A stretch of DNA of 64,000 nt from Nitrospirota bacterium (lineage in GTDB: Bacteria; Nitrospirota; Thermodesulfovibrionia; Thermodesulfovibrionales; UBA6898). The notes under the pieces were generated by a model, which did not search any database, was not told where the DNA came from, and was given only the letters and a program-made list of their open reading frames with translations. Location: contig JAKAIE010000002.1 of assembly GCA_021814475.1 (NCBI GenBank), positions 1-64,000 of the forward strand. The letters run 5' to 3'. The first letter of the stretch is position 1, and each line of letters starts with the position of its first letter. The position numbers and the translations under genes are program-made. Positions 1-64,000 of this stretch are shown piece after piece.

Positions 1-39
1 TTGCAGTTGATTGAAGAACTGTTTGATAATAATAAGTAA
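1..39 (+). CDS. C-terminal tail of an upstream gene (partial)
   Basis: The first frame is open from the window edge to a TAA at 37-39 and would encode 12 residues ending in FDNNK. In many flagellar loci the gene before flgM is flgJ (rod-binding protein), so this may be its end. The fragment is too short to identify and could be chance. Confidence 0.35.
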   Translation: MQLIEELFDNNK

Positions 40-107
40 ATCGGCAGAACCTCCCGGGTGAAGGGTGACGGCCCTGCGGAGATTAAGAAGAATTAACTTT
101 GCTGATG

Positions 108-134
108 TAAAGAAATCTGTGGAAATGCCGATAA
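108..134 (+). promoter_or_regulatory. sigma-28 (FliA) promoter before flgM
   Basis: The -35 element TAAAGAAA (108-115), an 11-base spacer and an exact -10 element GCCGATAA (127-134) match the FliA consensus TAAAGTTT-N11-GCCGATAA closely. The predicted start site is about 35 bases before the flgM start codon. FlgM inhibits FliA, so this would give the usual class III feedback control of flgM and the filament-junction genes behind it. Confidence 0.85.
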
Positions 135-168
135 TAAAAGAAAATATACCGTGCGTGAGGAGGGCCAG

Positions 169-462
169 ATGAAGGTTACCGGCAACAGACCGCCTGAAAA
201 ACAGGATATAGCTTCCAAGATCAAGAATGTCGGCAAGCAGGGACAGGCCGGAGGACGCGCGTCTGTCGAAAAGGTGGGCGGCGCGGACAGGGTTGATCTT
301 TCCGGGAAGGCGAAGGAGATGGCGGACATGAAAAACACGATCGACCAGCTTCCCGATATCAGGACGGACAAGGTGCAGTCAGTGAGCAAGGCGGTCAACG
401 ACGGCACTTATAAGATCGACTCCGCCAAGATCGCCAACAAGATGATTGACGAACTCGTATGA
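169..462 (+). CDS. flgM: Anti-sigma-28 factor FlgM
   Basis: 97-residue FlgM-type protein. The C-terminal half carries the conserved pattern 'RVDLSGKAKEM...DIRTDKVQSVSKAVNDGTYKIDSAKIANKMIDELV' in pieces, which is the sigma-28-binding region of the family. FlgM holds FliA inactive in the cytoplasm until the hook is complete and is then exported. I chose the ATG at 169 rather than the GTG at 151 because GGAGG at 158-162 sits six bases upstream. It overlaps flgN by ATGA and has its own sigma-28 promoter. The family call is confident. Confidence 0.92.
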   Translation: MKVTGNRPPEKQDIASKIKNVGKQGQAGGRASVEKVGGADRVDLSGKAKEMADMKNTIDQLPDIRTDKVQSVSKAVNDGTYKIDSAKIANKMIDELV

Positions 463-899
463 CCCCTGTTGAGGCGATAAGGAACGTGCTTAACGAGCAG
501 ATCAGCAGCTGCAAGGTGCTGCTGGGCATCCTGCAGCGGGAGCGTGCGTGCCTTGTCGAACTCAACGCGGTCGGGGTCGAGGAGATATCGAAGGAGAAGG
601 ATACGGTGATTCTTAGAATGAGGCTGCTTGAGGAAGAGAGGATCAGACTTGTGAAGAAGTGTTTTCAGCGGGAGCTGACTCTTAAAGAGATCAGCACTGT
701 GACCGGAGATGCCACCCTTCTTGACATCAGATCCACCCTCTTGTCCCTTGCCCAGAGTGTCGAAGAATTAAACCAGTTTAACAAGGTGCTGATAGACCGT
801 TCGCTCAGTTATGTACGATCGGGGGCAGGGTTTTTCGGATATCACGGCTTTGGACAGGATTCCTCTGTTAAGGGCCATCTGATTTCCGCGGAGATATAA
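459..899 (+). CDS. flgN: FlgN-family flagellar export chaperone
   Basis: 146 residues, predicted almost wholly alpha-helical, with charged heptad-like stretches across the first 100 residues typical of FlgN. In the family it binds the C-termini of FlgK and FlgL in the cytoplasm and delivers them to the export gate. The start overlaps flgM by ATGA, and the stop at 897-899 touches the flgK start. Sequence conservation in FlgN is low, so the call rests on size, helical composition and position. Confidence 0.82.
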   Translation: MTPVEAIRNVLNEQISSCKVLLGILQRERACLVELNAVGVEEISKEKDTVILRMRLLEEERIRLVKKCFQRELTLKEISTVTGDATLLDIRSTLLSLAQSVEELNQFNKVLIDRSLSYVRSGAGFFGYHGFGQDSSVKGHLISAEI

Positions 900-2522
900 A
901 TGTCACTCAATGGTCTTCTACAGATAGGTAAGTCCGCTCTTATGGCAAGTCAGGTTGCCATAAATACGACAAGCCATAACATAGCAAACGTCAATACCCC
1001 GGGATATAACAGACAGGAAGTTATACTCTCGGTCGCAATACCTTCTCCTTCGGGAAATGGTTATGTAGGCAACGGGGTAACGGTTGAGTCCATAAAGTCA
1101 TCGTACGATCAGTTTCTCCAGGCGCAGCTCGTAAGCCAGCAGCAGACGTATGGACGTTCTGACGTTCTAAATCAGTCGATGAATCAGATCCAGCAGATTT
1201 TTAACGATGCTCAGGGGACCGGGATAAGCAGTTATCTGACGGATTACTTTAATGCATGGAACCAGGTTTCGGCGAATCCGGAGGGCCAGACTGAACGTTC
1301 ATTGCTTCTTCAAAAGGCCGATTCGCTGGTGCGGGCGATGCAACAGGCCGAAAGTGCGGTATCGGATGTTATTTCGAATAATAATTCTTCAATAGACGGG
1401 ACAGTAACCCAGATTAATTCTTTGGCGTCAAATGTCGCCCAGCTCAACGACGCCATAGTCAGGGCGGAAGGAGGGGCTAATTCCGGTTCTGCGAATGACT
1501 TGCGGATGCAGCGGGATAATGTAATAAATACACTTGCGAATCTCACTGAATTGTCATACTACACCAATCCTGACGGTTCGGTGAACATCACTGTCGGCAC
1601 CCGCAATCTGGTGGAGGGAACAAAGACTAACCTGCTTTCCTCCAGCATGAACAATAGCGGCATGCGCAGTCTTTCGCTGGACAATGTTGATGTGACGTCC
1701 CTGGTGACCAAAGGACAGCTTGGCGGCATGCTTGCCGCGAATACCAGCATACAGTCGGGACCTCTATTCAGCCTGAGAAGGCTTGCCGCGGCACTTACGA
1801 ATGAGGTTAATCTTCAGCACCAGTCAGGGTTCGGGCTTGACGGATCTAACGGCAATAATTTCTTTAACCCGCTCCAGTTAAATCTGACTGCCAATTCTGC
1901 CGGCGCCACCATCGCAGGCGCGATCACGAGTCCGGCAAGTCTAACACTTGACGAATACACGATTCAGTTTGATCCTACGGCAACGAACTACTCGGTTCTG
2001 GATAAGCAAACTGGCGCTACCGTCGCAACGGGGGCTTATTCTTCGGGAAGTCCCATCGCCTTTAACGGGATTCAGGTGACTATCACGGGAGCGGTAACTG
2101 CCAAGGATACTTTCACTGTGAGCCCATTGACCGATGCGGTCAAGAATCTGAGTGTTGCCATCACTTCTACCGATAAGATTGCGGCGTCTTCAACCCTGGC
2201 CGGAATACCAGGTGACAACGTCAATGCCTCAGCCATGGCAAATCTTGTGAATAATCCCCTCATGGATCTTGGTAATTCATCACTTTCCGGGTATTACGGC
2301 GGGATTGTATCTTCAGCGGGAAGCGTGAGCGCTGCTGCATCGCATACCCTCAAGTTCGACGGTTCAATCCTCGACCAAATCAGGAACAACAGGGAATCGG
2401 TGTCAGGTGTTTCCCTGGATGAAGAGGCGACCAATCTGATCCAGTTCCAGCGTGCATACGAAGCTGGGGCGAAAATAATAACTGTCGCGAATGAACTGAT
2501 GCAGACACTGATGCGAATGTAA
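900..2522 (+). CDS. flgK: Flagellar hook-filament junction protein FlgK (HAP1)
   Basis: 540 residues, the usual FlgK length. The N-terminus has the axial-protein signature 'LLQIGKSALMASQVAINTTSHNIANVNTPGYNRQ' (shown by residues 5-38: SALMASQ, HNIANVNTPGY). The C-terminus has the matching helix with 'NLIQFQRAYEAGAKII' and ends at a Met-rich tail. It forms the ring joining hook to filament outside the cell. It starts directly after the flgN stop (TAAATG), so it is probably translationally coupled. A variable middle of about 350 residues is normal for the family. Confidence 0.96.
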   Translation: MSLNGLLQIGKSALMASQVAINTTSHNIANVNTPGYNRQEVILSVAIPSPSGNGYVGNGVTVESIKSSYDQFLQAQLVSQQQTYGRSDVLNQSMNQIQQIFNDAQGTGISSYLTDYFNAWNQVSANPEGQTERSLLLQKADSLVRAMQQAESAVSDVISNNNSSIDGTVTQINSLASNVAQLNDAIVRAEGGANSGSANDLRMQRDNVINTLANLTELSYYTNPDGSVNITVGTRNLVEGTKTNLLSSSMNNSGMRSLSLDNVDVTSLVTKGQLGGMLAANTSIQSGPLFSLRRLAAALTNEVNLQHQSGFGLDGSNGNNFFNPLQLNLTANSAGATIAGAITSPASLTLDEYTIQFDPTATNYSVLDKQTGATVATGAYSSGSPIAFNGIQVTITGAVTAKDTFTVSPLTDAVKNLSVAITSTDKIAASSTLAGIPGDNVNASAMANLVNNPLMDLGNSSLSGYYGGIVSSAGSVSAAASHTLKFDGSILDQIRNNRESVSGVSLDEEATNLIQFQRAYEAGAKIITVANELMQTLMRM

Positions 2523-2541
2523 GGTTCCGGAGGAGATTATT

Positions 2542-3627
2542 ATGCGTATTACCGGTCAGCTGCAATACGGCCTCATCAAAAGAGGACTTCAAAATACTAT
2601 TGAAGATCTGACAAATCTGAACACAGAACTCGCAACCGGCAAGAAAATCAATAAGCCCTCTGATGATCCCCTCGGCGTGGCCAGGGCGATGGATTACCGG
2701 GTGAGCCTGAGTCAGAACGACCAGTATCAGAACATTATCGATCTTACCAACGCAAGACTTAACATTACTGCGACTACTGTAAGCTCAGTCAGCGACATAA
2801 TCTCTCAGATGATAAGCCTTGTAAACAAGGGGCAAAGCAGTACAGACCCGACTGAAAAGACTGCTGATTCTTTGCAGGCAGGTCAGTTGAGGGATACGTT
2901 GCTTTACATGGCGAATCAGAAATACGGCGATTCATATCTGTTTTCCGGGTTTAAGTCGAATCAGACTTCCTTTACCTATAATGCCGCAACGTTCCAGTAT
3001 GACTATAACGGAGATAACAATACGGTGAATGTACCGGTAGACCAGGGCGCAACGGTTGCAGCAAATGCCCCGGGTAACACTGTCTTTAGTCCCCCACTGC
3101 CTGCGAACCTGCCGACGGCTCTTGCCGACGGGACGCCTATTTCATATGCACAGGTGACAAACCCGGCAAATGGCGTAAATACCCTGACAGTCACTATCGG
3201 CACTGCGGGCAATCCCGGATACGATACTTTTTCTGTTTCCAATTACATGGATATGGCCAACGTCGCGGCGTATGCCTGGAAAGACCAAAATGTCAATGGA
3301 ACAGCGCTTGATCCCAGCTCCTCTATAAGTGCGACAATGAGTAGCAACCGGCTGCAGGCTCTTGCCCCTATTTTTGAGGATGTCAGGTCAACTATCCAGC
3401 CGGTAACCACCGATATCGCGCTGCGTCTGACAACTCTGGATAACACAAAAACGCGGCTGACGAGTTTGAGTACAATTCTCCAGAATAGCATATCGGGCAT
3501 AGAGGGGGCTGATATGAATCAGGTAGCCGTTGACATTCAGAGCACGCAGCTTGCCCTTACCGCGATGAGGACGACTGCAGGTAAAATCCTCTCTGAATCC
3601 CTTTTTAATTTTTTGACGTTGCAATAG
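2542..3627 (+). CDS. flgL: Flagellar hook-filament junction protein FlgL (HAP3)
   Basis: 361 residues with flagellin-like ends. The N-terminus has 'LNTELATGKKINKPSDDPLG' (residues 28-47), the classic D0/D1 motif shared by FlgL and flagellin. The C-terminus has the coiled 'LSTILQNSISGIEGADMNQ' pattern typical of FlgL. It is the second junction protein between hook and filament. GGAGGAG lies just before the ATG, and the gene is 19 bases behind flgK. No csrA or fliW follows, unlike in many other loci. Confidence 0.95.
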   Translation: MRITGQLQYGLIKRGLQNTIEDLTNLNTELATGKKINKPSDDPLGVARAMDYRVSLSQNDQYQNIIDLTNARLNITATTVSSVSDIISQMISLVNKGQSSTDPTEKTADSLQAGQLRDTLLYMANQKYGDSYLFSGFKSNQTSFTYNAATFQYDYNGDNNTVNVPVDQGATVAANAPGNTVFSPPLPANLPTALADGTPISYAQVTNPANGVNTLTVTIGTAGNPGYDTFSVSNYMDMANVAAYAWKDQNVNGTALDPSSSISATMSSNRLQALAPIFEDVRSTIQPVTTDIALRLTTLDNTKTRLTSLSTILQNSISGIEGADMNQVAVDIQSTQLALTAMRTTAGKILSESLFNFLTLQ

Positions 3628-3668
3628 CGGGATCGGGTGTCTGAAGCCACCCTGAATTACGTGGTACT

Positions 3669-4988
3669 ATGCAAACGCCTCTAATAGTCACCAATGACAA
3701 TCTCTATTCATTTTACCGTTCATTCGGCAAGGCCCTGTCATGGTCTGTCGGTGATATTGTCAGGGCAGAGGTGATCAATGTGATGTCTTCCGGTTCCGTT
3801 GCGCTGCGTGTTACACAGGAGAACGGGGAGTCGGCGATTATTACCGCAAAAAGCCAGGTCCCGCTCTCAACCGGATCCCAGGTCCTTCTCAAGGTGAGCG
3901 GCGGCGAGGGGGAGATCAGGCTGCAATTAGTGTCGACGGCGACCGAAGGGTCGCTGATCAATCATCAGCCGCCCGAGACCATGCCTGCCCGGCTTTTGAA
4001 GATACTCACCGACTTTTCCGGGCTTCGCCTCAGTAGCGGGGATATTCAGCTCATCAAGGATGCCTTTGAAAAAATTCCTGACAGAATGAGGATTGCCTTT
4101 CCGGAATTCAAGGCCCTTGAGGATCTTATGCCGGAGGTTGAAGAACTGAACGCAGGCCTTCTTAAACAATCAGTGGAAGGCTCCGGCGTACTCCTGGAAA
4201 CGAAGCTGAAACTGATCGGGCGGAACATGCCCGGCACTGAGGACGGGAGTGGACCGGGTTTCATTATTGAGGGCAGTGAAGAACATGCCGACGTTCTCAG
4301 GCAGGTGATCAGCGACGATGAAGTCCTGCGGGAATTCAAACTCTCAGGAAAGGGTGAGTCCGAGATCGGCGCCACTCTGGACAAGGTGGTCAGGAAAGCG
4401 CTTGAGGGAGCAGGGAAGCAGCTGCTGGCTGAGCACGGAAAAGCTGCTGAAACAGGTGACGGCACGTTCAGGCCCGAGACGGACCAGAAGGCTGTTCTGA
4501 TCAAGCTCGGCGCTCTTCTGAAAGACAGCGACATCGCCTCTTCGCTTAAGGCCGCCGGAGTGAAGGTGCCGGAGGTCTCCGGTGCGGTCGAGAGGCTTTT
4601 GAAAAACATCGAGTTCTTTCAGTTGAGCTCTAAGGTCAATGATGTGCTGTATACCTTTCTGCCGCTGACGTGGCAGGAGATGAGGGACGGAGAGATCACC
4701 TTCAGGAAAGAAAACAGGTCCGGAGAAAGGGCATTCTCCTGTGATATCAATCTCGATCTGGCGCCCATGGGCAGGCTGTCGGTTTCCGTGACACTCTACG
4801 GCGGATCGTACCATATCACGTTCTATGCGGAAGAAGAGACGACAAAGTTGCTGATAGAGTCCGGTAAAAACCACCTGCAGCAGCAATTTGCGGATAATGG
4901 TCTGTCCCTGAGGGTTGTCAATATAAGCGGGAAACGGAACCCGGGTGCGGGCGTTGGTGAAGGTAAGGGACTCCACATCAGGGTATGA
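3669..4988 (+). CDS. FliK-like flagellar hook-length control family protein
   Basis: 439 residues. The N-terminal 90 residues form a beta-rich domain ('VGDIVRAEVINVMSSGSVALRV'). The middle is charged and helical. Residues about 325-425 resemble the Flg_hook C-terminal domain of FliK ('MGRLSVSVTLYGGSYHITFYAE' followed by a Leu-rich helix and 'GLSLRVVNIS'). FliK measures hook length and switches export specificity, but a separate long FliK may exist elsewhere, so this could be a paralog. It overlaps the next gene by ATGA. Confidence 0.72.
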   Translation: MQTPLIVTNDNLYSFYRSFGKALSWSVGDIVRAEVINVMSSGSVALRVTQENGESAIITAKSQVPLSTGSQVLLKVSGGEGEIRLQLVSTATEGSLINHQPPETMPARLLKILTDFSGLRLSSGDIQLIKDAFEKIPDRMRIAFPEFKALEDLMPEVEELNAGLLKQSVEGSGVLLETKLKLIGRNMPGTEDGSGPGFIIEGSEEHADVLRQVISDDEVLREFKLSGKGESEIGATLDKVVRKALEGAGKQLLAEHGKAAETGDGTFRPETDQKAVLIKLGALLKDSDIASSLKAAGVKVPEVSGAVERLLKNIEFFQLSSKVNDVLYTFLPLTWQEMRDGEITFRKENRSGERAFSCDINLDLAPMGRLSVSVTLYGGSYHITFYAEEETTKLLIESGKNHLQQQFADNGLSLRVVNISGKRNPGAGVGEGKGLHIRV

Positions 4989-5260
4989 GTATGAACGGGG
5001 GACAGAAAAAAGCGGCAGCGCTGAGGTATACCCACGGCCAGGACAAGGCGCCGAAACTCGTTGCCAAGGGCAGCGGAGCGGTGGCCGACAGGATCATCGA
5101 GATCGCCAGGGCGCATGGCATACACATCGAGGAGGACCGGTCACTTCTTGAGGTCCTCTCGTCCCTCGACCTCTACCAGGAGATCCCTCCGGAGCTGTAT
5201 AAGGCAGTGGCGGAGATACTGGTTTTTGTATATAAGTTGAATAAAAAGGTTGCGGGATAA
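4985..5260 (+). CDS. FlhB C-terminal-domain homolog (FlhX/YlqH type)
   Basis: 91 residues similar to the cytoplasmic domain of FlhB/YscU ('AALRYTHGQDKAPKLVAKGSGAVADRIIEIARAHGIHIEEDRSL', the usual 'A..Y....APkvvAkG....A..I...A...gi.i..d..L' pattern, then 'IPPELYKAVAEILVFVYKLN'). It has no membrane segments and no NPTH self-cleavage site. Such stand-alone proteins pair with FliK in other bacteria and are thought to substitute for the FlhB C-domain in substrate switching. The overlap with the FliK-like gene supports that. Confidence 0.87.
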   Translation: MSMNGGQKKAAALRYTHGQDKAPKLVAKGSGAVADRIIEIARAHGIHIEEDRSLLEVLSSLDLYQEIPPELYKAVAEILVFVYKLNKKVAG

Positions 5261-5276
5261 CCGGTGAAAAGACTAA

Positions 5277-6485
5277 TTACACAATTGTAGAAAAGCCGCT
5301 GAACTCGTCGGCCTTCGGATCCATCGTCTTGCCGTATGTGTCTTCCCCCAGGAACTTGAAAGAAACATGCGAAGGATCAATCGTCCCGTTGCCAGCGGCG
5401 TTCTGCGAGATGGTAAAAGTCACCGAAGCGGTCCTGGTGTCGGAATTATACACGACGCTTTTGGGCTGCAACGGAAGGGTAACTTCTGTAGCAGGCACAC
5501 TCATGCCGAAATTATAGATATTGCTTATGTATGTTCCGGACTGCCTCCCTATCTGCCAGTTCGCGAGATTCTCCACTGAATTCTTGTCCATATCCTTCGA
5601 AAAAACGAAGTTCATCGTAAAGTCCTTTGTTGCCATGGGAGACGAGAGGGACGTATCGAGGGCAGAAATCGCGGTCTTTGGTCCGTCAGAGGTATTGAAT
5701 CCATTCGTGCTGTAGGCCATTGTAAGTCTGGGGTTAGCTGCCTGGGCCATATAATTCTGAAGCGTGGTGATCTGCTGGGTTGCCTTTAGTCCCTGCAGTG
5801 TGACTAATTGTTTTTGGGCCATGGCCGCGTTGCCCATGTCAGCATAGGTTTCCCCCAGTTCCTGGAAAGCATTTGCAAACTTCGCATTCATGGTTACGGC
5901 CTTGTTGAGTTGAACAATTGCATTTCCAAAGTCACCGGATTTTCTGGAGGCCTGCCCCAATCCATAAAATCCGGTAGGGCTTGCCGGAGCAAGCTGTGTT
6001 ACTTTAGTGAACTGGGTCGTTGCCTCTTTCACTCGACCCGATGTAAGATACGCCTGTCCGAGTGAATACCGGTTATCAGCAGAAGTCGGATTTAATCTGA
6101 CGGCCTTCTCATACTCGGCCTGAGCGTCTTTAAGTTGTCCATTTTTGAAGTAGATGTCTCCCAGACTCAGGTGAAGACTGTCAGTGGTCGGGAGAACCTT
6201 GATAGCTGTCTTATAGGTCTTGATCGCAGCGTCTGTTTTTCCCAACTGCTGGTATGCCTTGGCCAGGTAATCATACGCAGCAGCCGAATTGGAAGATGAA
6301 GGCGACAGACCGACAGACCTTTGGAATTCCTTTGCAGCGCCGGCATAGTCTTTTTTCGTGTACCGGTCTATGCCCCTTGACAGCGCACTGTTGGCCAGAC
6401 TGTCAAGCTGGTCCTGGGAGTTTGTTGTGGAGGAAAAAAGATAATCTAATGTAGACACATCTGATATTCCCCATGTCGAATTCAC
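5277..6485 (-). CDS. TPR protein with C-terminal Ig-like domain, sigma-28 co-regulated
   Basis: 402 residues. Residues about 35-245 hold five to six tetratricopeptide repeats ('LGDIYFKNGQLKDAQAEYEKAVRLNP', 'LGQAYLTSGRVKEATTQF' and similar). Residues about 285-395 look like a bacterial Ig/SbsA-type beta domain ('FTMNFVFSKDMDKNSVENLANWQI'). There is no signal peptide or membrane segment. It lies between the flgMNKL operon and flaF-flbT-flagellin and has its own sigma-28-like promoter, so it is made together with flagellin. I infer a flagellum-associated role (chaperone, secreted filament component or modification scaffold); its function is not known to me. Confidence 0.78.
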   Translation of the reverse strand: MNSTWGISDVSTLDYLFSSTTNSQDQLDSLANSALSRGIDRYTKKDYAGAAKEFQRSVGLSPSSSNSAAAYDYLAKAYQQLGKTDAAIKTYKTAIKVLPTTDSLHLSLGDIYFKNGQLKDAQAEYEKAVRLNPTSADNRYSLGQAYLTSGRVKEATTQFTKVTQLAPASPTGFYGLGQASRKSGDFGNAIVQLNKAVTMNAKFANAFQELGETYADMGNAAMAQKQLVTLQGLKATQQITTLQNYMAQAANPRLTMAYSTNGFNTSDGPKTAISALDTSLSSPMATKDFTMNFVFSKDMDKNSVENLANWQIGRQSGTYISNIYNFGMSVPATEVTLPLQPKSVVYNSDTRTASVTFTISQNAAGNGTIDPSHVSFKFLGEDTYGKTMDPKADEFSGFSTIV

Positions 6486-6538
6486 GGAAAACTCCTCCTT
6501 GTGCCCTGCCGGATGCTTCTTTATACATCCTGGTTTAT

Positions 6539-6566
6539 ATATCGGGCGATTTGCCTGATAACTTAA
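6539..6566 (-). promoter_or_regulatory. sigma-28-like promoter for the TPR/Ig-like gene
   Basis: Read on the minus strand: TTAAGTTA (6566-6559), a 12-base spacer, then CCCGATAT (6546-6539). This matches the FliA consensus at most positions with one extra spacer base. It lies about 55 bases upstream of the start codon at 6485, and a GGAG ribosome site precedes the ATG. Confidence 0.65.
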
Positions 6567-6617
6567 GCAATATGGAATCCGAGAGACGTGATCCCCTTGA
6601 GGGGCGGGTTATTTCTA

Positions 6618-6995
6618 TCAGCGCCCCCTGAGTCCGGCTGCGATGTTCATGTTGATATCGATAATGATATTGAGCTTTTCAGGTAAAGGGTCCGAGAGCA
6701 CCTCTATTATCCTTTTGTCTATGAATATGCTCAGGCTGAGGATATCCTGTTTCAGCTGTTTTGGCAGGGGATTATCTTCCTTCGCAAGTTCAGACTGAAA
6801 GATAGTCCATACCATCTGGTTCAATCTGAGTGCCTCAGCGAGCATTGAATTGCGGTCTTCAGCTTCCCAGTTGTTCTGGCAATCCTTGAGCCTCAGGGCT
6901 GCCTTTGTGAGGGCTGCAGCCTCTATCTCCCTGCCGGACATGGTCGTTTTCTGAACGGTTCTGTATGTATCAAGTTGATTTGCCGTGGCGTACAT
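6618..6995 (-). CDS. flaF: Flagellar biosynthesis regulator FlaF
   Basis: 125 residues matching FlaF: 'TYRTVQKTTMSGREIEAAALTKAALRL' near the N-terminus, followed by 'EALRLNQMVWTIFQSEL' and a helical C-terminus with 'LSLSIFIDKR'. In alphaproteobacteria FlaF assists flagellin synthesis and secretion and acts opposite to FlbT. It overlaps flbT by 26 bases, so translation is likely coupled. A 120-base region with no gene separates it from the TPR gene. Confidence 0.9.
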   Translation of the reverse strand: MYATANQLDTYRTVQKTTMSGREIEAAALTKAALRLKDCQNNWEAEDRNSMLAEALRLNQMVWTIFQSELAKEDNPLPKQLKQDILSLSIFIDKRIIEVLSDPLPEKLNIIIDINMNIAAGLRGR

Positions 6996-7374
6996 GATTT
7001 ATTGCCTCCTGTTCATAGTCTATCAATTTTCTGGTCAGTTTAAGAGCCTTGTAATGGTTGTTGTTCAGGATGTTATCGCCGATCTCGTAGAGAAGCTGTC
7101 TCGTGCTCGGTGCCGCCTCTACCACTTCCTTGACAAGGTCCCAGAACACTTTATGATGTTCCGGTATATTCTTTTCATCGACATACATCAGTTGAATCGT
7201 AAAATAAATCTTTTTGCAGGCTGAGTCAGCGTCCTTAAGACTCATGATGTCTTTTTCGCGAAGGATAGGGACAGTGTTTTCGACAACAAAGTCGCTTTTG
7301 GTCTTTCCGTTCGAAATTACCGCCCCGCCGATGATCAACTTCTCACCCGGTTTTAGTGCAATTTTCAGTGCCAT
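6970..7374 (-). CDS. flbT: Flagellin mRNA regulator FlbT
   Basis: 134 residues with the FlbT signature: N-terminal 'LKIALKPGEKLIIGGAVISNG' (small beta domain), then 'VENTVPILREKDIMSLKDADSACKKIYFTIQLMYVD' and a helical C-terminus. In Caulobacter, FlbT binds the 5' leader of flagellin mRNA and blocks its translation and lowers its stability until the hook is finished. Its place downstream of the flagellin gene here, together with hairpins in the flagellin leader, suggests the same job. It ends overlapping flaF. Confidence 0.92.
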   Translation of the reverse strand: MALKIALKPGEKLIIGGAVISNGKTKSDFVVENTVPILREKDIMSLKDADSACKKIYFTIQLMYVDEKNIPEHHKVFWDLVKEVVEAAPSTRQLLYEIGDNILNNNHYKALKLTRKLIDYEQEAINHVRHGKST

Positions 7375-7381
7375 AGCGGGC

Positions 7382-7837
7382 TTAGACCTTCACGTTGACG
7401 ATTACGCCCGGTTTGGCCGGCTCTGTCTGTTTTGCTCCATTCCTGTATCCAATGAGTCTGTCAAGTGAGGCTGAAATTTCATGATCGGATGCATTCTCAG
7501 GCAGCTTATTCTGACTGAATGCCTTCTTCACATTATCGTCCACCGACGACTTCCCAATCTGGTCCTCAAGGCCTCGGATCCTTTTTATCAGATCGAGCCT
7601 CTGCGGGCTTCCGGCCGGGAAGAAAGGGGGAAAACTCGTCAGGAGCGTTTGCAGTTGATCCTTCAGATAATCTATCCCAGTTGTTATGGCCTGAGTCGAA
7701 ACCTTTGGAGTTCCTGCTTCGCCTGAGACCTGGGCAGGTGGAGCATTGAGTTTGGCCTCAACCCCATAATCGCCTTTTTCAGAGGAGCGAATCGCATTCT
7801 GCGAGAGTTGTCCTGCCTGTATACTGTTAATGTTCAT
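7382..7837 (-). CDS. Hypothetical protein in the flagellin-flbT operon
   Basis: 151 residues that I do not recognise. The N-terminus 'MNINSIQAGQLSQNAIRSS' is polar, the middle (residues 50-100) is helical with 'GIDYLKDQLQTLLTSFPPFFPAGSPQRLDLIKRIRGLEDQIG', and the C-terminus ends in a short hydrophobic strand. There is no signal peptide, transmembrane helix or metal motif. It lies seven bases before flbT and after the flagellin gene, so it probably joins flagellin biogenesis; a chaperone or FlgN/FliS-like role is possible but only an inference. The overall composition resembles its neighbours. Confidence 0.7.
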   Translation of the reverse strand: MNINSIQAGQLSQNAIRSSEKGDYGVEAKLNAPPAQVSGEAGTPKVSTQAITTGIDYLKDQLQTLLTSFPPFFPAGSPQRLDLIKRIRGLEDQIGKSSVDDNVKKAFSQNKLPENASDHEISASLDRLIGYRNGAKQTEPAKPGVIVNVKV

Positions 7838-7855
7838 GTGTCATCCCTCATTATT

Positions 7856-7892
7856 GTAGAGGGGAAGAGGACTTCTTCCTCCCCCCCTCTAC
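7856..7892 (-). terminator. Hairpin between flagellin and the flbT operon
   Basis: GTAGAGGGG-AGAGGA (7856-7871) pairs with TCTTCCTC...CCCCTCTAC (ending near 7892) to give a long GC-rich stem. On the minus strand it follows the flagellin stop and is followed by AATAAT rather than a clean U-run. It may be a partial terminator or an RNA-stabilising hairpin that sets flagellin expression above that of the downstream genes. Confidence 0.6.
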
Positions 7893-7906
7893 CCCAAGGT
7901 TGTTGT

Positions 7907-9055
7907 TTAGCCGAACAGTCTCAGGACTGACTGTGCTGCCTGTGAAGAGAGTGACAATGCCGTTGTGCCCAGAGAGTTTCTGGTCTGGAGCATCAGCATG
8001 TTGGCGCCTTCCTGGTTAGTGTCAGCAAGCGTAAGGTTGTCTGCGCCAGTCTGAAGAACGTTGACGAGGTTCGTCGAGAAGTCCTGGCGGGCATTGATGA
8101 TTGCCAGGTTGTTAGACAGGTCCTTTGACTTGCTTCTAAGTGTGCTGAGAGCAGTATCGACTGCGGTCATCTGCACGCTTCCATCTGTTGTGGAGGCTGT
8201 CCATTCGGTGGTTACCTTCGCCAGCGCCAGATCAGTATAGTGTGTGTTGGTACTGTTAATGTTCAGAGTACTGCCACCTCCAAAATTAACCGTCAGAGTC
8301 CCGGCCTTAAGGAGATTCACTCCCTGGAATGAAGCATCGTCAGCCATGGTGTTAAGCTGATCCATGATACTATTGTACTGACTCACGAGAGATCCTCTCT
8401 CGCTGTTGGCGGCAACTGTTGTTGCAGAGACGGTTCCGCCGGATGCCGCAGTTCCCGTGACGCTGAGATTTGTAAGGGCTGCTGTCCCGGCAAATGACAC
8501 CATGCTTCCGCTTACTGTTGTAGCCTTGGTCCCGTTTGTAGCGGTAGTGGTGTTGTATGCAGTTGCAATATTGGCTGCGACCTGCGCGTCGCTTATGCCT
8601 GCGCCGACCGCAAATGTGGCATGGGTGGCATCTGTATTGGCGGTAGCTGCAGCTGCCGTTAATGTTACGCCGTCAAGAATTATCGTCTGCCCCGATGTAA
8701 TTCCCGCCGCGCTGATGTTTACCCCGGATACGGCTGAATTTGCAGGCAGGCCCGCTACGGAGGATGCAATAGCCTTTGCCGCACCGAGCAAGGTCGTCAT
8801 TCCGGTGATACCCTGGTTCGCGGCCTGGATGGTCTGGACCGCATTTGACATACCGTCCTTGTAGCCGGCGAGGTCTGATGCACGGTTGTTGAGGGACTGG
8901 GCTGCAAAGAAGTTGACCGGGTTGTCAAGGGCGCTGTTGACTGCCTTGCCGGTTGAGAGTCTCTGCTGGGTCCTGTTAAGAAGATTGACTGTTCCCTGGA
9001 GGCTTACGAGGTTGGCACGCATGCCAGCTGTTAAACTAATATCGTTGATAGCCAT
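7907..9055 (-). CDS. fliC: Flagellin
   Basis: 382 residues. The N-terminal D0/D1 region has 'LLNRTQQRLSTGKAVNSALDNPVNFFAAQSL' and the C-terminal region has 'NNLAIINARQDFSTNLVNVLQTGADNL', ending in 'AAQSVLRLFG'. The middle 130 residues are Ala/Thr-rich and variable. This end pattern is that of FlbT/FlaF-type flagellins. I use the ATG at 9055, with AAGGAG (9066-9071 region) before it, rather than the longer frame. Transcription should begin near 9207 from a perfect sigma-28 promoter, giving a leader of about 150 bases with two hairpins. Confidence 0.95.
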   Translation of the reverse strand: MAINDISLTAGMRANLVSLQGTVNLLNRTQQRLSTGKAVNSALDNPVNFFAAQSLNNRASDLAGYKDGMSNAVQTIQAANQGITGMTTLLGAAKAIASSVAGLPANSAVSGVNISAAGITSGQTIILDGVTLTAAAATANTDATHATFAVGAGISDAQVAANIATAYNTTTATNGTKATTVSGSMVSFAGTAALTNLSVTGTAASGGTVSATTVAANSERGSLVSQYNSIMDQLNTMADDASFQGVNLLKAGTLTVNFGGGSTLNINSTNTHYTDLALAKVTTEWTASTTDGSVQMTAVDTALSTLRSKSKDLSNNLAIINARQDFSTNLVNVLQTGADNLTLADTNQEGANMLMLQTRNSLGTTALSLSSQAAQSVLRLFG

Positions 9056-9063
9056 TTTACTGC

Positions 9064-9105
9064 TCCTTATTCTAAGGATTTTGTTTCCCGGCAATTCTTG
9101 CCGGG
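9064..9105 (-). promoter_or_regulatory. Flagellin mRNA leader: twin GAA-loop hairpins, one covering the ribosome site
   Basis: On the minus strand, CCCGGCAA-GAA-TTGCCGGG (9105-9087) is a perfect 8-bp stem with a GAA loop. Eight bases later TCCTTA-GAA-TAAGGA (9078-9064) is a perfect 6-bp stem with the same loop. The second stem includes AAGGA of the Shine-Dalgarno, and the start codon follows at 9055. This could hold translation off and provide a binding site for FlbT, whose gene is in the same cluster. The structure is seen; FlbT binding is inferred. Confidence 0.7.
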
Positions 9106-9213
9106 GTGGGTGGTCCGCAAGGCAGACCTTTGTGAGTCATTTTTTTGTCTTTCCGGTCTCTGCTCTTTCCTCTCCTCCTTTTCGACCTGATTCGGACCTG
9201 CTTCTTAAGATTC

Positions 9214-9240
9214 TTATCGGCATTCCTTTAGGAAACTTTA
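9214..9240 (-). promoter_or_regulatory. Perfect sigma-28 promoter of flagellin
   Basis: On the minus strand TAAAGTTT (9240-9233), an 11-base spacer and GCCGATAA (9221-9214) match the FliA consensus at every position. The predicted start site is near 9207. Confidence 0.95.
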
Positions 9241-9275
9241 GGGGAAGGAAAACTTTTTTTTGCCGTATCCGCCTT

Positions 9276-9406
9276 TTATTAATATAGTAGAAGGGGCAGG
9301 ACAACGGTATCTCGCGGGCGGTCATGACGGGACCATTGTCCCGGGGGGAGCCGGTCGGCGGTCCGGGCAAAGGGAAAGCTTTTTCCCTCTTATTAATGAT
9401 ATAGTA
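9276..9406. repeat. Two A/T-rich elements upstream of the flagellin promoter
   Basis: TTATTAATATAGTA (9276-9289) and TTATTAATGATATAGTA (9390-9406) recur about 115 bases apart in the 510-base region between flagellin and the next operon. Apart from these, the two sigma-28 promoters and the leader hairpins, I see no gene in this stretch. They could be regulator binding sites; a stray duplication is the alternative. Confidence 0.45.
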
Positions 9407-9486
9407 AAACAAGGTTCAGAAGGAGCCGGCTGGCTGCGAAGAATTCGAAAATGAGGGGGCGCTTCAATAAAATATTCCGGGGTTTC

Positions 9487-9514
9487 TAAAGTTTCTCTTT
9501 CGATCTTCCGATAC
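9487..9514 (+). promoter_or_regulatory. sigma-28-like promoter of the motility/c-di-GMP operon
   Basis: TAAAGTTT (9487-9494) is a perfect -35 element. After 12-13 bases comes CCGATA (9508-9513) within TCCGATAC, a good -10 with one extra spacer base. The first gene downstream starts at 9566 with GGAGG before it. This would place the following regulators and stators in the late flagellar regulon. Confidence 0.75.
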
Positions 9515-9565
9515 ATGAATTAGAGGTGCGCAGCCTCAACGCCATGCATTGGAGGTAGTAAAGAC

Positions 9566-9763
9566 ATGACCGTGTTACCTTTCCAGTTAACAGAAGTGGT
9601 TAGGCTCTATAACAGGGTATCCAAGCTTAACCCGTCTACACTGCTTGAAAAGGAGCATGGAGAACCTCAGGACATTGTAAGCATTTCTGCCGAGGGGAAG
9701 AAGAAGCAGATCCTGGAGCAGACCAAGAACGAGGTTCTTGAGCGAATAAAAGAAGCGATGTAG
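9566..9763 (+). CDS. Small FlgM-locus-type protein, function unknown
   Basis: 65 residues, first gene behind the sigma-28-like promoter. The C-terminal half ('DIVSISAEGKKKQILEQTKNEV' in part) resembles the 'V.IS.EGK...I..Q...EVLE.I' helix seen in small proteins found beside flgM in delta-type bacteria (the DVU0524 type), and recalls the FlgM-type 'V.lS..a' stretch. There is no membrane segment. It is followed one base later by the response regulator gene. The family link is from memory and tentative; that it is a real gene is well supported by its RBS GGAGG and by its position. Confidence 0.7.
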   Translation: MTVLPFQLTEVVRLYNRVSKLNPSTLLEKEHGEPQDIVSISAEGKKKQILEQTKNEVLERIKEAM

Positions 9764-9764
9764 G

Positions 9765-10364
9765 ATGGAGAAGAAAGACTTCCGGATACTTGTAGCCGAT
9801 GACGACGAGATAGCGCGTGACGTGATAACCTCTCTCCTCAAGAGAGAGGGATACGCCGTTTTATCCGCGCTTGACGGGCTGGATGCTATAAGGATCCTGA
9901 GAGTTGAAGATATCGGGCTGGTTATTACGGATCTTCGCATGCCGGGGGCCGACGGGATCGAGGTCCTCAAGTACGCCGTCAGGAGCAATCCTGATATCGC
10001 AGTCGTGATCCTTACCGCATATGGCACCCTTGACACCACACTTGAAGCGATCAAGGAAGGGGCCTATGATTATCTTACGAAGCCTTTCAAAGGGCAGGAG
10101 ATGATCCTGGTCGCAGACAGGGCGTACAAGCGGATGGTGCTCCTGCAGGACAACAAGGAACTGACGAGACATCTCCGCGAAACTTATCGTGATATGGAGA
10201 TACTCAAGAATGTGGTAGCCAGCGGCCATCCTGAGGTGACGGCTGGGTGGCTGGAGCGTATCGAGCGGCTGAAGGCCATGAGCGTGCTCACCGAGAACGA
10301 ATCGCTGATATTAAAGGAGAGGCTGATCAAAGGTGACGGAAAAGGGCTCGGTTCTTATAGTTGA
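9765..10364 (+). CDS. CheY-like response regulator with helical tail
   Basis: 199 residues. Residues 6-120 form a receiver domain: acidic triad 'VADDDE' at residue 10-14, phosphoacceptor Asp in 'VITDLRMPGADG', Thr in 'ILTAYG' and Lys in 'LTKPFKG'. The remaining 75 residues are charged and helical, with no recognised output domain, so it may act by protein contact. The next gene starts inside its end (32-base overlap), suggesting one regulatory unit. Confidence 0.88.
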   Translation: MEKKDFRILVADDDEIARDVITSLLKREGYAVLSALDGLDAIRILRVEDIGLVITDLRMPGADGIEVLKYAVRSNPDIAVVILTAYGTLDTTLEAIKEGAYDYLTKPFKGQEMILVADRAYKRMVLLQDNKELTRHLRETYRDMEILKNVVASGHPEVTAGWLERIERLKAMSVLTENESLILKERLIKGDGKGLGSYS

Positions 10365-11820
10365 CGACGATCCGGTCGTCCGGAACGTCCTCCTCGATAT
10401 CCTGGGAAGTGTCGGCGGGTATAGGACCGATGTGGCCGTTGACGGTCTCGACGGCATAGAAAAGCTCAAGCAGCGTCAATACGATATTGTCTTTACCGAC
10501 CTTACCATGCCCCGGATGAATGGCATGGACCTGCTGAGAGAGACGAAAAAGCTGAATCCCGCCCAGTCGGTCGTTGTCATCACGGGGTTTTCCACCCTCG
10601 ATAATGCGATCAACGCGATGAAAGAGGGCGCCCGCGACTTCATCACAAAACCGTTCAAGATAAATACGGTCGTATCCATCGCCGACAGGATCGTCGGGGA
10701 AAAGAAGCTCCTTGGCCGTCTCTCGGAGCCCGGAGAGGGCGGGACGGCGATGGAGAGACTGAACAAGGAACTCTTCAGGAGCCTTTACGAAATAGGTATT
10801 TTCCACATGGTCAGCACCGAGCTTGACGGCATCTTCAATAATCGTGAGGTCTACGAAAGTCTTGTCGATATGGCATCGAGACTCCTCAACGTACGGGAGG
10901 CGTCCTTCGGAATTGTCGACAACGGCAGTCTCAAGGTGGAAAATGCTCTCGGCACGACGGTACAAAGGATCTCGATCAACGGCACGGTCTTAGAGAAGGT
11001 GATCAGCGCGAAGAGTTATTATATCGCCCCGCCGGGCGAATTGAACCCCCATACGGGGGCCCCGCTCTCCTGCCCGTTCTTCTCGATACCGTTTATCATG
11101 AACGACGAGGTCTTCGGCATCCTGAACCTGGCAAACAAGGCCGACGGTACCGCGTTCACCGATTACGAGATATCGCTTGCGGCTGCCTTTGCCAAAAAGG
11201 CGGCCCTCAGGATCGAAAACAATGCACTGTATGAGGTGTTTTACAATAACCTCGTCAATACCCTGAAGTCGCTGGTCACCAGTATAGAGGCGCGGGACAG
11301 TTATACAAAGCAGCACTCGGAGCGGGTCACGTCCTACTCCCTCCAGATAGCCGAGCAGATGGAGGTCTGCCCTGAGGAACGCGATATTATCAGCTTCGGC
11401 GGGTATCTCCATGACATCGGGAAGATCGGGGTCAGGGACACGGTACTTCTGAAACCCGGAAGGCTGACGGAGGAGGAGATGCTTGAGATCAAGCTGCATC
11501 CGGTGATCGGAGACAATATCATAAAACCGATAAAGTTCTTTCCGCGTGAAAGGGAACTGATCCGGAATCATCACGAGCACTTCGACGGAACCGGGTACCC
11601 CGACGGCCTTGCCGGCAACAGGATTCCTCTGATCGTGAGGATCATTAAGATTGCCGACACCTACGACGCCATGACGTCATCCCGGCCATACCGGAAGGCT
11701 CTGAGCCACGAAATCGCGATCGAGGAGCTGAAGAAGTATTCCTGGACACAGTTCGACGGAGATGCGGTCCATGCGTTTCTCAGGACTCCTGCTGGCAGGG
11801 GAGAGACCCTTGGGTTTTAA
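10333..11820 (+). CDS. REC-GAF-HD-GYP cyclic-di-GMP phosphodiesterase
   Basis: 495 residues in three parts: a receiver domain (1-120; 'LIVDDDP', 'FTDLTMPRMNG', 'TKPFK'), a GAF-like domain (about 150-305) and an HD-GYP domain (310-480). The last has 'HDIGKIG', 'HHEHFDGTGYPDGL' and 'ADTYDAMTS', all key metal-binding and GYP residues intact. It should hydrolyse c-di-GMP under control of phosphorylation and an unknown GAF ligand. The start is GTG at 10333. A PilZ effector and two stator pairs follow in the same operon, so it probably tunes motility. Confidence 0.93.
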   Translation: MTEKGSVLIVDDDPVVRNVLLDILGSVGGYRTDVAVDGLDGIEKLKQRQYDIVFTDLTMPRMNGMDLLRETKKLNPAQSVVVITGFSTLDNAINAMKEGARDFITKPFKINTVVSIADRIVGEKKLLGRLSEPGEGGTAMERLNKELFRSLYEIGIFHMVSTELDGIFNNREVYESLVDMASRLLNVREASFGIVDNGSLKVENALGTTVQRISINGTVLEKVISAKSYYIAPPGELNPHTGAPLSCPFFSIPFIMNDEVFGILNLANKADGTAFTDYEISLAAAFAKKAALRIENNALYEVFYNNLVNTLKSLVTSIEARDSYTKQHSERVTSYSLQIAEQMEVCPEERDIISFGGYLHDIGKIGVRDTVLLKPGRLTEEEMLEIKLHPVIGDNIIKPIKFFPRERELIRNHHEHFDGTGYPDGLAGNRIPLIVRIIKIADTYDAMTSSRPYRKALSHEIAIEELKKYSWTQFDGDAVHAFLRTPAGRGETLGF

Positions 11821-12580
11821 TCCCGGAGATACCGTCTATTACCGTATGATATCCGAGACCCGGCGATCTGCAGCCGGGATCGTCTCGTTTACCGACAGCG
11901 AGGTGGTGCTCCGTCTGTCCGCCGATGCCAAGTCCGACCTGAAGAAAGGGGAATATATCGTCATTTCGACAACGGATGGCGATGTGTATACGGAAGTGGA
12001 ATCTGCCGACGGCGCGGATCTGAGGCTCAGACGTATCTGGGGCGAAAAACGCGAGTATTTCAGGATCGATGATGTGATCCCTCTGCAGTGCTGCAAAGTA
12101 CCCGGCGGGCTGCCGAGAAGGCGGGCGCGGATTGTTGCCGGATACGGCACGGGCATGGCTGAGGGGCAGGGCATTCCGGATGAAGTCGAAGATCCCGCCC
12201 TCTGGAAGACGCTGGCGGAGATCAATGCGAAGCTTTCGCTCATACTCCAGCATCTGCAGCTCGAACAGGGAGGCTATACCGCGGCCGAGGATCAGAGCGT
12301 GAACCTCAGCGCCTCGGGAATGCGTTTTACCATGAAGGAACCCGCCATGCCCGGCGATACCGTCGAACTCAAGTTCCTCCTTCCTTCCACGCCGCCCGTG
12401 GGTATCCACGCTTATGGAGACATCGTCAGGGTCAGGGAGGCGGGGGACAATGAGTTCGAGGTGAGCGTTCGTTTTGCGGGAATGGACGAAGAGGTGCGCG
12501 ACGAGATCATACAGTATGCCCTGAAACGTCAAAGGGATCTGCTCAACACCCTGAAACAGCAGAGCGGAAATAATGGTTGA
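11762..12580 (+). CDS. PilZ-domain flagellar brake-like protein (YcgR-like)
   Basis: About 272 residues. The first 90 residues form a beta-rich YcgR-N-like domain ('PGDTVYYRMISETR...GEYIVISTTDGDVY'), and the PilZ domain follows. RxxxR is present in 'KREYFRIDD' and NxSxxG in 'SVNLSASGMRF', so c-di-GMP binding looks possible. The ORF begins at ATG 11762 inside the HD-GYP gene; a TTG at 11810 with AGGGGAG before it would give a shorter overlap and a cleaner N-terminus 'GFNPGDTV'. It precedes motA, fitting a c-di-GMP brake on the stator. Confidence 0.85.
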   Translation: MRSMRFSGLLLAGERPLGFNPGDTVYYRMISETRRSAAGIVSFTDSEVVLRLSADAKSDLKKGEYIVISTTDGDVYTEVESADGADLRLRRIWGEKREYFRIDDVIPLQCCKVPGGLPRRRARIVAGYGTGMAEGQGIPDEVEDPALWKTLAEINAKLSLILQHLQLEQGGYTAAEDQSVNLSASGMRFTMKEPAMPGDTVELKFLLPSTPPVGIHAYGDIVRVREAGDNEFEVSVRFAGMDEEVRDEIIQYALKRQRDLLNTLKQQSGNNG

Positions 12581-13338
12581 TGAACCCTGCAAGCATAATA
12601 GGGCTTGTGATCGGTGTCGCAGCGGTGATAGGCGGCAATCTTCTCGAAGGAGGAAGGCTCTCTTCGGTGTTCCAGCCCACGGCGGCCTTCATCGTCTTCG
12701 GCGGCACCTTCGGCGCCACGCTCCTTAGTTTTCCCCTCCGTGACATTTTAAAGGCGGTGGCATCTCTCAGGGATGTTTTTCTCGACCCAAGGCCGGATCC
12801 CGTACCATATATCGAAGAATTTGTGCGCTATTGCGGGATAGCCAGAAGAAGTGGCCTGATCGCGCTGGAGATGGAGATCTCGCGCATCGGGGACCCTTTT
12901 TTGAAAAAGGCCATGACCCTGGCTGCCGACCATATGAACATCAAACTCCTCCGCGAAACGATGGAACAGGAGAACATGACCTACGAGACCGAAAAGAGGA
13001 GGATTGCACGTGTCTTTGAGACGGCCGGGGGCTTCGCGCCCACGGTCGGAATACTCGGTGCGGTCCTCGGGCTGATTCATGTGATGGAAAACCTCACGGA
13101 CCCTTCGAAACTGGGGGCCGGAATCGCGGTCGCCTTTGTCGCAACGATTTACGGTGTCGGTTCTGCGAATCTTGTCCTGCTGCCGATCTCAAAGAAGCTC
13201 ATAAACCGCCTCTCCTTCGAGTTGTCGGTCCGGGAGATGCTGATAGAAGGGGTTGTCGGCATCCAGACGGGACTGAACCCCTATTACCTCCGGGAGAAGC
13301 TGAAGGTCTTTCTCGAGGAGAAGGGGGTATCCGGATGA
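12580..13338 (+). CDS. motA: Flagellar stator subunit MotA/PomA (pair 1)
   Basis: 252 residues with four membrane segments: two near the N-terminus ('SIIGLVIGVAAVIGGNLL', 'AAFIVFGGTFGATLLSF') and two in 'GGFAPTVGILGAVLGLI' and 'LGAGIAVAFVATIYGVG'. Between them is the cytoplasmic loop that contacts FliG. It forms the ion channel of the motor with MotB. I start at ATG 12580, which overlaps the PilZ stop as TGATG. It overlaps motB by four bases. Confidence 0.93.
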   Translation: MNPASIIGLVIGVAAVIGGNLLEGGRLSSVFQPTAAFIVFGGTFGATLLSFPLRDILKAVASLRDVFLDPRPDPVPYIEEFVRYCGIARRSGLIALEMEISRIGDPFLKKAMTLAADHMNIKLLRETMEQENMTYETEKRRIARVFETAGGFAPTVGILGAVLGLIHVMENLTDPSKLGAGIAVAFVATIYGVGSANLVLLPISKKLINRLSFELSVREMLIEGVVGIQTGLNPYYLREKLKVFLEEKGVSG

Positions 13339-14066
13339 AGAGAAGGCGGCCTGTCGAGGAGGAAAACCCGGACCGGTGGGTTGTCTCATATGCCGATTTT
13401 ATCACCCTCCTGTTCGCTTTTTTTACGGCCCTCTATGCCATAAGCCGGGTTGACACCGGAAAACTCCAGATGTTTACCGGATCCATGAGGTCGGCGTTCA
13501 GGTCTGCGCCGGTGAGTTCGCCGCAGGTGATCGAGGGGATCGTTCCCCTCCCCGAGGATTCACTTGTCCTTGAGCGTGAGGCCAGCAGGGCACTTGCCCC
13601 CCTGAAGGCGCGGGATGACGTATCAGTCGGCAGGTCCGAAAGGGGCGTTGTGATTTCTATCGGCGACAGGCTTCTGTTCGATGTGGGGCGGGCTGCGGTC
13701 AGGGAGTCGTCGGGACCGGTGCTCTCCTCTATCGCGTCATTACTCCTGCGGCTCCCGAACGAGGTGGTGATTGAAGGGCATACCGATAATATCCCGATCG
13801 GGGGGCCGAAGTCGAAATATGCGTCGAACTGGGAGTTGTCCACGGCAAGGGCGACGGCCGTCCTGCAATATTTCCTGGAAAATTACCCCCTGCCGCCTGA
13901 GAGATTCTCTGCCGCCGGATATGCTGAATTCAGGCCGGTGGCGTCGAACGCAACCCCTGAGGGACGGGCGAAGAACCGGCGGGTGGACATAATTATCCTG
14001 GGCAGCGGTCCGGCAAAGGCGGACCGGAAACTTCCGGCGATAAAAAAGGAGGGACGACATGGCTGA
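13335..14066 (+). CDS. motB: Flagellar stator subunit MotB (pair 1)
   Basis: 243 residues. One N-terminal membrane segment carries the proton/ion-binding Asp in 'VSYADFITLLFAFFTALYA'. An OmpA-type peptidoglycan-binding domain covers residues 110-225 ('VVIEGHTDNIPIGG', 'NWELSTARATAVLQYFLE', 'KNRRVDIIIL'). It anchors the stator to the cell wall. The ATG overlaps motA and the 3' end overlaps the histidine kinase gene by eight bases. Confidence 0.95.
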   Translation: MKRRRPVEEENPDRWVVSYADFITLLFAFFTALYAISRVDTGKLQMFTGSMRSAFRSAPVSSPQVIEGIVPLPEDSLVLEREASRALAPLKARDDVSVGRSERGVVISIGDRLLFDVGRAAVRESSGPVLSSIASLLLRLPNEVVIEGHTDNIPIGGPKSKYASNWELSTARATAVLQYFLENYPLPPERFSAAGYAEFRPVASNATPEGRAKNRRVDIIILGSGPAKADRKLPAIKKEGRHG

Positions 14067-15153
14067 CGAATGTCAGGACGATTGGGTCCCTGAAATGGTC
14101 AGGAGTCAAAGGCAGTGGCAGGCGACTATAGACGCGATTACGGATTACATATTCGTGACGGACCGCGCCCGGCGCGTTATACGGGCCAATAAATCATTCT
14201 CAGCCCGTTTCCAGCGACATCCGAAGGACGTTGTCGGACTGAGAGTGGACGAGCTCTTCGGTCTCGAAATCCCTCATACAAACTGCCTCCTCGACAGGGC
14301 ATTCGAATCCCGGCAGTCTGTCGTCGATGAGACGGTGGTTGGTGCGGACACTTATATGATCAGCATCTTTCCGGTCGAACTGGGGAATGACGGCGCGTAC
14401 GTCTGCGTGATGAAGGACATTACCGAGATGAAGGCCATGCGCGACCAGCTCTACAATACCTATAAACTGGCATCGATCGGGCAGCTCGTCTCTGGTGTGG
14501 CTCACGAGATCAACAACCCGCTCACCGGCATCCTCGGCTTTTCCGAGCTCCTGACTCTGCGGGTGAAGGACGAAATGGTGCTGAAGGAGGTCGAGAAGAT
14601 ACATAGGGCCGCGGAGCGCTGCAAGGTGATCGTGGAGAGCCTTCTCTGTTTTTCCCGCCAGCAGAAACCTCACCGGAGCCTTGAGTATATCAATGATATT
14701 ATCGATAAGACCATAGACCTGCGTACGTATTGGCACAAGTCCAAGGACCTCGACCTGGTGAAGGAGTACGGCGAGATCCCCATGATCTTTATCGACGCAC
14801 AGCAGATACAGCACGCGATCCTGAATATCCTCATGAACGCAGAGCAGGCGGTCCTGGCAGCCGGCAGAAAGGGACGGATCACGATTTCGACCGTTTACGA
14901 CCGGGAGGCAAAAAAGATCATTATCACGATTGCCGACAACGGCGCCGGGATACCGGATCATATCCGGGGGAGGATTTTCGATCCCTTCTTCACGACAAAG
15001 CCGGTGGGCGAAGGCTCCGGGCTTGGCCTCTCTATGACCTACGGGATTATCACCGAGCATGGGGGGACGATCAGTGTCGGCAGCTCGACCGAAGAGGGAA
15101 CGGCCTTTATTGTCGAACTCCCTGTCGTAAAACCCTCCGAGAGCGACATTTGA
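14059..15153 (+). CDS. PAS-domain sensor histidine kinase
   Basis: 364 residues, soluble. A PAS domain (about 15-125, 'QATIDAITDYIFVTDRARRVIRANKSF') leads into a dimerisation domain with the phospho-His in 'ASIGQLVSGVAHEINNPLTGILGFSELL'. The ATPase domain has N ('MNAEQAV'), G1 ('IADNGAGIPD') and G2 ('GEGSGLGLSMTYGI') boxes. A cytoplasmic NtrB-like kinase of this type may signal to the response regulators upstream (9765 or 10333). It sits between the two stator pairs. Confidence 0.93.
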   Translation: MADECQDDWVPEMVRSQRQWQATIDAITDYIFVTDRARRVIRANKSFSARFQRHPKDVVGLRVDELFGLEIPHTNCLLDRAFESRQSVVDETVVGADTYMISIFPVELGNDGAYVCVMKDITEMKAMRDQLYNTYKLASIGQLVSGVAHEINNPLTGILGFSELLTLRVKDEMVLKEVEKIHRAAERCKVIVESLLCFSRQQKPHRSLEYINDIIDKTIDLRTYWHKSKDLDLVKEYGEIPMIFIDAQQIQHAILNILMNAEQAVLAAGRKGRITISTVYDREAKKIIITIADNGAGIPDHIRGRIFDPFFTTKPVGEGSGLGLSMTYGIITEHGGTISVGSSTEEGTAFIVELPVVKPSESDI

Positions 15154-15210
15154 CCGTGAAGACAGCCGTATTTGATTTTTACGGATCATTGTGCTAGAAA
15201 TTAGAGGATC

Positions 15211-16062
15211 ATGTATACCATAATCGGCATAATAGTGGTGTTCGGCGGCATCATCAGTGGATACCTTATGGAGCACGGAAATCTCCATGTCCTCTGGCAG
15301 CCGGCCGAACTCGTCATAATCGGAGGGGCAGCAATCGGTTCCTTTCTGATCGCCTCGCCGCCCAAGGTCGTCGGGCTTGTCCTTAAGAGTCTGAGGCTCG
15401 TCTTCGGCGGCGGTGGTCCTGGCAAGACCGACTATCTGGAACTGCTCGCGCTTCTGAATACGATATTTTCGAAGATAAGGAAGGAGGGGCTTATCTCGAT
15501 CGAATCCGATATAGAAGACCCCAAGAAAAGCCCGCTGTTCACCAAGTATAAAAGCGTGGTTTCGAATCATCATGCGCTCAATTTCATCTGCGACAATCTC
15601 AAGGTGATGATCACGACGAACATGCCGCCGTACGAACTTGACAACCTGATGGAGATAGACATCGACTCGAACCACGCCGAGGAGCTTAGCGCCTCCTCAA
15701 GCCTGAACAAGGTGGGAGATTCCCTGCCCGGACTCGGTATCGTCGCGGCTGTTCTTGGTGTGGTTATCACTATGGGCAAAATAGATTCACCTCCTGCGGT
15801 ACTCGGCCATAGCATAGGTTCGGCCCTTGTCGGCACCTTTATCGGGATACTGATGTGCTACGGGTTCGTCGGTCCCATGGCTACGAAGATCGAGGCCACA
15901 GCCGAAGATGCCTCCATATATCCAAAGGTCATCAAGACCGCGTTGGTGGCCTTTGTCGGAGGCGCCGCCCCGCAGATTGCTGTCGAATCCGGCAGACGTG
16001 CGATTCCGGGCTCGGTCCGGCCGAGCTTTGCCGAGTTGGAGACCTCGCTGAGGAAAAAATAG
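15211..16062 (+). CDS. motA: Flagellar stator subunit MotA (pair 2)
   Basis: 283 residues, longer and closer to the E. coli MotA type than pair 1: 'IIGIIVVFGGIISGYLMEHG', 'ELVIIGGAAIGSFLIASP', then 'VGDSLPGLGIVAAVLGVVITMG' and 'ALVGTFIGILMCYGFVGP'. The cytoplasmic loop contains 'LISIESDIEDP'. AGAGGA precedes the ATG. The 57-base gap to the kinase gene contains no terminator that I see, so it may be co-transcribed. Two stator sets in one operon suggest adaptation to different ions or loads. Confidence 0.94.
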   Translation: MYTIIGIIVVFGGIISGYLMEHGNLHVLWQPAELVIIGGAAIGSFLIASPPKVVGLVLKSLRLVFGGGGPGKTDYLELLALLNTIFSKIRKEGLISIESDIEDPKKSPLFTKYKSVVSNHHALNFICDNLKVMITTNMPPYELDNLMEIDIDSNHAEELSASSSLNKVGDSLPGLGIVAAVLGVVITMGKIDSPPAVLGHSIGSALVGTFIGILMCYGFVGPMATKIEATAEDASIYPKVIKTALVAFVGGAAPQIAVESGRRAIPGSVRPSFAELETSLRKK

Positions 16063-16071
16063 GGACCCGCC

Positions 16072-16932
16072 GTGGCGCCGAAGTCTTCCAAAATTATTAT
16101 CAAGAAGGTGAAAAAGGGCGGTCACGGCGGCCATCATGGCGGCAGCTGGAAAGTTGCGTACGCCGATTTTGTGACCGCGATGATGGCCTTTTTCCTGCTC
16201 CTGTGGCTGCTGACGATGACATCCCAGGAAAAGCGGGCGCGTATTGCCACCTATTTCAAGACCTTCAGCCTCTTTGAAAAGGGAGGTACGTCGATGCTGA
16301 TGGATAAACCGGGGGGGACTGTCGGAGATTCAGGCGGGCAGTTCGGCAAACTGGAATCCGAAGAAGGCAAGGGCGCATCGGATGTCCCCAGCTTCAGCCC
16401 CGAAAAGATCCAGCAGGGGATAAAGAGCGAGGTGGCCTCGAAACTCTCTGATGTACAGGACCAGATTCTTGTGGACGTCTTCGCAGGGGGGGTCCGCATA
16501 CAGTTGGTGGACAAGGAAGGTAAGTCATTGTTTCCGCTCGGGGGCTCGGAGTTGAGTCCAAAGGCGAAGAAGATACTTGCCGTGATCGCGGAAAACATCA
16601 AATCTCTCAACAATAAGATAGCGATCGAGGGGCATACCGATGCCCTGCATTATTCGACCTCCGGATACACAAACTGGGAACTTTCGACAGAGAGGGCCTC
16701 CGCTGCCCGGAAGGAACTCGAAAAAGACGGGCTCAACCCCGACAGGCTCGTAATGGTTGCCGGATATGCCTCGACCCAGCCTCTGATCAAGGACAATCCG
16801 AATGATCCCCGCAACAGGAGAATCAGCATCATCCTGCTGCAGCCCGGCAAGTCTCTTTCTCCCGTTGACGGCATGACAGGGAAGCCCCAGTCTGATACGC
16901 CTCCTCCCCAGGAGACTTCGCCTGCCCGGTAA
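16072..16932 (+). CDS. motB: Flagellar stator subunit MotB (pair 2)
   Basis: 286 residues starting with GTG. A Lys/His/Gly-rich cytoplasmic tail ('KKVKKGGHGGHHGGSWK') precedes the membrane segment with the ion-binding Asp ('VAYADFVTAMMAFFLLLWLL'). The OmpA domain covers 160-265 ('IAIEGHTDALHYST', 'NWELSTERASAARKEL', 'NRRISIILL'). The C-terminus is Pro-rich. The 244 bases that follow, to the Ehr operon, hold no convincing gene. Confidence 0.94.
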   Translation: MAPKSSKIIIKKVKKGGHGGHHGGSWKVAYADFVTAMMAFFLLLWLLTMTSQEKRARIATYFKTFSLFEKGGTSMLMDKPGGTVGDSGGQFGKLESEEGKGASDVPSFSPEKIQQGIKSEVASKLSDVQDQILVDVFAGGVRIQLVDKEGKSLFPLGGSELSPKAKKILAVIAENIKSLNNKIAIEGHTDALHYSTSGYTNWELSTERASAARKELEKDGLNPDRLVMVAGYASTQPLIKDNPNDPRNRRISIILLQPGKSLSPVDGMTGKPQSDTPPPQETSPAR

Positions 16933-17176
16933 GCCTGTCGTGCAAGGCATGTTTTCTGCCCCATTCCCCGCAGGTTCTTGACAAATGGGAGGTGCATGAG
17001 AAATCATATTATGCAAAAATAAAAGTTTCAGGAAGAATTCAGATAAAAATGGATAGTAGTACGCGATGTTCTGTTGTTTGTGATCCTGCGTATTATTCGA
17101 AGGGTCGGTATTTTTTTCATTCCCTGACAGCACAAGATACCCCTGCGGCCCCGGGGATTTCCGAAGAGTCCTCCCG

Positions 17177-19231
17177 ATGACCCTAACTTTCACGCCCGCC
17201 GACGCGGCCTCAGGCTCGATCCTGCTGCTTTTTCTGCTTGCCCTGGCGGCAGGCCTCATGAGCAGGGCACAGCGTCTGCTGATCATCTTCTCCTCCGTGG
17301 TGGCGACCGCCGCCTCACTGCTGGCAGTGGTCGCCGGGGCGATGACGGTGGGTAGTGGCACAACAGAACGGATGGTGCTTCTTCTGGGGCTTCCTGACCT
17401 TCCGTTTCATCTGAGGCTGGATCCGCTCGCCGGGTTTTTTCTTGCGGTGATCGGGCTTCTCGCCGCCTTTGTCTCCGTGTATTCCGCGGGGTATCTGAAA
17501 GGGTTTATCGGTCACCGTCCGGTGACCCGTCTCGTGGTATTTTACGCCCTGTTCCTTGCGGGCATGTTCATGGTCGTCCTTGCCGATGACGCCCTCTTTT
17601 TTCTTATTTCATGGGAGGTGATGGCTGCTGCCTCGTACTTCCTCGTGATGTTCGAGGATGAGCGGCCGGAGAACCGCAAGGCGGCTTACATTTATCTTGT
17701 AATCGCCCATGTGGGCGCCATCGCGATCCTTCTGTCCTTCGGGGTCATGGCCGGCATCTCGACCGGATTTGAGACCTTCAACGGCTATACGTTCGATGCG
17801 ATGCGGCAGGCCAATTTTCCGCTTCCGTGGGCGACCGCAGCGTTTCTTCTGGCATTCTTCGGCTTTGCCGCGAAGGCCGGGATGGTCCCTCTTCATGTAT
17901 GGCTGCCGGAGGCCCACCCTGTTGCCCCTTCCAATGTCTCCGCGCTGATGAGCGGGGTGATGTTAAAAACTGCCCTGTACGGCATCATCCGGGTTACCTT
18001 CGACCTGCTCAGGGTCTTCCCGTGGTGGTGGGGCGCGATGGTCCTCGCCCTGGGGATCGTCTCCGCGGTGATGGGTATACTGTACGCCCTCATGGAGAAG
18101 GACCTCAAGAGACTTTTGGCTTACTCCTCGGTCGAAAATGTCGGGATCATCCTCGTCGGCATTGGTCTGTCGATGGTATTTACCTCATTCAACCTGCCTC
18201 TGCTCTCCGCGCTTGCCCTGACTGCGAGCCTGTACCATATTCTGAACCATGCGATGTTCAAGGGCCTGCTCTTCATGGGAGCGGGTTCCGTGCTCCATGC
18301 CACGCATGAGCGGAATATGGAGAACATGGGAGGGCTGATACATGTGATGCCCTGGACCGCTGCGCTCTTCCTTGTGGGGTGCGTCTCGATATCGGCCCTT
18401 CCGCCGTTTAACGGATTTGTCTCGGAGTGGCTTATGTTCCAGGCCTTTCTGCTGTCCCCGTCTCTTCCCAATCAGCTGATGAAGCTTTTTATGCCTCTGG
18501 GCGCTGCGCTCTTGGCGCTCACGGCCGCCCTGGCGGCAGCGACATTCGTGAAGGCGTTCGGCGTGACGTTTCTCGGACACTGGAGGGGGCCTCAACGGCA
18601 GACGATTCATGAGGCCGGCTGGTCCATGAAGGCCGGGATGATCTTTGCTGCTGCCTCGTGTCTTCTCCTGGGTATCTTCCCGACGGCCTTTATCGACTGG
18701 CTGCACGTTGTCCCCGAGGGTCTTGTCGGCGGAAACATCTCCATGTCGGCGGGGGTGACAGGCTGGATGTGGCTGACACCGGTTGCGCCTGAGCGGGCAT
18801 CGTATTCTGGCATAGGGGTATTCCTGGGGGTTATCCTTGTGACCGCCATTGTCTATGTCGTGCTCCACGTGCGACCGGGCAGGATACAGCGCGGTCCGAT
18901 CTGGGACTGCGGGTTCGAGAAGCTCACGCCGAGGATGCAGTATAACGCCACATCGTTCTCGATGCCGTTCCGCAGGGTCTTCGGTTTCATGGCAAGCGTG
19001 CGGGAACGGGTGACCCTTGCTCCCCAGCAGGCGCATCCGGCCTTCCCCCTGAGATTGCAGTATCATCTCCGCATCAGGGACCTGTTCTGGAACCTGATGT
19101 ACAAGCCGGTGGCCGACGCGAGCTTCTGGCTCGCCCGGAAGGTGGGCAGGCTGCAGCAGGGACGGATACAGTCGTATCTCATCTATTCTTTTGTGACTAT
19201 CCTCGTGCTTCTCCTGCTGGCGGGGATATGA
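17177..19231 (+). CDS. hyfB: Ehr complex subunit, HyfB/NuoL-like antiporter-type membrane protein
   Basis: 684 residues, about 15 membrane helices. The proton-pumping module is visible as 'WLPEAHPVAPSNVSALMSGVMLKTALYGIIR' (Lys in the antiporter family), 'DLKRLLAYSSVENVGIIL' and 'HAMFKGLLFMGAGSVLHATH'. The last 120 residues are a HyfB-specific soluble extension ending in one helix. It belongs to a complex I-like membrane arm that can translocate ions. It is first of six genes with overlaps or very short gaps (17177-24391). Confidence 0.92.
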   Translation: MTLTFTPADAASGSILLLFLLALAAGLMSRAQRLLIIFSSVVATAASLLAVVAGAMTVGSGTTERMVLLLGLPDLPFHLRLDPLAGFFLAVIGLLAAFVSVYSAGYLKGFIGHRPVTRLVVFYALFLAGMFMVVLADDALFFLISWEVMAAASYFLVMFEDERPENRKAAYIYLVIAHVGAIAILLSFGVMAGISTGFETFNGYTFDAMRQANFPLPWATAAFLLAFFGFAAKAGMVPLHVWLPEAHPVAPSNVSALMSGVMLKTALYGIIRVTFDLLRVFPWWWGAMVLALGIVSAVMGILYALMEKDLKRLLAYSSVENVGIILVGIGLSMVFTSFNLPLLSALALTASLYHILNHAMFKGLLFMGAGSVLHATHERNMENMGGLIHVMPWTAALFLVGCVSISALPPFNGFVSEWLMFQAFLLSPSLPNQLMKLFMPLGAALLALTAALAAATFVKAFGVTFLGHWRGPQRQTIHEAGWSMKAGMIFAAASCLLLGIFPTAFIDWLHVVPEGLVGGNISMSAGVTGWMWLTPVAPERASYSGIGVFLGVILVTAIVYVVLHVRPGRIQRGPIWDCGFEKLTPRMQYNATSFSMPFRRVFGFMASVRERVTLAPQQAHPAFPLRLQYHLRIRDLFWNLMYKPVADASFWLARKVGRLQQGRIQSYLIYSFVTILVLLLLAGI

Positions 19232-20172
19232 GCATGAGTCCTCTGGTCATAGAGGCGCTGCAGGTCGCGCTGCTGATCGGCGGAGCCCCGCTGTTCATCG
19301 GCTGGGTGAGGATGCTGAAGTGCTGGACGCAGAACAGGTCCTCGGCGAGCATTTTCCAGCCGTACCGCGACCTCGCAAAGCTTCTGTCGAAGGATGTAGT
19401 CCTCGCCGGGAATGCCTCCTGGATATTCCGTTTCACCCCGTACCTCGTCTTCGGCACGGTCATCCTTGCCGGAGCGGTCGTCCCGATGCTCTACCTGAAG
19501 CTGCCTCTTGCGCCGAGCGCGGACGTCATCGTGCTGGTCGGCCTCTTTTCCATTGCGCGGTTCTTTACCGCCCTGGCCGGGATGGACATCGGCACGGCCT
19601 TCGGCGGAATGGGATCGAGCAGGGAGATGCTGGTGGCGTCTCTTGCGGAGCCGGCGATGCTCATGGCGATCTTTACGGTCTCCCTTGCGAACAGGTCGAC
19701 CTCGCTTTCTCATATAGCCGGGGTGATCTACAGCGGGCAGTCGCTCTTTAAGCCGTCCCTGTCATTCGCCTTTATCGCGTATATCCTGATCACGCTCGCG
19801 GAGACCGGCAGAATCCCTGTCGATAACCCGTCCACGCATCTTGAACTGACGATGCTCCACGAGGCGATGATCCTCGAATATTCGGGCCGTCATCTCGCCC
19901 TGATCGAGTGGGCCGGCATGATGAAACTCTTTATCTTCATGGCCCTGGGAAGTGCCCTGTTCTTTCCGATGGGCATCGCATCGGTGGACGACCCGCTGAT
20001 GATCGTGATTGCCGGTGCGGTTCTCCTGCTGAAACTCGCGGCCTCCGCGGTCGTGCTCGTACTGATCGAAACCGGGCTCGCAAAGATGCGGCTCTTCAGA
20101 CTGACGGAGTTCCTGGGGTCTGCCTTCCTGATGGCGACGCTGGGGATGCTCTCGTTCTTTATACTGGAATAA
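19228..20172 (+). CDS. hyfC: Ehr complex subunit, HyfC/NuoH-like
   Basis: 314 residues, eight membrane helices, NuoH/HycD family: 'LFIGWVRMLKCWTQNRSSASIFQPYRDLAKLL' near the N-terminus and 'ETGRIPVDNPSTHLELTMLHEAMILEYSGRHLALIEWAGMMKL', the conserved quinone-chamber loop. In complex I-like enzymes it links the membrane arm to the NuoB/NuoD-like subunits. ATGA overlap with the preceding gene. Confidence 0.93.
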   Translation: MSMSPLVIEALQVALLIGGAPLFIGWVRMLKCWTQNRSSASIFQPYRDLAKLLSKDVVLAGNASWIFRFTPYLVFGTVILAGAVVPMLYLKLPLAPSADVIVLVGLFSIARFFTALAGMDIGTAFGGMGSSREMLVASLAEPAMLMAIFTVSLANRSTSLSHIAGVIYSGQSLFKPSLSFAFIAYILITLAETGRIPVDNPSTHLELTMLHEAMILEYSGRHLALIEWAGMMKLFIFMALGSALFFPMGIASVDDPLMIVIAGAVLLLKLAASAVVLVLIETGLAKMRLFRLTEFLGSAFLMATLGMLSFFILE

Positions 20173-20176
20173 GACT

Positions 20177-20842
20177 ATGGATCTGCAGACCGCCGCCCAG
20201 ATCAACAGTTTCCTCGCCGCCTTCGTGCTGCTGACCGCCTTCGGGATGCTCGCGCAGAAGAGGATCAGCAGCCTTATCCATCTTTTCGCCTGGCAGGGCT
20301 TTCTGCTTTCGGTCAATACAGCCATCGTCGGCTATCTGGCCAACAAGCACCATCTGTACATTTCCTCCGTTCTGACGCTCTCCCTCAAGGTCGTGCTGCT
20401 CCCATACATCCTGCATGTGCTGGTAGTGCGCCTGAAGATACGCAGGGAGGTGGAGACCCTGGTGAATATACCGATGACGATGCTCATTGGTCTTGCGCTG
20501 GTCATTTTCTCCTATCACCTGACCGCCCCGGTAAGGGAGCTTTCGACCCTGATCACCCGGTCGACGCTCGCGATTGCCCTGGCCACGGTTATGATAGGGC
20601 TGCTGATGATGATCACGAGGAAGCATGCCGTTACCCAGATCATAGGCTTTCTGGCCCTTGAAAACGGTCTTTTCTTCGCCGCAACGAGCGCCACGTACGG
20701 CATGCCGCTGGTGGTGGAGCTCGGGGTTGCGCTCGACGTCCTGATCGCGGCGTTTATCTTCGGCATATTCTTTTTCCATATCCATACGACCTTCGACAGC
20801 CTGAACGTCGAGCAGATGGCGCGGCTGAAGGAAGAGGACTAG
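20177..20842 (+). CDS. hyfE: Ehr complex subunit, HyfE-like
   Basis: 221 residues, six to seven membrane helices, HyfE type (a NuoK-like C-terminal half: 'HAVTQIIGFLALENGLFFAATSATYGMPLVVELGVALDVLIAAFIFGIF'). It conducts protons in the membrane arm by family analogy. It starts four bases after hyfC and ends five bases before hyfF. hyfD is absent from this cluster. Confidence 0.9.
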   Translation: MDLQTAAQINSFLAAFVLLTAFGMLAQKRISSLIHLFAWQGFLLSVNTAIVGYLANKHHLYISSVLTLSLKVVLLPYILHVLVVRLKIRREVETLVNIPMTMLIGLALVIFSYHLTAPVRELSTLITRSTLAIALATVMIGLLMMITRKHAVTQIIGFLALENGLFFAATSATYGMPLVVELGVALDVLIAAFIFGIFFFHIHTTFDSLNVEQMARLKEED

Positions 20843-20847
20843 GGAGT

Positions 20848-22296
20848 ATGATCCTTCTGATACTCCTTGGTGTTCCCCTTGTCGCAGCTGCGGCGCTCGG
20901 CTTTATCGGCGACCGCAGGCTCGCGCCCGAGATAAATATCATCGGCTCGGCGGCCACCTGCGCGGCGGGATTTGACCTTGCCTTCCAGGTCTATGAGCAT
21001 GGACCGATGATGGCCGGAGGAAAGTTCTTTTTTGTGGATGCCTTCAATGTGTATCTGGCCGTGCTGACCTCGTTCGTCTCGATGACCACCGCAGTCTTCA
21101 GCAGGAGGTATATGCGGAGGGAACGGGAGCACGGCCGCGTCGGCCATGTCGGGATGAGGTTCTACCATGCGATGTTCCAGCTCTTCATCTTCGCGATGCT
21201 CCTCTGCCTTCTGACGAACAATATCGGCGTGCTCTGGATCGCAATGGAACTGGCGACGCTCTCGACCGTGCTTCTCGTCTCCCTGTACCGGACACCGACG
21301 GCGATCGAGGCGGCCTGGAAATATTTCATCCTCTGCGGCGTCGGCATCTCGCTGGCGCTCTTCGGTACAGTGTTGCTGTACTTTGCGGCCGAAAAGGTGC
21401 TCGGCGAGGGGGGGGACGCGCTGCTCTGGACGAACCTCAGCCAGGTGACCGGACAGCTGGAGCCGACGGTGCTTTCCCTTGCCTTTGTCTTTCTCATGGT
21501 CGGATACGGCACGAAGGTCGGGCTCGTGCCTCTTCACAACTGGCTTCCGGATGCGCACAGCGAGGGACCTACGCCGATATCCGCGGTGCTTTCGGGCCTG
21601 CTGCTGAATATCGCCCTGTACGCGCTGGTACGGTGCAAGGTCCTCGTCGACGGCTCCACCCATACGCACCATGCCGGCAATATCATGATGGGGTTCGGTC
21701 TGCTGTCGATCCTCGTGGCTGCGTTTTCCCTTCTGCGCCAGAAGGACATCAAGCGTATGTTCTCCTATTCCTCGATCGAGCATATGGGTATTGCGACGTT
21801 TGCCTTCGGTCTCGGAGGGCCGATCGCCACATTCGGCGCCCTTCTGCATATGCTCGTCCACAGCCTTGCCAAGTCTGCCATCTTCTTTACCGTCGGGCAT
21901 GCCTCCCAGATGCACCGGACACAGGAGATGGACAAGATACAGGGGCTCATCAGGGGGAATCCCCTAGTCGGGTGGGGGCTGATGTTCGGGGTGATGGCTA
22001 TCGTAGGCATGCCGCCCTTCGGCATCTTCACGAGCGAGTTCCTTATACTGACCGCAACGATCAAGGATGCCCCCCTCATGACCCCGTTTCTCCTCCTGGG
22101 GCTGGGAGTGGCGTTTGCCGCGCTCTTCCGGAAGGTCCAGCCGATGGTCGCGGGTGAGGTTCCGTCGAACCAGAGGTCGATGAAGGTCTCCCATCTGCCG
22201 GTGCTTTTCCATATGCTCCTTGTGCTTGTCGTGGGGCTTTACCTGCCGGACTTCCTGAGCAGATGGTTCCATACCGCGGTGGAGGTCCTGAAATGA
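20848..22296 (+). CDS. hyfF: Ehr complex subunit, HyfF/NuoN-like antiporter-type membrane protein
   Basis: 482 residues, about 14 membrane helices, the second antiporter-like subunit: 'NWLPDAHSEGPTPISAVLSGLLLNIALYALVR', 'DIKRMFSYSSIEHMGI' and 'HSLAKSAIFFTVGHASQMH', with the conserved Lys and His residues. 'IVGMPPFGIFTSEFLIL' is typical of HyfF. It overlaps the next gene by four bases. Confidence 0.93.
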   Translation: MILLILLGVPLVAAAALGFIGDRRLAPEINIIGSAATCAAGFDLAFQVYEHGPMMAGGKFFFVDAFNVYLAVLTSFVSMTTAVFSRRYMRREREHGRVGHVGMRFYHAMFQLFIFAMLLCLLTNNIGVLWIAMELATLSTVLLVSLYRTPTAIEAAWKYFILCGVGISLALFGTVLLYFAAEKVLGEGGDALLWTNLSQVTGQLEPTVLSLAFVFLMVGYGTKVGLVPLHNWLPDAHSEGPTPISAVLSGLLLNIALYALVRCKVLVDGSTHTHHAGNIMMGFGLLSILVAAFSLLRQKDIKRMFSYSSIEHMGIATFAFGLGGPIATFGALLHMLVHSLAKSAIFFTVGHASQMHRTQEMDKIQGLIRGNPLVGWGLMFGVMAIVGMPPFGIFTSEFLILTATIKDAPLMTPFLLLGLGVAFAALFRKVQPMVAGEVPSNQRSMKVSHLPVLFHMLLVLVVGLYLPDFLSRWFHTAVEVLK

Positions 22297-23873
22297 GCAT
22301 GCTGATCAATGCGCTCGCCCCGGTATTCGGAGACGATATGAGGGTAGAGGCGGCCCAGCATCCCTCTGCCGTTGCGTGCTGCACCGTGCCGAGGGAGAGG
22401 TTCGCCGAGGCCGCGCGCGTCCTGAAGAAGACCTATGCCCTCCTTGCGGCGGAATGGGCCACTGACGAGACTGAATTGGGGAGGGGTTTTTGTGTCTATG
22501 CCTGCTACCGGTGGGGGAGGGAATATCTTATCGTACGGTCGCCGCTGCCTTCATCCGATCCCCGCTTCCCCAGCCTTACAAAAAAATTCCTGCCCGCATA
22601 CCGGTTCGAGAGGCAGATACAGAGCCTCATGGGCGTGGAGCCGACGGGGCATCCGGATATGCGGCCGTGGATCAAATTCGAAGACTGGCCGCAGGATGCC
22701 TTCCCTCTGAGAAAGACCTTCGACTCGTCTAAGCCCATGAAGAGGCTGGAGGGCGAATATCAGTGGGCGAGGGCGGCTGGCGAAGGGGTCTATGAGATCC
22801 CGGTCGGACCCGTCCACGCCGGGATCATCGAGCCCGGGCATTTCAGGTTCCAGGCGGTCGGGGAGATGGTCGTGAATCTCGAAGAAAGACTCGGGTACGT
22901 GCACAAAGGTATAGAAAAGAAATTCGAAGCACTGACATGGCGCGAGGGGGTCAGGCTGGCGGGACGTGTCTCCGGCGATACAACGGTCGCACACGCCCTC
23001 GGATATTCCATTGCGGTGGAGTCGATGGAAGACTCCGTTATACCGGAGAGGGCGCACTGGCTTCGGGCGCTGTATCTCGAGCGGGAGCGCATCGCGAACC
23101 ATCTCGGAGACATCGGGGCCATCTGCAACGACGCCGCCTTTGCCTTTATGCTTTACCAGCTCTCCAGGCTGAGGGAGTTGGTCCTCCGGACGAACAGCGC
23201 GCTCTTTGGCCACCGTTTTATCATGGACCGGGTGCTTCCCGGAGGGGTTGCCGTTGATCTCGACGCGAGGGGAAAGAGGTTGATCCTTTCGGAACTTGAG
23301 GCAATATCCAAGGACTTCGAGAAGGTGGTGAAGATCTATGAAGAGAGCGCCTCTCTGGATGACAGGGTCAGGGATACCGGCATCCTCACTCCTGAAAAGG
23401 CGCGCGAGCTATGCGTGGTCGGCATCGTCGCCCGCGCTAGTGGCCTGAATCTGGACTGCAGGATCTTCAATCCGTTTCCGCCATATGACCAGTATGACCG
23501 GCTCGAACTGGACGTGCCGGTCAAGATCACCGGAGACGTGCATGCCAGGACATGGGTGCGCGTCGAGGAAGTCCGGGAATCGATCCGCATCGTGCGCTTT
23601 ATCATCGAAAACCTGCCCGAAGGCCCCATAGCCGCCGATATCGGGGACCCCGGACCCGACACGATGGGTTTTTCGGCGGTCGAGGGCTGGCGCGGCGAGA
23701 TCATCTACTGGACCCAGGCAGGGCCCCGTGGCGAGATCAACCGGTGCATGGTCAGGGACCCCTCCAGCGTAAACTGGCTCGGGCTGGAGCAGGCGATTCC
23801 GGGGAATATTGTCCCGGATTTTCCCCTCTGCAACAAGAGCTTCAATCAGTCGTATTCGGGGCATGACCTGTGA
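22293..23873 (+). CDS. hyfG: Ehr complex large subunit, HyfG/NuoCD-like, without NiFe ligands
   Basis: 526 residues. The N-terminal 130 residues are the NuoC-like 30-kDa domain and the rest is the NuoD/HycE-like 49-kDa domain. At residue about 224 the first hydrogenase motif RxCGxC is replaced by RVSGDT, and near residue 488 the C-terminal DPCxxC is replaced by DPSSVN, so no NiFe centre can be bound. It also lacks the maturation-protease tail. This is the mark of Ehr ('energy-converting hydrogenase related') complexes. Start taken at ATG 22293 (overlap with hyfF), not the longer frame. Confidence 0.92.
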   Translation: MSMLINALAPVFGDDMRVEAAQHPSAVACCTVPRERFAEAARVLKKTYALLAAEWATDETELGRGFCVYACYRWGREYLIVRSPLPSSDPRFPSLTKKFLPAYRFERQIQSLMGVEPTGHPDMRPWIKFEDWPQDAFPLRKTFDSSKPMKRLEGEYQWARAAGEGVYEIPVGPVHAGIIEPGHFRFQAVGEMVVNLEERLGYVHKGIEKKFEALTWREGVRLAGRVSGDTTVAHALGYSIAVESMEDSVIPERAHWLRALYLERERIANHLGDIGAICNDAAFAFMLYQLSRLRELVLRTNSALFGHRFIMDRVLPGGVAVDLDARGKRLILSELEAISKDFEKVVKIYEESASLDDRVRDTGILTPEKARELCVVGIVARASGLNLDCRIFNPFPPYDQYDRLELDVPVKITGDVHARTWVRVEEVRESIRIVRFIIENLPEGPIAADIGDPGPDTMGFSAVEGWRGEIIYWTQAGPRGEINRCMVRDPSSVNWLGLEQAIPGNIVPDFPLCNKSFNQSYSGHDL

Positions 23874-24391
23874 TCAGAATACTTAGACAGATATTCAGGA
23901 CCGGCATCGTCACCGAGCCCCTTCCTCCGGCAGTGGAAGAGGGTCTGATAAGGACCGGGGCGAGGCTGGAAGAGGCGATCAGGCGGAGGTTCAGCAGGAG
24001 CCTGACCATACGTCAGGTGGATGCCGGCTCATGCAACGGCTGCGAACTGGAGATCCACGCGATCAATAACTCTTTTTATAACTGCGAGCGGTTCGGTATC
24101 CATTTCACCGCCTCGCCGAGATTCGCCGATATGCTGCTGGTAACAGGACCGGTCTCCCATAATATGGAGATTGCCCTGAAGAGGACGTTCAACGCCACGC
24201 CGACCCCGAAACTCGTTGTTGCCGTGGGTGACTGCGGCTGTAACGGCGGGATCTTCGGAGAGAGTTATGCCTCTCTTGGCGGAATCGGCAAGGTCGTTCC
24301 TGTGGATGTCTATGTGCCGGGATGTCCGCCGACACCGGTGGCGCTCCTCAACGGCATACTGGCAGCGGTCGACGGGAGAACCGGGAAATAG
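23870..24391 (+). CDS. hyfI: Ehr complex small subunit, HyfI/NuoB-like Fe-S protein
   Basis: 173 residues, NuoB/HycG family. C55 and C58 in 'GSCNGCELE', C122 in 'GDCGCNGG' and C152 in 'PGCPP' give the four ligands of the proximal N2-type 4Fe-4S cluster, so electron transfer to the subunit interface is retained even though the NiFe site is lost. It starts with GTG overlapping hyfG by four bases. No polyferredoxin (HyfA/HyfH) is encoded nearby, so the electron donor is unclear. Confidence 0.93.
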   Translation: MIRILRQIFRTGIVTEPLPPAVEEGLIRTGARLEEAIRRRFSRSLTIRQVDAGSCNGCELEIHAINNSFYNCERFGIHFTASPRFADMLLVTGPVSHNMEIALKRTFNATPTPKLVVAVGDCGCNGGIFGESYASLGGIGKVVPVDVYVPGCPPTPVALLNGILAAVDGRTGK

Positions 24392-24478
24392 GGGAAGCAG
24401 GGTATCATTGCCGGTTGCTCCCCCGGAGTAGCGGTGCTGATAAGGGGACGTTTCAGATCGACCCGGTTGCGGCAGAAA

Positions 24479-24643
24479 CTAATAAGGCCTGAAAAGCGGT
24501 TTGTGGGTTTTGGGCCTGTCGGACTTTTCATCCTCCTTCTTCGCCGGTTTTGTTCTGCACATGCTGCAGCGGGTCTTGCTGCAGTACTGGCAGAAGCTGC
24601 AGTCCGGACACGGGTTTTTCTTCAGGAACTTCAACTCAGCCAT
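24479..24643 (-). CDS. Small Cys-rich protein (54 aa), possible metal or Fe-S binder
   Basis: An overlooked short gene on the minus strand in the gap between the Ehr operon and ugd. It starts at ATG 24643 and stops at TAG 24479. Residues 12-29 carry the cysteine ladder CxxCxxCxxC-x4-CxxC (C12, C15, C18, C21, C26, C29). A Lys/Pro-rich tail follows. The pattern of six regularly spaced cysteines in 18 residues is unlikely by chance. It could bind zinc or an iron-sulfur cluster. A weak AGGA precedes the ATG. Function unknown; its product might interact with the Fe-S complex next door. Confidence 0.7.
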   Translation of the reverse strand: MAELKFLKKNPCPDCSFCQYCSKTRCSMCRTKPAKKEDEKSDRPKTHKPLFRPY

Positions 24644-24749
24644 GATATACTATAATCCTCGGGAGAGCGGTGAAGCAATCATGATGCGTATCCCGCTGCG
24701 GCCGGTCCATGAGTGTCCGGCGGGTCATCGATAAAGAGAGAGGGTTTAT

Positions 24750-26054
24750 ATGCATATCGGTATAATTGGCACCGGGTATGTCGGTCTTGTCACCGGAGCC
24801 TGTTTTGCGGAGTTCGGCGTATTCGTCACCTGCATCGACAAGGACGATGCTAAGATCCGGGCGTTGAGGAAGGGGACGGTCCCCTTTTACGAGCCGGGGC
24901 TTGAATCCCTGGTCAAAAAGAACCTCAAAAACGGGAGACTGAAATTCTCGACGAAGATAGGCGATGCAGTCGAGTCGTCCCTTGCCATCTTCATCGCCGT
25001 GGGCACGCCGCCCCGCGGTGATGGCTCTGCAGATATGAGTTACGTCGAAGAGGTGGCTGAAGAGATAGCTCAGCTGATCAAGGGGTATAAAGTCATTGTG
25101 ACGAAGAGCACCGTGCCGGTCGGTACCGGCGCCCGTCTGCGCCAGATCATCTCGAAACGCCTGAAGGAAGAGGCGGACTTCGATATCGTCTCGAATCCCG
25201 AGTTCCTCAGAGAGGGTTCGGCGATCGAGGACTTTATGCGTCCGAACCGCGTGGTACTGGGCTCCGCGAGCCAGCAGGCGATCGCGATCCTGAAGGACCT
25301 TTACCGGCCCCTTTATCTGCTTGAAACCCCGTTTGTCGTCACGACGGTCGAGACGGCGGAGCTGATAAAATATGCCTCGAACTCCTTCCTTGCGGTCAAG
25401 ATCTCTTTTATCAACGAACTGTCACGGCTCTGCGAGAAGGTGGGTGCCGATGTCAAGATGGTCGCAAAGGGGATGGGGCTCGACCAGAGGATCGGGTCGA
25501 AGTTCCTGCATACGGGGCCGGGTTTCGGCGGGTCATGTTTTCCCAAAGATACCCGGGCACTGCTGACGATCGCAGGGGAAAAGGGCGTGGAACTCGGGGT
25601 TGTGCAGGCCGCCGTCAGTGCGAATGAGCTGCAGAAGGATTTCGTTGTCGAAAAGATCCGCGCGGCCATGGGCACGCTGAAGGGAAAGACGATCGCGGTG
25701 CTTGGCCTGTCGTTCAAGCCGAATACGAATGATATGCGGGACGCTCCGTCCGTGCATATTATCGGGAAGCTGCTCGAGGAGAAATGCACCGTCAGGGCGT
25801 TTGATCCTGCCGCGGTCAATGATGCCAAAGAGGTGCTCGGCAGAAAGATCAGGTATGCCCGGAACAGTTACGACTGCGCGAAAGACGCCGATGCCGTGGT
25901 GATCGTGACCGAATGGAACGAGTTCAGGAACCTTGACCTGGTGAAACTCAAAAAACTGCTCAAGACTCCTTTCTTCTTCGACCTGAGAAATATTTATGAG
26001 CCCGAGAAGATGAAAAAACTCGGCTTCAGCTATCACTGCGTCGGAAGAGGGTGA
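24750..26054 (+). CDS. ugd: UDP-glucose 6-dehydrogenase
   Basis: 434 residues. N-terminal Rossmann fold 'IGIIGTGYVGLVTGACFAEFG', 'VGTPPRGDGSADMSYVEEV', central 'YASNSFLAVKISFINELS', catalytic Cys in 'GFGGSCFPKDTRAL', C-terminal 'LGLSFKPNTNDMRDAPS'. It oxidises UDP-glucose to UDP-glucuronate with two NAD+ for surface polysaccharide. It stands alone, with GAGAGAGGG before the ATG, and is followed by a tRNA gene. Confidence 0.96.
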   Translation: MHIGIIGTGYVGLVTGACFAEFGVFVTCIDKDDAKIRALRKGTVPFYEPGLESLVKKNLKNGRLKFSTKIGDAVESSLAIFIAVGTPPRGDGSADMSYVEEVAEEIAQLIKGYKVIVTKSTVPVGTGARLRQIISKRLKEEADFDIVSNPEFLREGSAIEDFMRPNRVVLGSASQQAIAILKDLYRPLYLLETPFVVTTVETAELIKYASNSFLAVKISFINELSRLCEKVGADVKMVAKGMGLDQRIGSKFLHTGPGFGGSCFPKDTRALLTIAGEKGVELGVVQAAVSANELQKDFVVEKIRAAMGTLKGKTIAVLGLSFKPNTNDMRDAPSVHIIGKLLEEKCTVRAFDPAAVNDAKEVLGRKIRYARNSYDCAKDADAVVIVTEWNEFRNLDLVKLKKLLKTPFFFDLRNIYEPEKMKKLGFSYHCVGRG

Positions 26055-26110
26055 CACACCGCTCCCGATTGGGGGCATTTGATTTTAAGGGCTTCTTTCT
26101 GTTATTTTTA

Positions 26111-26139
26111 TTGACGTTTCACGTCTGGCGTTTTAGATC
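26111..26139 (+). promoter_or_regulatory. Promoter of tRNA-Val
   Basis: TTGACG (26111-26116), a 17-base spacer and TAGATC (26134-26139) lie directly before the tRNA. The -10 is only a fair match, but spacing and place fit a housekeeping promoter. Confidence 0.5.
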
Positions 26140-26142
26140 TCA

Positions 26143-26217
26143 GGGCGATTAGCTCAGCGGGAGAGCACTCCCTTCACACGGGAGGGGTCACTGGTTCAAT
26201 CCCAGTATCGCCCACCA
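26143..26217 (+). tRNA. tRNA-Val (anticodon CAC)
   Basis: 75 bases fold into a standard cloverleaf: acceptor stem GGGCGAT / ATCGCCC, D-arm AGCTC..GAGC, anticodon stem CTCCC / GGGAG around TTCACAC (anticodon CAC), T-arm CTGG-TTCAATC-CCAG and an encoded CCA end. The 3' 28 bases form part of the attachment site of the adjacent integrated element, and the integration keeps the tRNA intact. Confidence 0.96.
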
Positions 26218-26223
26218 TAACCT
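26190..26223 (+). repeat. attL: left 34-bp direct repeat (tRNA-Val 3' end)
   Basis: Begins in the tRNA T-arm (ACTGGTTCAATC) and runs through CCA into ATAACCT. It is identical to 36614-36647. Confidence 0.92.
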
Positions 26224-26244
26224 ATTGATATTAAAGAATATTAG

Positions 26245-26264
26245 AAATGGCTTAAACTAGCCAT
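26245..26264. repeat. Palindromic arm site, left end
   Basis: AAATGGCTTAAACTAGCCAT: ATGGCT and AGCCAT form an inverted repeat around TAAACT. An identical 20-mer lies at 36666-36685, to the right of attR. A variant (ATGGCTTAAATACGCCAT) lies at 36581-36598. Probably a recombinase or excisionase binding site. Confidence 0.75.
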
Positions 26265-26304
26265 GACCTGCCGTAACTCCCCGAGAATAAACAATAAAAC
26301 ACGA

Positions 26305-26327
26305 CCGTCACCAGACCGTCACCACAA
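26305..26327. repeat. Arm-type direct repeat, left end
   Basis: Two CCGTCACCA units separated by GA. The whole 23-base block is repeated exactly at 36549-36571, just inside the other end of the element. Such paired short repeats at both ends are typical of the arm sites bound by the N-terminal domain of tyrosine integrases. Confidence 0.75.
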
Positions 26328-26494
26328 ATGTTTAATTCCCTTCGGCATAAGGCGCGGGAAGTGGTTATCTCCTGAATAAACAAAAAAGCGCTGGGGTTGA
26401 CTGATAGGCTACTCTCTGAGATAATCGTGGTTATGGGGACGCTGCCTGATAGCAAATCACACAGTAAACCGCCGCTTAACGCGGGGACTGTTGA

Positions 26495-27052
26495 ATGATA
26501 GAAGATCCGGGCGATAGCCTTATACCTGAGTCAGAAATGCCCCCCGGATGGGATTCTATTATCCCGGATGAGGAAATGGTTGGGGCTATCCCTTTGAACG
26601 GTCCTGATGCATCTAAACCAGTCACAGACCCACAAACGCCTGTATTCCCTCCCGGCTCTATCCATGATGCAGGACACCCGCCGATGGACACCCCGCAGAT
26701 CATGGAAATGATAGCTGAGCGCCTATCAGGTCCAGTCAAGGCCATGTACGAGGCAGACATTACCCGTGGCGTATCTCATTATGACGCGATGCTTCGTATA
26801 CTCGATACCACCGCAGGAGCTAGACAAGCTCAAAGAATATATCGGACTTTTATGGGAGTGAAAGAAGAATCTGTAAAACCGCCTATTAATGCCAGTAAAA
26901 AGAAACCCAAACCCGCCTATAACGCTTATGAAGACATAAGCCACTATAAAGCTGCAATCCCATCTTTTGTACTCTATTTGTGCCCGTCATGTGGGGCGAA
27001 GAACACACAGCCTAGAAAATGCGCCAGATGTGGCAGGGAATGTCTTGGGTAA
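26495..27052 (+). CDS. Hypothetical element protein with C-terminal zinc ribbon
   Basis: 185 residues, first gene of the element. The first 70 residues are Pro/Asp-rich and probably disordered. Residues 70-125 are helical. The C-terminus holds 'CPSCGAKNTQPRKCARCG', a four-cysteine zinc ribbon. There is no signal peptide. A GGGGA lies before the ATG. I do not know the family; nucleic-acid or protein binding through the ribbon is possible. Confidence 0.65.
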   Translation: MIEDPGDSLIPESEMPPGWDSIIPDEEMVGAIPLNGPDASKPVTDPQTPVFPPGSIHDAGHPPMDTPQIMEMIAERLSGPVKAMYEADITRGVSHYDAMLRILDTTAGARQAQRIYRTFMGVKEESVKPPINASKKKPKPAYNAYEDISHYKAAIPSFVLYLCPSCGAKNTQPRKCARCGRECLG

Positions 27053-27278
27053 TTTTCTTGGTCCTCATGGGGGTGACATGAAGCTGCCTTTTACCGGGTC
27101 ATTGATACCGAATATGGAACAAAGCAATGCAGGGTGATATATCGTTTCCTTTTGCGGCATAAGATAATAGGCACCAAATGAGGGAGTATACGCACACCTT
27201 CCCTTTACTATCGCTTAGATGGTAGTATGTACAGGGCATCTTTGATGCCGGGGAATATAACTAACGGGGAGTGGGGAC

Positions 27279-27572
27279 ATGAAAAGACTTCTTTTTGCTG
27301 TTCTGTTGAGCATGATGTTATCTGGTGTTGTCAGTGCTGAATGGGTGCGGGGATCTTATAAGGATACAGACGGAGACGGCATTAAAGACACCTATGTTAA
27401 CGGATATAACCGGACCAAGGCTGACAACAATCCTTACAATAATTACAGTACGCGGGGGAATGTGAATCCATATACGGGACAGTCTGGCACGGTGAACCCA
27501 TACAAGCAGAATTCCAACACCAGATATAACAATACCTATCAGAATCCTTACAGTAATTACTACGGCAGATAA
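27279..27572 (+). CDS. Small secreted Asn/Tyr-rich protein
   Basis: 97 residues with a clear signal peptide 'MKRLLFAVLLSMMLSGVVSA', cleaved near residue 20. The mature part starts 'EWVRGSYKDTDGDGIKDTYV', which looks like a calcium-binding DxDxDG loop, and continues with repeated NPY units (NPYNNYS, NPYTGQSG, NPYKQ, NPYSNYY). It is exported and probably disordered or matrix-like. A GGAG-type RBS precedes it and a strong terminator follows, so it is its own transcription unit. No function known. Confidence 0.75.
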   Translation: MKRLLFAVLLSMMLSGVVSAEWVRGSYKDTDGDGIKDTYVNGYNRTKADNNPYNNYSTRGNVNPYTGQSGTVNPYKQNSNTRYNNTYQNPYSNYYGR

Positions 27573-27600
27573 CGATAAATAAGCCGATTCTGTCTAAGAA

Positions 27601-27626
27601 GCCCTGCCGGGTGCAGGGCTTTATTA
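27601..27626 (+). terminator. Rho-independent terminator
   Basis: GCCCTG-loop-CAGGGC (27601-27620) followed by TTTATT, 28 bases after the stop codon of the NPY-repeat gene. Confidence 0.85.
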
Positions 27627-27682
27627 TGTCTGGTAGCTCATTACGGCTTCTGTAATTCTTGGCAGGTATCTTAGGCGCGGGA

Positions 27683-27841
27683 CTATCTGCTTTTCTTCTG
27701 GTACTTCTTCAGCAGATCTTCGATAGCCTCAGTTACGAGAGAACTTAAAGATCGCCCTGTATCAACAGCAAGGTGCTTGACCGCCTTCAGTGTGTTTTCT
27801 TCTATTCGGATGCCTGTCTGTTTCTTCGTAGTTTCTGCCAT
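27683..27841 (-). CDS. Ribbon-helix-helix (Arc/CopG-type) transcriptional repressor
   Basis: 52 residues, a short gene on the minus strand. It has the RHH layout: a basic N-terminal strand ('KKQTGIRIEENTLKAVK' with the beta strand 'TGIRI'), helix A with 'LKAVKHLAVDTGRSL', then helix B 'SSLVTEAIEDLLKKYQ'. Such dimers bind operator pairs. It is divergent from the serine recombinase gene, and the shared 120-base region holds two facing promoters and a 10-bp inverted repeat, so it probably represses itself and the recombinase. The start codon coincides with the predicted transcription start, so the message may be leaderless. Confidence 0.85.
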   Translation of the reverse strand: MAETTKKQTGIRIEENTLKAVKHLAVDTGRSLSSLVTEAIEDLLKKYQKKSR

Positions 27842-27846
27842 GCCTC

Positions 27847-27875
27847 ATTATATGCCTATAGAGGTACCATGTCAA
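27847..27875 (-). promoter_or_regulatory. Consensus sigma-70 promoter of the RHH gene
   Basis: On the minus strand TTGACA (27875-27870), exactly 17 bases, then TATAAT (27852-27847). Both hexamers are perfect. The predicted start site falls at or within a base of the ATG at 27841. A GGTACCAT element lies in the spacer. Confidence 0.9.
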
Positions 27876-27930
27876 CAAATTATATTGACAACATCATGCA
27901 TGGGTGGTAGTATGTGTATAACATGGTACC
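27863..27930. repeat. 10-bp inverted repeat flanking the divergent promoters
   Basis: GGTACCATGT at 27863-27872 and its reverse complement ACATGGTACC at 27921-27930, 48 bases apart. The left copy lies in the spacer of the RHH promoter and the right copy just downstream of the recombinase start site. Most likely operators for the RHH repressor. Between them TGTCAA/TTGACA (27870-27875, 27885-27890) forms a further inverted pair. A recombinase-invertible segment is a less likely alternative. Confidence 0.75.
27885..27913 (+). promoter_or_regulatory. sigma-70 promoter of the serine recombinase gene
   Basis: TTGACA (27885-27890), 17 bases, TAGTAT (27908-27913). The start site near 27920 coincides with the right operator half. 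Confidence 0.7.
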
Positions 27931-27967
27931 AACATACCACGTGACGAAAACGAAAAGGGGAATGAAA

Positions 27968-28642
27968 ATGAAAAAGGCAGTAGGTTATATCCGCGTATCT
28001 ACCACAGAGCAGGCCACAGAAGGAATCTCCCTTGATAACCAGAAATCCAAGATAGCCGCTTATTGCGCCCTGAATGACCTTGAGCTTATCGAGATCATAG
28101 AGGATGCAGGGAAGAGCGGCAAGAACCTTTCCCGCGACGGCGTACAGGCGCTTATGAGCATGGTTAAGGGCAAGCGCATTGACGCGGTAGTCGTTTATAA
28201 GCTCGACAGGCTTTCTAGGAAGGTCATAGACACGCTTACGCTGATAGAGACGATAGAAAGGGCCGGGGTCACTTTCCACAGTCTGAATGAAAAAATAGAC
28301 ACGTCTACGGCAATGGGCCGGTTCTTCCTCAATATTACGGCTTCCCTTGCACAGATGGAAAGGGACCTGATCAGCGAGAGGACAAAGGACGCGCTTCAGA
28401 TGAAGATAGCAAACCATGAGAGGGCCGGGCAAATCCCTTTCGGGTGGAGGCTGGCAGATGATGGAAATACCCTCATACCGCATGAGGCACAGCAGGAGGT
28501 GATAGCACAGGTTAAGATGCTTCATAGTCAGGGTATGTCTTACCGGGCAATCTGTGAGGCTCTGACGAAGGCAGGACATAGGCCACAAGGTAAGGCATGG
28601 CAGCCGAAAACAATCGGACGAATTATAAAGAAGGCCGCATAG
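27968..28642 (+). CDS. Serine recombinase (resolvase/invertase family)
   Basis: 224 residues. The catalytic domain has Ser11 in 'GYIRVSTTEQ', then 'GISLDNQKSKIAAYC', 'DAGKSGKNLSRDGVQ', 'AVVVYKLDRLSRKVIDTL' (Arg pair) and 'ATASLAQMERDLISERT'-type helix E ('TASLAQMERDLISERTKDAL'). The C-terminus (150-224) is a short helix-turn-helix DNA-binding domain with 'FGWRLADDGNTLIPHEAQQ...MSYRAICEAL'. It is a small resolvase-type enzyme, not a large serine integrase. I start at ATG 27968, behind AGGGG, not at upstream ATGs. Possibly a resolvase, inverter or regulator of the element. Confidence 0.93.
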   Translation: MKKAVGYIRVSTTEQATEGISLDNQKSKIAAYCALNDLELIEIIEDAGKSGKNLSRDGVQALMSMVKGKRIDAVVVYKLDRLSRKVIDTLTLIETIERAGVTFHSLNEKIDTSTAMGRFFLNITASLAQMERDLISERTKDALQMKIANHERAGQIPFGWRLADDGNTLIPHEAQQEVIAQVKMLHSQGMSYRAICEALTKAGHRPQGKAWQPKTIGRIIKKAA

Positions 28643-28686
28643 CGTGTGGCGCGATGGTCGGTGTGTCACACAGAAAGGATATGAAT

Positions 28687-28920
28687 ATGAACACGCCTTT
28701 AAGTGAGCGAGAAGCAAGACGGCAAATAAAAGGCATACTGTCAAGTACAAACCCGATTCCATGGTATAGGAACCGTTGGACGTTAGTATGGACGGTAATA
28801 ATACCTATTGTATTAAGCGTTATCGTGTTGCTATATCAGAACAAACAGCTATGGGAGGCTAATAACGCATTGACTGATAAAATCAACAAATTGGAGGCCG
28901 CGATACACGTATCGTCCTGA
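28687..28920 (+). CDS. Small single-span membrane protein
   Basis: 77 residues. Residues 1-25 are charged ('LSEREARRQIKGIL'), residues 33-52 form one membrane segment ('WTLVWTVIIPIVLSVIVLLY') and the C-terminus is a short coiled coil. I place the start at ATG 28687, with AAAGGA seven bases before it, rather than in the recombinase gene. It is followed by a terminator. Function unknown. Confidence 0.6.
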   Translation: MNTPLSEREARRQIKGILSSTNPIPWYRNRWTLVWTVIIPIVLSVIVLLYQNKQLWEANNALTDKINKLEAAIHVSS

Positions 28921-28935
28921 TATGGAGGTTTACTG

Positions 28936-28964
28936 AAGGCCCTGGGGAGACTCGGGGCCTTTTC
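28936..28964 (+). terminator. Rho-independent terminator
   Basis: GGCCC-tggggagactcg-GGGCC stem followed by TTTTCT. The stem is GC-rich, and on the opposite strand it could also end the lipoprotein gene (28992). Confidence 0.8.
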
Positions 28965-28991
28965 TCATTGACTTCTTCCGGTGCGGGTTCG

Positions 28992-29477
28992 CTATTGCAA
29001 ATGATCTTCCTCTTTCATCACCTTTTCGATATGTTTTACTGCATCTTCAAAGCCGCTGCCCGACTTATCAACTATCATTCCATCTTTTACTCCTTTTTCG
29101 TATTGAGCGAAGGCAAGCATTTGCTTTGTTTGCCCGTCGAACAAATATCTATGTAAATAATCCGGGGCTATTTTGGCATTTGCCGTTTGGACTACAACTT
29201 CAACATAGCATCGGTTTGTCCTTGGCTCGTACTTAGATATTTGAGATGAAGCAAGTGCAACCCCTACGGGGTTTTCTTTAACAATCATATTCCCTAGCCT
29301 TGCGCATTCTGACCGAAGATTAAATATTTCAGTAGCGGATTGTGGCAGAGGGCGAACTGTTGGAGGTGATGCAGGAACGGAAGGCGTAAACTGAGGAACC
29401 GCAGGTATCGTCTTTTGTTCATTACAGGAACTCAAAACAACTATGGCAAGCAGCATGACATAATAAGACGTTTTCAT
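28992..29477 (-). CDS. Element-encoded lipoprotein
   Basis: 161 residues with a lipoprotein signal peptide, lipobox LSSC at residue 15-18. A Pro/Ser/Thr-rich linker (residues 25-45) leads to an alpha-beta domain with 'YLFDGQTKQMLAFAQYEKGVKDGMIVDKSG', ending in acidic helices. The family is unknown to me. A lipoprotein on an element often acts at the envelope, for example in surface exclusion; that is inference. Confidence 0.72.
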   Translation of the reverse strand: MKTSYYVMLLAIVVLSSCNEQKTIPAVPQFTPSVPASPPTVRPLPQSATEIFNLRSECARLGNMIVKENPVGVALASSQISKYEPRTNRCYVEVVVQTANAKIAPDYLHRYLFDGQTKQMLAFAQYEKGVKDGMIVDKSGSGFEDAVKHIEKVMKEEDHLQ

Positions 29478-29562
29478 TCGCTGACCCTCCCCGAATTAAT
29501 TCATGCCAAATTATACCAGAGTTAGACCCGTATATCAGGCAACCACCCCGAAGGGGAACCAT

Positions 29563-30849
29563 TTAGCTGATAGCTCTAATTGTTTTCCCTGTATAGTTTT
29601 TGAAGCGTTTCTTGAAGGCTTGCGGCTGCTTTTTATAACCTTCAGTCTTTAGCGAATAGTCGATTTTAACACCTGTGGCAAGTACCCGCCTTACTTTCTT
29701 TTCAACAATCTCGGCTCTTACTTTGTCAGCATAGTCAAATATATCTTTTAGTGGGATCATGTCAAAGTTGTTTTCATCGGCTATTGGCGCGGCGGCAGTT
29801 GTTGCAGGTCGAGATAGGAAGGGCACTATATCGTCTGGCAATACCTCAGTTCTTTTGTAGCTCTGTGCATGCCTTACGGCAAATCTGATTATGCTTTCAA
29901 GCTCTCTGTAATTTCCCTCGTAGTTGTGGCGCAATAGCACAGAGATGCTCCCGGGGGGCAGGTGCCTACTGAATGCCGTTCCTAGATTCATTTTATCTAG
30001 TGTCGTGTCGTAAGCCCCGCAAAGGGAGCCAATTGCATCGGGGCGTTTTAGTCTTTCGTTTAGCGGAGGAAGTTCGATCTTGTACACGGGGTAGTTGAGA
30101 CGATACAGCAGGTCGGGGAGTATGTCATTAATGCTTTTTGGCTGCGTGGCAGCAAGCACCCTGAATGATACCGCAATATCTTTGTTGCTTCCGAGTCGCC
30201 GTAAACTCTTCTCTTCAATGACCCGCAATATCTTAGCCTGTAGATAGGGGTCCATCTTGCCGAGTTCGTCAAGGAATAGTGTACCGCTGTCGGCTTCTTC
30301 TATCAGCCCCTTTTTTGATGCGGTTGCACCAGAGAAAGCACCTTTTTCGAAGCCGAAGAGTTCAGACTCAAGAAGATCCTTAGGGATGGCTGCACAGTTT
30401 ATCGAGATCAGTTTATCAGAAGGCTTTTCGCTTAACCAGTGGATCATGTTGGCAAACCTTTCCTTCCCCGTTCCAGTATCCCCAGCAATGAGTAGCGATT
30501 CGTCCGAGTCAACCAGGGCGCTAAAAAGCCTTCTATCATATTCTTGAGCCAACTCCCTGAAGTTATAGAAACCAAAAGCGAAGAGGGTAACGTACTCGAT
30601 TTCGTCCAGCGATCGAAACACCCTCTTAAAATACTTGAGGAAATGATCTTTCTTTAAGCTCTTTGGGATTGCCTCATCTGAGAGGTAATGCACGATATAG
30701 AGACCGGGGGCGGCTTTATGTTCTGCATCAGGTAGCCTTAATCTTTTTGCTTCTGCCCTCAGATTATTTAACAGGTCTTCGGATGTTCTGCTTTTTCCAA
30801 GGGCATTACTTACGAGTGCCGTTACGGTGTGCAGGGCAGTCTTTTTCAT
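29563..30849 (-). CDS. sigma-54-dependent AAA+ activator (enhancer-binding protein)
   Basis: 428 residues. The N-terminal 110 residues are a regulatory region unlike REC, GAF or PAS. The AAA+ core follows: Walker A 'GDTGTGKE' (123-130), loop 1 'GAFSGA' (170-175, a GAFTGA variant), Walker B 'GTLFLDELGKM', sensor II 'LLYRLNYPVYKIELPPLNER'. A helix-turn-helix-like C-terminus ends in 'RFKNYTGKTIRAIS'. It should activate sigma-54 RNA polymerase. I favour ATG 30849 over upstream codons. A sigma-54 promoter with a paired inverted repeat lies in the divergent region, so it probably controls the replication operon. Confidence 0.92.
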   Translation of the reverse strand: MKKTALHTVTALVSNALGKSRTSEDLLNNLRAEAKRLRLPDAEHKAAPGLYIVHYLSDEAIPKSLKKDHFLKYFKRVFRSLDEIEYVTLFAFGFYNFRELAQEYDRRLFSALVDSDESLLIAGDTGTGKERFANMIHWLSEKPSDKLISINCAAIPKDLLESELFGFEKGAFSGATASKKGLIEEADSGTLFLDELGKMDPYLQAKILRVIEEKSLRRLGSNKDIAVSFRVLAATQPKSINDILPDLLYRLNYPVYKIELPPLNERLKRPDAIGSLCGAYDTTLDKMNLGTAFSRHLPPGSISVLLRHNYEGNYRELESIIRFAVRHAQSYKRTEVLPDDIVPFLSRPATTAAAPIADENNFDMIPLKDIFDYADKVRAEIVEKKVRRVLATGVKIDYSLKTEGYKKQPQAFKKRFKNYTGKTIRAIS

Positions 30850-30912
30850 TATCCTTGTCTGTTCCTTTCTCATCATAATACTAAGCACGGATATAGTATA
30901 AAAAATAAATAC

Positions 30913-30951
30913 CAATAATGTATATGTTGCACCGCTTAATTGTCATTATTG
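30913..30951. promoter_or_regulatory. Inverted repeat, likely enhancer site of the sigma-54 activator
   Basis: CAATAATG (30913-30920) and CATTATTG (30944-30951) are a perfect inverted pair with 23 bases between; their centres are 31 bases apart, about three helical turns. They lie 25-64 bases upstream of the -24 element, the usual place for an activator site. Confidence 0.65.
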
Positions 30952-30973
30952 TTAAATATCCATGGGTTAGGTC

Positions 30974-30990
30974 TTGGCATGAAAGTAGCA
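30974..30990 (+). promoter_or_regulatory. sigma-54 (-24/-12) promoter of the replication operon
   Basis: TTGGCAT-gaaag-TAGCA: GG at 30976-30977 and GC at 30988-30989 are separated by ten bases, matching TGGCAC-N5-TTGCA at the key positions. The start site would be near 31001, 33 bases before the first gene (31034). An activator gene is divergent from it. Confidence 0.78.
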
Positions 30991-31033
30991 ATTATAGTGC
31001 TGAAGTCAAATGTTACATAAAGGAGAAGAAGAG

Positions 31034-31273
31034 ATGCAGAAAAAGGAACAGATACTTTTTGATGACACAATCCTCGTAGGAGTCCTTAAAGCCTTTGGTA
31101 TAACCTTCACCCCCCATAGCGATCATGGGCGCGTACGTTTTGCTGCGAGCGGCGATATAGATGATGCACTCAGGCGGATCTATGACAACGCACCGGTGGG
31201 GGCAAGGGACGTTCTAGAACAAATCAAACTGACCCGTAGCGCGGTATTTTCACTCAAAGGTGGCCGCTCATGA
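31034..31273 (+). CDS. Small element protein, first gene of the replication operon
   Basis: 79 residues, alpha-beta. It begins 'MQKKEQILFDDTILVGVLKAFG', contains 'PHSDHGRVRFAASGD' and ends in helix 'DVLEQIKLTRSAVF'. No known motif. I start at ATG 31034 behind AAGGAG, nine bases upstream, rather than ATG 31010. It overlaps the next gene by ATGA. It follows the sigma-54 promoter directly. Confidence 0.7.
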   Translation: MQKKEQILFDDTILVGVLKAFGITFTPHSDHGRVRFAASGDIDDALRRIYDNAPVGARDVLEQIKLTRSAVFSLKGGRS

Positions 31274-31446
31274 GTAGATCGAAACGTTTCCCCGTCAAGC
31301 CCTACCGCCTCACCTCGAAGAAACGTAAAGACCTTGCCCGGTTGCTGCGCTTCTATGTTGACGAACTAGCAGCCGGACCCTTTACACAGCACAGGTCAAG
31401 CCTGATGGATTGTTGCGCTGCGCTCCTGGCGGAATTGGAGGGTTGA
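31270..31446 (+). CDS. Small basic element protein (58 aa)
   Basis: A 58-residue gene overlapping its neighbour by ATGA and ending six bases before the primase gene. It is rich in Lys/Arg at the N-terminus ('MSRSKRFPVKPYRLTSKKRK') and contains 'LLRFYVDELAAGPF' and a Cys pair ('MDCCAALLAEL'). The basic N-terminus suggests nucleic-acid contact; function unknown. The tight coupling supports it as a real gene. Confidence 0.62.
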   Translation: MSRSKRFPVKPYRLTSKKRKDLARLLRFYVDELAAGPFTQHRSSLMDCCAALLAELEG

Positions 31447-31451
31447 TCGGA

Positions 31452-33092
31452 ATGAATCAGCTGCAGGCCGCTCTGATGTATTCACAGAAGATGAAATATT
31501 CCGTTATCCCTGTGGGCCGGGACAAGAAGCCGCTTATCAAATGGGAGGCGTACCAGAAACAAAGAGCCAATGAGCAGGAGATCAGGGCATGGGCTAAACA
31601 ATGGCCGGATATGAATATCGGAATTGTTACCGGCGTTGTCTCAGGGCTTGCAGTAATTGACGTAGACGACGCAGAACAGGCAGACCCTATACTTGATACC
31701 CTTTTGCCGGACTCAGTGCCAATACCGAGTGCACAGACACCCTCAGGCGGTAAGCATTACTATTTCACGATCACTGATGACAAGCTTTCAAATAATGCCC
31801 GGCTGATCCCCGGTGCCGATTTAAGGGCAAACGGCGGTTATGTCGTCGCCCCTCCCTCAGTTGGTGCCAATGGCAAGCCATACGCATGGATGCAGGGCCT
31901 TAGCATTGATGAGGTTATGCCTTCGCCCCTGCCCGCCGCCTATCTGCAGGCGCTCAAGCCTGCATGTATTAATAAAAATGTATTAATAAGAGAGGGGTGT
32001 AAGGATGCTTACATAAACGACTCTCTATCCTTCAAGCAGGGAACACGCGACAATGATATATTCCACGTTGCTAACTGCCTTGTCAAAGGCGGGATGAGTG
32101 ATGCTGAAATCCTGCAAGTTCTTGAAAAGATAGCACTTTCTTGCGAGCCACCTTTCCCGACTGATGAGCTTGAAGCAAAAATTCTCAGCGCAATTAAGCG
32201 GCAGGAGCACCGGGAAATCAACTTGACGAAGGAGGTTGAACAGTGGGTTTTCCTTACAGATGGTGACTTTTCTCTTACAGATGTTTACACCCACTTACAG
32301 AACATTACCGGCCTTACAAAACCTTACAAGAACGCAGTACAGCAGATTTTTCATAGACTGAAGAGCCGTGGAGTAGTCAGGAAGATCGGCAGCAAGAATG
32401 GTGTTTACCGTCGGATAGATACTGATGATTGCCCCGATATGGATATCGAGAACGTATCCACTGAAGCTCATCCTTTGCAGTTGCCTCTCAGGTTGCGTGA
32501 ACTGGTTAAGGTTATGCCCAAGAACATCATCGTTGTTGCCGGGGCGAAGTCTGCAGGCAAAACGGCCTTTCTCATGAATACCGCATATCTCAATCGGAAT
32601 TATAAAGAAGGGGTTTATTACTACAACTCCGAGATGGGGCCGGAGGAGCTGCGTATCAGAATAGATGAATTTGAAACGCCTTTATCGGAGTGGAAGAAGA
32701 TCAGATTCAAGGAGCGAACAAGCAACTTTGCTGATGTTATCAAGCTAAATCCTGACAGCATTCACATAATAGACTTCCTCGAAATGCATGATGATTTTTT
32801 CCGGGTAGCTCAGTATATCCGCGAAGTATACGACGCTTTAGGCAAGGGCATAGCTGTTATTGCGATTCAGAAGAATGCTGGTCAAGATTATGGCTTAGGT
32901 GGTGCTCGATCAATAGAGAAGGCTCGGCTTTATCTCTCCCTCGATTACGGAAAAATCAAAATCACCGATGCAAAGATATTTGCTAGAAAGAGCGTTAACC
33001 CTAGAGGGCTTGAATTGGAATACAAATTAGCGGGTGGCTGCAAATATGTAGAAGTCGGGGACTGGCTGACACCTGGGGAGGGGAGAAGATGA
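31452..33092 (+). CDS. Primase-polymerase (prim-pol) fused to RecA-like ATPase
   Basis: 546 residues. Residues 1-185 are an archaeo-eukaryotic primase/polymerase domain: 'IPVGRDKKPLIKWEAYQ', 'IGIVTGVVSGLAVIDVDD' (Asp70, Asp72) and 'SGGKHYYF' (His102). A primase C-terminal helical bundle and a winged helix (about 265-325) follow. From residue about 350 a RecA-fold ATPase has Walker A 'GAKSAGKT' near 363. This layout is common in replication proteins of phages, satellites and integrative plasmids. GGAGGG precedes ATG 31452. It should start replication of the excised element. Confidence 0.9.
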   Translation: MNQLQAALMYSQKMKYSVIPVGRDKKPLIKWEAYQKQRANEQEIRAWAKQWPDMNIGIVTGVVSGLAVIDVDDAEQADPILDTLLPDSVPIPSAQTPSGGKHYYFTITDDKLSNNARLIPGADLRANGGYVVAPPSVGANGKPYAWMQGLSIDEVMPSPLPAAYLQALKPACINKNVLIREGCKDAYINDSLSFKQGTRDNDIFHVANCLVKGGMSDAEILQVLEKIALSCEPPFPTDELEAKILSAIKRQEHREINLTKEVEQWVFLTDGDFSLTDVYTHLQNITGLTKPYKNAVQQIFHRLKSRGVVRKIGSKNGVYRRIDTDDCPDMDIENVSTEAHPLQLPLRLRELVKVMPKNIIVVAGAKSAGKTAFLMNTAYLNRNYKEGVYYYNSEMGPEELRIRIDEFETPLSEWKKIRFKERTSNFADVIKLNPDSIHIIDFLEMHDDFFRVAQYIREVYDALGKGIAVIAIQKNAGQDYGLGGARSIEKARLYLSLDYGKIKITDAKIFARKSVNPRGLELEYKLAGGCKYVEVGDWLTPGEGRR

Positions 33093-33310
33093 CAACCATG
33101 AAAGCCGAGTATGCAGCCTTCGGCGGGTGGCTTTCAGAGCGAGACATGATAGACCGTCATACGACCGCCTACAAGCGCGTCAGAGAGGCTATCGACACAA
33201 TGGATAGGGCTATGGTCAGGGGTGACGTTAAAGGCTTCCTTGAGGCCGTCAGAAACGCAAAATACTCATACATCGAAGCAGAAGAGGAAAGGACCACAAA
33301 TGAGAATTGA
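33089..33310 (+). CDS. Small element protein
   Basis: 73 residues, almost all helical ('YKRVREAIDTMDRAMVRGDVKGFLEAVRNAKYSYIEAEEE'), acidic at the C-terminus. It overlaps the primase gene by ATGA and runs into the next gene. No recognised domain; a protein-binding accessory of replication is possible. Confidence 0.65.
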   Translation: MTTMKAEYAAFGGWLSERDMIDRHTTAYKRVREAIDTMDRAMVRGDVKGFLEAVRNAKYSYIEAEEERTTNEN

Positions 33311-33506
33311 AGACCGTCTTAATAAACTGGAAAAGAAGATACCGCTTGCATCAACAAAGAGGCTGCATTCCGTAGAAGAATTGAAGGCGATAGCAGAGAC
33401 GATGCTGACGAAGACTGACGACGAACTGAAAAACAGAATGTTCACGCCTGATCAACTGCGGAAGATAGCTACGCAGTATCTACGGAGCCGGAACAATGGA
33501 CAGTAA
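33300..33506 (+). CDS. Small coiled-coil element protein
   Basis: 68 residues starting 'MRIEDRLNKLEKKIPLAS', an amphipathic helix, then 'VEELKAIAETMLTKTDDELKNRMFTPDQLRKIATQYL'. The beginning resembles that of the gene at 33876 ('SRRIEKLEQALPET'), so the two may share a short N-terminal coiled coil. I start at ATG 33300 with AAAGGA before it. Function unknown. Confidence 0.65.
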   Translation: MRIEDRLNKLEKKIPLASTKRLHSVEELKAIAETMLTKTDDELKNRMFTPDQLRKIATQYLRSRNNGQ

Positions 33507-33879
33507 TCGTCAGAATCTTACACTTCCACCGAATCAGGCGCGGGCTATCCCGCTTATTCTTTCTGCCAGGAATATAGCAGAGGGATGCAAGAAGGCCAGG
33601 ATATCACGGGATACCTTTTACGACTGGTCGCGGCAGCCTGAATTTAAGGCAGAGTTTTACAGGCAGCGTCAGGAGATCATAGACGCGGCAACTCATGAAC
33701 TGAGGATGACCGTCGGGGATGCCGTCAACACTCTCCGGGAGCTTCTGACCAGTAATGAAGATAGCGTGAGACTGAGAACAGCGCAGACCCTACTTGAAAA
33801 CATCCTCAAGTTTACCGAACTGCAGGACGTACAGGAAAGGCTAGCAGCGATCGAGCAACGAATGGAGGCCGGCAGATGA
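33496..33879 (+). CDS. HTH protein resembling phage terminase small subunit / phBC6A51 type
   Basis: 127 residues. The N-terminal half is a helix-turn-helix: 'PLILSARNIAEGCKKARISRDTFYDWSRQPEFKAEFYRQR'. The rest is long helices ending in 'LQDVQERLAAIEQRME', like an oligomerisation coil. The layout matches HTH proteins found with transposase-like or terminase small-subunit genes. If it is a TerS-like packaging protein, the element would be a phage satellite; a DNA-binding regulator is the alternative. Confidence 0.68.
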   Translation: MDSNRQNLTLPPNQARAIPLILSARNIAEGCKKARISRDTFYDWSRQPEFKAEFYRQRQEIIDAATHELRMTVGDAVNTLRELLTSNEDSVRLRTAQTLLENILKFTELQDVQERLAAIEQRMEAGR

Positions 33880-34124
33880 GGAATAACTTCAGCAGGCGGA
33901 TCGAGAAACTTGAACAAGCCCTGCCCGAAACGTCTCTTGATGAGACTAATGTTGCTATGCTCAGCGATGGGCGATCATATTATCAGGGGATAATCTATGA
34001 CAATTGGGAGGATATCCCGCGCCCTCTTTCGTCTAGTAACTTCGGGAATGACAGCGTATATGAAATGCCGTACCTTCTCACGCCCGAAGCAGAAAAACGC
34101 CTTCTGGAAAGGCTTCAGTCATGA
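33876..34124 (+). CDS. Hypothetical element protein
   Basis: 82 residues. It begins with 'FSRRIEKLEQALPE', like the gene at 33300, then has 'DGRSYYQGIIYDNWEDIPRPLSSSN' and ends in 'LLTPEAEKRLLERLQS'. No domain recognised. ATGA overlaps on both sides tie it to the TerS-like and nuclease genes. Confidence 0.6.
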   Translation: MRNNFSRRIEKLEQALPETSLDETNVAMLSDGRSYYQGIIYDNWEDIPRPLSSSNFGNDSVYEMPYLLTPEAEKRLLERLQS

Positions 34125-34417
34125 GCAACTGGAAGAGGCTTGAAAAGAAGGCAGCGGCTACCCTGGGCGGTACACGCAACAGCCGGGGCATGGATTTCAG
34201 TCTTTCCATTGGAGACGTTGAACATCCGCGTCTTTCTATCGAGTGCAAGTATCGGAACAAGATTAGCGGATTTCTGAAGGACGGGATAAAGCAGGCCGAA
34301 AGGTATTACCCTGAGAAGATCCCGGTCCTTGTCCTGAAGGAAAAGCATATGCGGGGGGAACTCGCAATACTCAAGCTGTCCGACTTTCAGAAGCTCTTCG
34401 GGGCTATCGGAGAATAG
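34121..34417 (+). CDS. PDDEXK-type nuclease (resolvase-like)
   Basis: 98 residues. The catalytic pattern is visible: Asp25 in 'RGMDFSLSI' followed by Glu41-x-Lys43 in 'LSIECKYRNK', with a beta strand and a helix on each side ('IKQAERYYPEKIPVLVLKEKHM'). The small size fits a Holliday-junction resolvase-like or restriction-like fold of phage elements. It probably trims or resolves DNA during replication of the element. It is followed eight bases later by the integrase. Confidence 0.8.
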   Translation: MSNWKRLEKKAAATLGGTRNSRGMDFSLSIGDVEHPRLSIECKYRNKISGFLKDGIKQAERYYPEKIPVLVLKEKHMRGELAILKLSDFQKLFGAIGE

Positions 34418-34424
34418 GCGGTCT

Positions 34425-35654
34425 GTGTCCGGCACCTTGACAGATATCGAGGCGATTGCTTATCTTCTCAATCAAGGGAATGAGGAGAAGATGAAGGGAA
34501 CGATCCGGCCTATCAGCAGTCAAAGCAAATGCCCTACCTGCAAAAGGCTATTTGAGGAAGTCTCTAAAATCGGGTATATCTGCAAGGAACACATGACGAT
34601 ACCGAGGAAGTTCTATATTGACCTATGGCATGAAGGGACCCGTATCAGAATCTTCACCAACAAATATGACAACCCCCTTGATAGTTATTCGGCTGCAAAG
34701 TCATTACTGAAACAGATCAACACTGACATTGATAACCGCACGTTTGACCCTACCCATTTTGTCAGAAAAGACAGGGAGAACTATTACCTTGAAGCGAGGT
34801 GGAACGAGTTTGTAAAGAAGCACACGAACCGGAAATACTCTCAGCAGTTAGATTTTGCAAAGGGATATATCTTCAGGCATTTCAGCATATCCCATGATAT
34901 CAGGGACATCAAGCAAAGTGATATTACCCTGTTTGCAGAGGCCCTGCCCGGTATGGCAAAGAAAGGGCTTGGCGGAAAGAGTATCAAGAATATTGTCGGG
35001 GTCCTGCTATCCCTGATCAACTACAATCACAGCCTGGGGGTAACATCTTCAAAGCTGACCCTGCCGAAGATCGAAGTTACGAAGAAGGTTAAGAATATCC
35101 CGGAGGTATCAGAAAGCCTGAAGATAATCAGTCATATCCCGGAAGAATGCCGGCTGATATTCCTGTTCCTGATAACGCACCTTTGCAGGCCTGCAGATGC
35201 AAGGGCATTGCAGGCCAGACACTTCGACTTCGAGAACAACACTGTCACTATTGAACTGGGCTTTTCCGGCAATGTCCTGTCATCGACAAAGACAAAGAAG
35301 CCGTACACAATCCCCTTGCATGCAGCACTGAGGGAGAGAATCCGGGACCTCTGTATTACCTGTATGCCTAATGACTTTGTTTTCACCTATGAGGGAAAGA
35401 GATGGGCAGAAGCCAAGATAAGGGAGATATGGAACGCTGCAGCAGTCAAGGCCGGATCAGTGGTCACCTTCTATAACGGGGTCAAGCATGCGTCAGTGTC
35501 TCATGCGGCGAATGAATCAGGGGATATATACAGCACGTCAAAGCTGACAGGACATACCAATATAAGGACCACCCAAATTTACGCTGATAAGACCCGCCTG
35601 GAGAAGCTGAGAAAGATACAAGAGACAATCGTTATACCTGAAGGGCTACTATAG
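34425..35654 (+). CDS. int: Tyrosine recombinase (integrase) of the element
   Basis: 409 residues. Residues 35-57 hold a small Cys/His motif ('CPTCKRLFEEVSKIGYICKEH'), an AP2-like arm-binding region follows, then a core-binding domain (about 115-210) and a catalytic domain. Catalytic Arg is in 'LITHLCRPADARAL', a 'TGHTNIRTTQIYADK' segment gives the His and the nucleophile Tyr. At the second box the usual HxxR is 'NGVK', so His and Arg appear to be Asn and Lys. The start could be GTG 34425 or ATG 34491. It should insert the element at tRNA-Val. Confidence 0.9.
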   Translation: MSGTLTDIEAIAYLLNQGNEEKMKGTIRPISSQSKCPTCKRLFEEVSKIGYICKEHMTIPRKFYIDLWHEGTRIRIFTNKYDNPLDSYSAAKSLLKQINTDIDNRTFDPTHFVRKDRENYYLEARWNEFVKKHTNRKYSQQLDFAKGYIFRHFSISHDIRDIKQSDITLFAEALPGMAKKGLGGKSIKNIVGVLLSLINYNHSLGVTSSKLTLPKIEVTKKVKNIPEVSESLKIISHIPEECRLIFLFLITHLCRPADARALQARHFDFENNTVTIELGFSGNVLSSTKTKKPYTIPLHAALRERIRDLCITCMPNDFVFTYEGKRWAEAKIREIWNAAAVKAGSVVTFYNGVKHASVSHAANESGDIYSTSKLTGHTNIRTTQIYADKTRLEKLRKIQETIVIPEGLL

Positions 35655-35702
35655 ATGGACAAAGGAGGAAAATCTATTGAGCCTGCCAGGGGTACGAGGC
35701 CT

Positions 35703-35731
35703 TGACAAATAATTGCAGGCTTGCTAAAGTA
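35703..35731 (+). promoter_or_regulatory. Promoter of a hairpin RNA upstream of the NYN gene
   Basis: TTGACA (35703-35708), 17 bases, TAAAGT (35726-35731). The start site would be near 35738, 128 bases before the NYN start codon. Confidence 0.6.
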
Positions 35732-35737
35732 TTTTCA

Positions 35738-35840
35738 CAACCCCTCGGAGTGTAAGCCTCCGAGTTTTATAGCCCCTCACTTGTTGCTTAGAGTGAGCTT
35801 TATAGTCCCGGGGAACCAAGTGGTTCCCCGCTTTTGTTTC
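35738..35840 (+). ncRNA. Candidate structured RNA: three tandem hairpins
   Basis: Three stems in about 100 bases: CTCGGAG/CTCCGAG (35744-35764), CTCAC/GTGAG (35776-35797), CGGGGAACCA/TGGTTCCCCG (35809-35830). The first two modules share the frame CCCCTC...GAG-(T/C)TTTATAG, so they look like diverged repeats; the third ends in a U-rich run. No ORF of useful size is present. It may be a small RNA, or a leader or attenuator for the NYN-nuclease gene 25 bases downstream. I recognise no named family. Confidence 0.65.
35809..35840 (+). terminator. Terminator of the hairpin RNA
   Basis: A ten-bp stem CGGGGAACCA/TGGTTCCCCG followed by CTTTTGTTTC. It lies 25 bases before the NYN start, so transcripts from the upstream promoter would either end here or read through. 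Confidence 0.8.
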
Positions 35841-35865
35841 AATTTCTAATATTGGGGATTATATC

Positions 35866-36471
35866 ATGAAAATTAAGATCTTCATTGATTTTTGGAATCT
35901 TCAACTCTCCTGGAATGAATATCATGAAAGAATTGGCTCTTCATCGAGGGTTCAAATCCCTTGGCGTACGATGCCTCAAGTATTGTGCAATCATTTAGGA
36001 CAGGGTTCTGAGTATTTTGGCACGCATGTATATGCATCAATTAATCCGAAGAATCACAAAGACCGTAAATTGAGATCATTTCTGCAAACGATGGATATGT
36101 TTCCGGGATATAAAGTAATTGTGAAAGAGCGAAAGCCAGCAAAGGCAATAAAGTGCACTGATGAAGGTTGCCGTAAAGCCATAACCCATTGTCCTCACTG
36201 TGGCAAAGAGCTTATTAGAACAGTTGAAAAAGGCGTTGATACCTCTATAGCGATTGAGCTTTTCCATTATGCGCTGGATAATGTTTATGACAAAGCTATT
36301 TTGATTTCAAACGATGCTGACTTTGTTCCTGCCATAGAGTATATACAAAGACGTGGTAACCATATTATTCATGCTGGTTTCAAGAATCAAGCATTTGAAA
36401 TTAAGAAAGCCTGCTGGGATCATATTGATTTAGAGAACATAATGCCAGAATTATTAGCGCCCTCACCGTAA
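35866..36471 (+). CDS. NYN-domain (LabA/PIN-like) nuclease with inserted zinc ribbon
   Basis: 201 residues. NYN fold: Asp8 and Asn11 in 'IFIDFWNLQLSW', Asp125 in 'KGVDTSIAIEL', Asp150 and Asp152 in 'ISNDADFVPAIEYI', the acidic residues expected to hold the metal of an RNase. A four-Cys ribbon (C97, C102, C109, C112) is inserted before Asp125. Base composition is more A/T-rich than the rest of the element, a sign of recent transfer. It is preceded by a candidate hairpin RNA and by the integrase. A defence or RNA-decay role is inferred. Confidence 0.86.
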   Translation: MKIKIFIDFWNLQLSWNEYHERIGSSSRVQIPWRTMPQVLCNHLGQGSEYFGTHVYASINPKNHKDRKLRSFLQTMDMFPGYKVIVKERKPAKAIKCTDEGCRKAITHCPHCGKELIRTVEKGVDTSIAIELFHYALDNVYDKAILISNDADFVPAIEYIQRRGNHIIHAGFKNQAFEIKKACWDHIDLENIMPELLAPSP

Positions 36472-36548
36472 AATATATCTTCTGAACAAGTTGTAGTATC
36501 GGTAACAGTGCTTACTCTAGAAGTAGTTTGAGAAAAATTCTCCTGTCG

Positions 36549-36571
36549 CCGTCACCAGACCGTCACCACAA
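36549..36571. repeat. Arm-type direct repeat, right end
   Basis: Identical 23-base block to 26305-26327: two CCGTCACCA units separated by GA. It lies 43 bases inside attR. Confidence 0.75.
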
Positions 36572-36580
36572 CTATTTCCG

Positions 36581-36598
36581 ATGGCTTAAATACGCCAT
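36581..36598. repeat. Palindromic arm site, right end (variant)
   Basis: ATGGC-TTAAATAC-GCCAT, a near-copy of the palindrome at 26245-26264. Confidence 0.65.
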
Positions 36599-36613
36599 TT
36601 GAAGGGCCTTTTT

Positions 36614-36647
36614 ACTGGTTCAATCCCAGTATCGCCCACCATAACCT
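36614..36647 (+). repeat. attR: right 34-bp direct repeat
   Basis: Exact copy of 26190-26223 containing the tRNA T-arm and CCA end without the rest of the tRNA. It marks the right boundary of the element. Confidence 0.92.
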
Positions 36648-36665
36648 CTTGATTTGAAAGATTGT

Positions 36666-36685
36666 AAATGGCTTAAACTAGCCAT
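36666..36685. repeat. Palindromic arm site outside attR
   Basis: Identical to the 20-mer at 26245-26264, which lies inside the left end. Since it belongs to the element's left end, its presence to the right of attR indicates the left end of a second related element. Confidence 0.7.
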
Positions 36686-36755
36686 CCGCCTTCTAACCCT
36701 CTGTATGGTGTCGTGTACAGTATCGAACAGACCTGGATTTTCGAACTGGCGATAA

Positions 36756-36848
36756 TGCATCTGCACTCAGCTATACGCCGATAAGTCCCGTCGTGAGAAG
36801 CTGAGGGAGAAACAGAGGCCGATTATCATCCCTGAGGGCCTTCTGTGA
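36756..36848 (+). pseudogene. 3' remnant of a second tyrosine integrase
   Basis: An open stretch of 30 codons ending in TGA reads 'ICTQLYADKSRREKLREKQR' and then 'PIIIPEGLL'. This matches the C-terminus of the intact integrase (TQIYADKTRLEKLRKIQ.. ..VIPEGLL), including the catalytic Tyr. A stop codon lies directly upstream. It is outside attR, so it comes from another, mostly deleted element. Confidence 0.82.
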
Positions 36849-36897
36849 TCTGGCATGTGTGTTGTATAATAGGTTTGATGACGGAGGCAATGCCAGA

Positions 36898-37119
36898 ATG
36901 ACAAATTCATATACGGCAGTATACAGCAGAATATCTTCGGGCTATATGGGGCAGTTGGTCGAGTGGCCTGAAGTGGTTACAGAGGGCAAGACCATGGAAG
37001 AGTGCAGGGCGATGCTTGTCGATGCGCTCAAGGAGATGATTGAGGCATACCGGCAGCAGGGCAAGACGTCCCTTCATAATAGAGCAAGCGTACGCAGAAT
37101 CGGAAGGGGTGCCCAATGA
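36898..37119 (+). CDS. hicB: HicB-family antitoxin-like protein
   Basis: 73 residues with the HicB fold: 'YTAVYSRISSGYMGQLVEWPEVVTEGKTMEECRAMLVDALKEMIEAYRQQGK'. Start at ATG 36898 behind GGAGG. It overlaps the next gene by ATGA. There is no C-terminal DNA-binding HTH. HicB antitoxins neutralise HicA mRNA interferases; a second hicB and a truncated hicA follow. Confidence 0.85.
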   Translation: MTNSYTAVYSRISSGYMGQLVEWPEVVTEGKTMEECRAMLVDALKEMIEAYRQQGKTSLHNRASVRRIGRGAQ

Positions 37120-37319
37120 CATTTAAGGCTATAATTCATACTGCGGAAGAAGGCGGGTGGTGGGCTGAAGTGCCGGCTATACCCGGTTGCATGACACAGG
37201 CCGACACCTGGGATGAACTGCTCGTGAACCTCAAAGAAGCGATCACGGGATGTCTTTCCGTGGATATCGATAAAGCGGTCCTGCAACCTGATGATGAGAT
37301 ACTTGAAGTTGCTGTATGA
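37116..37319 (+). CDS. hicB: HicB-like antitoxin (short)
   Basis: 67 residues: 'FKAIIHTAEEGGWWAEVPAIPGCMTQADTWDELLVNLKEAI', the typical HicB core 'GG.w..V.a.PGC.tqgdt..E'. Overlaps its neighbours by ATGA on both sides, at the 3' end with the broken hicA. It is now without an intact toxin here. Confidence 0.88.
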   Translation: MTFKAIIHTAEEGGWWAEVPAIPGCMTQADTWDELLVNLKEAITGCLSVDIDKAVLQPDDEILEVAV

Positions 37320-37369
37320 AGAGCATTCCAGGTAAGCGACTCTGCAAGCTGGCAGAATTGCGAGGCTGA
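37316..37369 (+). pseudogene. hicA: Truncated hicA toxin
   Basis: 'MKSIPGKRLCKLAELRG' then TGA. The start is the classic HicA N-terminus (MKSIPGKxLCKLLE..G), overlapping hicB by ATGA, but the reading frame ends after 17 codons, before the catalytic His. Confidence 0.8.
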
Positions 37370-37420
37370 TCTGTAGGCAGGATCATCCCATTTTTCCCGC
37401 AGATATACGGCCTGTCGTTC

Positions 37421-37744
37421 CTACTGTACCGAGAACAACGGCTCCTGTATCTGCTCTCCCCGGCAGAGCGGACATCTGCCCGGTTTTTTCAGCCTGTCTC
37501 TCTTTTTGAAGACGAATCCGCATTTCAGGCACTCCGCAGGGGTGACGTGCAAGACGCGGCCTGCTCCGGAGAGGGATTTCATGATATGACCGAGGTGCTC
37601 ATAGACCTCTTTTTCGGAGACGGATACTTCGGCGGATATCTCCAGTGCGGAGAGCGTGCGACCATCGAGGGCGTGAATGATGTCGTGCCGCACAGTATCG
37701 AGGTGTTCCGCGGGAACGGGTTCCCGTCCCGGTCTCTTCCTCAC
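37421..37744 (-). CDS. HTH/zinc-ribbon transcriptional regulator
   Basis: 107 residues from GTG 37744 (GAGGAG upstream; the longer frame is not supported). The N-terminal half is a winged-helix-like 'RTLSALEISAEVSVSEKEVYEHLGHIMKSL'. The C-terminus is a zinc ribbon 'CLKCGFVFKKRDRLKKPGRCPLCRG', ending 'IQEPLFSV'. Proteins of this layout occur in delta-type bacteria as small regulators. It overlaps the small gene 37741-37899 by GTGA, so the two are co-expressed. Target unknown; copA lies about 1.3 kb away but the link is not shown. Confidence 0.82.
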   Translation of the reverse strand: MRKRPGREPVPAEHLDTVRHDIIHALDGRTLSALEISAEVSVSEKEVYEHLGHIMKSLSGAGRVLHVTPAECLKCGFVFKKRDRLKKPGRCPLCRGEQIQEPLFSVQ

Positions 37745-37899
37745 GCTGTCTCCTCGCTCTCTTCGTACATCGCCATGCGTATGCATTCGTGAACAGCATC
37801 TTCCACAGTATGTTCTTTTTTCTGGAGAACGGTCAGTTCGCGGGCGATCCGCTCCAGAAAAATCCGTTCCGACTCCGAAATATGCACAAGAAGTTCCAT
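37741..37899 (-). CDS. Small acidic protein (52 aa) co-transcribed with the regulator
   Basis: A short gene on the minus strand with GGAGGGG directly before ATG 37899. The product is helical: 'MELLVHISESERIFLERIAR' then 'ELTVLQKKEHTVEDAVHEC' and 'IRMAMYEESEETA'. Its stop overlaps the start of the HTH/zinc-ribbon gene (GTGA). A -10-like TATAAT lies at 37929-37934 (minus strand). No domain recognised; a regulator partner is the likely role. Confidence 0.72.
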   Translation of the reverse strand: MELLVHISESERIFLERIARELTVLQKKEHTVEDAVHECIRMAMYEESEETA

Positions 37900-38145
37900 G
37901 GCCCCTCCTTTCCTGGTGAGAATGGGATATTATATCAGGGTTGTGACTGAGGCGCCAGGCTACGTATGCCTGTCCGGGCGACGGAGACCGGGCTGTCCCA
38001 GGCTTGACAATTAGGGGGAGGCCTGTTACACCTGTTACATAATGTTCGCAGGGGCGGGGGCATGGTCTCCTATGAATCTGCTTGACAGCATGGCGTTGCA
38101 AGATGAAAAATACAATTATTTCCGATACCGGTGCGAGGAGAAAAG

Positions 38146-38862
38146 GTGGGTTACTGGAAAATCACTGCTGTACTTGTTGTCGGACTCTCTGTTGCTGCCT
38201 GCGCATCTCTGCCTAAGGGCACGCGTGACCAGGAGGCGACGGCACATTACCGGCTGGGCGTGTCCGCCCTGAGCGAAAAGAAGGTGCAGCAGGCGTATGT
38301 GGAATTTCACAAGGCCCTTGAACTCAACCCGAACGATAAAGAGATCCTGAACGCGCTGGGGATCGTGCATCTGATGTATCTGGAGGAATACCCCAAGGCG
38401 AAGGAGTATTTCGAGCGGGCGATCCGGGTGGCCCCGGATTATTCGGAGGCCTATAACAACCTCGGCTACTCCTACGAGAAGACCGGCGACTATAAGACCG
38501 CCATCACCTATTATCTGAAGGCGATTTCCAACCCGTTGTATCCCACAGCGGATAAGGCATATTTCAACATAGGGAACGCCTATTATCGTCTTGGGAAGTA
38601 TGAGGACGCCCTTGCGTCTTTCAGGGAGGTGCTCAAGAGGGATCAGAATCTCGGCCTTGCCTATATGAGGATGGCGCTCTGCTATAACGCCCTCGCCCGG
38701 TACGGTGATGCCTCGACCGCCATGTCTCAGGCCCTGAAACTCGATCCGATCTATAAGGGGAGCCGGGAAAAGGCGACCGAGGACCTGAATCTAAGGAAGA
38801 TCAGGGCATCGGGGCTGGAAGAGAAGGATATCCGGGACTACCTGGAGATACTGAAATACTGA
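38146..38862 (+). CDS. TPR lipoprotein, PilW/PilF-like
   Basis: 238 residues from GTG 38146 (GAGGAG five bases upstream). Lipobox VAAC near residue 18 after a hydrophobic signal. Five tetratricopeptide repeats follow ('AHYRLGVSALSEKKVQQAYVEFHKALELNP', 'AYNNLGYSYEKTGDYKTAITYYLKA', 'AYFNIGNAYYRLGKYEDALASFREVL'). PilW lipoproteins help assemble the type IV pilus secretin, but no pil genes are near, so this may be a general envelope TPR protein. Upstream lies a CCTGTTACA tandem pair (38022-38039). Confidence 0.85.
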   Translation: MGYWKITAVLVVGLSVAACASLPKGTRDQEATAHYRLGVSALSEKKVQQAYVEFHKALELNPNDKEILNALGIVHLMYLEEYPKAKEYFERAIRVAPDYSEAYNNLGYSYEKTGDYKTAITYYLKAISNPLYPTADKAYFNIGNAYYRLGKYEDALASFREVLKRDQNLGLAYMRMALCYNALARYGDASTAMSQALKLDPIYKGSREKATEDLNLRKIRASGLEEKDIRDYLEILKY

Positions 38863-38971
38863 CAGGATTGCGTGGCCCGAATCCCGGCTCAGAAGGACAG
38901 GAATTCTGCAGAGGCCAACAGGCGGTCCTTTCGCAGTCCCCGTAAGCGAGCAGGACCTCCTGAGCGTAGCA

Positions 38972-38980
38972 TGTTATAAT
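38972..38980 (+). promoter_or_regulatory. Extended -10 promoter of copA
   Basis: TGTTATAAT (38972-38980) is a perfect -10 with the TGn extension, 24 bases before the copA start codon. The -35 region is poor. Confidence 0.5.
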
Positions 38981-39003
38981 CAACAAGTATTGAAACTATA
39001 CCT

Positions 39004-41475
39004 ATGCCGGACAATCACACACCCAGAGAAAAGAAGATCGAGATCCCGGTGACCGGGATGTCCTGTGCTGCCTGCGCTGCCCATATCGAAGAGGCCCTTG
39101 CGGGCCTGCCCGGCGTCAGGAGCGCTACGGTCAATTTTGCTGCCGAAAAGGCGGTTGTCGTCTACGATGAAGATTCAGTATCCATGGCTGACCTCATATC
39201 GGTCATCAGGGACCAGGGGTACGGAGTCTCGGCATCACGGATCGTCCTGCCGATCAGGGGCATGTCCTGCGCCGCCTGCGTGGCAAACGTCGAGCAGACT
39301 CTCGGCTCTCTCGAAGGGGTCCTCTCCTCGTCGGTGAATTTCGCAACGGAGAAGGCGGCGGTAGAGTATTTCCCGTCGCAGGTCGGTATCAGGGATTTCA
39401 GGAAGGCTGTTCGGGAGGCCGGGTACGATGTGGTCGAGGCGGAGAAGGGCGAGGACATTGTAGAGAAAGAGCAGAAGGAACGTCAGGAGGCCTACAGGAA
39501 GCTGAGGGCTAAGGTTATTACGGGTGCGGCCCTGGCAGTTCCTCTGATGGTCCTGATGCAGTGGGAACACCTGGGACTGTCGCGCCTGGTAGCCCTGCCG
39601 AGGCAGATCAATTTTATCCTGCAGCTTCTCCTTGCGACTCCGGTCCAGTTCTGGATAGGCCGGCAGTTTTATGCCGGTGCGATCTCGGCGGCCCGTCACC
39701 GGACGACAAACATGAACACCCTCATCGCCGTCGGCACCTCATCTGCATACCTGTATAGTATCGTGGCCACCTTTTTCCCGGGACTCTTCGAGATCAAGGG
39801 CTATTCCGCTGACGTCTATTTTGATACGTCCGCGACGATCATCGTCCTCATCCTACTGGGCCGGCTTTTTGAGGCCAGGGCAAAAGGGCAGACCTCCGAG
39901 GCTATCAAGAAGCTGATCGGGCTGCAACCGAAGACCGCCAGGGTGTTGCGCGGCGACCAGGAGACGGATATCCCTGTGGAGGATGTGGAAATCGGCGATA
40001 TTGTCGTCGTCAGACCCGGAGAAAAGATCCCTGTGGACGGGGTGATCCGGGAGGGACATTCTGCTGTGGACGAGTCGATGGTGACCGGAGAGTCGATCCC
40101 GGCTGAAAAGCAGGCTGGAGATCGCGTGATCGGCGCCACGATCAACAAGACCGGTTCGTTCAGGTTCGAGGCCCTGAAGGTCGGCAGGGATACAATGCTC
40201 TCCCATATCATCGACATGGTCCAGGCGGCGCAGGGCTCGAAGCCACCCATCGCAAGGATGGCGGATCTGATAGCATCCTATTTTGTGCCGGCGGTTATCT
40301 GCATAGCCGCAGCAACGTTCGCTGTCTGGTATTTCTTCGGGCCGGCGCCATCCTTGACGTATGCGGTTCTGAATTTCATTGCGGTTCTGATCATCGCCTG
40401 CCCATGCTCCCTGGGGCTTGCTACTCCCACCTCGATCATGGTCGGCACGGGGAAGGGGGCGGAATACGGGGTCCTTATCAGGAGCGGAGATGCGCTGGAG
40501 ATAGCCCATAAGGTGACCACGGTTGTTTTCGACAAGACCGGCACCCTGACGAAGGGGAGGCCCGGGGTGACCGGCATCATCCAGGATGCCATTTCTCCCG
40601 ATGAGCTGCTCCTGTATGCGGCCTCCGCAGAGAAGGGTTCCGAACACCCGCTCGGAGAGGCGATTGTACGGAAGGCCCTGGAACAGAACCTTCCCCTGAA
40701 AGACGCGCGGACTTTTCGCGCCATTCCCGGACACGGCATCGCCGCGGACATCGAAGGACGGGAGGTCCTGCTTGGCAATGAAAAGCTCATGCGGGATGAG
40801 GGGATTGACCTGGCCCGCCTGTTCGACGATGCGCAGCGCATCGCGGGAGAGGGAAAGACTCCCATGTTCGTCAGTATCGACAGGAGGGCCGCGGGCATAA
40901 TCGCTGTAGCCGATACCCTGAAGGAAGAGTCAGTCGCCGCGGTGAAGTCGCTCCGGGCCCTCGGGCTCGAAGTCGTCATGCTTACCGGGGACAACCGGCG
41001 GACAGCAGAGGCGATCGCGGAGGAGGCCGGCATCAGCCGCGTCCTGGCCGAGGTCCTGCCTCAGGAGAAGGCGGAAAACGTGAAGAAACTCCAGTCCGAA
41101 GGGAAGATTGTGGCGATGGTCGGTGATGGCATCAATGACGCCCCGGCCCTGGCCCAGGCGGATGTCGGTATCGCGATAGGTACCGGGACGGATGTGGCGA
41201 TGGAGGCAGCGGACATTACCCTGATCAGCGGAGACATACGCGGCGTGGCGACGGCTATGGCCCTGTCCAGGGCGACGATGCGGAACATCAGGCAGAACCT
41301 CTTCTGGGCCTTTGCCTACAATGTGGTCCTTATCCCGGTCGCAGCAGGGGTGCTCTTCCCGTTTTTCGGGATACTTCTGAATCCCATGCTGGCAGCCGGG
41401 GCCATGGGTTTTTCATCGGTTACGGTCGTGACGAATGCACTCCGGCTGAAACGCTTCAGTCCCGCCCCGGTATAA
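39004..41475 (+). CDS. copA: Copper-translocating P1B-type ATPase CopA
   Basis: 823 residues. Two N-terminal metal-binding domains with GMSCAAC motifs (residues about 19-25 and 88-94), eight membrane helices, actuator '[10 protein letters not shown]' (near 360), the copper-binding '[10 protein letters not shown]' (near 465), phosphorylation site 'DKTGTLT' (near 508), 'SEHPLG' and hinge '[16 protein letters not shown]'. It exports Cu(I) using ATP. The gene stands alone on this strand, with no chaperone or regulator overlapping. Confidence 0.97.
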
Positions 41476-41589
41476 TCCGCGCCATTCTGCCTTATTTCCC
41501 CATCGCTTCACAGATTCTTCAAAATTGCCTGATTTAATGGTACCATGGAGTTTCGGGGAGACAGTAAGAGTCTCAAGAAAGGAACCGTT

Positions 41590-43593
41590 ATGAAAAGATT
41601 CGGTGGCGTACTGGTATTAATGGTGGTGTTGCTGGCGCCGGCCTTGGCCGTTGCGTCGCAACTGGGGGACCTTCGGGTGAGCCTTATCAGCGGTGATGTA
41701 CAGTTCCGGAACGAGGATACGGGCGGTTGGGTGCCACTTTCGGTCAATACTCCGCTGAGGGAGGGTGACCGGGTCTGGGTGCCTGAGGGTGCGCGTGCAG
41801 AGCTGACCCTGAGGGATGGGACGCGCGTCAGGCTCGACGAGTTTTCCGCGCTTGATGTCGTTACTGTGGAAAGGGATTCTTCACAATTCTACCTCAGCGA
41901 GGGAAGTGTCTACGTGTATTACAGGGGGCCGGGGGACAGCGTGCTTCAGCTGGATACGCCGGTCGCCTCGATCCGTGTCTATGATCCCACCAATTTCATG
42001 CTCGACTCCTCTGAACGGGGGGGGACCGAGATCTCGGTGATCAGGGGAGAGGTGTATGCCGAATCGCCGGGAGGGAGCACGAGGGTTCCCGGCGGCAGCG
42101 CGCTTCTCCTGAGAGAAGGCGAAGCCTACGCCGATCTGACGCCTCTTGGAGGGGTGGATGCCTGGGAGAGGTGGAACCGGGACCGTGATGAAGAGGTCTA
42201 CGGAAAAAATTACAGCACCCGGTATCTCCCGGATGAACTGGCCGCCTATTCCTACGATTTCGATGAAAATGGCAGATGGATACGCGACAGGGACTACGGT
42301 TATGTCTGGGTCCCGACGACGGGCGTTTCGGCAGGCTGGGCCCCGTATCAGGACGGAAGATGGACTTTGATCAACGGAGATTATGTCTGGGTCGGGTACG
42401 AACCATGGGGGTGGGCGCCTTACCATTACGGGAGGTGGATATGGAACTCGTCTTCAGGATGGTGCTGGGTGCCTCCGCAGGGGGGTTCCGTATACTGGGC
42501 CCCCGGGTATGTAGGCTGGGTGAAAACTCCCGAGTATGTCTCCTGGGTCCCGCTTGCGCCGGGTGAAGTTTATTACGGGTATGGAAATTACGGCCCGAAC
42601 AGCTTTAACCTGAGCATCAATGTCTTTTCCGGAGCCAGGATCCCGCGGTACCGCAATGCCGCATATCGGCATGGGGTCAGGATCGTCCGCCACGACTCGT
42701 TTTACAAGGGCAAATATGCGGAAATGAAGCCGGGATATAACCCTTTTGAAGACCATAAACGCGGCATAACCTTCGGAAGGCCTGCGGTGAAGCACGACAG
42801 GTCGGCAGCAGTTCCGGTGTTCAGGGAGAGCAGGTTCAGGACACCGCCGCCGAAGACGGTGAATGAGCTGAAGGTCAGAGAAATCAGGAAGGAGCGGCCG
42901 TTCGTAAAGGAGAAGACCCGCTCGGTCTTCAGCCGCGGCGCCGCCCCGGATAATCTGCCGGTCAACATACTCAAGGAAAGACCCTCCCGCGAAAGGCAGA
43001 GACAGGGTGGCGCCGGAGGGGGAAGTGAGATCAGGGATCACCGCGAGCCCCCGGTAACGAAGATGGAGGAGCAGCGGCGGCAGAACCCCATGTACCAGCA
43101 GCAGAAGATGAACGAAGCGCACCCGGGAGACAGAAACCAGCCGAAGGCTGTTGACAGGCCTCAGAACAGACCGGCGGATCTGCGGGAGGTGCCCCAGACA
43201 AAGAAGACTCCTGAGGAGGAAAGGGGCGTGCAGCACCGCCAGTCGCCTGCCCTGGACCAGCAGAAACCCTTTGGAGAGAGGCCCGCTGACAAGTCCCGGC
43301 AGACGAGGCCTGTGGAAATTCAGCAGAGGCCTTCAGAAAGGCAACAGCAGAGGCCGTTAGAAATACAACCAAAGCCGATAGAAAAACAACAACAGCGACC
43401 AATAGAAAAACAGCAGCCAAGGCCTGGAGAAAAGCAGCAACCTAAGCCAATAGAAAAACAGCAGCAGAAACCCGTGGAAAAGCAGCAGCAGAAGACGGAT
43501 GACGTCAAGACGGCACCGGATGAAAAAAAGCCGGCCCCGGACAGGATGGAGGAGCAGCGGAGGCAGAACCCCATGTATCAGCAGCAGAAATAG
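41590..43593 (+). CDS. FecR-domain protein with W/Y-rich repeats and Gln/Lys-rich tail
   Basis: 667 residues from ATG 41590 (AAAGGA upstream) with a signal peptide ('VLVLMVVLLAPALAVA'). A FecR-like domain (about 30-190, 'GDVQFRNEDTGGWVPLSVNTPLREGDRVWV') is followed by a Trp/Tyr-rich region ('YVWVPTTGVSAGWAPYQDGRW', 'YEPWGWAPYHYGRW'). The last 250 residues are basic, Gln-rich and disordered, with tandem 'KPIEKQQQ' units. The 15-mer 'MEEQRRQNPMYQQQK' occurs twice, at about residue 490 and at the end. An envelope-associated role is likely; function not known. Confidence 0.8.
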   Translation: MKRFGGVLVLMVVLLAPALAVASQLGDLRVSLISGDVQFRNEDTGGWVPLSVNTPLREGDRVWVPEGARAELTLRDGTRVRLDEFSALDVVTVERDSSQFYLSEGSVYVYYRGPGDSVLQLDTPVASIRVYDPTNFMLDSSERGGTEISVIRGEVYAESPGGSTRVPGGSALLLREGEAYADLTPLGGVDAWERWNRDRDEEVYGKNYSTRYLPDELAAYSYDFDENGRWIRDRDYGYVWVPTTGVSAGWAPYQDGRWTLINGDYVWVGYEPWGWAPYHYGRWIWNSSSGWCWVPPQGGSVYWAPGYVGWVKTPEYVSWVPLAPGEVYYGYGNYGPNSFNLSINVFSGARIPRYRNAAYRHGVRIVRHDSFYKGKYAEMKPGYNPFEDHKRGITFGRPAVKHDRSAAVPVFRESRFRTPPPKTVNELKVREIRKERPFVKEKTRSVFSRGAAPDNLPVNILKERPSRERQRQGGAGGGSEIRDHREPPVTKMEEQRRQNPMYQQQKMNEAHPGDRNQPKAVDRPQNRPADLREVPQTKKTPEEERGVQHRQSPALDQQKPFGERPADKSRQTRPVEIQQRPSERQQQRPLEIQPKPIEKQQQRPIEKQQPRPGEKQQPKPIEKQQQKPVEKQQQKTDDVKTAPDEKKPAPDRMEEQRRQNPMYQQQK

Positions 43594-43610
43594 GCGACTC
43601 TGGCGCGGGA

Positions 43611-43650
43611 AGAGAGGCCGGTGAGACTATCTCCCCGGCCTCTCTTTTTT
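43611..43650. terminator. Bidirectional terminator between the FecR-type gene and larC
   Basis: AGAGAGGCCGG (43611-43621) pairs perfectly with CCGGCCTCTCT (43635-43645), followed by a T-run to 43650. On the other strand it contains the end of larC (stop 43627-43629) and would terminate that message too, with the last codons inside the stem. Confidence 0.92.
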
Positions 43651-44826
43651 GCCCTTTTTTTGCGGGGATGTGGCCTCTGCCCTGACGGTCTCGATCACCC
43701 GGGAAAGGGGAAGCCCCTTCTCCCTGGCTATCCGGCGGCAGTCCTCATACTCGGGGATGACCTTTGACGTGCTGCCGTAACGGGCGAACTTGACACCGGT
43801 CTTGCCGAAGGAGGTCCGGACCTCTCCTGTTTCCCGCTCCATGACGATCCGCGATGCCTCAAAAAATCTGATGCCGATGCTGCTCGTCTCCCGAAGAATG
43901 ATGTCCGCAAGAGTTTGCAGCTCATTTCTCCGGCAGAGCACACTGAGCCGCACTGCGGGCCTCATCTTTTTCATCATGATCTGGGTGAGATAGACATCTA
44001 GCGCGCCGGCGTCAAAAAGGAGTTCGCTGACATATTCGTAGATCTGGGGGTTCATGTCGTCGATGTTTGTTTCGATGACAAACACCCCTTCCTCACCCGG
44101 TGAAGCGGCCGCATTTCCTATGATCAGCCGTACGATGTTCGGCATCGTCTCGGGATCTTTGTCTCCGGCACCGTTTCCTGCAGTCTCCGGGATCATCGCG
44201 GGCAGGCCGCCGAATGAGCGCGAAAGCGAGGTGATGAGCACGGCCCCTGTCGGTGTCGTCTTCTCGAATGGTTCTCCCTGCGCATAGACAGGGGTCCCTT
44301 TCAGGAGTTCCATCGCCGCGGGCGCCGGGGCGGGGAGTATTCCGTGACAAGTCCTGAGGGTGCCGCCGCCCACGTTGACCGGAGACGCATACACTTCGGA
44401 GACGCCGAGCATTTCGAGCCCGATCAGCGTGCCGAAGATATCCACGATGCAGTCTACAGCCCCGAGTTCATGCAGGTGTATCTTCGTATACGGTCTTCCG
44501 TGGACCCTTGCCTCGGCTTCGAACAATGTGCGGAATATTGCCGTGCCCCTTTTTTTTATGGAGGGGGAGAGGGACGAGCCGGCGATGATCTTCTCTATGT
44601 CCTTCCAGGTCCTTGCGGCCCGGTCTGTCCTGTCGAGCCCGACATCGACCTTTGTGGCGGATATCCCGCAGCGCACGACCTTTCGTGAGGAGAGAGCGTA
44701 GCCTGAGACAGGGATCTTTTTCAGTTCCCGCCTCAGTGCCTCGGGAGGAACTCCGGCGTCAACGAGCGCGCCGAGGCACATATCTCCGCTTATGCCTGAA
44801 AAACAGTCGAAATAGGCGATCTTCAT
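43627..44826 (-). CDS. larC: Nickel-pincer cofactor biosynthesis protein LarC
   Basis: 399 residues from ATG 44826 (the longer frame lacks an RBS). N-terminus 'MKIAYFDCFSGISGDMCLGALVDAG', middle 'HLHELGAVDCIVDIFGTLIGLEMLGV', 'PTGAVLI', and C-terminal ferredoxin-fold domain 'ETNIDDMNPQIYEYVSELL'. LarC inserts nickel into the pincer nucleotide of lactate racemase-type enzymes using CTP. Here both halves are in one frame. larB, larE and a racemase are not in this window. It convergently meets the FecR-type gene. Confidence 0.93.
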   Translation of the reverse strand: MKIAYFDCFSGISGDMCLGALVDAGVPPEALRRELKKIPVSGYALSSRKVVRCGISATKVDVGLDRTDRAARTWKDIEKIIAGSSLSPSIKKRGTAIFRTLFEAEARVHGRPYTKIHLHELGAVDCIVDIFGTLIGLEMLGVSEVYASPVNVGGGTLRTCHGILPAPAPAAMELLKGTPVYAQGEPFEKTTPTGAVLITSLSRSFGGLPAMIPETAGNGAGDKDPETMPNIVRLIIGNAAASPGEEGVFVIETNIDDMNPQIYEYVSELLFDAGALDVYLTQIMMKKMRPAVRLSVLCRRNELQTLADIILRETSSIGIRFFEASRIVMERETGEVRTSFGKTGVKFARYGSTSKVIPEYEDCRRIAREKGLPLSRVIETVRAEATSPQKKGKKERPGR

Positions 44827-44939
44827 ACAGGTTATTGTATATGAGCCGGAGAAAAAATGGTGCATTGAACAAAGGCAGCCTGCCGACTGCTGAGTTGTGA
44901 AATATCTGCAGTTCCACGTAAAATATTCAAAACAACAAT

Positions 44940-47540
44940 ATGGGGGTGCTTATGCTGCGAGTTGCCGCTGGAAAAATATCAGTCGCAATGGTGACATTTT
45001 CCTTGTTGTTTGCCCTCTTATTCCTGTTCCCGTTGATTCTTCAGCCTGAAGCCGAGGGCTGCGCTCCTCCCCCCCCGGGCATGGTCTCATGGTGGAGCGG
45101 GGACAATAATGCTCTGGATATGGTCGGAACGAACAACGGGACGCCGATGAACGGCGCGACCTATGCTGCCGGGGTAGTCGGGCAGGCCTTCAGCTTTGAT
45201 GGAGTTAACGACTATGTCTCGCTGGCAGATGTTGATTTCAGAAGCAACACAGCCGGCTCAATGGCGTTCTGGGTCAAGACGTCGGACGCCGCAGCACCTA
45301 CCACATTTGGCATCAAGGGGGCATTCTTTGGCAGAGGGAACAAGACCACACAGCACCTGCATTTCGGCGTCGCGAACGGAAAACAGACCGCCGAGTGGTA
45401 TGACGGCGGCGATTACAGCATACAGGGGGCTTCCAATATCGCCGATGGCGCGTGGCATCACCTCGTGTTTGTCAGCGATGGCGCAGGGACCATCAGTCTT
45501 TATGCCGACGGCCTTTTGGAAAATGCAGGCGCGTTCCTTCATACCGCACCATCTTTTTCAACGAGGTTCGGCGGTCAGTACGAGGGCCACGACGCGTTAT
45601 ACGCTTATTACTACAATGGCCTTATCGACGAAGTTCAGGTTTACAACCGCGCGCTGACAGCGCCGGAGATAGCAGCTATTGCTGCTGCGGGAAGCGGAGG
45701 CATCTGCAGGACGGCTTTGCGGCGCACCGGTCAGACAGCTGTCTTCGCAGGTGGGGACGACGGAGATCTCCGTCGCGGGCTTCCCTGGCCGACTAACCGG
45801 TTCCTTGATCCGGGCGACGGCACCCTGCACGACAATCTCACAGGCCTGATCTGGCTGAAGGACGGCGGATGCCTGGCATCTCGGCCATGGTCTGAGGCCG
45901 TGGCCGCAGCCAACGGTTTGAGCAACGGTACCTGCGGCCTGACCGATGGCTCGGTTGCCGGAGACTGGCGGCTGCCAAATGTGAACGAGCTGGACAGCCT
46001 CGTAAACGTCTCCGCATCTGATGTGGCCGCGTGGCTCAATGGTGCAGGGTTCGCTAATATAGCATGGTACTGGTATTGGACTTCCTCGACCTACATGCCG
46101 ACAGGAGTACACAAATGGGGCGTAGTTATGCAGCGTGGCTCGGTCTCTGGTGACAGCCCCGGTAACAACCACTGGATTCTCCCGGTCCGCGGGACCTCAA
46201 AGAGCCCTGGAATGGTCTGGAAGACAGGGCAGACGACAAGCTCTGTAACAGGTGACGACGGCGACCTGCAGAAGGGTGTTCCCTGGCCGGAAACGCGGTT
46301 TATCGTGAATGGTGACGATACAGCAACAGACGGCCTGACCGGCCTGATCTGGTCCCGTGACGGGAATGCCCCGGGTCCGGTGGAATGTACACCTGGGACT
46401 CTGAAGACGTGGACTGATGCCATCGCCTACATCGGCTGCCTGAACACAAATGGTTATCTCGGTTATACCGATTGGCGCCTGCCGAACCGGACTGAATTGC
46501 AGAGCCTCTATAACTATGGCGTTGCCAATCCGGCTACATGGCTGAACACTCAGGGCTTCCGGAATGTTCAGAACCACGTTACTGATCAGTTGTTTTCTTG
46601 GTACTGGACATCTTCGACGTACGCACCCCTTGACCAGGCATGGTGGGTGGATCTTGGGGGCAGTCTGATGGGAGACCTATATATTGCGGCCAAGACCTCG
46701 GAGCTGTCAGTCTGGCCTGTGCGGGGTGGCATAGACAGCTATCCTGATTCTTTTTCTTTCGATCCGCAGACAGGCGCTGCGTTGAGTTCGAACGTGACCT
46801 CCAACACCATTATCGTGAGCGGCATCAATCTGCCGACAGCCATATCAGTGACGGGCGGTCAGTACTCGATAGGCTGCACAGGGACGTTCGTCGGCACGGA
46901 TGGCATTGCAAGCAACGGAGATACGGTCTGTGTTCGGCAGACGACATCATCGATCTACTCTACTACCACAAAAGCGACCCTGATAATAGGGGGAGTAAGC
47001 GCTGACTTCAATGTGACCACGATGGCAATTCCGACTTATACTATTACATATTCCGCTCCTGGCGGGCACGGGACGGTCGTCTGCGACTCGCCGGTGAGCG
47101 AGGGCAGCGACTCTGTCTGCACAATGACGCCGGACACAGGTTATTATCTCTCAATGCTGTCAGTTGCCGGGATCGGGCCGGTTTCCAGCGGTATCGTGTG
47201 CGGAGCTGCTTACTGTTCTTACACCATAACAAATGTAACTGCTGCATATACTCTGCAGGCGACCTTCTCTGAGTCGCCGGTAAAGAGGACCTCGACGTCC
47301 GGTGATGATTATTTCCTTGAACCGGATGCTGCGTATCGGTACCTGCCGCTGGCTGACAGCGAGATAAGGATCCTAGCAGGAGAATATGTCACCGTTACCT
47401 GCGATCAGGAGATAAGCGTGGCCTTCAGGGGAGGTTATACATCTGGATTTTCTGAATCGGGGAGAACATTGTCAACTATAGCTTTCCCAATGACCATCTC
47501 AGCCGGAACGGTGACTGTGGATAATGTTGAGGTGAAGTGA
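44940..47540 (+). CDS. Secreted LamG/DUF1566 surface protein
   Basis: 866 residues. A signal-type hydrophobic segment (residues 15-38) is followed by a LamG/ConA-like domain (about 45-245, 'AFSFDGVNDYVSL', 'GAWHHLVFVSDGAGTISLYADG'), two DUF1566 units (about 285-430 and 435-600; 'WRLPNVNELDSLV...YWTSSTY', 'WRLPNRTELQSLYNYG...YWTSSTY') and a C-terminal beta region with an 'GTVVCDS...CTMTPDTGYYL' repeat-type domain. It should act outside the cell, perhaps in binding glycans. ATG 44952, behind GGGGG, may be the true start. Confidence 0.82.
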   Translation: MGVLMLRVAAGKISVAMVTFSLLFALLFLFPLILQPEAEGCAPPPPGMVSWWSGDNNALDMVGTNNGTPMNGATYAAGVVGQAFSFDGVNDYVSLADVDFRSNTAGSMAFWVKTSDAAAPTTFGIKGAFFGRGNKTTQHLHFGVANGKQTAEWYDGGDYSIQGASNIADGAWHHLVFVSDGAGTISLYADGLLENAGAFLHTAPSFSTRFGGQYEGHDALYAYYYNGLIDEVQVYNRALTAPEIAAIAAAGSGGICRTALRRTGQTAVFAGGDDGDLRRGLPWPTNRFLDPGDGTLHDNLTGLIWLKDGGCLASRPWSEAVAAANGLSNGTCGLTDGSVAGDWRLPNVNELDSLVNVSASDVAAWLNGAGFANIAWYWYWTSSTYMPTGVHKWGVVMQRGSVSGDSPGNNHWILPVRGTSKSPGMVWKTGQTTSSVTGDDGDLQKGVPWPETRFIVNGDDTATDGLTGLIWSRDGNAPGPVECTPGTLKTWTDAIAYIGCLNTNGYLGYTDWRLPNRTELQSLYNYGVANPATWLNTQGFRNVQNHVTDQLFSWYWTSSTYAPLDQAWWVDLGGSLMGDLYIAAKTSELSVWPVRGGIDSYPDSFSFDPQTGAALSSNVTSNTIIVSGINLPTAISVTGGQYSIGCTGTFVGTDGIASNGDTVCVRQTTSSIYSTTTKATLIIGGVSADFNVTTMAIPTYTITYSAPGGHGTVVCDSPVSEGSDSVCTMTPDTGYYLSMLSVAGIGPVSSGIVCGAAYCSYTITNVTAAYTLQATFSESPVKRTSTSGDDYFLEPDAAYRYLPLADSEIRILAGEYVTVTCDQEISVAFRGGYTSGFSESGRTLSTIAFPMTISAGTVTVDNVEVK

Positions 47541-47544
47541 GGTC

Positions 47545-48603
47545 GTGACTTCCGCGTGCATCATAGGTATAGGGGGATACTCGGGCGCAGGAAAGACAAC
47601 CCTGATCGAAAAGGCGCTGCCCCTTCTCAGAGGGAGGGGGCTGTCGGTGGGCGTGCTGAAGCATACCTCTCATCACGCCCTTTCTGCGGATACGCCGGGT
47701 AAGGACACCGACCGGTTCTATAAGGCCGGGGCCGATTTCGTGGCCGGACAGGACACCGCCCAGTGGTTCGGCAGGCGTCCTCTTGACAGCGGCAGTCTGC
47801 AGGAGGGTCTTTCGCTGTTTCCGCTCGCCCTTGATCTCATTCTTGTCGAGGGACACAAGGGCAGCGATGTTCCCCGCATATGGCTTGATGCGGAGGGTTC
47901 GGGTTCTGAAGGTCTGCCTGACGCAGGTGCGGTGAGGGCGCGCATCGAGCGTGAAGATCCTCTTTATCTGGATAAATTTCTTGAGTATGTCACCCGCGAG
48001 CTTGATGCCCATCTCGTATCGAGACCGGTCTTTGCCGGCCTCCTTATCGGCGGGAAGAGCAGCCGTATGGGAAGGCCCAAGACGATGCTCGAAATCGGGG
48101 GAAGGACCCTCGCCGAGCAGATGGTCGGGACCCTCTCGCTAGTGGCGTCGCGAACAGTACTCCTCGGTAATTCACAGTTGGCCGATTCGCTTGTTGTCGC
48201 CGACAGGATTCCGGACATTCAGGAGACCGAGGGCCCTCTTGCAGGTATGCTCAGCGCCTTCAGGTGGGCACCCCGAAGCGCCTGGATCATATCGTCCGTT
48301 GATATGCCACTTATGCACGAGAAGGCCTGGAGGTGGCTTCTGGCTCAGCGCAGGCCCGGGACCTGGGCGGTGATGCCTCAAATTCAGGGGTCCGGGATTG
48401 TCGAGGCGGCAGGGGCCTGCTACGAACCGATGCTCTTCGACTACGCAGAATCGATAGCCCTGAAGCGGCTGCCGAGACTGCAGGAGTTGGCAAGGCATCC
48501 GAAGGTGCTCAGACCGGTGATCCCGCCGGAACTCGCCCCTGCATGGAAGAACGTCAACACGCCCGATGAATGGGCCGAGGTGAAGTCGCTGCTTAATGAC
48601 TGA
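47545..48603 (+). CDS. mobBA: MobB-MobA fusion, molybdenum cofactor guanylyltransferase
   Basis: 352 residues from GTG 47545. The N-terminal half is MobB, a P-loop GTPase ('GIGGYSGAGKTTLIEK'). The C-terminal half is MobA ('FAGLLIGGKSSRMGRPKTMLEIGGRTL', 'SVDMPLMHEKAW'), which adds GMP to molybdopterin for bis-MGD enzymes. The presence implies Mo/W enzymes such as formate dehydrogenase or DMSO-reductase family members in the organism. It begins five bases after the surface protein gene and converges with the cytochrome gene (11-base overlap). Confidence 0.92.
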   Translation: MTSACIIGIGGYSGAGKTTLIEKALPLLRGRGLSVGVLKHTSHHALSADTPGKDTDRFYKAGADFVAGQDTAQWFGRRPLDSGSLQEGLSLFPLALDLILVEGHKGSDVPRIWLDAEGSGSEGLPDAGAVRARIEREDPLYLDKFLEYVTRELDAHLVSRPVFAGLLIGGKSSRMGRPKTMLEIGGRTLAEQMVGTLSLVASRTVLLGNSQLADSLVVADRIPDIQETEGPLAGMLSAFRWAPRSAWIISSVDMPLMHEKAWRWLLAQRRPGTWAVMPQIQGSGIVEAAGACYEPMLFDYAESIALKRLPRLQELARHPKVLRPVIPPELAPAWKNVNTPDEWAEVKSLLND

Positions 48604-50395
48604 AGGTCCCATTTTTGTATGCGGCTTCCAGTTTCCCGTACAATGCCACATCCCTGATCGCCGGTAATCTGAAGTCACCCCCGAGGCGCCATTTGTTCCG
48701 GAATGGCACTAGTTCCTTTGGCACAATCTCCCCTCCAGGGCCTTTGAACCCGGTCACTCTCAGGCCCCTCTCGTCGGCGACGATCGTATATTTCCCGTCC
48801 CCGAGATCTTTGTATGATCCGCCCTCGAAGGGGACCTCGATCCGCTGCACGCGGGAGGCATGGCAATCGATGCAACCCCTGGACTTCCCCGTGGCATGGG
48901 CGATCCTGTCGAGGTTGAGCCAGACCATGATGTCGTGGTCGTTCGCGTCCGTATCCTTTACAAGTCCGGTGATTGCATATGAATCGTTCGAAAAATATCG
49001 TCTGTCGATCCCGGCATAAGGTCTGTCCCTGAAGACGAGTTGCCCGGACAGCTTCACCTCGTCCGCCCTGACATTCCCGGAGGTGTGGGGAACGACATGG
49101 ACCGGGATCCAGACGCCTTTAGGGTTCTTCACCAGAAGCGGTGGGATCGCATCGACCAGATAGTCCTGGATCCTTTTGAGCGGGTTGCTGTCGCTGCCGG
49201 ACCCGACGGCAGTCCAGAAGTTGAAGGCGTAGCCTCCGATCAGGGATGTATGACAGGCCGCGCAGTCAACGTTCTTATGTGGCCCGGATGCATGGGCCGC
49301 GACGGTCGCTGCGTGGCATTTTCCGCATGAGACGTTCCTTCTGAGGTCGGCATGCGCGCCTCCGTCGTTATTCGGCTCATGACAGTCGACGCAGACGATG
49401 CCCTTCAGGTAATGCACGTCCGGCCTTTCCTTCAGCAGCAACCTGCCTTTCTTTGCCGCCTGGGTGAACTCCCCCCTGATGAATCCGTCTCCTCGGCGGC
49501 GTTCGAGAGGGCCCGCATGGCAGATGAACCCCCTGCCTCCGCCATAACACGCCAGCGCCGTCGGTTTTTTCACAAAGGTATGCGCGGTGGTGCGGGCTTC
49601 CCCTCCTTCCTTTCTGCTGATGTCGAGATGACAATCCAGGCAGCCGACATGACACCTGTTGCAGGTCCTCTGGTTGTTGAACGCGGTCTTCTCGCTGATC
49701 GGCGCGGTCGAATGGGCGTTGTAATAGATCAGGTTCACGTCCGTGAACCTTTCCTGCGCGGGCTGCGCGAGGGGGCCGGTCCAGAGTCCGCAGCTCTGGG
49801 GTCCCGCAGGGCCGGTCCATGCCCGGTACTGGCTCTGCACATGACCGCCCTCTGCGCCGCCCATAGGACTTTTCAGAAATTTGCCGACAACTCGCTCATG
49901 GCATCTCCCGCAGGTCTTCTCCGCGATGACGGGATTAAATGCGAGGGTTTCGGGGTTCTTGTCCTGCCAGAGGACGAGGTTATAATCTCCAAGGTCCTTC
50001 AGCCTGCCGTCGGCCTCTATCTTTGGCAGGAGCTGGGTTGCCCGGTTCTCCCCTGAGGGCGCCAGCTCTCTCCACGCCTCCCTTTCTGCGGTGTTCAGCG
50101 CCCCGCGTTCCCGTACCCTGAATTTCGAATCCGCCACCTTTACGGACAACAACCCCTTATGCGCCGCGGGCAGGGACGACGCGGAGGGATCACCTAGATG
50201 GCATTCGGAACAGGTGGCAGGCATCCGGGACTCTCCCTTTATCATGGCTTCGGTCATGAAGAATTGCGGATATCCTATTTCGGTCATCCGCGCCCTGCTG
50301 CCGTGGCATTCAACGCATGAACCAGCAGGACACGAAGACGGACTGCTGCAGAACAATGTCAGTATTCCCGACAGGAGAAGGGCAACTTTCCTCAT
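48593..50395 (-). CDS. Multiheme cytochrome c (9-10 hemes)
   Basis: 600 residues from ATG 50395, with a short signal sequence ('MRKVALLLSGILTLFCSS'). Nine CXXCH sites: CVECH, CSECH, CGRCH, CNRCH, CLDCH, CVDCH, CGKCH, CAACH, CIDCH. A tenth, 'CYGGGRGFICH', would be CX8CH, an unusual spacing. It is a periplasmic or exported electron-transfer protein, perhaps handling extracellular acceptors or linked to the small membrane protein gene divergent from it. The long upstream frame (to 50794) has no start support. Confidence 0.9.
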   Translation of the reverse strand: MRKVALLLSGILTLFCSSPSSCPAGSCVECHGSRARMTEIGYPQFFMTEAMIKGESRMPATCSECHLGDPSASSLPAAHKGLLSVKVADSKFRVRERGALNTAEREAWRELAPSGENRATQLLPKIEADGRLKDLGDYNLVLWQDKNPETLAFNPVIAEKTCGRCHERVVGKFLKSPMGGAEGGHVQSQYRAWTGPAGPQSCGLWTGPLAQPAQERFTDVNLIYYNAHSTAPISEKTAFNNQRTCNRCHVGCLDCHLDISRKEGGEARTTAHTFVKKPTALACYGGGRGFICHAGPLERRRGDGFIRGEFTQAAKKGRLLLKERPDVHYLKGIVCVDCHEPNNDGGAHADLRRNVSCGKCHAATVAAHASGPHKNVDCAACHTSLIGGYAFNFWTAVGSGSDSNPLKRIQDYLVDAIPPLLVKNPKGVWIPVHVVPHTSGNVRADEVKLSGQLVFRDRPYAGIDRRYFSNDSYAITGLVKDTDANDHDIMVWLNLDRIAHATGKSRGCIDCHASRVQRIEVPFEGGSYKDLGDGKYTIVADERGLRVTGFKGPGGEIVPKELVPFRNKWRLGGDFRLPAIRDVALYGKLEAAYKNGTFSH

Positions 50396-50497
50396 GACCC
50401 CACTATAGGAGCATTTCCGTCCCTTGTCAACGGCTGGCCCCCACTGTGCAGCCGGGTCGTGTTGACATTGAGTTTGCCGCGTGTGATAGAATTTTCC

Positions 50498-50890
50498 ATG
50501 CGCTTCATGACGGATGGGTTTATTATGATCCTCGGGTATTCCCACAGCGCTGCAGGTGCATTCCTCGCCGTAAGCGCATTCATGATCAAGGCCCTCCGGG
50601 GATGGTATCCTGTCGGGGCAGACCCTGATACTGAGCGCGCCTATATCCGGGTTTACCGCAGGGTCGCCACACTCGCAAAGCTTTCTCTCTTCTGGACAAT
50701 CGTTGCGGGTGTGCCGCGCGCCGTGTATCATGCGGATTACGAGCGTCTTGCCCCGGGAGGAGAGCTGCAGACAGCCGTGGCGGTTGCGGTGCATGTTGTT
50801 TTTTTTATGATGGTCGCGGGCGGCATCTTCTTCTGGGTGCGTCTGTCAGCAAGGGTAAAACTCCTTAAATTTCGGGACACCGCTCCCTAG
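50498..50890 (+). CDS. Small membrane protein, unknown
   Basis: About 130 residues with three to four hydrophobic segments ('FIMILGYSHSAAGAFLAVSAFMIKAL', 'LAKLSLFWTIVAGVPRAVY', 'VAVAVHVVFFMMVAGGIFFWVRL'). The start is uncertain (ATG 50498, 50507 or 50525, no clear RBS). It lies divergent to the multiheme cytochrome, with a TTGACA at 50462-50467 between them, and recalls the membrane protein at 62509. It could be a membrane partner for electron transfer; I recognise no family. Confidence 0.68.
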   Translation: MRFMTDGFIMILGYSHSAAGAFLAVSAFMIKALRGWYPVGADPDTERAYIRVYRRVATLAKLSLFWTIVAGVPRAVYHADYERLAPGGELQTAVAVAVHVVFFMMVAGGIFFWVRLSARVKLLKFRDTAP

Positions 50891-50965
50891 ACTGGAATGC
50901 AGGCCGTTCGTCAGGGGCCAGGCCGGACATTGAAGGATATGGCCGGCTATGCCCCGGTACCGGCG

Positions 50966-50995
50966 TTGACGGTACCGAATGACAACCATTAAACT
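50966..50995 (+). promoter_or_regulatory. Promoter of the M48 protease gene
   Basis: TTGACG (50966-50971), 18 bases, TAAACT (50990-50995), then ACTATATAAGG. The start codon is at 51043. Confidence 0.5.
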
Positions 50996-51042
50996 ATATA
51001 AGGACGAAGTGTGATGCCGCGGTGGCGGCAAAGGAGGCTCTT

Positions 51043-51879
51043 ATGAATGGAATGAAAACGGCGATGCTGATGGTTATTCTGACGCTCCTCCTCGTATGGG
51101 GAGGAGCTGCGATAGGGGGGCAATCTGGTATGACCATGGCGCTGGTGATGGCCGGGGTCATGAACTTTGTCTCATATTTTTTCAGCGACAAGATTGTTCT
51201 GGCAATGTACCATGCCCGCCAGGTGAGTGAGTCCGAGGCCCCTGTACTTTACCGCATCGTCCGGATGTTGAGCCAGAAGGCCGGCATCCCGATGCCGAAG
51301 GTCTATATTATTCCCGATCCTTCTCCCAATGCCTTTGCGACCGGGCGGAGTCCGCAGCATGCTGCTGTTGCCGCGACGGAGGGGATCATGCAGCTGCTGA
51401 GCGAAGAGGAGCTTGCCGGTGTGATGGCCCATGAACTGGCCCATGTTATCCACAGGGACATCCTGATCGGAACGGTGGCAGCGACGCTCGCGGGTGCGAT
51501 CAGCTACCTGGGCCAGATGGCCCTGTTCTTCGGCGGCAGGCGTGACGACGACGAGGGAGGCAATCCGGTGGCGGCCATCGCGATGATGATTCTTGCGCCG
51601 ATTGCGGCCATGCTCATCCAGATGGCGATTTCGAGGTCCAGGGAATATTCCGCTGACGAAGGCGGGGCGAAGCTCCTTGGCAACCCGCTGCCTCTTGCCG
51701 GTGCGCTGAGAAAACTGCAGCAGGGCGTGCAGATGATCCCGATGAACGCGACACCCGCGACCGCCCATATGATGATCGTGAGCCCCTTCAGCGGCGGTGC
51801 GATGATGAAGCTCTTCAGCACGCACCCCCCCATGGAGGAAAGGATCGCCCGCCTGCAGGCGATGAGGATTGCAGGATAA
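51043..51879 (+). CDS. htpX: HtpX-like M48 zinc metalloprotease
   Basis: 278 residues from ATG 51043 (GGAGG upstream). Two N-terminal membrane segments, then the M48 catalytic motif '[13 protein letters not shown]' (HExxH), two further hydrophobic segments ('[17 protein letters not shown]', '[22 protein letters not shown]') and '[15 protein letters not shown]', which holds the third zinc ligand Glu. It degrades damaged membrane proteins. It stands before purC, with 61 bases between. Confidence 0.93.
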
Positions 51880-51940
51880 GTCTTTTTGCCTGTCCCGTTT
51901 TGCGGCACCAGGATCGAGAACATATATTCAGGAGGATACG

Positions 51941-52819
51941 ATGCCGGAAGTTGTCACTGAAACACAGATACACGAGTTGCCGCTGGTGAGGCGGGGCAAG
52001 GTCCGTGATGTCTACGGGATCGACGACCGGCTGCTGATCATTGCGACCGACAGGGTTTCGGCCTTTGATGTGGTGCTGCCGAACGGGATAGCGGGCAAGG
52101 GCAAGATACTGACCCGGATATCGCTTTACTGGTTCGAGCAGATGAAGGAGATCATGCCGAACCATATCGTTGCGACAGAGGTGAAAGATTACCCCGAGGT
52201 TCTCCACAAGTATGCCGATATTCTCGAAGGGCGGAGCATGCTCGTAAAAAAGGCAAAGCCGATGCCCGTGGAGTGCATCGTTCGCGGATATCTTTCCGGT
52301 TCCGGCTGGAAAGAATACAGGACAAAAGGGTCAGTCTGCGGTATCGCGCTCCCCGCCGGGTTGCGTGAGTCCTCGAGGCTGGACCAGCCTATCTTCACCC
52401 CGAGCACGAAGGCCGAAGAAGGCCACGATGTCAATATACGCTTTGAGGAAATGCGCGCGCTCATCGGCGACGATAAGGCTCAGCAACTGAGGGACGCGAG
52501 TCTGAGGATCTATTCGAAGGCCAGGGAGACGGCCGAGAAGAAGGGCATTATCATCGCGGACACAAAGTTTGAGTTCGGAATCTACGACGACAGGATGATA
52601 CTTATAGACGAGGTGCTGACCCCCGACTCTTCGCGTTTCTGGTCCATGGATACCTATCAGCCCGGCCGGTCTCAGGACAGTTATGACAAGCAGATCATCA
52701 GGGATTATCTGTTGACCCTTGACTGGGACCAGACATATCCCGGGCCGGTGCTTCCGGAACATATTGTGGAAAAGGCGCTCGAAAGATACAGGGAGATCAG
52801 CCGGATAATCACCGGCTGA
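51941..52819 (+). CDS. purC: Phosphoribosylaminoimidazole-succinocarboxamide synthase
   Basis: 292 residues from ATG 51941 (AGGAGG upstream). SAICAR synthase motifs are clear: '[33 protein letters not shown]', '[16 protein letters not shown]', '[20 protein letters not shown]', '[11 protein letters not shown]'. It joins CAIR with aspartate in purine synthesis. This is the longer single-domain type found in many bacteria and yeast. The frame from 51869 adds unsupported residues. Confidence 0.97.
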
Positions 52820-52836
52820 TGCGAACAGGGGCGCCT

Positions 52837-53610
52837 TTACTTACGGCCTGATCCCGGTTTGCTCTCCCCTGTGGAGAGCATCATCCCTATATACTTGTTG
52901 ATCGGGTTTGACCGCTTGAGAAACGGGACCGGGGGTTTCCGGCGGGTCCCGAGTCTTGCCAGTTCCAGCCGGATCTCCTTATTGTCCGCGTCGTTTCTGA
53001 GGCCCTGGCGCAGGGCATTGAGCGCCTCCTTCTTCTTCCCTGCCTTCAGGTAAGCCCGCCCGAGGTTCAGATAGAAGACCGGATGGAAGAACTCGCTGCC
53101 AAAGGGTATCGTTTCATCCAGGCGCTTTATCGCTTCGATGCAGAGGGAAATTCCCTCCGCCGGTCTGTTTCTGACGATCGCCGTCAGGCATCCGTAATAC
53201 GAGAGCAGGAAGGGATCTCCCGGGAATTTCCCGAGCGCCTCTTCAAGCAGTGCCAGGGCGGAGTCTCCTTTGCCTTTCTTCAGCAGGTCCTTCACTTCCT
53301 CGAAATACTCGGACTTCTGCTTTTGCTTTGAGGCCTGCTCCCTGACGAAGAAGTCCGTTGCGGATTTGTGCTGGCCTTCCATCATGGATCTGAGCTTTGT
53401 GTCGAAGTCGGCGAGCTTGAGAATATGCGAATAGTCAGAGTCCCTCGAAAAGACTATCTCGCCGTCCTGGTAAATGCGTGTAGCTATCCTGCAGGTCTTT
53501 TTTCCGAGGTTCTCGGTCTGTATGTGGTACGACGTATTGTCGATGACGACGTTACTGCTGAACTCCGGTGGCCTCTTCGATACTATCCGTACCGATGATT
53601 TCGAAGCCAT
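52837..53610 (-). CDS. TPR-containing protein
   Basis: 257 residues. The first 90 are a beta-rich region with 'VVIDNTSYHIQTENLGKKTCRIATRIYQDGEIVFSRDSDY'. Then a charged helix, and three tetratricopeptide-like units (about 110-225, 'ALLEEALGKFPGDPFLLSYYGCLTAIV', 'FYLNLGRAYLKAGKKKEALNALRQGLR'). No signal peptide. It is three bases downstream of the next gene (53614-53976) and is probably co-transcribed. No specific family recognised; protein scaffolding is likely. Confidence 0.72.
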   Translation of the reverse strand: MASKSSVRIVSKRPPEFSSNVVIDNTSYHIQTENLGKKTCRIATRIYQDGEIVFSRDSDYSHILKLADFDTKLRSMMEGQHKSATDFFVREQASKQKQKSEYFEEVKDLLKKGKGDSALALLEEALGKFPGDPFLLSYYGCLTAIVRNRPAEGISLCIEAIKRLDETIPFGSEFFHPVFYLNLGRAYLKAGKKKEALNALRQGLRNDADNKEIRLELARLGTRRKPPVPFLKRSNPINKYIGMMLSTGESKPGSGRK

Positions 53611-53613
53611 ATG

Positions 53614-53976
53614 TTACCTGAGGAGACCCAGGACCTTCATGATCTGGCCCTTATGGAAATCGATGATATCCTGGGGGGTTCCCCACGACCCTGCCTTCTT
53701 CGCCAGCGTTTCCACTGCCTTTGTGATGCCCTCGCGGGTTGGATTGTCAAAGTCGCTGCCTGTCTCCCTGAAGACCATCCTGATCGATGCAAGGACATTG
53801 ACCATGAGGTCCTCATCCCTTGTCGAGCCGCCCATATCCTGCTTGATACGCGCAAAGGTCTCCCTCTGGGCCTCAAAAAAGCACTTGACGATAAGGTCCC
53901 GGGCCTTTTTCTCATCCATGCCCTTCAGGTCATCTTCTTTTATCGTCCACCTTGAAAAAATCTTTTTCTCTGCCAT
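53614..53976 (-). CDS. Hypothetical helical protein
   Basis: 120 residues, all helical, no Cys motif or membrane segment. It contains 'KARDLIVKCFFEAQRETFARIKQDMGGS' and 'VLASIRMVFRETGSDFDNPTREGITKAVETLAKKAGSWG', ending in 'FHKGQIMKVLGLLR'. The layout recalls small cytoplasmic proteins next to TPR genes in delta-type bacteria. It is the first gene of a two-gene unit with the TPR protein. Function unknown. Confidence 0.7.
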   Translation of the reverse strand: MAEKKIFSRWTIKEDDLKGMDEKKARDLIVKCFFEAQRETFARIKQDMGGSTRDEDLMVNVLASIRMVFRETGSDFDNPTREGITKAVETLAKKAGSWGTPQDIIDFHKGQIMKVLGLLR

Positions 53977-54018
53977 CTCAGTATCCGCCTCTTATCGATG
54001 CATCGTACAGGACGCCAG

Positions 54019-54216
54019 TCATGACGCTATAATTCCGCCACTCGGCATCATGTCATCGACCGGAGGTTTTCCGTGCGTCTTGCGGTATTCCTTTCGCTTG
54101 CACTCGGTCATTTTCTGTCCTTTGCAATAGTTCCGTATGAAACTGCGGCAGGCAAGGTCCTTTGTCTCGGAATATTTCTTGAAAAAACCACAGCTATTGA
54201 GAAGTTCGCACTCCAT
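54019..54216 (-). CDS. Small Cys-rich protein (65 aa)
   Basis: 65 residues from ATG 54216, with CAGGAG before it (the longer frame is not supported). It begins 'MECELLNSCGFFKKY' and carries further cysteines in 'DLACRSFIRNYCKG' and 'MTECKRKEYRK', so five cysteines in all, with 'HGKPPVDDMMPSGG' near the end. Similar short proteins occur in delta-type anaerobes and may bind a metal or Fe-S cluster. Function unknown. Confidence 0.78.
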   Translation of the reverse strand: MECELLNSCGFFKKYSETKDLACRSFIRNYCKGQKMTECKRKEYRKTHGKPPVDDMMPSGGIIAS

Positions 54217-54329
54217 AATGTACTCTCCTGAAAATAAAATATCGGATTTGATGCCCTGGTAAATATTAGCATCAACGGTGAGGATTTTCAAACTTCATCA
54301 GCAGAGAGGCCTCTGCATCGGCCGCTGCG

Positions 54330-55412
54330 CTAGTTTTCGATATACCCGGAAATCAGAAAATCATCTCCCCACCTGCTCATCGTGGTGCGGACGACCCGGT
54401 GCGCGTCCGCAAGCCGTCTGAATAACGCACCGCCGACGGCGGTGAACGAGTGCCTTCCCCCGATGATCTTCGGCGCGATAAAAAACATGACCTTGTCGAC
54501 TATCCCGCTGTCGAGGGCAGAGGCATTCAGCGAGGATCCCCCTTCTATCAGGACCGAGGTGATTCCCCTCGCACCGAGGTCTCTCATGAGGCCGTCGAGA
54601 GCGGGACGGTCCCCGTCATGTTCCATGACTGTGATCCCTCTTTCCCTGAGCAGGCCCTTTTTAGCGGAGCCCCCAGCCTTTCTCGTGACCAGGATCGTGT
54701 CGGGTGGTCTGCAGAGCACTTTGGCTTCCGGCCGGATTGTGAGCCGGGGATCGATCACGATCCGGAGGGGATTTTTTCCGCGGGCTGTCCTGCAGGTGAG
54801 GCTCGGGTCATCGGCGTTCACCGTCCCGATTGCGGTCAGCACGGCGTCGACTTCACCCCTCAGCCGGTGCACCTGTCTTCGGGCCTTTTCCCCTGTGATC
54901 CATTTTGATTCTCCCTCGGGGGTCGCGATCTTGCCGTCGAGGGTCATCGCGGTCTTGAGGATCACAAACGGCCTTCCGGTGAGTATATGCTTGATATAGT
55001 ATTCATTGAGTATCCTCGCCCTGTCTTCGAGCACGCCCGAGATGACCTCGATCCCTGCCCGGCGCAGTTCGCCGATTCCCTTTCCTGCTACCTTCGGGTT
55101 GGGATCCTCCATGGAAACGATGACCTTGCGGATGCCCGCTGCAATGATAGTCCCGGTGCACGGAGGGGTCCTCTTGTCCTTGTGGCAGCATGGTTCAAGA
55201 CTTACATACAAGGAGGCGCCCCGGGCCTTCTCACCCGCCTTTTCCAGTGCGATCGCCTCCGCGTGGGGCGTGCCGGCCTTTTTGTGGTATCCCTCGGAGA
55301 TGATCCTGCCGTTCTTTACGACCACTGCGCCCACCATGGGGTTCGGGCTCGTCCGGCCGCGTGCCCTGGCGGCCAGCACCAGAGTTCTTCGTATGAGTGC
55401 TTCGTCAGTCAT
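54330..55412 (-). CDS. ribD: Riboflavin biosynthesis bifunctional deaminase/reductase RibD
   Basis: 360 residues from ATG 55412. Deaminase domain (1-145): 'TSPNPMVGAVVV', zinc motif 'HAEAIAL' and 'PCCHKDKRTPPCTG'. Reductase domain (146-360): 'ILKTAMTLDGKIATPEGESKWITG', 'GTVNADDPSLTCR', 'SVLIEGGSSLNAS'. It carries out two consecutive steps in riboflavin synthesis. No other rib gene is adjacent. The upstream region shows GC-rich hairpins but not the FMN riboswitch core. Confidence 0.95.
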   Translation of the reverse strand: MTDEALIRRTLVLAARARGRTSPNPMVGAVVVKNGRIISEGYHKKAGTPHAEAIALEKAGEKARGASLYVSLEPCCHKDKRTPPCTGTIIAAGIRKVIVSMEDPNPKVAGKGIGELRRAGIEVISGVLEDRARILNEYYIKHILTGRPFVILKTAMTLDGKIATPEGESKWITGEKARRQVHRLRGEVDAVLTAIGTVNADDPSLTCRTARGKNPLRIVIDPRLTIRPEAKVLCRPPDTILVTRKAGGSAKKGLLRERGITVMEHDGDRPALDGLMRDLGARGITSVLIEGGSSLNASALDSGIVDKVMFFIAPKIIGGRHSFTAVGGALFRRLADAHRVVRTTMSRWGDDFLISGYIEN

Positions 55413-55597
55413 GACGTAACAGGATACCACAAAATCCTTTACTTATCATACAGTTATCACTACAATTTATAAATTGACGGCAGGGATGCCCGAAATGGCT
55501 GCCGCCCTGCCGGGGCGTACACCGCCCCGCGGCGGAAACAATCCGCGTACTGATGCGGCTTAATTAGTGTGATATAATCTCTACAGGAGGCGAGTGA

Positions 55598-55981
55598 ATG
55601 GACAGAATATGGCTGATCATCATCGCGGTTGCCGTGGGAGCGGTTGCCGCATATCTTGTCCCGCTGCTGCTTGAACTGAGGCGGACGGTCGAAGCTCTCA
55701 GGCATACGATCGAGACGAATCTGAATCCAGCTCTCGATGAGCTCCAGAAGAACCTCAGGACACTCAACAGCATCACAGGGAATGTCGAGAAGGTGACCGG
55801 GGATGTGAAGATTTTTTCTGAGGCGGTCGGCAATATCGGCCGTTCGGTGAGCGCAGTGAACGCGGTCATCAGCGGCACCGGCGCCACGGCCGTGATAAAA
55901 CTCATGAGTCTCAGGACCGGGATTGTTGCGGCAATCGGATTTGTACTGACGAATCTTTTGCGGAAAGGAGATACAAAATGA
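55598..55981 (+). CDS. DUF948-family membrane protein
   Basis: 127 residues. One N-terminal membrane helix ('LIIIAVAVGAVAAYLVPLLLEL') and a long coiled coil ('NPALDELQKNLRTLNSITGNVEKVTGDVKIFSEAVGNIGRSVSAV'), then a second weak hydrophobic segment. This is the layout of DUF948 proteins, which are often next to YtxH-like genes and tied to the cell envelope or stress. A TATAAT (55573-55578) and AGGAGG precede it. It overlaps the next gene by ATGA. Confidence 0.85.
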   Translation: MDRIWLIIIAVAVGAVAAYLVPLLLELRRTVEALRHTIETNLNPALDELQKNLRTLNSITGNVEKVTGDVKIFSEAVGNIGRSVSAVNAVISGTGATAVIKLMSLRTGIVAAIGFVLTNLLRKGDTK

Positions 55982-56286
55982 AAGAGGAAGGTTATGGCTC
56001 AGGTGCGGTTCTCATGTCGTTCCTGCTCGGCGGCATAGTCGGTGCGGGACTTGCCCTTCTGCTGGCGCCGCAGTCCGGCGAGGAGACGCGGAAAAAGATC
56101 AGGGAGTTCGCCGACGATGTCAAGGACAAGACGGCCGGGCTGGTCGATGAGGCGAAGCACAAGGTGACGGATATCGTCGACGAGGGGAAAGGGTTCTACG
56201 AAGAAAAGAAGTCCGTATTCAAGGCTGCAGTTGATGCCGGGAAAGATGCTTACGAAAAGGAAAAGGAGCGGCTCTCGAAGGCATAG
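55978..56286 (+). CDS. YtxH-domain protein
   Basis: 102 residues. N-terminal glycine-rich membrane helix ('VLMSFLLGGIVGAGLALLLAPQSGEETRKKIREF', the YtxH signature) and a long charged tail with 'KDKTAGLVDEAKHKVTDIVDEGKGFYEEKK' repeats, like late-embryogenesis-type helices. Known as a stress-related membrane protein in several phyla; the exact job is not known. ATGA overlap with the DUF948 gene. Confidence 0.87.
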   Translation: MKEEGYGSGAVLMSFLLGGIVGAGLALLLAPQSGEETRKKIREFADDVKDKTAGLVDEAKHKVTDIVDEGKGFYEEKKSVFKAAVDAGKDAYEKEKERLSKA

Positions 56287-56297
56287 CGCTGGCATAG

Positions 56298-56642
56298 ATG
56301 CATGAGGTCTCGATAGCCCTCAGCCTGATCGATATCATCACGGCGCAGTGCCGCAAGGAGGGCTATGGCAGGATAGAGGCGGTCAGGGTCAGGATCGGCA
56401 GGGCGTCCGGGATAATGCCGGACGCCCTTGCTTTTGCCTTCGACGCGATTAAGGGTGACTCGATGGCGTCGGGGGCGGTGATGGAGATCGAGGAGGTCTC
56501 CCTGACCGGCAGGTGCCGTGACTGCGGGGTGGAGTTCACCTCGGATGAAGAGTATGTTCTCGCATGCCCGGCATGCGGGGGGGCATCCTTTGTCATGACC
56601 GGGGGGCGTGAACTCGACATAATCGATATGGAGGTTTCCTGA
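56298..56642 (+). CDS. hypA: Hydrogenase nickel-incorporation protein HypA
   Basis: 114 residues: N-terminal Met-His-Glu nickel motif 'MHEVSIALSLIDII', zinc site 'CRDCGVEF' and 'CPACGG'. It receives nickel and passes it with HypB to NiFe hydrogenases or other nickel enzymes. It overlaps hypB by one base (TGATG). No hypC-F or functional hydrogenase is in the window, so its client lies elsewhere; the Ehr subunit here lacks nickel ligands and is not a client. Confidence 0.95.
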   Translation: MHEVSIALSLIDIITAQCRKEGYGRIEAVRVRIGRASGIMPDALAFAFDAIKGDSMASGAVMEIEEVSLTGRCRDCGVEFTSDEEYVLACPACGGASFVMTGGRELDIIDMEVS

Positions 56643-57301
56643 TGAAGGTGAAGGTGGCGACAAAGATACTCGAAGCGAACGACAGGATCGCGCTCGACAA
56701 CAGGAGACTCTTTGACCAGGCGGGTGTTTTCGTCATAAATCTCATGAGCGGTCCAGGCGCCGGCAAGACGTCTCTTCTCGAAAGAACGCTCGCGCAGGCG
56801 ACGGGGCTGAAGATAGGCGTCATTGAAGGGGATATCGCCGGCACGGATGACGCCGAGAGGGTCGAACGGTTGGGGGCCCCCGTTGTGCAGATCAATACCG
56901 GCGGCGCCTGCCACCTTGATGCGAACATGATCTTCGAGGTCCTTGATGATATGCCGCTCAATTCCCTGGATATCCTCTTTATCGAGAATGTCGGCAACCT
57001 CGTCTGTCCCGCGGAATTCAGGGTTGGCGAGGATATGAAGGTGATGCTGCTGAGTATCGCCGAGGGCCATGACAAACCGCTGAAGTATCCGCTGATGTTC
57101 CAGGAATCCTCCGCGCTGGTCCTCAATAAGATCGATCTCGCACCGTATACCGACGTTGATATGGAGAAGATAAGGAGGGATGCCCTGTCGCTCAATCCCG
57201 GGCTGAAGATATTCGAGGTCTCATGCAGGACCGGTGAGGGGATAGAGGGGTGGACCGGATGGCTGAAGGAGGTCTCCGGAAAGGGCTTCCCCCAGCCTTG
57301 A
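56642..57301 (+). CDS. hypB: Hydrogenase nickel-incorporation GTPase HypB
   Basis: 219 residues. P-loop 'MSGPGAGKTSLLERT', 'VIEGDIAGTDDAERVERLGAPVVQINTGGACHLDA', 'ENVGNLVCPAEFRVGED' and 'LNKIDLAPY'. The Cys/His metal site of the G-domain is present in 'GGACHLD' and 'NLVCP'. It lacks the His-rich N-terminal nickel store. It pairs with HypA upstream. Confidence 0.95.
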   Translation: MKVKVATKILEANDRIALDNRRLFDQAGVFVINLMSGPGAGKTSLLERTLAQATGLKIGVIEGDIAGTDDAERVERLGAPVVQINTGGACHLDANMIFEVLDDMPLNSLDILFIENVGNLVCPAEFRVGEDMKVMLLSIAEGHDKPLKYPLMFQESSALVLNKIDLAPYTDVDMEKIRRDALSLNPGLKIFEVSCRTGEGIEGWTGWLKEVSGKGFPQP

Positions 57302-57374
57302 CATTGCCCCGGGTCTTCCGATATCTTTTCTAATAAATTTTCCTGAGCAAATCCATTATTCGAGGAGCGATTAT

Positions 57375-58139
57375 ATGGCGGGCATAAAAGTCGGCATCAT
57401 CGGGGGCTCTGGCATGGACGACCCGGCCCTGCTGAAGAACAAGAAAGAGAAGAAGGTCAAAACGCCGTATGGGGCTCCGTCTTCGGAACTGACGGTTGGC
57501 AGGACAGAGGGCATCGACGTGGTGATTCTTGCCCGTCACGGGAAGAAGCATTCCGTGTATCCGACGGGCGTTAACTTCAGGGCTAATATCCACGCGCTGA
57601 AAAAAGAGGGCTGCACTCATATACTGGCCACGACCGCGGTCGGGTCTCTCCGGGAGAAGATCAGGCCGGGTGATCTTGTCTTTGTCGACCAGTTCATCGA
57701 TTTCACAAAACACCGCAATCTCACATTCCACGATAAGAAGGTCGTTCATACGCCGATGGCCGAGCCGTTCTGCCCTGATCTCAGGGGGCTTCTCGTGAAA
57801 TCCGCAAAGGAACTCAGGCTCAGGCATCATAACGGCGGGACTGTTGTGACAATCGAGGGGCCGCGCTTTTCTACGAAGGCCGAGTCACATATGTTCAGGA
57901 TGCTCGGGGCGGATGTGATCAATATGTCGACAGTCCCCGAGGTGACCCTTGCCCGAGAGGCGGGCATCTGCTACCAGACGATCGCGATGTCAACGGACTA
58001 CGACTGCTGGAAAGAGGGCGAGGAGCCGGTCACATGGGAGATGATCCTCGGGATCATGAATAGGAACGCGGACAACGTAAAGAGGCTGCTGCTGAAGACG
58101 ATCCCGAAGATCGCCGGCTGCAGCGGCTGCTGCAAATAG
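57375..58139 (+). CDS. mtnP: 5'-methylthioadenosine/methylthioinosine phosphorylase family
   Basis: 254 residues of the PNP/MTAP family. 'VGIIGGSGMDD' phosphate loop, 'GVNFRANIHALKKEGCTHILATTAVGSLREKIRPGDLVFVDQFIDFT', 'TIEGPRFSTKAES' and 'AMSTDYDCWKEG'. Residues at 'MST' and 'DYD' fit 6-amino or 6-oxo purine substrates; which is not settled. It salvages methylthioadenosine. It is followed by apt 11 bases later, which fits joint recovery of adenine. Confidence 0.93.
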   Translation: MAGIKVGIIGGSGMDDPALLKNKKEKKVKTPYGAPSSELTVGRTEGIDVVILARHGKKHSVYPTGVNFRANIHALKKEGCTHILATTAVGSLREKIRPGDLVFVDQFIDFTKHRNLTFHDKKVVHTPMAEPFCPDLRGLLVKSAKELRLRHHNGGTVVTIEGPRFSTKAESHMFRMLGADVINMSTVPEVTLAREAGICYQTIAMSTDYDCWKEGEEPVTWEMILGIMNRNADNVKRLLLKTIPKIAGCSGCCK

Positions 58140-58150
58140 AGGAGGATTGA

Positions 58151-58684
58151 ATGTCGATCAAATCACGAATCAGGACGATCCCTGATCACCCGAAGAAGGG
58201 GATCATGTTCAGGGATATAACGACACTGCTGAAGGACCCGGTCGGGTTCAGACTGGTGATAGATAACTTTACCCAGAGATATGTCAAAGGGAATGTTGAT
58301 TTCGATACCATCGTCGGCATAGAGTCGCGAGGGTTTATCATCGGCGGCGCTCTTTCCTATACCCTGGGGAAGGGCTTCATCCCCGTCAGGAAGAAGGGGA
58401 AGCTCCCCGCAGAGACGATCAGCCATGAATACGCCCTTGAGTACGGGACCGACACGATCGAGATCCATAAGGATGCTATTTCAAAAGGGGAGAAGGTCCT
58501 GCTGGTGGATGACCTTCTTGCCACGGGCGGCACGGCACTTGCCGCCGCCGCTTTGATAGAAAAGCTGGGGGGTGTCGTTGCCGAGATGGCGTTTATCGTG
58601 AACCTGCCTGACGTAGGCGGTGCGAAGAGACTGGAGGAAAAGGGCTACAAGGCATATTTTCAGACCGAATTCGAAGGGGATTAG
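58151..58684 (+). CDS. apt: Adenine phosphoribosyltransferase
   Basis: 177 residues, standard length. 'IRTIPDHPKKGIMFRDITTLL', 'GIESRGFIIGGALSYTLGKGFIPVRKKGKLP' and the PRPP-binding loop 'VLLVDDLLATGGTALAAAALIEKLG'. It converts adenine and PRPP to AMP. AGGAGG precedes the ATG; it forms a salvage unit with mtnP. Confidence 0.97.
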   Translation: MSIKSRIRTIPDHPKKGIMFRDITTLLKDPVGFRLVIDNFTQRYVKGNVDFDTIVGIESRGFIIGGALSYTLGKGFIPVRKKGKLPAETISHEYALEYGTDTIEIHKDAISKGEKVLLVDDLLATGGTALAAAALIEKLGGVVAEMAFIVNLPDVGGAKRLEEKGYKAYFQTEFEGD

Positions 58685-58690
58685 AAGATG

Positions 58691-58716
58691 CGGGTGCAGG
58701 GGAGATCCTGCACCCG
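58691..58716 (+). terminator. Hairpin after apt
   Basis: CGGGTGCAGG (58691-58700) and CCTGCACCCG (58707-58716) form a ten-bp stem with a six-base loop, seven bases after the stop. There is no U-run, so it may be a weak or factor-assisted terminator. Confidence 0.6.
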
Positions 58717-58785
58717 GCTGCACTGCAGTCCTTCAACGAACTGCCCTCCGAAGGCTGAATCTCCGGATTGGCCTTCATCTATGTA

Positions 58786-58815
58786 TTGACATAATGCCCA
58801 TCATTTCCAAATAAT
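58786..58815 (+). promoter_or_regulatory. Promoter of the secreted structural-type gene
   Basis: TTGACA (58786-58791), 18 bases, AATAAT (58810-58815). The start codon is at 58872. Confidence 0.5.
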
Positions 58816-58871
58816 CAGAACATATATAAAGTCAGGCGTATTCGTCGGCTAATAATAAGGGGGACGAGGCC

Positions 58872-60083
58872 ATGTCGAAAATTGCGATGCTGTCTGTAGT
58901 CATCCTGCTTCTGTTTTCGGTCCCGGTAAGTGCTGTCGGATTGGGTTACACAGTCGTCGAAGATGAACTCTTTGTTACCGGGTATTTGACGTTCCTTGAT
59001 GGCACATATCAGACTTCTGCATCACATTGGGGCAATAATCCATCCGGCACCTATTTTGGCGTCTCAGGCGGTTCTGTTGGTATCGGTACGAGCAACCCGA
59101 TCGCAAAACTTGATGTGACTGACAATACCGGACTCGAGTCGATAGTTCAGGTTACAGGAGTTTCGGCCAACGGAACGAGGTTGAACCTGTCGAATACCGG
59201 CAGTTCAGGCTCATGGAGCATGATCACATCCGGTACTGCCAACGGAGGCGGGAAACTCCTTATCCAGGACAATAATATCGGTGGAGGTACTGTCCGCGCA
59301 GCGATCGATACTGATGGGTATTTCGGGATCGGGACAGCAAACCCCTCCAGTCCTCTGACTGTGGTAGCCCCTCTTCCTCTCTTCCCCGGACCTCTGAACC
59401 CTGTATCGATCTCAGGCAACCCCGGCGCGCCGGGTCCCAACAGTTATGTCAATGTGGTTATCAATAATGATTATGGTTCTTCCAACAGGAAGGCCGCTAT
59501 TTCCTTCCAATCGGCGGGCACGAACACCTGGTCCTTCGGGACCGACATGGTGGGAAATGGAGACCAGAACTTCTACATATTCGATAATCAGGCCGGAAAC
59601 GCAAGACTCTTTATCGACAGCAGCGGCAATGTGGGCATAGGAACAGTGGTCTCTCCTGCCGCAAAACTGGACGTCAATGGAGACATAAAGGCACAGAACC
59701 TACCTGCGGTCAAATCAGTTCAGACCTATCGGAAGGTCAACTGTCCCTATGTCGGTACTACTCCTCAGGACCTGGACACATTGACAGTGAACGCGCCTTC
59801 CGGAGGTTCTCTCGAGCTGACAGCAACACTTCAGGGCAGTGCAGTTGACGGTGCTACACTCTATTACTACCTGTGGGAGACAACAAACACGCCGGCAGTC
59901 GAGCTTGTCAGCGGGTTTCTTAACGGGGGCAGTACATCGGGTGTGATCACCCTGCACTGGGTCCTTGCAACCTCGGCAGGCAGCCGTGCATTCAAGACGA
60001 GCGTTGTTGCGAGTTCAGGCACCAGTTCCGTGTGTTATGCCACTTCGACTCTGACGGCTCACTTCTTTTCTGCAGGTCTTTGA
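58872..60083 (+). CDS. Secreted beta-rich protein with VGIGT repeats
   Basis: 403 residues with a signal peptide ('MSKIAMLSVVILLLFSVPVSA'). Repeated units of 'VGIGTSNPIAKLDV', 'FGIGTANPSSPLTV' and 'VGIGTVVSPAAKLDVNG' mark the repeat found in tail-fibre-like and surface proteins. It has a C-terminal beta domain. No peptidase or enzyme motif. It stands alone, with its own promoter and a 'ATAAGGGGG' RBS. Role unknown; exposed on or outside the cell. Confidence 0.78.
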   Translation: MSKIAMLSVVILLLFSVPVSAVGLGYTVVEDELFVTGYLTFLDGTYQTSASHWGNNPSGTYFGVSGGSVGIGTSNPIAKLDVTDNTGLESIVQVTGVSANGTRLNLSNTGSSGSWSMITSGTANGGGKLLIQDNNIGGGTVRAAIDTDGYFGIGTANPSSPLTVVAPLPLFPGPLNPVSISGNPGAPGPNSYVNVVINNDYGSSNRKAAISFQSAGTNTWSFGTDMVGNGDQNFYIFDNQAGNARLFIDSSGNVGIGTVVSPAAKLDVNGDIKAQNLPAVKSVQTYRKVNCPYVGTTPQDLDTLTVNAPSGGSLELTATLQGSAVDGATLYYYLWETTNTPAVELVSGFLNGGSTSGVITLHWVLATSAGSRAFKTSVVASSGTSSVCYATSTLTAHFFSAGL

Positions 60084-60143
60084 GGGTATCTGATCGATCC
60101 TCATTTGCCATTCCAACTGCAGCATGCGGAAGGATGAGGAATG

Positions 60144-62507
60144 TTACTTTAATGAGGACACGGTCACGCCGCCTCCGCCTTCGGATTGTTCGCCTTTTCT
60201 GAAGGACTTCACGAGCGGGTGGCCTTTAAGGTAATCACGTACGGCACGGGACAGAGCGCCCGTGCCGAAGCCGTGGATTATCGTCACTTCGGGGACCCCT
60301 GCAAGAGAGGCATGGTTAAGGAAGGGCTCCAGTTCAGTCAGTGCGTCGTCAACCCTCTTCCCGATCAGGTTCAGCCGAAGGACGGGCAGATCCTCCGTCT
60401 GTGGAGTTGTAACATGCCCCCTGCCCACGGTTCCGGGTTTCGTCTCCTTTCGGGCGACATCTGAGACGGCTAGCTCGATCTCCTTGCCTCCGAATTCGAC
60501 AGTTATGCGGCTCTGTGTCCGGCTGATCTTCCTTACCAGGGCATTCCGGTTAAGCGATCTGACAAAGACCTCGTCTCCCTCTTTGATGTCGTTTATCGAG
60601 ACAGACTCCTCCTCACGACCGGCATATTCCTTCCGTTTAGCTTCGATCTCTTCCTGCCTCTGACGGAGACGTGTCATAGCTTCGCGCTTATCTGCCTTTT
60701 CCTTCTTCTTCGTCTCTTCGAGGAGGAGGTTCATCTCCTTCCTGGTCTCGCGCACCAGCTCAGCGGCCTTTTCATAGGCCTCTGACAGCTTCTCCCTGTA
60801 TTTGAGTTCAGAGGCAGCCCGCTCTTCTTCCAGCCGCTGCATCTTCTCCTCAAGGGCCGACTTCTGAATATGAAGGTCCGCCAGGGCCTCTTCGTGCATC
60901 TGGCGCTTCAGGTTAAGGTCCGAGATGAGGCTGTCGAATTCGATCTTGTTTTTTGACATCAGTGACTTCGCCAGGTCTATGACCCTCCCCGGCAGGCCGT
61001 AACGGTGTGCTGTCTCAAGTGCATGTGACTGCCCGGGCTCGCCGACCCTCAGCAGGTATCGCGGCATGAGTGTCTGCTGGTCAAACTCCATCGAGGCATT
61101 CAGCATCCCGGGGGTCCTTTGGACAAACCCCTTGATATCGCCGAGATGAGTGGTAGCAAACACCAGCGCTTTGCTGTCCCTGAGCTCGCTCAGAATGGCG
61201 CAGGCGAGGGCGCCTCCCTCATCCGGGTCCGTGCCGGTGCCGAGCTCGTCAATGAGCACGAGAGAATCGGCGTCCGACGTCTCGATGATCCTGGTGATAT
61301 TTCCGATATGGGCCGAAAATGTCGAGAGACTGTTGTCAATCGACTGGTCGTCCCCTATATCCACGAGTATGTTCCTGACCAGCGGGAAGACGGATGATTC
61401 ATCGGCGGGCACAGGCATGCCGCAGAGGGCCATTAGGACGAGCAGCCCCACTGTCTTGACAGCTATGGTCTTTCCTCCCGCGTTTGAGCCGGTTATGACC
61501 ATAACTGAAGCTTCCCCGCCAAGGTCTGAATTGAGGGGTACGACGCTCCCGCCCCTGGCGACCTTCTGCAGGGCCAGGGAGAGAAGCGGATGGCGGCCCC
61601 TGACTATATGTATCCTCCCGGGGTCTCCGATATCAGGGATCGACATCCTCTGCGACTCCGCAAAGACGGCGATGCAGTTCAGCATGTCAAGGTAAGTTAT
61701 GGTCCTGAACTCCGTCTCTATTGCATCCGAATGCCGGCGTACTCCGGAAGTCAGGTCGCGCAGTACCCTTATCTCCTCGGCCTTCTGTTCTGCAGCCAGG
61801 TTCTCGAGGTCATTCGCCATATGGATGATCTCGAGGGGTTCGACAAATGCGGTCTCTCCCGAGTTCGAGACATCATGTACAACCCCGGAGACCTGCCCCT
61901 TGGAATCCATCCTGACGGGGATGACCCACCTCCCCGACCTCTTGGTGATGAAATCGTCCTGGAGGAATACCGAGACATCCCTGTCCCTTACGATCTCCTC
62001 GAGCCTCTTTCGCACTCGCCCCTCGAGCTTCCGTATCCGGTCCCTGATGTCTGCCAGCAGCACTGATGCAGTATCGAGGATCTCGCCTTCGGCATTGACC
62101 GACCTGGTGAGCTGCTTCAGCAGGTCCGGACACCCGGTCAGGGAACCTGCCAGCAGCAGAAGAGACGGCAGATCGTTCCTGCCTCTGACCTGGGCAGAGA
62201 TTCCGGCTGCGATGGAGAGGACTGGAATGAACGCCGCCAGTTCTCGGCCGTCGAGGAGCGCGCCTTCGGGCCTTGTCTTCGGGATCAGCGGCGTGATGTC
62301 TTGAAACGGAAAGAGCCTCAGGGGGCCCGCCTCCTGAGACATCCTCATTATCTCCCGGACCTGCTGCTGCCGCTTCAGGATGTCGTCCCTGCCGGGAAGA
62401 GGGCCAATGTCGAGCACTGCGGACCGGGAGACATCGCTGTGCGAGGCGCCGGCGATGACGTGCAGAAGCCGGTCGAATTCGAGCTGTTCTGCGGAGAAGT
62501 GCGCCAT
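60144..62507 (-). CDS. mutS2: Endonuclease MutS2
   Basis: 787 residues. MutS-type ATPase with 'ITGSNAGGKTIAVKTVGLLVLMALCGMPVPA' (Walker A near residue 335), 'IIETSDADSLVLIDELGTGTDPDEGGALACA' (Walker B), then a long coiled coil and a C-terminal Smr nuclease domain ('RLNLIGKRVDDALTELEPFLNHA', 'VTIIHGFGTGALSRAVRDYLKGHPLVKSFRKGE'). It suppresses recombination and acts in ribosome rescue in other bacteria. It is one base behind the next gene upstream. Confidence 0.97.
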   Translation of the reverse strand: MAHFSAEQLEFDRLLHVIAGASHSDVSRSAVLDIGPLPGRDDILKRQQQVREIMRMSQEAGPLRLFPFQDITPLIPKTRPEGALLDGRELAAFIPVLSIAAGISAQVRGRNDLPSLLLLAGSLTGCPDLLKQLTRSVNAEGEILDTASVLLADIRDRIRKLEGRVRKRLEEIVRDRDVSVFLQDDFITKRSGRWVIPVRMDSKGQVSGVVHDVSNSGETAFVEPLEIIHMANDLENLAAEQKAEEIRVLRDLTSGVRRHSDAIETEFRTITYLDMLNCIAVFAESQRMSIPDIGDPGRIHIVRGRHPLLSLALQKVARGGSVVPLNSDLGGEASVMVITGSNAGGKTIAVKTVGLLVLMALCGMPVPADESSVFPLVRNILVDIGDDQSIDNSLSTFSAHIGNITRIIETSDADSLVLIDELGTGTDPDEGGALACAILSELRDSKALVFATTHLGDIKGFVQRTPGMLNASMEFDQQTLMPRYLLRVGEPGQSHALETAHRYGLPGRVIDLAKSLMSKNKIEFDSLISDLNLKRQMHEEALADLHIQKSALEEKMQRLEEERAASELKYREKLSEAYEKAAELVRETRKEMNLLLEETKKKEKADKREAMTRLRQRQEEIEAKRKEYAGREEESVSINDIKEGDEVFVRSLNRNALVRKISRTQSRITVEFGGKEIELAVSDVARKETKPGTVGRGHVTTPQTEDLPVLRLNLIGKRVDDALTELEPFLNHASLAGVPEVTIIHGFGTGALSRAVRDYLKGHPLVKSFRKGEQSEGGGGVTVSSLK

Positions 62508-62508
62508 C

Positions 62509-62922
62509 TCAGAGAGTCTGTCCCGGCTGCTGCTCCGTGGGGCCGGCCGCGAGGCCTCGGGACTTCATCTTCCTTGTCGCCGCGATCCAGAGGCATACGC
62601 CTCCGACAACCAGACCGAGGACAAAGATATTCCTCGCGATAAGCCCTGCGCCGTGGCCCCTGTCGCAGGCAGGCTGCCACTCGATCCGGCTGAAGGAGAG
62701 CAACCGGGGAATGGCGCCGATGCAGATCCAGGCAAGGGCATACTTCATCAGCCTTGCCATAAGCCGATAGACATTCATCAGGAGCGCCATGCTGCCTTCG
62801 CCGCCTGCAGGGGCATTTCTGAGGATAAGCCAGACCGTCAGCGCGCCTGCCGCCGGCAAGGCGGTCGCCGCATCATGGAGAGAATTGTTTATTGTCAGAA
62901 AAACGGCAAAGCCGGGGGCCAT
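62509..62922 (-). CDS. Small membrane protein, unknown
   Basis: 137 residues from ATG 62922 with GAGGAG before it. Three to four hydrophobic segments ('ATALPAAGALTVWLIL', 'RLMKYALAWICIGAI', 'NIFVLGLVVGGVCLWIAA'). One Cys-bearing loop ('EWQPACDRGHG'). It lies next to mutS2, one base apart, so is co-transcribed. It recalls the membrane protein at 50498 in size and layout. No family recognised. Confidence 0.7.
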   Translation of the reverse strand: MAPGFAVFLTINNSLHDAATALPAAGALTVWLILRNAPAGGEGSMALLMNVYRLMARLMKYALAWICIGAIPRLLSFSRIEWQPACDRGHGAGLIARNIFVLGLVVGGVCLWIAATRKMKSRGLAAGPTEQQPGQTL

Positions 62923-63096
62923 TGTCTCCTCGCATTTGGTCAAAGGGTATTGTAATTGTAAATGACTGCGTTTATGCTTTTCAATGAATCTCTAATATTG
63001 GCGCCGCAAGGTCCCGCCCGGGGCGGTTCATAAGATTTACTTATTGCCTTATAGGGAAAATTTTAGCTAACCTGTTATTTTTAAATATAAATCCGC

Positions 63097-63123
63097 TTGA
63101 CAAAGATTTTGCCGTGTGATAAT
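63097..63123 (+). promoter_or_regulatory. Promoter of the ATP synthase operon
   Basis: TTGACA (63097-63102), 15 bases, GATAAT (63118-63123), with TGATAAT as an extended form. The first gene starts at 63168, behind GAAGGTGG. Confidence 0.65.
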
Positions 63124-63167
63124 CTTCGTAAGTTTCAGAGCACAAAAACTTACGAGAAGGTGGTAAG

Positions 63168-63590
63168 ATGCTTGACATTCATCTGAAGTGGCTGCTTCTC
63201 CTGATGGCGAATTTTCTCGGCCTGATCTTTATCCTCAATATAATCCTGTTTAAACCTCTGCTGAAGATCTTCAGGGAACGAAAAGAGACGGTCAAATCCT
63301 CCCTCGATGCGGCGAAGGACATGGCAGCGAGAAAAGAGGAGGGCCTTGCCCGGATGCAGAAGGAGATCTCCGATGCCAGACAAAAGGCGAAGGAAGTCTT
63401 CGAGGGTCTGAGGGGCGAGGGGGTACAGCAGCAGAAGTCCGAACTCTCCGCTGCGGAGGCGAAGGGGGCCGAGATGCTCCAGTCCGCGCGCGAGGAACTG
63501 AGGAGAGAGGTCGAAAAGGCCCGTCAGGCGCTCAAGGCCGATGTCGAAAAGTTCTCGGACGAGATCGTCAGAAAGCTGGTGAAGGCGTGA
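63168..63590 (+). CDS. atpF': ATP synthase subunit b' (AtpF-like)
   Basis: 140 residues. One N-terminal membrane helix ('LLLLMANFLGLIFILNIILFKPLLKIF') and a long charged coiled coil ending 'LKADVEKFSDEIVRKLVKA', the shape of the peripheral stalk. The b' subunit pairs with b, encoded next, to form a heterodimeric stalk as in cyanobacteria, Aquifex and delta-type bacteria. It overlaps the next gene by one base (TGATG). Confidence 0.92.
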   Translation: MLDIHLKWLLLLMANFLGLIFILNIILFKPLLKIFRERKETVKSSLDAAKDMAARKEEGLARMQKEISDARQKAKEVFEGLRGEGVQQQKSELSAAEAKGAEMLQSAREELRREVEKARQALKADVEKFSDEIVRKLVKA

Positions 63591-64000
63591 TGAAACAGAT
63601 GCTGACCGGAAAGCCGGAAACAGGATACAGAAAACTCCATACCATGCTCTTTGTCCTCTGCTCCCTTCTTTTTGCCTCGGTGGTTTACGCAGCCGGAGGC
63701 GAGGCTGGCGCAGAACATGAGCCGTCGCTCTTCCAGGCCTACTTATGGCCTGTCGTGAATTTCCTCGTGCTGATCGGCCTGGTGATCTATGTGGTGAAGA
63801 AGGCTGACCTCGGGGGATACTTCCGGAAGCGGACCGAACTGATCGAGCAGACGCTCAGGGAGGCGAAGGAGGCGAAGGTCCTTGCAGAGAAGGCTCTTGC
63901 CGAGGTCGACGAGAGGCTGAGGGTCAAGGACAAGGAGATCGACGAGATAATCACGTATGCCAGGCAGTCGGGCGAGAACGAGAAGACCAGGCTGATCGCC
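63590..64000 (+). CDS. atpF: ATP synthase subunit b (partial at the window end)
   Basis: 137 codons open to the edge. It begins 'MKQMLTGKPETGYRKLHTMLF' with a signal-like hydrophobic segment ('LFVLCSLLFASVVYA'), then a second membrane helix ('LWPVVNFLVLIGLVIYVVKK') and a coiled coil ('LREAKEAKVLAEKALAEVDERLRVKDKEIDEIITYARQ'). A cleaved signal plus a membrane helix is the usual layout of b in this group. The rest lies outside the window. Confidence 0.9.
   Translation, partial: MKQMLTGKPETGYRKLHTMLFVLCSLLFASVVYAAGGEAGAEHEPSLFQAYLWPVVNFLVLIGLVIYVVKKADLGGYFRKRTELIEQTLREAKEAKVLAEKALAEVDERLRVKDKEIDEIITYARQSGENEKTRLIA

Follow-up and report, generated by a model that had tools for sequence, protein, structure and literature searches.

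In Caulobacter, FlbT binds the leaders of flagellin mRNAs and represses them until the hook has been built, the mRNA being degraded, according to those parts of the reviews that concern FlbT (PMC4347634, PMC3930126). It acts together with the flagellin FljJ and is described, in the relevant part of a further report, as being released upon secretion of FljJ with FlaF (PMC7591256). For Brucella, the corresponding sections state that FlbT promotes flagellin production (PMC4347634, PMC8781033), and the sign of the control could therefore be repression or activation. The 2015 review, in its part on FlbT, leaves the target motif blank and the mechanism unresolved (PMC4347634). The second system to be considered here is CsrA-FliW, where the hag/flaA leaders combine a loop hairpin about 40 nt upstream with a site on the Shine-Dalgarno sequence. 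In a part of the literature the FlbT and CsrA systems are termed analogous (PMC4894983).

The flagellin locus studied here is located in the window, that is the whole stretch of 64,000 nucleotides from a Nitrospirota bacterium that was analysed. Its features, in the order of transcription, are the following:

9214..9240, minus strand: sigma-28 (FliA) promoter, TAAA-N15-GCCGATAA, an exact match to the consensus
9056..9207, minus strand: predicted flagellin mRNA leader of about 152 nt, taken from the distance between promoter and ATG with a deduced transcription start
9155..9187, minus strand: upstream module GGTC-gaaaaGGAGG...-GACC, an orphan Shine-Dalgarno-like stretch without start codon and with short complementary ends
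9112..9128, minus strand: third hairpin, GGTCTGC-CTT-GCGGACC, directly upstream of hairpin A, its loop not conserved
9087..9105, minus strand: hairpin A, CCCGGCAA-GAA-TTGCCGGG (equivalent to CCCGGCA-AGAAT-TGCCGGG), a perfect stem and the proposed FlbT anchor
9064..9078, minus strand: hairpin B, TCCTTA-GAA-TAAGGA (equivalent to TCCTT-AGAAT-AAGGA), a perfect stem with the second AGAA site over the Shine-Dalgarno sequence
9063..9068, minus strand: Shine-Dalgarno sequence AAGGAG, 7 nt 5' of the ATG
7907..9055, minus strand: flagellin gene with its ATG at 9055-9053 (Pfam Flagellin_N)
7382..7837, minus strand: open reading frame of 151 amino acids between the flagellin gene and flbT, without Pfam match
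6970..7374, minus strand: flbT, single copy (Pfam FlbT, E 1.2e-42), encoding the proposed reader of the element
6618..6995, minus strand: flaF, overlapping flbT (Pfam FlaF, E 2.7e-33)

The exact sigma-28 consensus at 9240-9214 on the minus strand leads one to expect a leader of about 150 nt, just as the preliminary description of this DNA had it, and sigma-28-like promoters are found 5' of many flagellins of FlbT-encoding genomes. Its further statements, that two perfect GAA-loop stems lie eight bases apart (9105-9087 and 9078-9064, minus strand), that the nearer one pairs with the Shine-Dalgarno sequence and that FlbT and FlaF are encoded downstream, also hold: AAGGA of AAGGAG is part of hairpin B, and both genes are present on the same strand with clear Pfam assignments. 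The GAA loop it named is present in both hairpins, but AGAA(N) is the better description. A single flagellin was found in the window's genome, the other Flagellin_N match being FlgL. A stand-alone FlhB C-terminal domain (FlhB2-like) is encoded after fliK on the plus strand (4985-5260).

The locus resembles the FlbT/FljJ/FlaF system of Caulobacter crescentus in possessing flbT and flaF and in the structured 5' leader of its flagellin gene. It differs in that the genome belongs to the Nitrospirota and contains one flagellin and no FljJ paralogue, whereas Caulobacter has six flagellins, and in that sigma-28 takes the place of RpoN, which is given for the Caulobacter flagellin promoter in the pertinent part of PMC3930126.

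We consider it probable from the comparisons set out below that the two hairpins constitute a recognition element for FlbT, in which A anchors the protein, B covers the Shine-Dalgarno sequence and FlbT acts as a gate on flagellin translation until secretion begins. Hairpin A, which has a stable stem and an AGAA(N) loop and lies some 40 nt 5' of the start codon, would serve as the anchor, and the second AGAA, which forms site B between CCY and AGGAG, would bring a further contact to the ribosome site. Binding of FlbT would keep B closed, and translation would be blocked or the mRNA would decay; FlbT would let go once the hook is complete and flagellin leaves through it together with FlaF. As there is one flagellin in the genome, it would be its own co-regulator, such that cytoplasmic flagellin and FlbT would close the leader and secretion would presumably open it. 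FlbT binding, repression as the sign of the control and flagellin/FlaF as the release signal are what we infer for this organism. The element suggests how these bacteria time filament production.

In the predicted ensemble, hairpin A has a local energy of -12.8 to -14.3 kcal/mol with pair probabilities of 0.56-1.0, and hairpin B one of -3.6 to -4.4 kcal/mol with pair probabilities of 0.76-1.0. A chance origin of the pair is ruled out by dinucleotide shuffles of the leader: two GAA-loop hairpins of at least 6 bp arose in 0 of 20,000 shuffles and at least one such hairpin in 12 of 20,000. The folding energy of the leader as a whole is not unusual (z -1.5) and uninformative. For the third hairpin, inspection by eye revealed one at a similar position in several relatives, with unrelated loops.

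The element was also compared with catalogued RNAs. At the gathering threshold Rfam reports nothing but tRNA in the window. The Termite-flg RNA (RF01729) was rejected, its 12.2 bits being far below the 40 required for gathering; the match places its 3' hairpin on hairpin A, but the Termite-flg loop, AAGGAUA, is a GGA loop. ANTAR tandem-hairpin RNAs consist of two hairpins with six-base loops that have A at position 1 and G at position 4, and loops of AGAA or AGAAN do not follow this pattern, so this class was discarded as well. The flg-Rhizobiales RNA (RF01736) lies upstream of flagellin genes. It has no match in the window, and no Rfam match was obtained in the tested Rhizobiales loci either; the table entry in PMC2864571 lists it, by name, as a flagellar-gene motif of Rhizobiales. 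The consulted portions of the open literature on FlbT and flagellin leaders, a scope that leaves subscription papers aside, yielded no description of the element.

Of the 101 genomes in the close set, 12 encode FlbT, counting that of the window, and in the phylum 19 of 295 do. All 16 phylum leaders that could be read, those of 15 relatives and that of the window, have AGAA at both sites. A scan of 84,980 genomes with a FlbT alignment led to 80 named loci, whose titles point mostly to Deltaproteobacteria, Desulfobacterales and Nitrospirae, in addition to relatives of Geobacter and a few loci labelled otherwise. Loci without a flagellin N-terminus in reach were left out (12 of the 80 from the large scan and five of 20 phylum loci), duplicates were removed and the alphaproteobacterial leaders L048 and L049 were set apart, resulting in 80 distinct leaders. 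Of these, 65 have AGAA at site A, and 78 have it at site B, beside the Shine-Dalgarno sequence. The loop of the best upstream hairpin is AGAA in 61 cases, AGAU in nine, ANGGA in three and another sequence in six, and one leader has no such hairpin; a looser rule finds an AGAA hairpin in 74 of 80 leaders but may catch chance AGAA beside AGAU loops, which makes 61 of 80 the stricter count. The consensus reads GGC[N]AGAA[N]GCC, about 10 nt, CC[CU]AGAAAAGGAG, a few nt and ATG. A group around Syntrophorhabdus (L067, L071, L072, L074, L077, L092, L095, L096 and L104) has AGAU in hairpin A and keeps AGAA at B. In L120 the loop of hairpin A is AAGGAU and in its near relatives L101 and L113 it is AGAA; these loci are labelled Proteobacteria or Betaproteobacteria and include FlbT.

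The alignment of leaders from flbT-carrying relatives that the preliminary description had called for was made, and in these relatives the stems recur, their substitutions are paired and their loops are conserved. A MAFFT alignment made independently of the covariance model, comprising 25 of the 80 leaders chosen by one loop-length class, exhibits two-sided changes in eight of ten pairs and a covariation of 0.285, compared with 0.125 after shuffling and at most 0.109 after sliding. For 68 sequences fitted to the model, a procedure that favours the structure, two-sided changes were found in ten of ten pairs and the covariation amounts to 0.393 (0.178 shuffled, at most 0.137 slid). When arms were swapped between leaders, the paired positions of hairpin A fell from 6.14 in the native combination to 3.68, and none of 2000 permutations reached the observed total. 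The covariation and arm-swap results make hairpin A certain. The same test was nearly flat for hairpin B (own mean 3.28 versus 3.14, observed total reached by 21 of 2000 permutations) because the Shine-Dalgarno arm hardly varies, and the case for hairpin B rests mainly on the conservation of its loop.

Hairpin B, the proposed trap for the Shine-Dalgarno sequence, is strong in the window but weak in most relatives, where its median energy is -1.75 kcal/mol, with -1 or lower in 61 and -3 or lower in ten of 78 leaders. Since the loop is better conserved than the stem and the stem is weak in most relatives, hairpin B looks rather like a protein-binding site superimposed on the Shine-Dalgarno sequence, and less like a stable RNA lock. 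These observations bear on a purely passive function, in which B would hide the Shine-Dalgarno sequence by itself in a thermosensor-like or tuning manner, A would protect the mRNA or insulate B and a regulator would be unneeded. The high pairing probability of hairpin B with the Shine-Dalgarno sequence in the window would suit such a function, but a passive lock requires no conserved loop letters and would not vanish together with FlbT, and we hold it to be very improbable.

FlbT occurs in 93 of 398 genomes of Pseudomonadota. Among alphaproteobacterial leaders read from plasmid records with flbT, those of Salipiger, Alloyangia and Loktanella (two genes) carry a tandem pair of AGAA hairpins, of which the second adjoins or overlaps the Shine-Dalgarno sequence, and one AGAA hairpin is present in Roseivivax, Azospirillum (lateral flagellin, two species), Rhodovastum, Roseomonas, Pseudoroseomonas, Paracoccus and Cereibacter (at -74). 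Leaders with such hairpins thus include several from the Rhodobacterales and the Rhodospirillales. None was found in the leaders of Methylorubrum, the polar flagellin of Azospirillum, Paroceanicella and Phyllobacterium (two genes); two Sulfitobacter genes, which encode hypothetical proteins and not flagellins, and Erythrobacter, with a doubtful start, were not counted. The loci of 60 of the 93 genomes were fetched, 14 of which gave no flagellin, and 70 leaders were obtained. They include 19 AGAA-loop and 26 AAAA-loop hairpins (1.4 and 0.9 in shuffled leaders), and 35 have AGAA on the Shine-Dalgarno side (4.1 shuffled), all of these counts being minima because some starts are probably misplaced. 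The predicted leader plan reaches the clade for which FlbT binding has been reported, with a loop that appears to drift between AGAA and AAAA. The other loops in many FlbT-encoding Alphaproteobacteria, AAAA above all, and the leaders with no AGAA hairpin count against recognition by FlbT. If FlbT is indeed the reader, comparison would have defined its RNA target as two sites whose loop is conserved in Nitrospirota, in genomes of the Desulfobacterota type and in some of the Alphaproteobacteria. With the loop defined in this way, recognition by FlbT becomes testable with single-base mutants.

When covariance model R1 was applied to 85 sources, 863,696 bases in total, it matched 68 times at E<=0.01, and the coordinates of these matches are those of flagellin leaders. 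Among the 295 phylum genomes, matches at E<1e-5 were present in 15 of the 19 FlbT-encoding genomes (32 bits or more), in each of them just 5' of the flagellin gene or its listed fragment, and in none of the 276 genomes without FlbT. The remaining four FlbT-encoding genomes score low (window 25.6, G045 25.2, G014 with locus L029 25.0 and G033 with locus L035 20.0 bits), in the range where unrelated matches begin. The element is kept where flagellin gene and flbT are located on different contigs (e.g. G282 and G217), and in Citrifermentans bremense a second flagellin gene, unlinked to flbT, has its own copy. No match to FlbT was found in phages.

The flagellin type and FlbT, each present in 19 of the 295 genomes of the phylum sample, coincide exactly, and the element with them; it could therefore track the flagellin instead of FlbT, which cannot be singled out from this pattern. 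The element might accordingly be read by another factor travelling with the flagellin cassette, be it FlaF, whose gene adjoins flbT in most of the 20 FlbT-encoding loci of the phylum, the 151-amino-acid protein or an RNase or ribosome feature, FlbT co-occurring by shared descent. However, relatives of the 151-amino-acid open reading frame are present in seven of these 20 loci, whereas the element is found in 15 of the 15 with a readable leader; AGAA hairpins are seen, too, in front of alphaproteobacterial flagellins whose N-terminal type is different; and in the consulted parts of the literature it is FlbT for which, among the cassette members, RNA binding is reported. Recognition by another cassette member is in our opinion unlikely, and FlbT remains the favoured reader.

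An ordinary CsrA-FliW-type flagellin leader would likewise have a hairpin about 40 nt upstream and a site at the Shine-Dalgarno sequence. GGA is the CsrA motif. The loops in the window are AGAA, not ANGGA or GGA, and neither CsrA nor FliW was found in its genome (94% complete), so control by CsrA was rejected for this organism, barring a csrA gene in the unassembled remainder, and its probability is close to nil. CsrA is encoded in 163 of 290 phylum genomes, a draw of five genomes fewer than that for FlbT, and among the 19 FlbT-encoding genomes G042 alone is listed with CsrA. In this genome (L028, L349), the only one of the phylum sample listed with both, csrA and flbT share a contig and are separated by about 7 kb. 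FliW occurs in two of 22 FlbT-encoding genomes (G269 and G282) versus 24 of 24 genomes that have CsrA and lack FlbT. Genomes with FlbT nearly always lack CsrA and FliW, and among phylum genomes the element accompanies FlbT, not CsrA.

For comparison, 30 flagellin leaders from relatives with CsrA and without FlbT were drawn from a Pfam search. Weak flagellin matches in genomes lacking FlbT were dropped as controls; the one that was checked, in G072, is FlgL-like and situated 0.8 kb from csrA. Neither an AGAA hairpin nor an AGAA on the Shine-Dalgarno side occurs in any of the 30 leaders, and 22 of them have a GGA-loop hairpin at a like place (shuffled mean 2.6), the loops being AGGA or NGGAN. 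L329 from a CsrA-encoding relative without FlbT (CGGCA-AGGA-TGCCG) and L122 from a FlbT-encoding one (CGGCA-AGAA-TGCCG) are one loop base apart. Judged by these sequences, the leader plan is common to the AGAA/FlbT and the GGA/CsrA relatives. Such a plan, kept with either AGAA and FlbT or GGA and CsrA-FliW, would represent a clean natural swap, and the two known couplings of flagellin translation to secretion may therefore be alternative readers of one design.

A distant kinship of the N-terminal domain of FlbT with CsrA is possible. In hhalign, the N-terminal 40 residues of FlbT align nearly end to end with CsrA, with P 0.033 for alignments A5/A6 and 0.013 and 0.009 for larger alignments. Scores as high were obtained with 16 of 400 column-permuted CsrA profiles and with eight of 293 windows of unrelated proteins, the latter stemming from three proteins with alignments of 11 to 33 columns versus 38 for CsrA. 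The best pairwise score between FlbT and CsrA was reached by one of 60 decoys and the mean by two of 60. The predicted model of FlbT consists of five strands followed by four helices (pLDDT 92.5; 84.3 for the N-terminal domain alone). Foldseek returned no PDB match at E<0.001 for whole FlbT or its N-terminal 50 residues, and the N-terminal domain is weakly similar to half barrels of the cupin type and to TRAP, at Z values of about 3 (best rows below 4); CsrA is absent from the Foldseek and VIA-align listings for FlbT, which excludes nothing. The portions of the literature that name both FlbT and CsrA contain no claim of kinship that we could find. It is a tentative idea, and one we rate as rather doubtful, that FlbT and CsrA are two readers of one scaffold, that the single base leading from AGGA to AGAA hands the leader over and that the N-terminal five-strand domain of FlbT is a far-diverged CsrA-type domain with changed loop specificity.

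A minor observation concerns the region further upstream. Many leaders of FlbT-encoding genomes contain, roughly at -134 to -86 and about 30-35 nt into the mRNA, a Shine-Dalgarno-like GGAGG(UG) without start codon, often within GGTC...GACC. GGAGG was found between -190 and -60 in 48 of 79 leaders, compared with 10.3 in shuffles. This orphan module may serve ribosomes as a standby site or offer FlbT an additional contact.

Follow-up and report, generated by a model that had tools for sequence, protein, structure and literature searches.

We describe an element, integrated in a tRNA-Val gene of a Thermodesulfovibrionia genome, which is probably switched on by a sigma-54 activator of its own, the activator gene and its target site forming a cassette that has probably moved as a unit. 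The DNA analysed, called here the window, is a stretch of 64,000 nucleotides. The features from which this reading is drawn are all read from the sequence: intact activator motifs, a -24/-12 site, an rpoN gene in the host, a run of genes on a single strand, the co-occurrence of activator and site among related loci, and a break of identity at p87, the first gene of the run. From these we infer that replication of the element depends on sigma-54.

In the mechanism that we propose, the N-terminal domain of the activator would read an inducing signal and the protein would bind upstream of p87. Its AAA+ ring would then remodel the host sigma-54 RNA polymerase waiting at 30974-30990, promoting open-complex formation. 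The run p87-PrimPol-TerS-like-nuclease-integrase would thus be started, placing replication, packaging recognition and excision under a single switch. The activator gene and the site would have moved together among elements whose upstream regions are unrelated. A sigma-54 promoter stays silent unless an activator acts on it at the expense of ATP, and an element bringing both halves would therefore have a leak-proof switch wherever its host has rpoN.

The integrated element and its gene content

The mobile nature of the element, proposed in a preliminary description of this DNA, is confirmed by the tRNA-Val gene (26143-26217) and by a 48-nt direct repeat, whose copies at 26190-26237 and 36614-36661 are 94% identical. 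With a duplicated tRNA 3' end and an integrase, it has the characters of integrative elements of tRNA genes. Its G+C content is 0.46 versus 0.55 and 0.57 in the flanks. To the left of p87, the element contains a serine recombinase, a small putative lipoprotein and the activator gene on the minus strand. Divergent from the activator, about nine overlapping or closely spaced plus-strand ORFs follow each other in the order p87, 58-aa ORF, PrimPol, two small ORFs, TerS-like gene, 82-aa ORF, nuclease and integrase, and then the NYN-domain gene (Table 1).

Table 1. Positions of the features discussed in the text (window coordinates; protein domains in residues).
Feature	Position	Strand	Evidence or remark
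Integrated element, ~10.4 kb	26190..36661	.	bounded by two copies of the 48-nt repeat with the tRNA-Val 3' end
Sigma-54 activator, 428 aa	29563..30849 (ATG start, likelier)	-	PF00158; GAFSGA; motifs
Activator, N-terminal domain	residues ~1-105		of no known family
Activator, AAA+ domain	residues ~106-345		GAFSGA loop
Activator, HTH	residues ~365-425		Fis-like
Left arm CAATAATG, candidate activator site	30913..30920	+	sequence; not beyond chance
Sigma-70-like promoter for activator, ATGACA-18-TACATT	30917..30946	-	9 of 12; overlaps both inverted arms
Right arm CATTATTG	30944..30951	+	31 bp from left arm; sequence; not beyond chance
-24/-12 promoter-like site TTGGCATGAAAGTAGCA	30974..30990	+	12 of 14 versus sigma-54 consensus
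p87, first gene of the run	31034..31273	+	79 aa from ATG 31034; 87 aa from ATG 31010; homologues in class
58-aa ORF	31270..31446	+	overlaps p87 end; read from sequence
PrimPol, DnaB-like C-terminal part	31452..33092	+	PF09250 1.2e-31; DnaB_C 8.4e-5, below its cut-off
Small-terminase-like (TerS-like) HTH protein	33496..33879	+	phrog_2538 3.7e-12, single PHROG profile
Holliday-junction-resolvase-like nuclease	34121..34417	+	phrog_244 1.8e-5
Tyrosine integrase, final gene of the run	34425..35654	+	PF00589 1.5e-16
NYN-domain gene, right end of element	35866..36471		weak PADLOC match HEC-09, 4e-13

Pfam and PHROG searches of 10 or 11 ORFs of the element revealed no capsid, portal, tail or conjugation family; three further ORFs were scanned by Pfam, one of them already scanned with PHROG. 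Among the ORFs scanned, the element carries a primase/replication gene and TerS and lacks structural genes, as is characteristic of phage-inducible chromosomal islands. Its content is satellite-like and its life style may be that of a satellite. Just past the right repeat (36662-36850), we noticed what is left of the tail of another, related integrase (70% identical to 35570-35650), which points to a previous element in this tRNA gene. Short repeats lie near both ends (26237-26333 and 36549-36685), with ATGGCTTAAA...GCCAT occurring three times and CCGTCACCAGACCGTCACCACAA twice, and are possibly arm sites of the integrase.

PrimPol loci are present in 13 of the 229 genomes of the class. None was found to adjoin an activator with an AAA+ profile at E 1e-8; four weaker AAA+-profile matches lie in L025 and L026. 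A PrimPol from the same genus (genome G001, 46-48% identity) belongs to a prophage that also has TerL and portal-like genes. This prophage has neither activator nor p87 (blastp, E 1e-3) and is therefore no relative of the switch. A large-terminase-like ORF in a same-genus prophage (L022, 5500-7767) has an intein-like insert (CFVGDTLV ... GVLVSNC, read by eye). IMG/VR scans with PrimPol and with the whole activator yielded no useful relative.

An activator with an unassigned N-terminal domain facing a -24/-12 site

The minus-strand ORF described earlier as an AAA+ activator with a GAFSGA loop, facing the replication run, matches the Pfam family Sigma54_activat (PF00158) at 1.5e-49. An alternative ORF starts at a TTG codon (29563-30915), the ATG form being more likely. 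The core motifs GDTGTGKE (Walker A), GAFSGA and GTLFLDE (Walker B) are all present, as are GNYRE and YRL stretches. By sequence, the nearest solved structures are the AAA+ domain of FleQ (4.5e-44, residues 104-329) and PspF (about 1e-36), and a Foldseek comparison of the activator model retrieved NtrC1 (1.6e-19); against viral models, the best Foldseek matches were other AAA+ ATPases. AlphaFold, with 17 relatives in the alignment, predicted the AAA+ domain with confidence (pLDDT of at least 92 in blocks 150-250) and three C-terminal helices (367-391, 396-402 and 409-420, pLDDT about 71-89) resembling a Fis-type HTH, while residues 39-105 remained below 50. Prediction from the single sequence gave a mean pLDDT of 32. 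The C-terminus aligns with the Fis-like ends of host activators; it has no Pfam HTH match. The host encodes a single RpoN (PF04552, 1.9e-62) and has 24 activator matches in total, including that of the element. The activator is predicted to function with sigma-54 RNA polymerase.

The first 110 residues or so matched no family model: the best stretches of all matches, Pfam, PHROG and PADLOC scans among them, start at residue 105 or later. The best PADLOC match, RtcR_PspF2 (5.6e-61), covers only residues 112-371. CARF, receiver, GAF and PAS domains were rejected as candidates, none having matched in the family scans, in agreement with the earlier statement that the regulatory region is not REC, GAF or PAS. 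Searches with the N-terminal 110 residues in 121 relatives, 395 phylum genomes, IMG/VR (by pattern scan) and phage records, sets whose genomes overlap, gave no credible match. Against 230 class genomes, the five non-self matches obtained were weak (E 0.014 to 0.06), and four of them contain internal stops.

As had been proposed, a GG-N10-GC promoter motif precedes p87, at 30976-30989. Scored against a sigma-54 consensus, TTGGCATGAAAGTAGCA is the sole site with 12 of 14 matches on either strand of the window, 24 sites scoring 11, and only 2 of 2000 dinucleotide shuffles (0.1%) of the 184-nt intergenic region reach its score. Transcription on the p87 side would start near 31001. A score of 12 of 14 is expected about once per 66 kb of strand. 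Two pattern searches of the host genome both spoke against enrichment of the consensus, with 95 sites at two mismatches or fewer versus 157 for the reversed control, and five sites versus 13 when the -12 half was relaxed. Without enrichment of the consensus in the host genome, the score by itself is weak evidence.

The preliminary description also placed a perfect inverted pair, taken for an operator, in the intergenic region. CAATAATG and CATTATTG are indeed perfectly inverted, each arm being itself almost palindromic (6 of 8 positions, by eye). However, 16% of 500 shuffles of this region contain a perfect 8-bp pair spaced by 5-60 nt, and no such pair is found at the equivalent place in L112, the sole relative (see below); we therefore rejected the pair as a demonstrated operator or enhancer. 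Because both arms overlap the sigma-70-like promoter of the activator, auto-repression coupled to activation is a tidy idea, suggested by position.

The positions 30700-31300 contain four sigma-70-like sites versus 1.2 expected (sd 1.1), none of them on the plus strand. TyrR-like or degenerate activators act at sigma-70 promoters. The AAA+ protein could likewise act at such a promoter, repressing or modulating its own gene and p87, with the -24/-12 match a leftover or due to chance. The overlap of the sigma-70-like sites with the arms is in keeping with this possibility, and so are the losses in L112 described below and the good sigma-70-like promoter of that locus. On the other hand, the window activator keeps GAFSGA and a normal P-loop, and p87 has no sigma-70-like site on its own strand in the interval just given. 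We consider this alternative unlikely, and favour the sigma-54 switch.

Activator and site at p87 loci of the class

p87 had no PHROG or Pfam match in 25 family members and no credible PDB match, and no relative was found in phage records. A two-row p87 profile detected 33 places in 29 of 229 class genomes (E of 0.05 or less). Besides L112, a locus of Magnetobacteriaceae nDJH14bin9 (contig JADFXP010000010.1, G109:C1), we examined 25 of the 31 new places, omitting the six weakest (E of at least 0.0097). p87 was confirmed in 24 of the 25 and in L112, which makes 26 loci with the window. Downstream of p87, the loci listed mostly contain primases, helicases and other replication genes, with phage-like genes in some; in many of the elements found in this class, p87 directly precedes replication genes. 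A variable protein with a lysine-rich start is often encoded on the same strand just upstream of p87 (L112 and L138-L161 loci).

An adjacent divergent activator is present at only two of the 26 loci, the window and L112. L145 and L146 have receiver-type activators at least 2.5 kb away, separated from p87 by other genes. In the 300 nt preceding p87, the best site of the window scores 12 at -60 from the ATG (0.5% of 200 shuffles) and that of L112, TTGGCATAAAATTTGTA, scores 11 at -104 (1% of 200 shuffles). Twenty-three of the other 24 loci score 8-10; the last, L144, scores 11 at -299, as do 5% of shuffles. Activator and site thus co-occur with a Fisher p of 0.009, the 26 loci being treated as independent and L151, whose contig begins 89 nt upstream of p87, being counted as without activator. 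The site could also be real and be served by a host activator, the element's own being silent or decayed. The host has 23 other activator matches and the activator of L112 looks decayed. Nevertheless, the 24 loci without an adjacent activator also lack the site, save for the single 11-of-14 match at -299, and we regard service by a host activator as very improbable.

The preliminary description called for relatives with the same divergent pair and inverted repeat. L112 has the divergent pair and a site scoring 11, and lacks the repeat at the same place. When the whole activator was searched against 229 class genomes (E of 1e-47 or less, 22 genomes), G109:C1 ranked first after the window (9.9e-56) and was the only match reaching activator residue 424. 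A pattern scan of 84,980 species genomes, with 312 stretches tested, confirmed nDJH14bin9 as the sole relative. No further full-length match was obtained in 395 phylum genomes with a profile of the C-terminal half, of which two more genomes match only the first 133-141 positions (3e-13 and 4e-13). Only two carriers of activator and site are known. In L112, the activator is divergent from a p87 homologue (34% identical to window p87), downstream of which lie genes for a CHC2 primase and a RepA/DnaB-like ATPase, then an integrase gene next to tRNA-Thr. Within the L112 activator (9136-10707), the N-terminal part has a duplicated stretch ending in LPWVQ. In a blind comparison of the window and L112 intergenic regions, the -24/-12 segment ranked first, but not significantly, 33.5% of shuffles doing as well.

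Several motifs are altered in L112. Its activator has TTTSGV in place of GAFTGA and GATGTSKE in the P-loop, where a glycine is lost, and its site carries GT instead of GC at -12. The first arginine of the FRED stretch is missing from both the window and L112 activators; the second, equivalent to PspF R168 (PMC7175178), is kept as judged by eye from the alignment. A sigma-70-like promoter, TTGACT-17-TACAAT, lies downstream of the -24/-12 site in L112, in a region with fewer sigma-70-like sites than its shuffles (4 versus 7.1). The L112 locus may therefore not work by sigma-54. According to a review, GAFTGA contacts sigma-54 and the -11/-12 promoter DNA (PMC7175178); the loss on both sides thus looks like joint decay of the loop and the -12 element, or like a shift to use of the sigma-70-like promoter.

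The genome of nDJH14bin9 contains a second element, L138, whose p87 DNA is 91.5% identical to that of L112 over 236 nt; the integrase regions are 72.7% identical over 2.1 kb. Identity starts 36 nt (L112) and 45 nt (L138) inside p87, with no match upstream, and both activator and site are present in L112 and absent from L138. In the p87 tree, L112 and L138 are sisters (99/98) and the window groups with L144 and L150 (91/85). The supported branches force two trait changes, and a tree placing the carriers together is rejected (AU p 0.02). From the L112/L138 contrast and this tree, activator and site appear to be gained or lost together, which suggests that they are exchanged between elements as one cassette. 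One gain followed by several losses would also be compatible with the tree. Alternatively, the activator could be cargo, serving host genes elsewhere and lying beside p87 by accident. Activators of this kind are common, with 24 matches in the genome, but in a second element the activator adjoins the same gene in the same divergent layout, and the break in identity between sister elements keeps activator and site together, making mere cargo quite improbable.

If activator and site do travel as a cassette, a broader reading, which we hold tentatively, is that satellite-like elements of the Thermodesulfovibrionia swap regulatory cassettes at p87. One type would be a self-contained sigma-54 switch with a new sensor domain, a non-leaky ATP-driven promoter and a signal outside those of known activator domains. 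The N-terminal domain would then report an inducing signal that is new, and the p87 boundary would offer a natural set of interchangeable regulatory modules with which to study control changes in mobile elements.

Comparison with known systems

To our knowledge, the known switches of prophages and satellites are repressors, anti-repressors or sigma-70 activators. Our literature search, with most subscription journals outside its range, found no sigma-54 switch of phages, satellites or integrative elements. The element resembles phage-inducible chromosomal islands in its tRNA-type integration, integrase, primase and TerS-like gene, and in the absence of structural genes among the scanned proteins. 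The regulators of described islands are, as far as we know, of other kinds, and we did not find sigma-54 control of such islands in print.

Among 50 IMG/VR loci, 30 encode compact AAA+ proteins of 235-304 aa, with a G[AS]FTGA loop in 23 of the 30. These phage proteins (L045-L080) share the AAA+ core of the activator, and often the G[AS]FTGA loop, but are shorter and align with the activator model over its AAA+ part only, so that receiver and HTH are lacking. Two of the loci encoding them, L057 and L063, sit within runs of phage genes. In L052 (5299-8888) and L060 (2684-5657), also from IMG/VR, a histidine kinase is followed by a receiver-type sigma-54 activator, an arrangement that resembles RteA/RteB in gene order only; integrase-like genes lie nearby in L052. 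On a viral contig (L073, 7803-8960), an activator-like protein without receiver adjoins a large serine recombinase.

The activator shares its AAA+ domain and core motifs with the enhancer-binding proteins PspF, FleQ and NtrC, and differs from them in its N-terminal domain of no known family, its shortened FRED stretch and its location on an element. The gene for RtcR is divergent from its sigma-54 promoter, and a prophage-made signal activates RtcR in one Salmonella strain (PMC9879122). RtcR, however, is chromosomal, has a CARF regulatory domain and serves RNA repair, whereas the element activator has no CARF match and matches RtcR_PspF2 at 112-371 only.

The use of sigma-54 had been called unusual for an integrated element, which is fair for phage- or satellite-like replication genes; RteA/RteB of CTnDOT nevertheless provide a precedent. 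RteB is a regulator of the NtrC, sigma-54-activator type. As in CTnDOT, where the element-borne two-component regulator RteA/RteB starts a cascade leading to excision and transfer, the mobile element of the window carries its own regulator (PMC1976400 for CTnDOT). Response_reg, Sigma54_activate and HTH_8 are among the domains used to find such elements (PMC10865816). RteB is a response regulator whose kinase is RteA, and its action on a conjugative element passes through RteC. The window element, by contrast, has no receiver domain (the activator having no match before residue 105), kinase or conjugation gene in the families scanned, and its activator faces the replication run directly.

Follow-up and report, generated by a model that had tools for sequence, protein, structure and literature searches.

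A conserved multi-hairpin RNA encoded beside NYN nuclease genes of mobile elements: a candidate RNA antitoxin for a further nuclease fold

To our knowledge, only a very small number of nuclease folds have a known RNA antitoxin. One of the nucleases concerned, AbiF, is regarded as an ancestor of Cas13. In type III toxin-antitoxin (TA) systems, structured RNA units are followed by a terminator and a ribonuclease gene, and the RNA binds and silences the nuclease (PMC5086642). AbiF is likewise preceded directly upstream by a non-coding RNA, composed of two structured motifs and a terminator, that silences this RNase toxin (PMC12373285). The full-text literature searched, with most subscription papers and bioRxiv outside it, describes no dedicated RNA partner for any NYN nuclease, in agreement with the initial annotation of the locus described here, which knew of no such pair.

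The locus lies in the window, a 64,000-nucleotide stretch of a Nitrospirota genome, within a 10.4-kb integrative element bounded by 34-bp direct repeats. The left repeat, attL, is the 3' end of a tRNA-Val gene (26190..26223, + strand); the right repeat, attR, is a perfect 34-bp copy of this end (36614..36647, +), located about 140 bp past the stop codon of the NYN gene. A sigma-54 activator-like ATPase (29563-30915) and a Prim-Pol/DnaB-like protein (31410-33092) are encoded inside, and a tyrosine integrase (34425..35654, +; Pfam PF00589, 1.5e-16) and the RNA-NYN pair occupy the right end. Just past attR, at 36770-36848, is the C-terminal remnant of a second, related integrase (LYADKSRREKLREKQRPIIIPEGLL, followed by a stop); since this remnant lies outside attR, an earlier element was probably inserted at the same tRNA. 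Two short overlapping UPF0150/HicB-like ORFs, also outside the element (36859-37319), are possibly an antitoxin remnant.

The nuclease of the pair is a LabA-like NYN-domain ribonuclease of 201 aa with a CX4C...CX2C zinc ribbon (35866..36471, +). Its gene is intact, and its match to Pfam PF01936 (E 1.3e-12) is over the gathering score. Using a structure model predicted from an alignment of window and genome loci, with a pLDDT of 70, low in the surroundings of the zinc ribbon, Foldseek matches the LabA-like structure 2qip (2.5e-9) and the NYN domain of MARF1 (1.4e-5). Residues D8, N11, E121, D125, D150 and D152 are invariant, and the four zinc-ribbon cysteines are conserved. Neither the window protein nor its relative at locus L014 has a match in a phage collection, and a protein scan of IMG/VR returned a single poor fragment only.

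Upstream of this gene is a predicted non-coding RNA of about 100 nt (35737..35840, +), its bounds being set just before the first CCC and at the end of the terminator. The RNA follows a sigma-70-type promoter, TTGACA-17 nt-(TG)TAAAGT (35702..35730, +), which is among the best of the region (10/12). Hairpin 1 has a CTCGGAG/CTCCGAG stem (35744..35764, +) and a loop that reads TGTAAGC in the window and TGAAAGY in homologs. Hairpin 2 places a variable stem on a conserved CTC/GAG base (35776..35797, +). Hairpin 3 (35809-35830), together with its T-rich tail, is at once the third RNA unit and the intrinsic terminator (35809..35840, +). An A/U-rich single-stranded spacer, usually ending in (C)CCC, precedes each hairpin unit. 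The minimum free energy of the segment is -37.7 kcal/mol, versus -22.3 +/- 3.4 for shuffled sequences (z -4.5; 0/200 shuffles as good). The RNA is present in a single copy in its own genome, and a search of Rfam at gathering and permissive thresholds yielded no match for it, none standing above the gathering threshold.

Most of what the initial annotation had read from the letters withstands this analysis. The promoter and the three stems are found at the coordinates above, and the frame shared between stems, given as CCCCTC...GAG-(T/C)TTTATAG, is present in the window RNA and kept in homologs as CCC(C)TC...GAG-(T/C)TTTATAG. No conserved ORF explains the segment, as claimed, because the reading frames across the RNA are interrupted by stops in homologs. 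The identification of an NYN nuclease with a zinc ribbon is sustained by the intact gene, the Pfam match and the conserved catalytic Asp/Asn residues and cysteines. The distance of 25 bases between terminator and nuclease fits the end of the T-tract, whereas the end of the terminator stem lies 35 nt from the NYN ATG.

When 84,980 species genomes were searched at the protein level, five close NYN homologs emerged. They are 63-79% identical and come from MAGs labelled Nitrospirota, Syntrophorhabdus, Ignavibacteria/Ignavibacteriae and Deltaproteobacteria; in four of the five the three-hairpin RNA lies upstream of the NYN gene. A MAFFT alignment of five RNA sequences (A6), with the structure drawn from these same sequences, has 98% of cells paired and changes on both sides in 7 of 22 pairs; all three stems show compensatory changes. 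Covariation scores 0.373, compared with 0.18 after shuffling and at most 0.114 with partners slid. When 12 RNA sequences are aligned by fitting to covariance model R1 (A9), double changes appear in 17 of 22 pairs and the score is 0.497 versus 0.159. Compensatory changes affect two of the seven pairs of hairpin 1; in hairpin 2 they affect three of seven pairs among five sequences and all seven among 12. The double changes themselves indicate directly that pairing is under selection. At one locus (L005:5001-5615), the NYN gene is frameshifted in the MAG and the RNA is intact, which may be an assembly error.

R1 was built from five loci, with L002 left out, and matches the window at 35738-35850 with 112 bits. 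At L002, whose protein is 72% identical, nothing RNA-like stands in front of the NYN gene. R1 places the RNA immediately downstream of that gene, with 88 bits (E 7e-29); it is encoded on the other strand and has its own TTGACA box. In Novacetimonas, Pararoseomonas, Aeromonas, Paracoccus and Cobetia, small cryptic plasmids encode NYN proteins of about 30% identity. At these plasmid loci R1 matches with E values of 8e-7 (L012), 2e-6 (L014), 1e-3 (L016) and 6e-3 (L013). The RNA diverges from the NYN gene at L014 and L016, with TATAAT and a plausible -35 element on the minus strand. On the Cobetia plasmid (L016, NZ_CP136696.1), the RNA and NYN match apparently occurs twice, at 624-726 and 4899-5001. 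A profile search of further genomes provided five more NYN homologs, picked on the protein alone. The models match the RNA at L116 (R1, E 8e-9), L115 (R1, 6e-4) and L118 (R2, 5e-5), and a hairpin with a terminator was identified by eye at L113. At L117 a transposase precedes the NYN gene, and the RNA is convergent behind NYN, with a weak R2 score of 0.098 and a stem that covaries with the L115 stem. The RNA at L015 likewise scores weakly by model (0.09), but its layout is clear. The protein at L006/L119 (24% identity) has no recognisable RNA near its gene. Altogether, 16 of 17 NYN genes of the window's family have the RNA adjacent. The proposal that compensatory changes should be sought in homologs, and a covariance search made next to NYN genes of other genomes, therefore came out in favour of the RNA on each point: the stems covary, the homologs carry it, and R1 recovered it at L002, which had seemed to be without one.

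The placement of the RNA relative to the gene bears on how it could act. At 12 of the 16 loci the RNA and terminator lie directly upstream of NYN on the same strand, an arrangement compatible with a cis-acting leader, that is, an attenuator or riboswitch governing transcription into NYN. However, the RNA is convergent and downstream at two loci (L002, L117) and divergent at two more (L014, L016), retaining promoter and terminator, and no alternative anti-terminator is seen. The attenuator offered as one option by the initial annotation is consequently rejected; RNA orientation rules out a leader as the sole function, and a leader role of any kind is very improbable. TTGAC is found within 60 nt upstream of the RNA at 12 of 16 loci, with an expectation of 0.05 per locus (binomial tail 8e-13). 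With a promoter of its own at either orientation and a strand that changes between loci, the RNA is an independent gene, neither leader nor attenuator. Nor is it easily seen as the antisense RNA of a type I system, blocking translation of the NYN mRNA. A small RNA does adjoin a putative toxin gene, as such a system would have it, but no more than a few bases overlap the NYN mRNA in antisense, and the duplexes predicted between the two are no better than with shuffled mRNA; we find this reading scarcely credible. The RNA is almost certainly a dedicated, independently transcribed partner of NYN. Comparison of the loci, at the level of their sequences, shows a conserved, independently promoted and terminated non-coding RNA of two to three hairpin units that is co-inherited with NYN in any orientation.

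In the genomes searched, the RNA is also specific to its neighbour. No strong match lies away from NYN in the 14 genomes or records that underlie the loci. Among 247 genomes of one phylum, R1 clears background by a wide margin at L002 alone, beside NYN; the NYN-linked match at L116 (29.5 bits) is just over background, and 17 weak matches of 18.8-27.8 bits, none with NYN by tblastn, were treated as background. A scan of IMG/VR for the motif GGAGTGAAAGYCTCC gave 70 matches, none with NYN by tblastn, and these were set aside as chance. Flanking genes vary from locus to locus and include gidA, alpha-galactosidase, URO-D, DnaJ and an aminotransferase, among others. Since these neighbours are unrelated, the minimal unit is the RNA plus NYN, with no third partner. 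The distribution of this unit is patchy, at 1-4 genomes per 250-300. Such an RNA could in principle be a regulatory small RNA with targets elsewhere, in element or plasmid replication or among host mRNAs, with NYN as its processing or turnover enzyme. A CRISPR-associated NYN trims RNA (PMC11346440), and NYN genes reside on small plasmids, several of which have the replication control RNA RNAI. Yet the RNA is common to a chromosomal element and unrelated plasmids, it has no conserved unpaired seed beyond the spacers, and RNA and NYN travel together without other genes. We regard a regulatory role of this kind as improbable.

The association extends to a wider superfamily. The HEC-09 model of PADLOC (PDLC04163, LabA-like NYN) represents the same NYN superfamily as the window protein, which matches it with E 4e-13, the best stretch covering residues 95-164 (70 residues); an E. 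coli miniplasmid protein matches HEC-09 over its full length (4.8e-49). HEC-09 genes are present in 15 of 249 Pseudomonadota genomes and also occur on plasmids, and they are often preceded by hairpins and a terminator. In Gammaproteobacteria (L158-L161, L147, L148, L150), HEC-09 NYN genes share another upstream RNA, which has a loop of the GAUUAAGUU type, stems that covary and, roughly 20-30 nt ahead of the gene, a strong terminator. The RNAs on the HEC-09 side belong to other sequence families, and R2 does not match them. The papers searched mention no RNA for HEC-09, the PADLOC papers being without text on HEC. On plasmids of 3.5-4.3 kb from E. coli and Klebsiella (L020, L021, L022), a segment of several hairpins accompanies an HEC-09 NYN; its stems differ yet pair in both types, and an RNAI replication region adjoins. 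The L021 type occurs in 12 of 5,426 E. coli genomes, always on plasmids of 3.5-5 kb. A Carboxydocella plasmid (L017:2400-2610) has its NYN gene after a terminator and about four hairpins, which are set apart by similar AAUUA-type spacers; no other version seen is as repeat-like.

Terminators are enriched in front of these genes. By a strict count, a same-strand terminator within 150 nt (9-46 nt) precedes NYN at 19 of 34 loci; among 159 other ORFs from these loci, 7 have one (p 8e-12). In a strict scan, one precedes the gene in the window and in 8 of 15 homologs (enrichment p 3e-7), and seven of ten further plasmid or phage NYN loci have one. The control ORFs indicate that 4.4% of ORFs in these loci have an upstream terminator by chance, so an unrelated terminator-bearing RNA, or the terminator of the integrase gene, could fall in front of NYN by accident. 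Conservation, covariation and co-inheritance across phyla refute chance placement, to which we give practically no credence. We lean towards the view that LabA/HEC-09-like NYN nucleases constitute a large class, as yet undescribed, of toxin or defence modules under RNA control. The class would extend from MAGs of several phyla to E. coli plasmids of 3.5 kb, and every clade would have a covarying multi-hairpin RNA of its own.

By analogy with described systems, the RNA and NYN probably form a two-part mobile module that acts like an RNA-antitoxin/nuclease-toxin pair; its mobile settings are an integrative element and small plasmids. The recurrence of the same pairing in a mobile element, in distant bacteria and on small plasmids suggests an undescribed small-RNA check on a toxic nuclease. 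Of the options in the initial annotation, an RNA partner or inhibitor of the nuclease is the one supported, by covariation, by co-occurrence at 16 of 17 genes and by strong matches solely beside NYN in the genomes searched, with inhibition itself being what we infer. In the proposed mechanism, the NYN protein would be a toxic or growth-arresting ribonuclease. The strong promoter would supply abundant RNA, and the stop at the terminator would leave little NYN mRNA. The RNA may then bind NYN through its spacer-hairpin units and block it. Silencing is the most likely role because an excess of terminated RNA before a nuclease repeats the layout of type III TA systems (PMC5086642) and AbiF (PMC12373285). 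Loss of the element or plasmid, or phage shut-off of host transcription, would deplete the RNA and free the nuclease, resulting in addiction or abortive infection. Within the spacers, the RNA precursor may itself be a substrate of NYN.

Alternatively, the RNA could be an activating or guiding cofactor, required for activity rather than inhibition, in an NYN-RNA ribonucleoprotein effector that acts, for example, against phages. The distant homology of the window protein to a PADLOC defence candidate, and the match of the E. coli plasmid relative to the same candidate, are in keeping with this idea, as is the use of a neighbouring non-coding RNA by other defence enzymes (DRT). Nevertheless, no variable guide-like segment is present, the variable parts being stems whose pairing is maintained by compensatory changes; the terminator that separates RNA and gene favours an excess of RNA, as in antitoxins; and no third gene is common to the loci. 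A cofactor role is unlikely. If the antitoxin reading holds, NYN would join ToxN and HEPN/AbiF among the nuclease folds that bacteria keep under a dedicated RNA antitoxin, and a widespread NYN-based family would mean that RNA-controlled nucleases arose repeatedly. It would also assign a function to many "NYN domain-containing" genes of small plasmids, a PADLOC defence candidate among them, and it adds RNA families absent from Rfam 15.

Comparison with known systems places the pair beside several of them. The CRISPR-associated NYN ribonuclease of B. fragilis type III is a bacterial NYN-fold enzyme of RNA processing (PMC11346440), but it is a member of a CRISPR locus and lacks a dedicated hairpin RNA; a Pfam scan found no cas domains among the genes flanking the RNA-NYN loci. 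HEC-09 (PDLC04163) shares the NYN superfamily, and many of its members have a hairpin RNA and terminator just upstream; however, it is a protein model of PADLOC-DB, and the RNAs involved come from other sequence families, such as the GAUUAAGUU-loop type. AbiF/RCd22 (HEPN nuclease and non-coding RNA, RF03085) resembles the pair in its upstream RNA, terminator and mobile-element setting, whereas the HEPN fold and the abiF RNA motif are both missing in RNA-NYN: the window has no Abi_2/HEPN match in Pfam and no RF03085 match in Rfam. Type III TA systems (ToxIN, CptIN, TenpIN, AbiQ) likewise combine a small RNA of repeated units, an intrinsic terminator and a ribonuclease gene, in plasmids, prophages and chromosomes. 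Unlike theirs, the nuclease is NYN/PIN-like with a zinc ribbon and does not have the ToxN fold; for the window protein, Pfam returns only NYN/PIN and Foldseek only NYN structures, with the ToxN/CptN/TenpN fold absent. In place of close tandem repeats, the RNA has two to three hairpin units with a shared spacer/CCC frame and dissimilar stems. The strand and order of RNA and gene also vary, 4 of 16 loci departing from the RNA-terminator-toxin operon order; a bicistronic operon with a single promoter is possible at 12 of 16 loci and impossible at those four, where the two are on opposite strands. Because both the nuclease fold and the RNA families differ, the RNA-NYN pair stands outside the type III TA and AbiF families.
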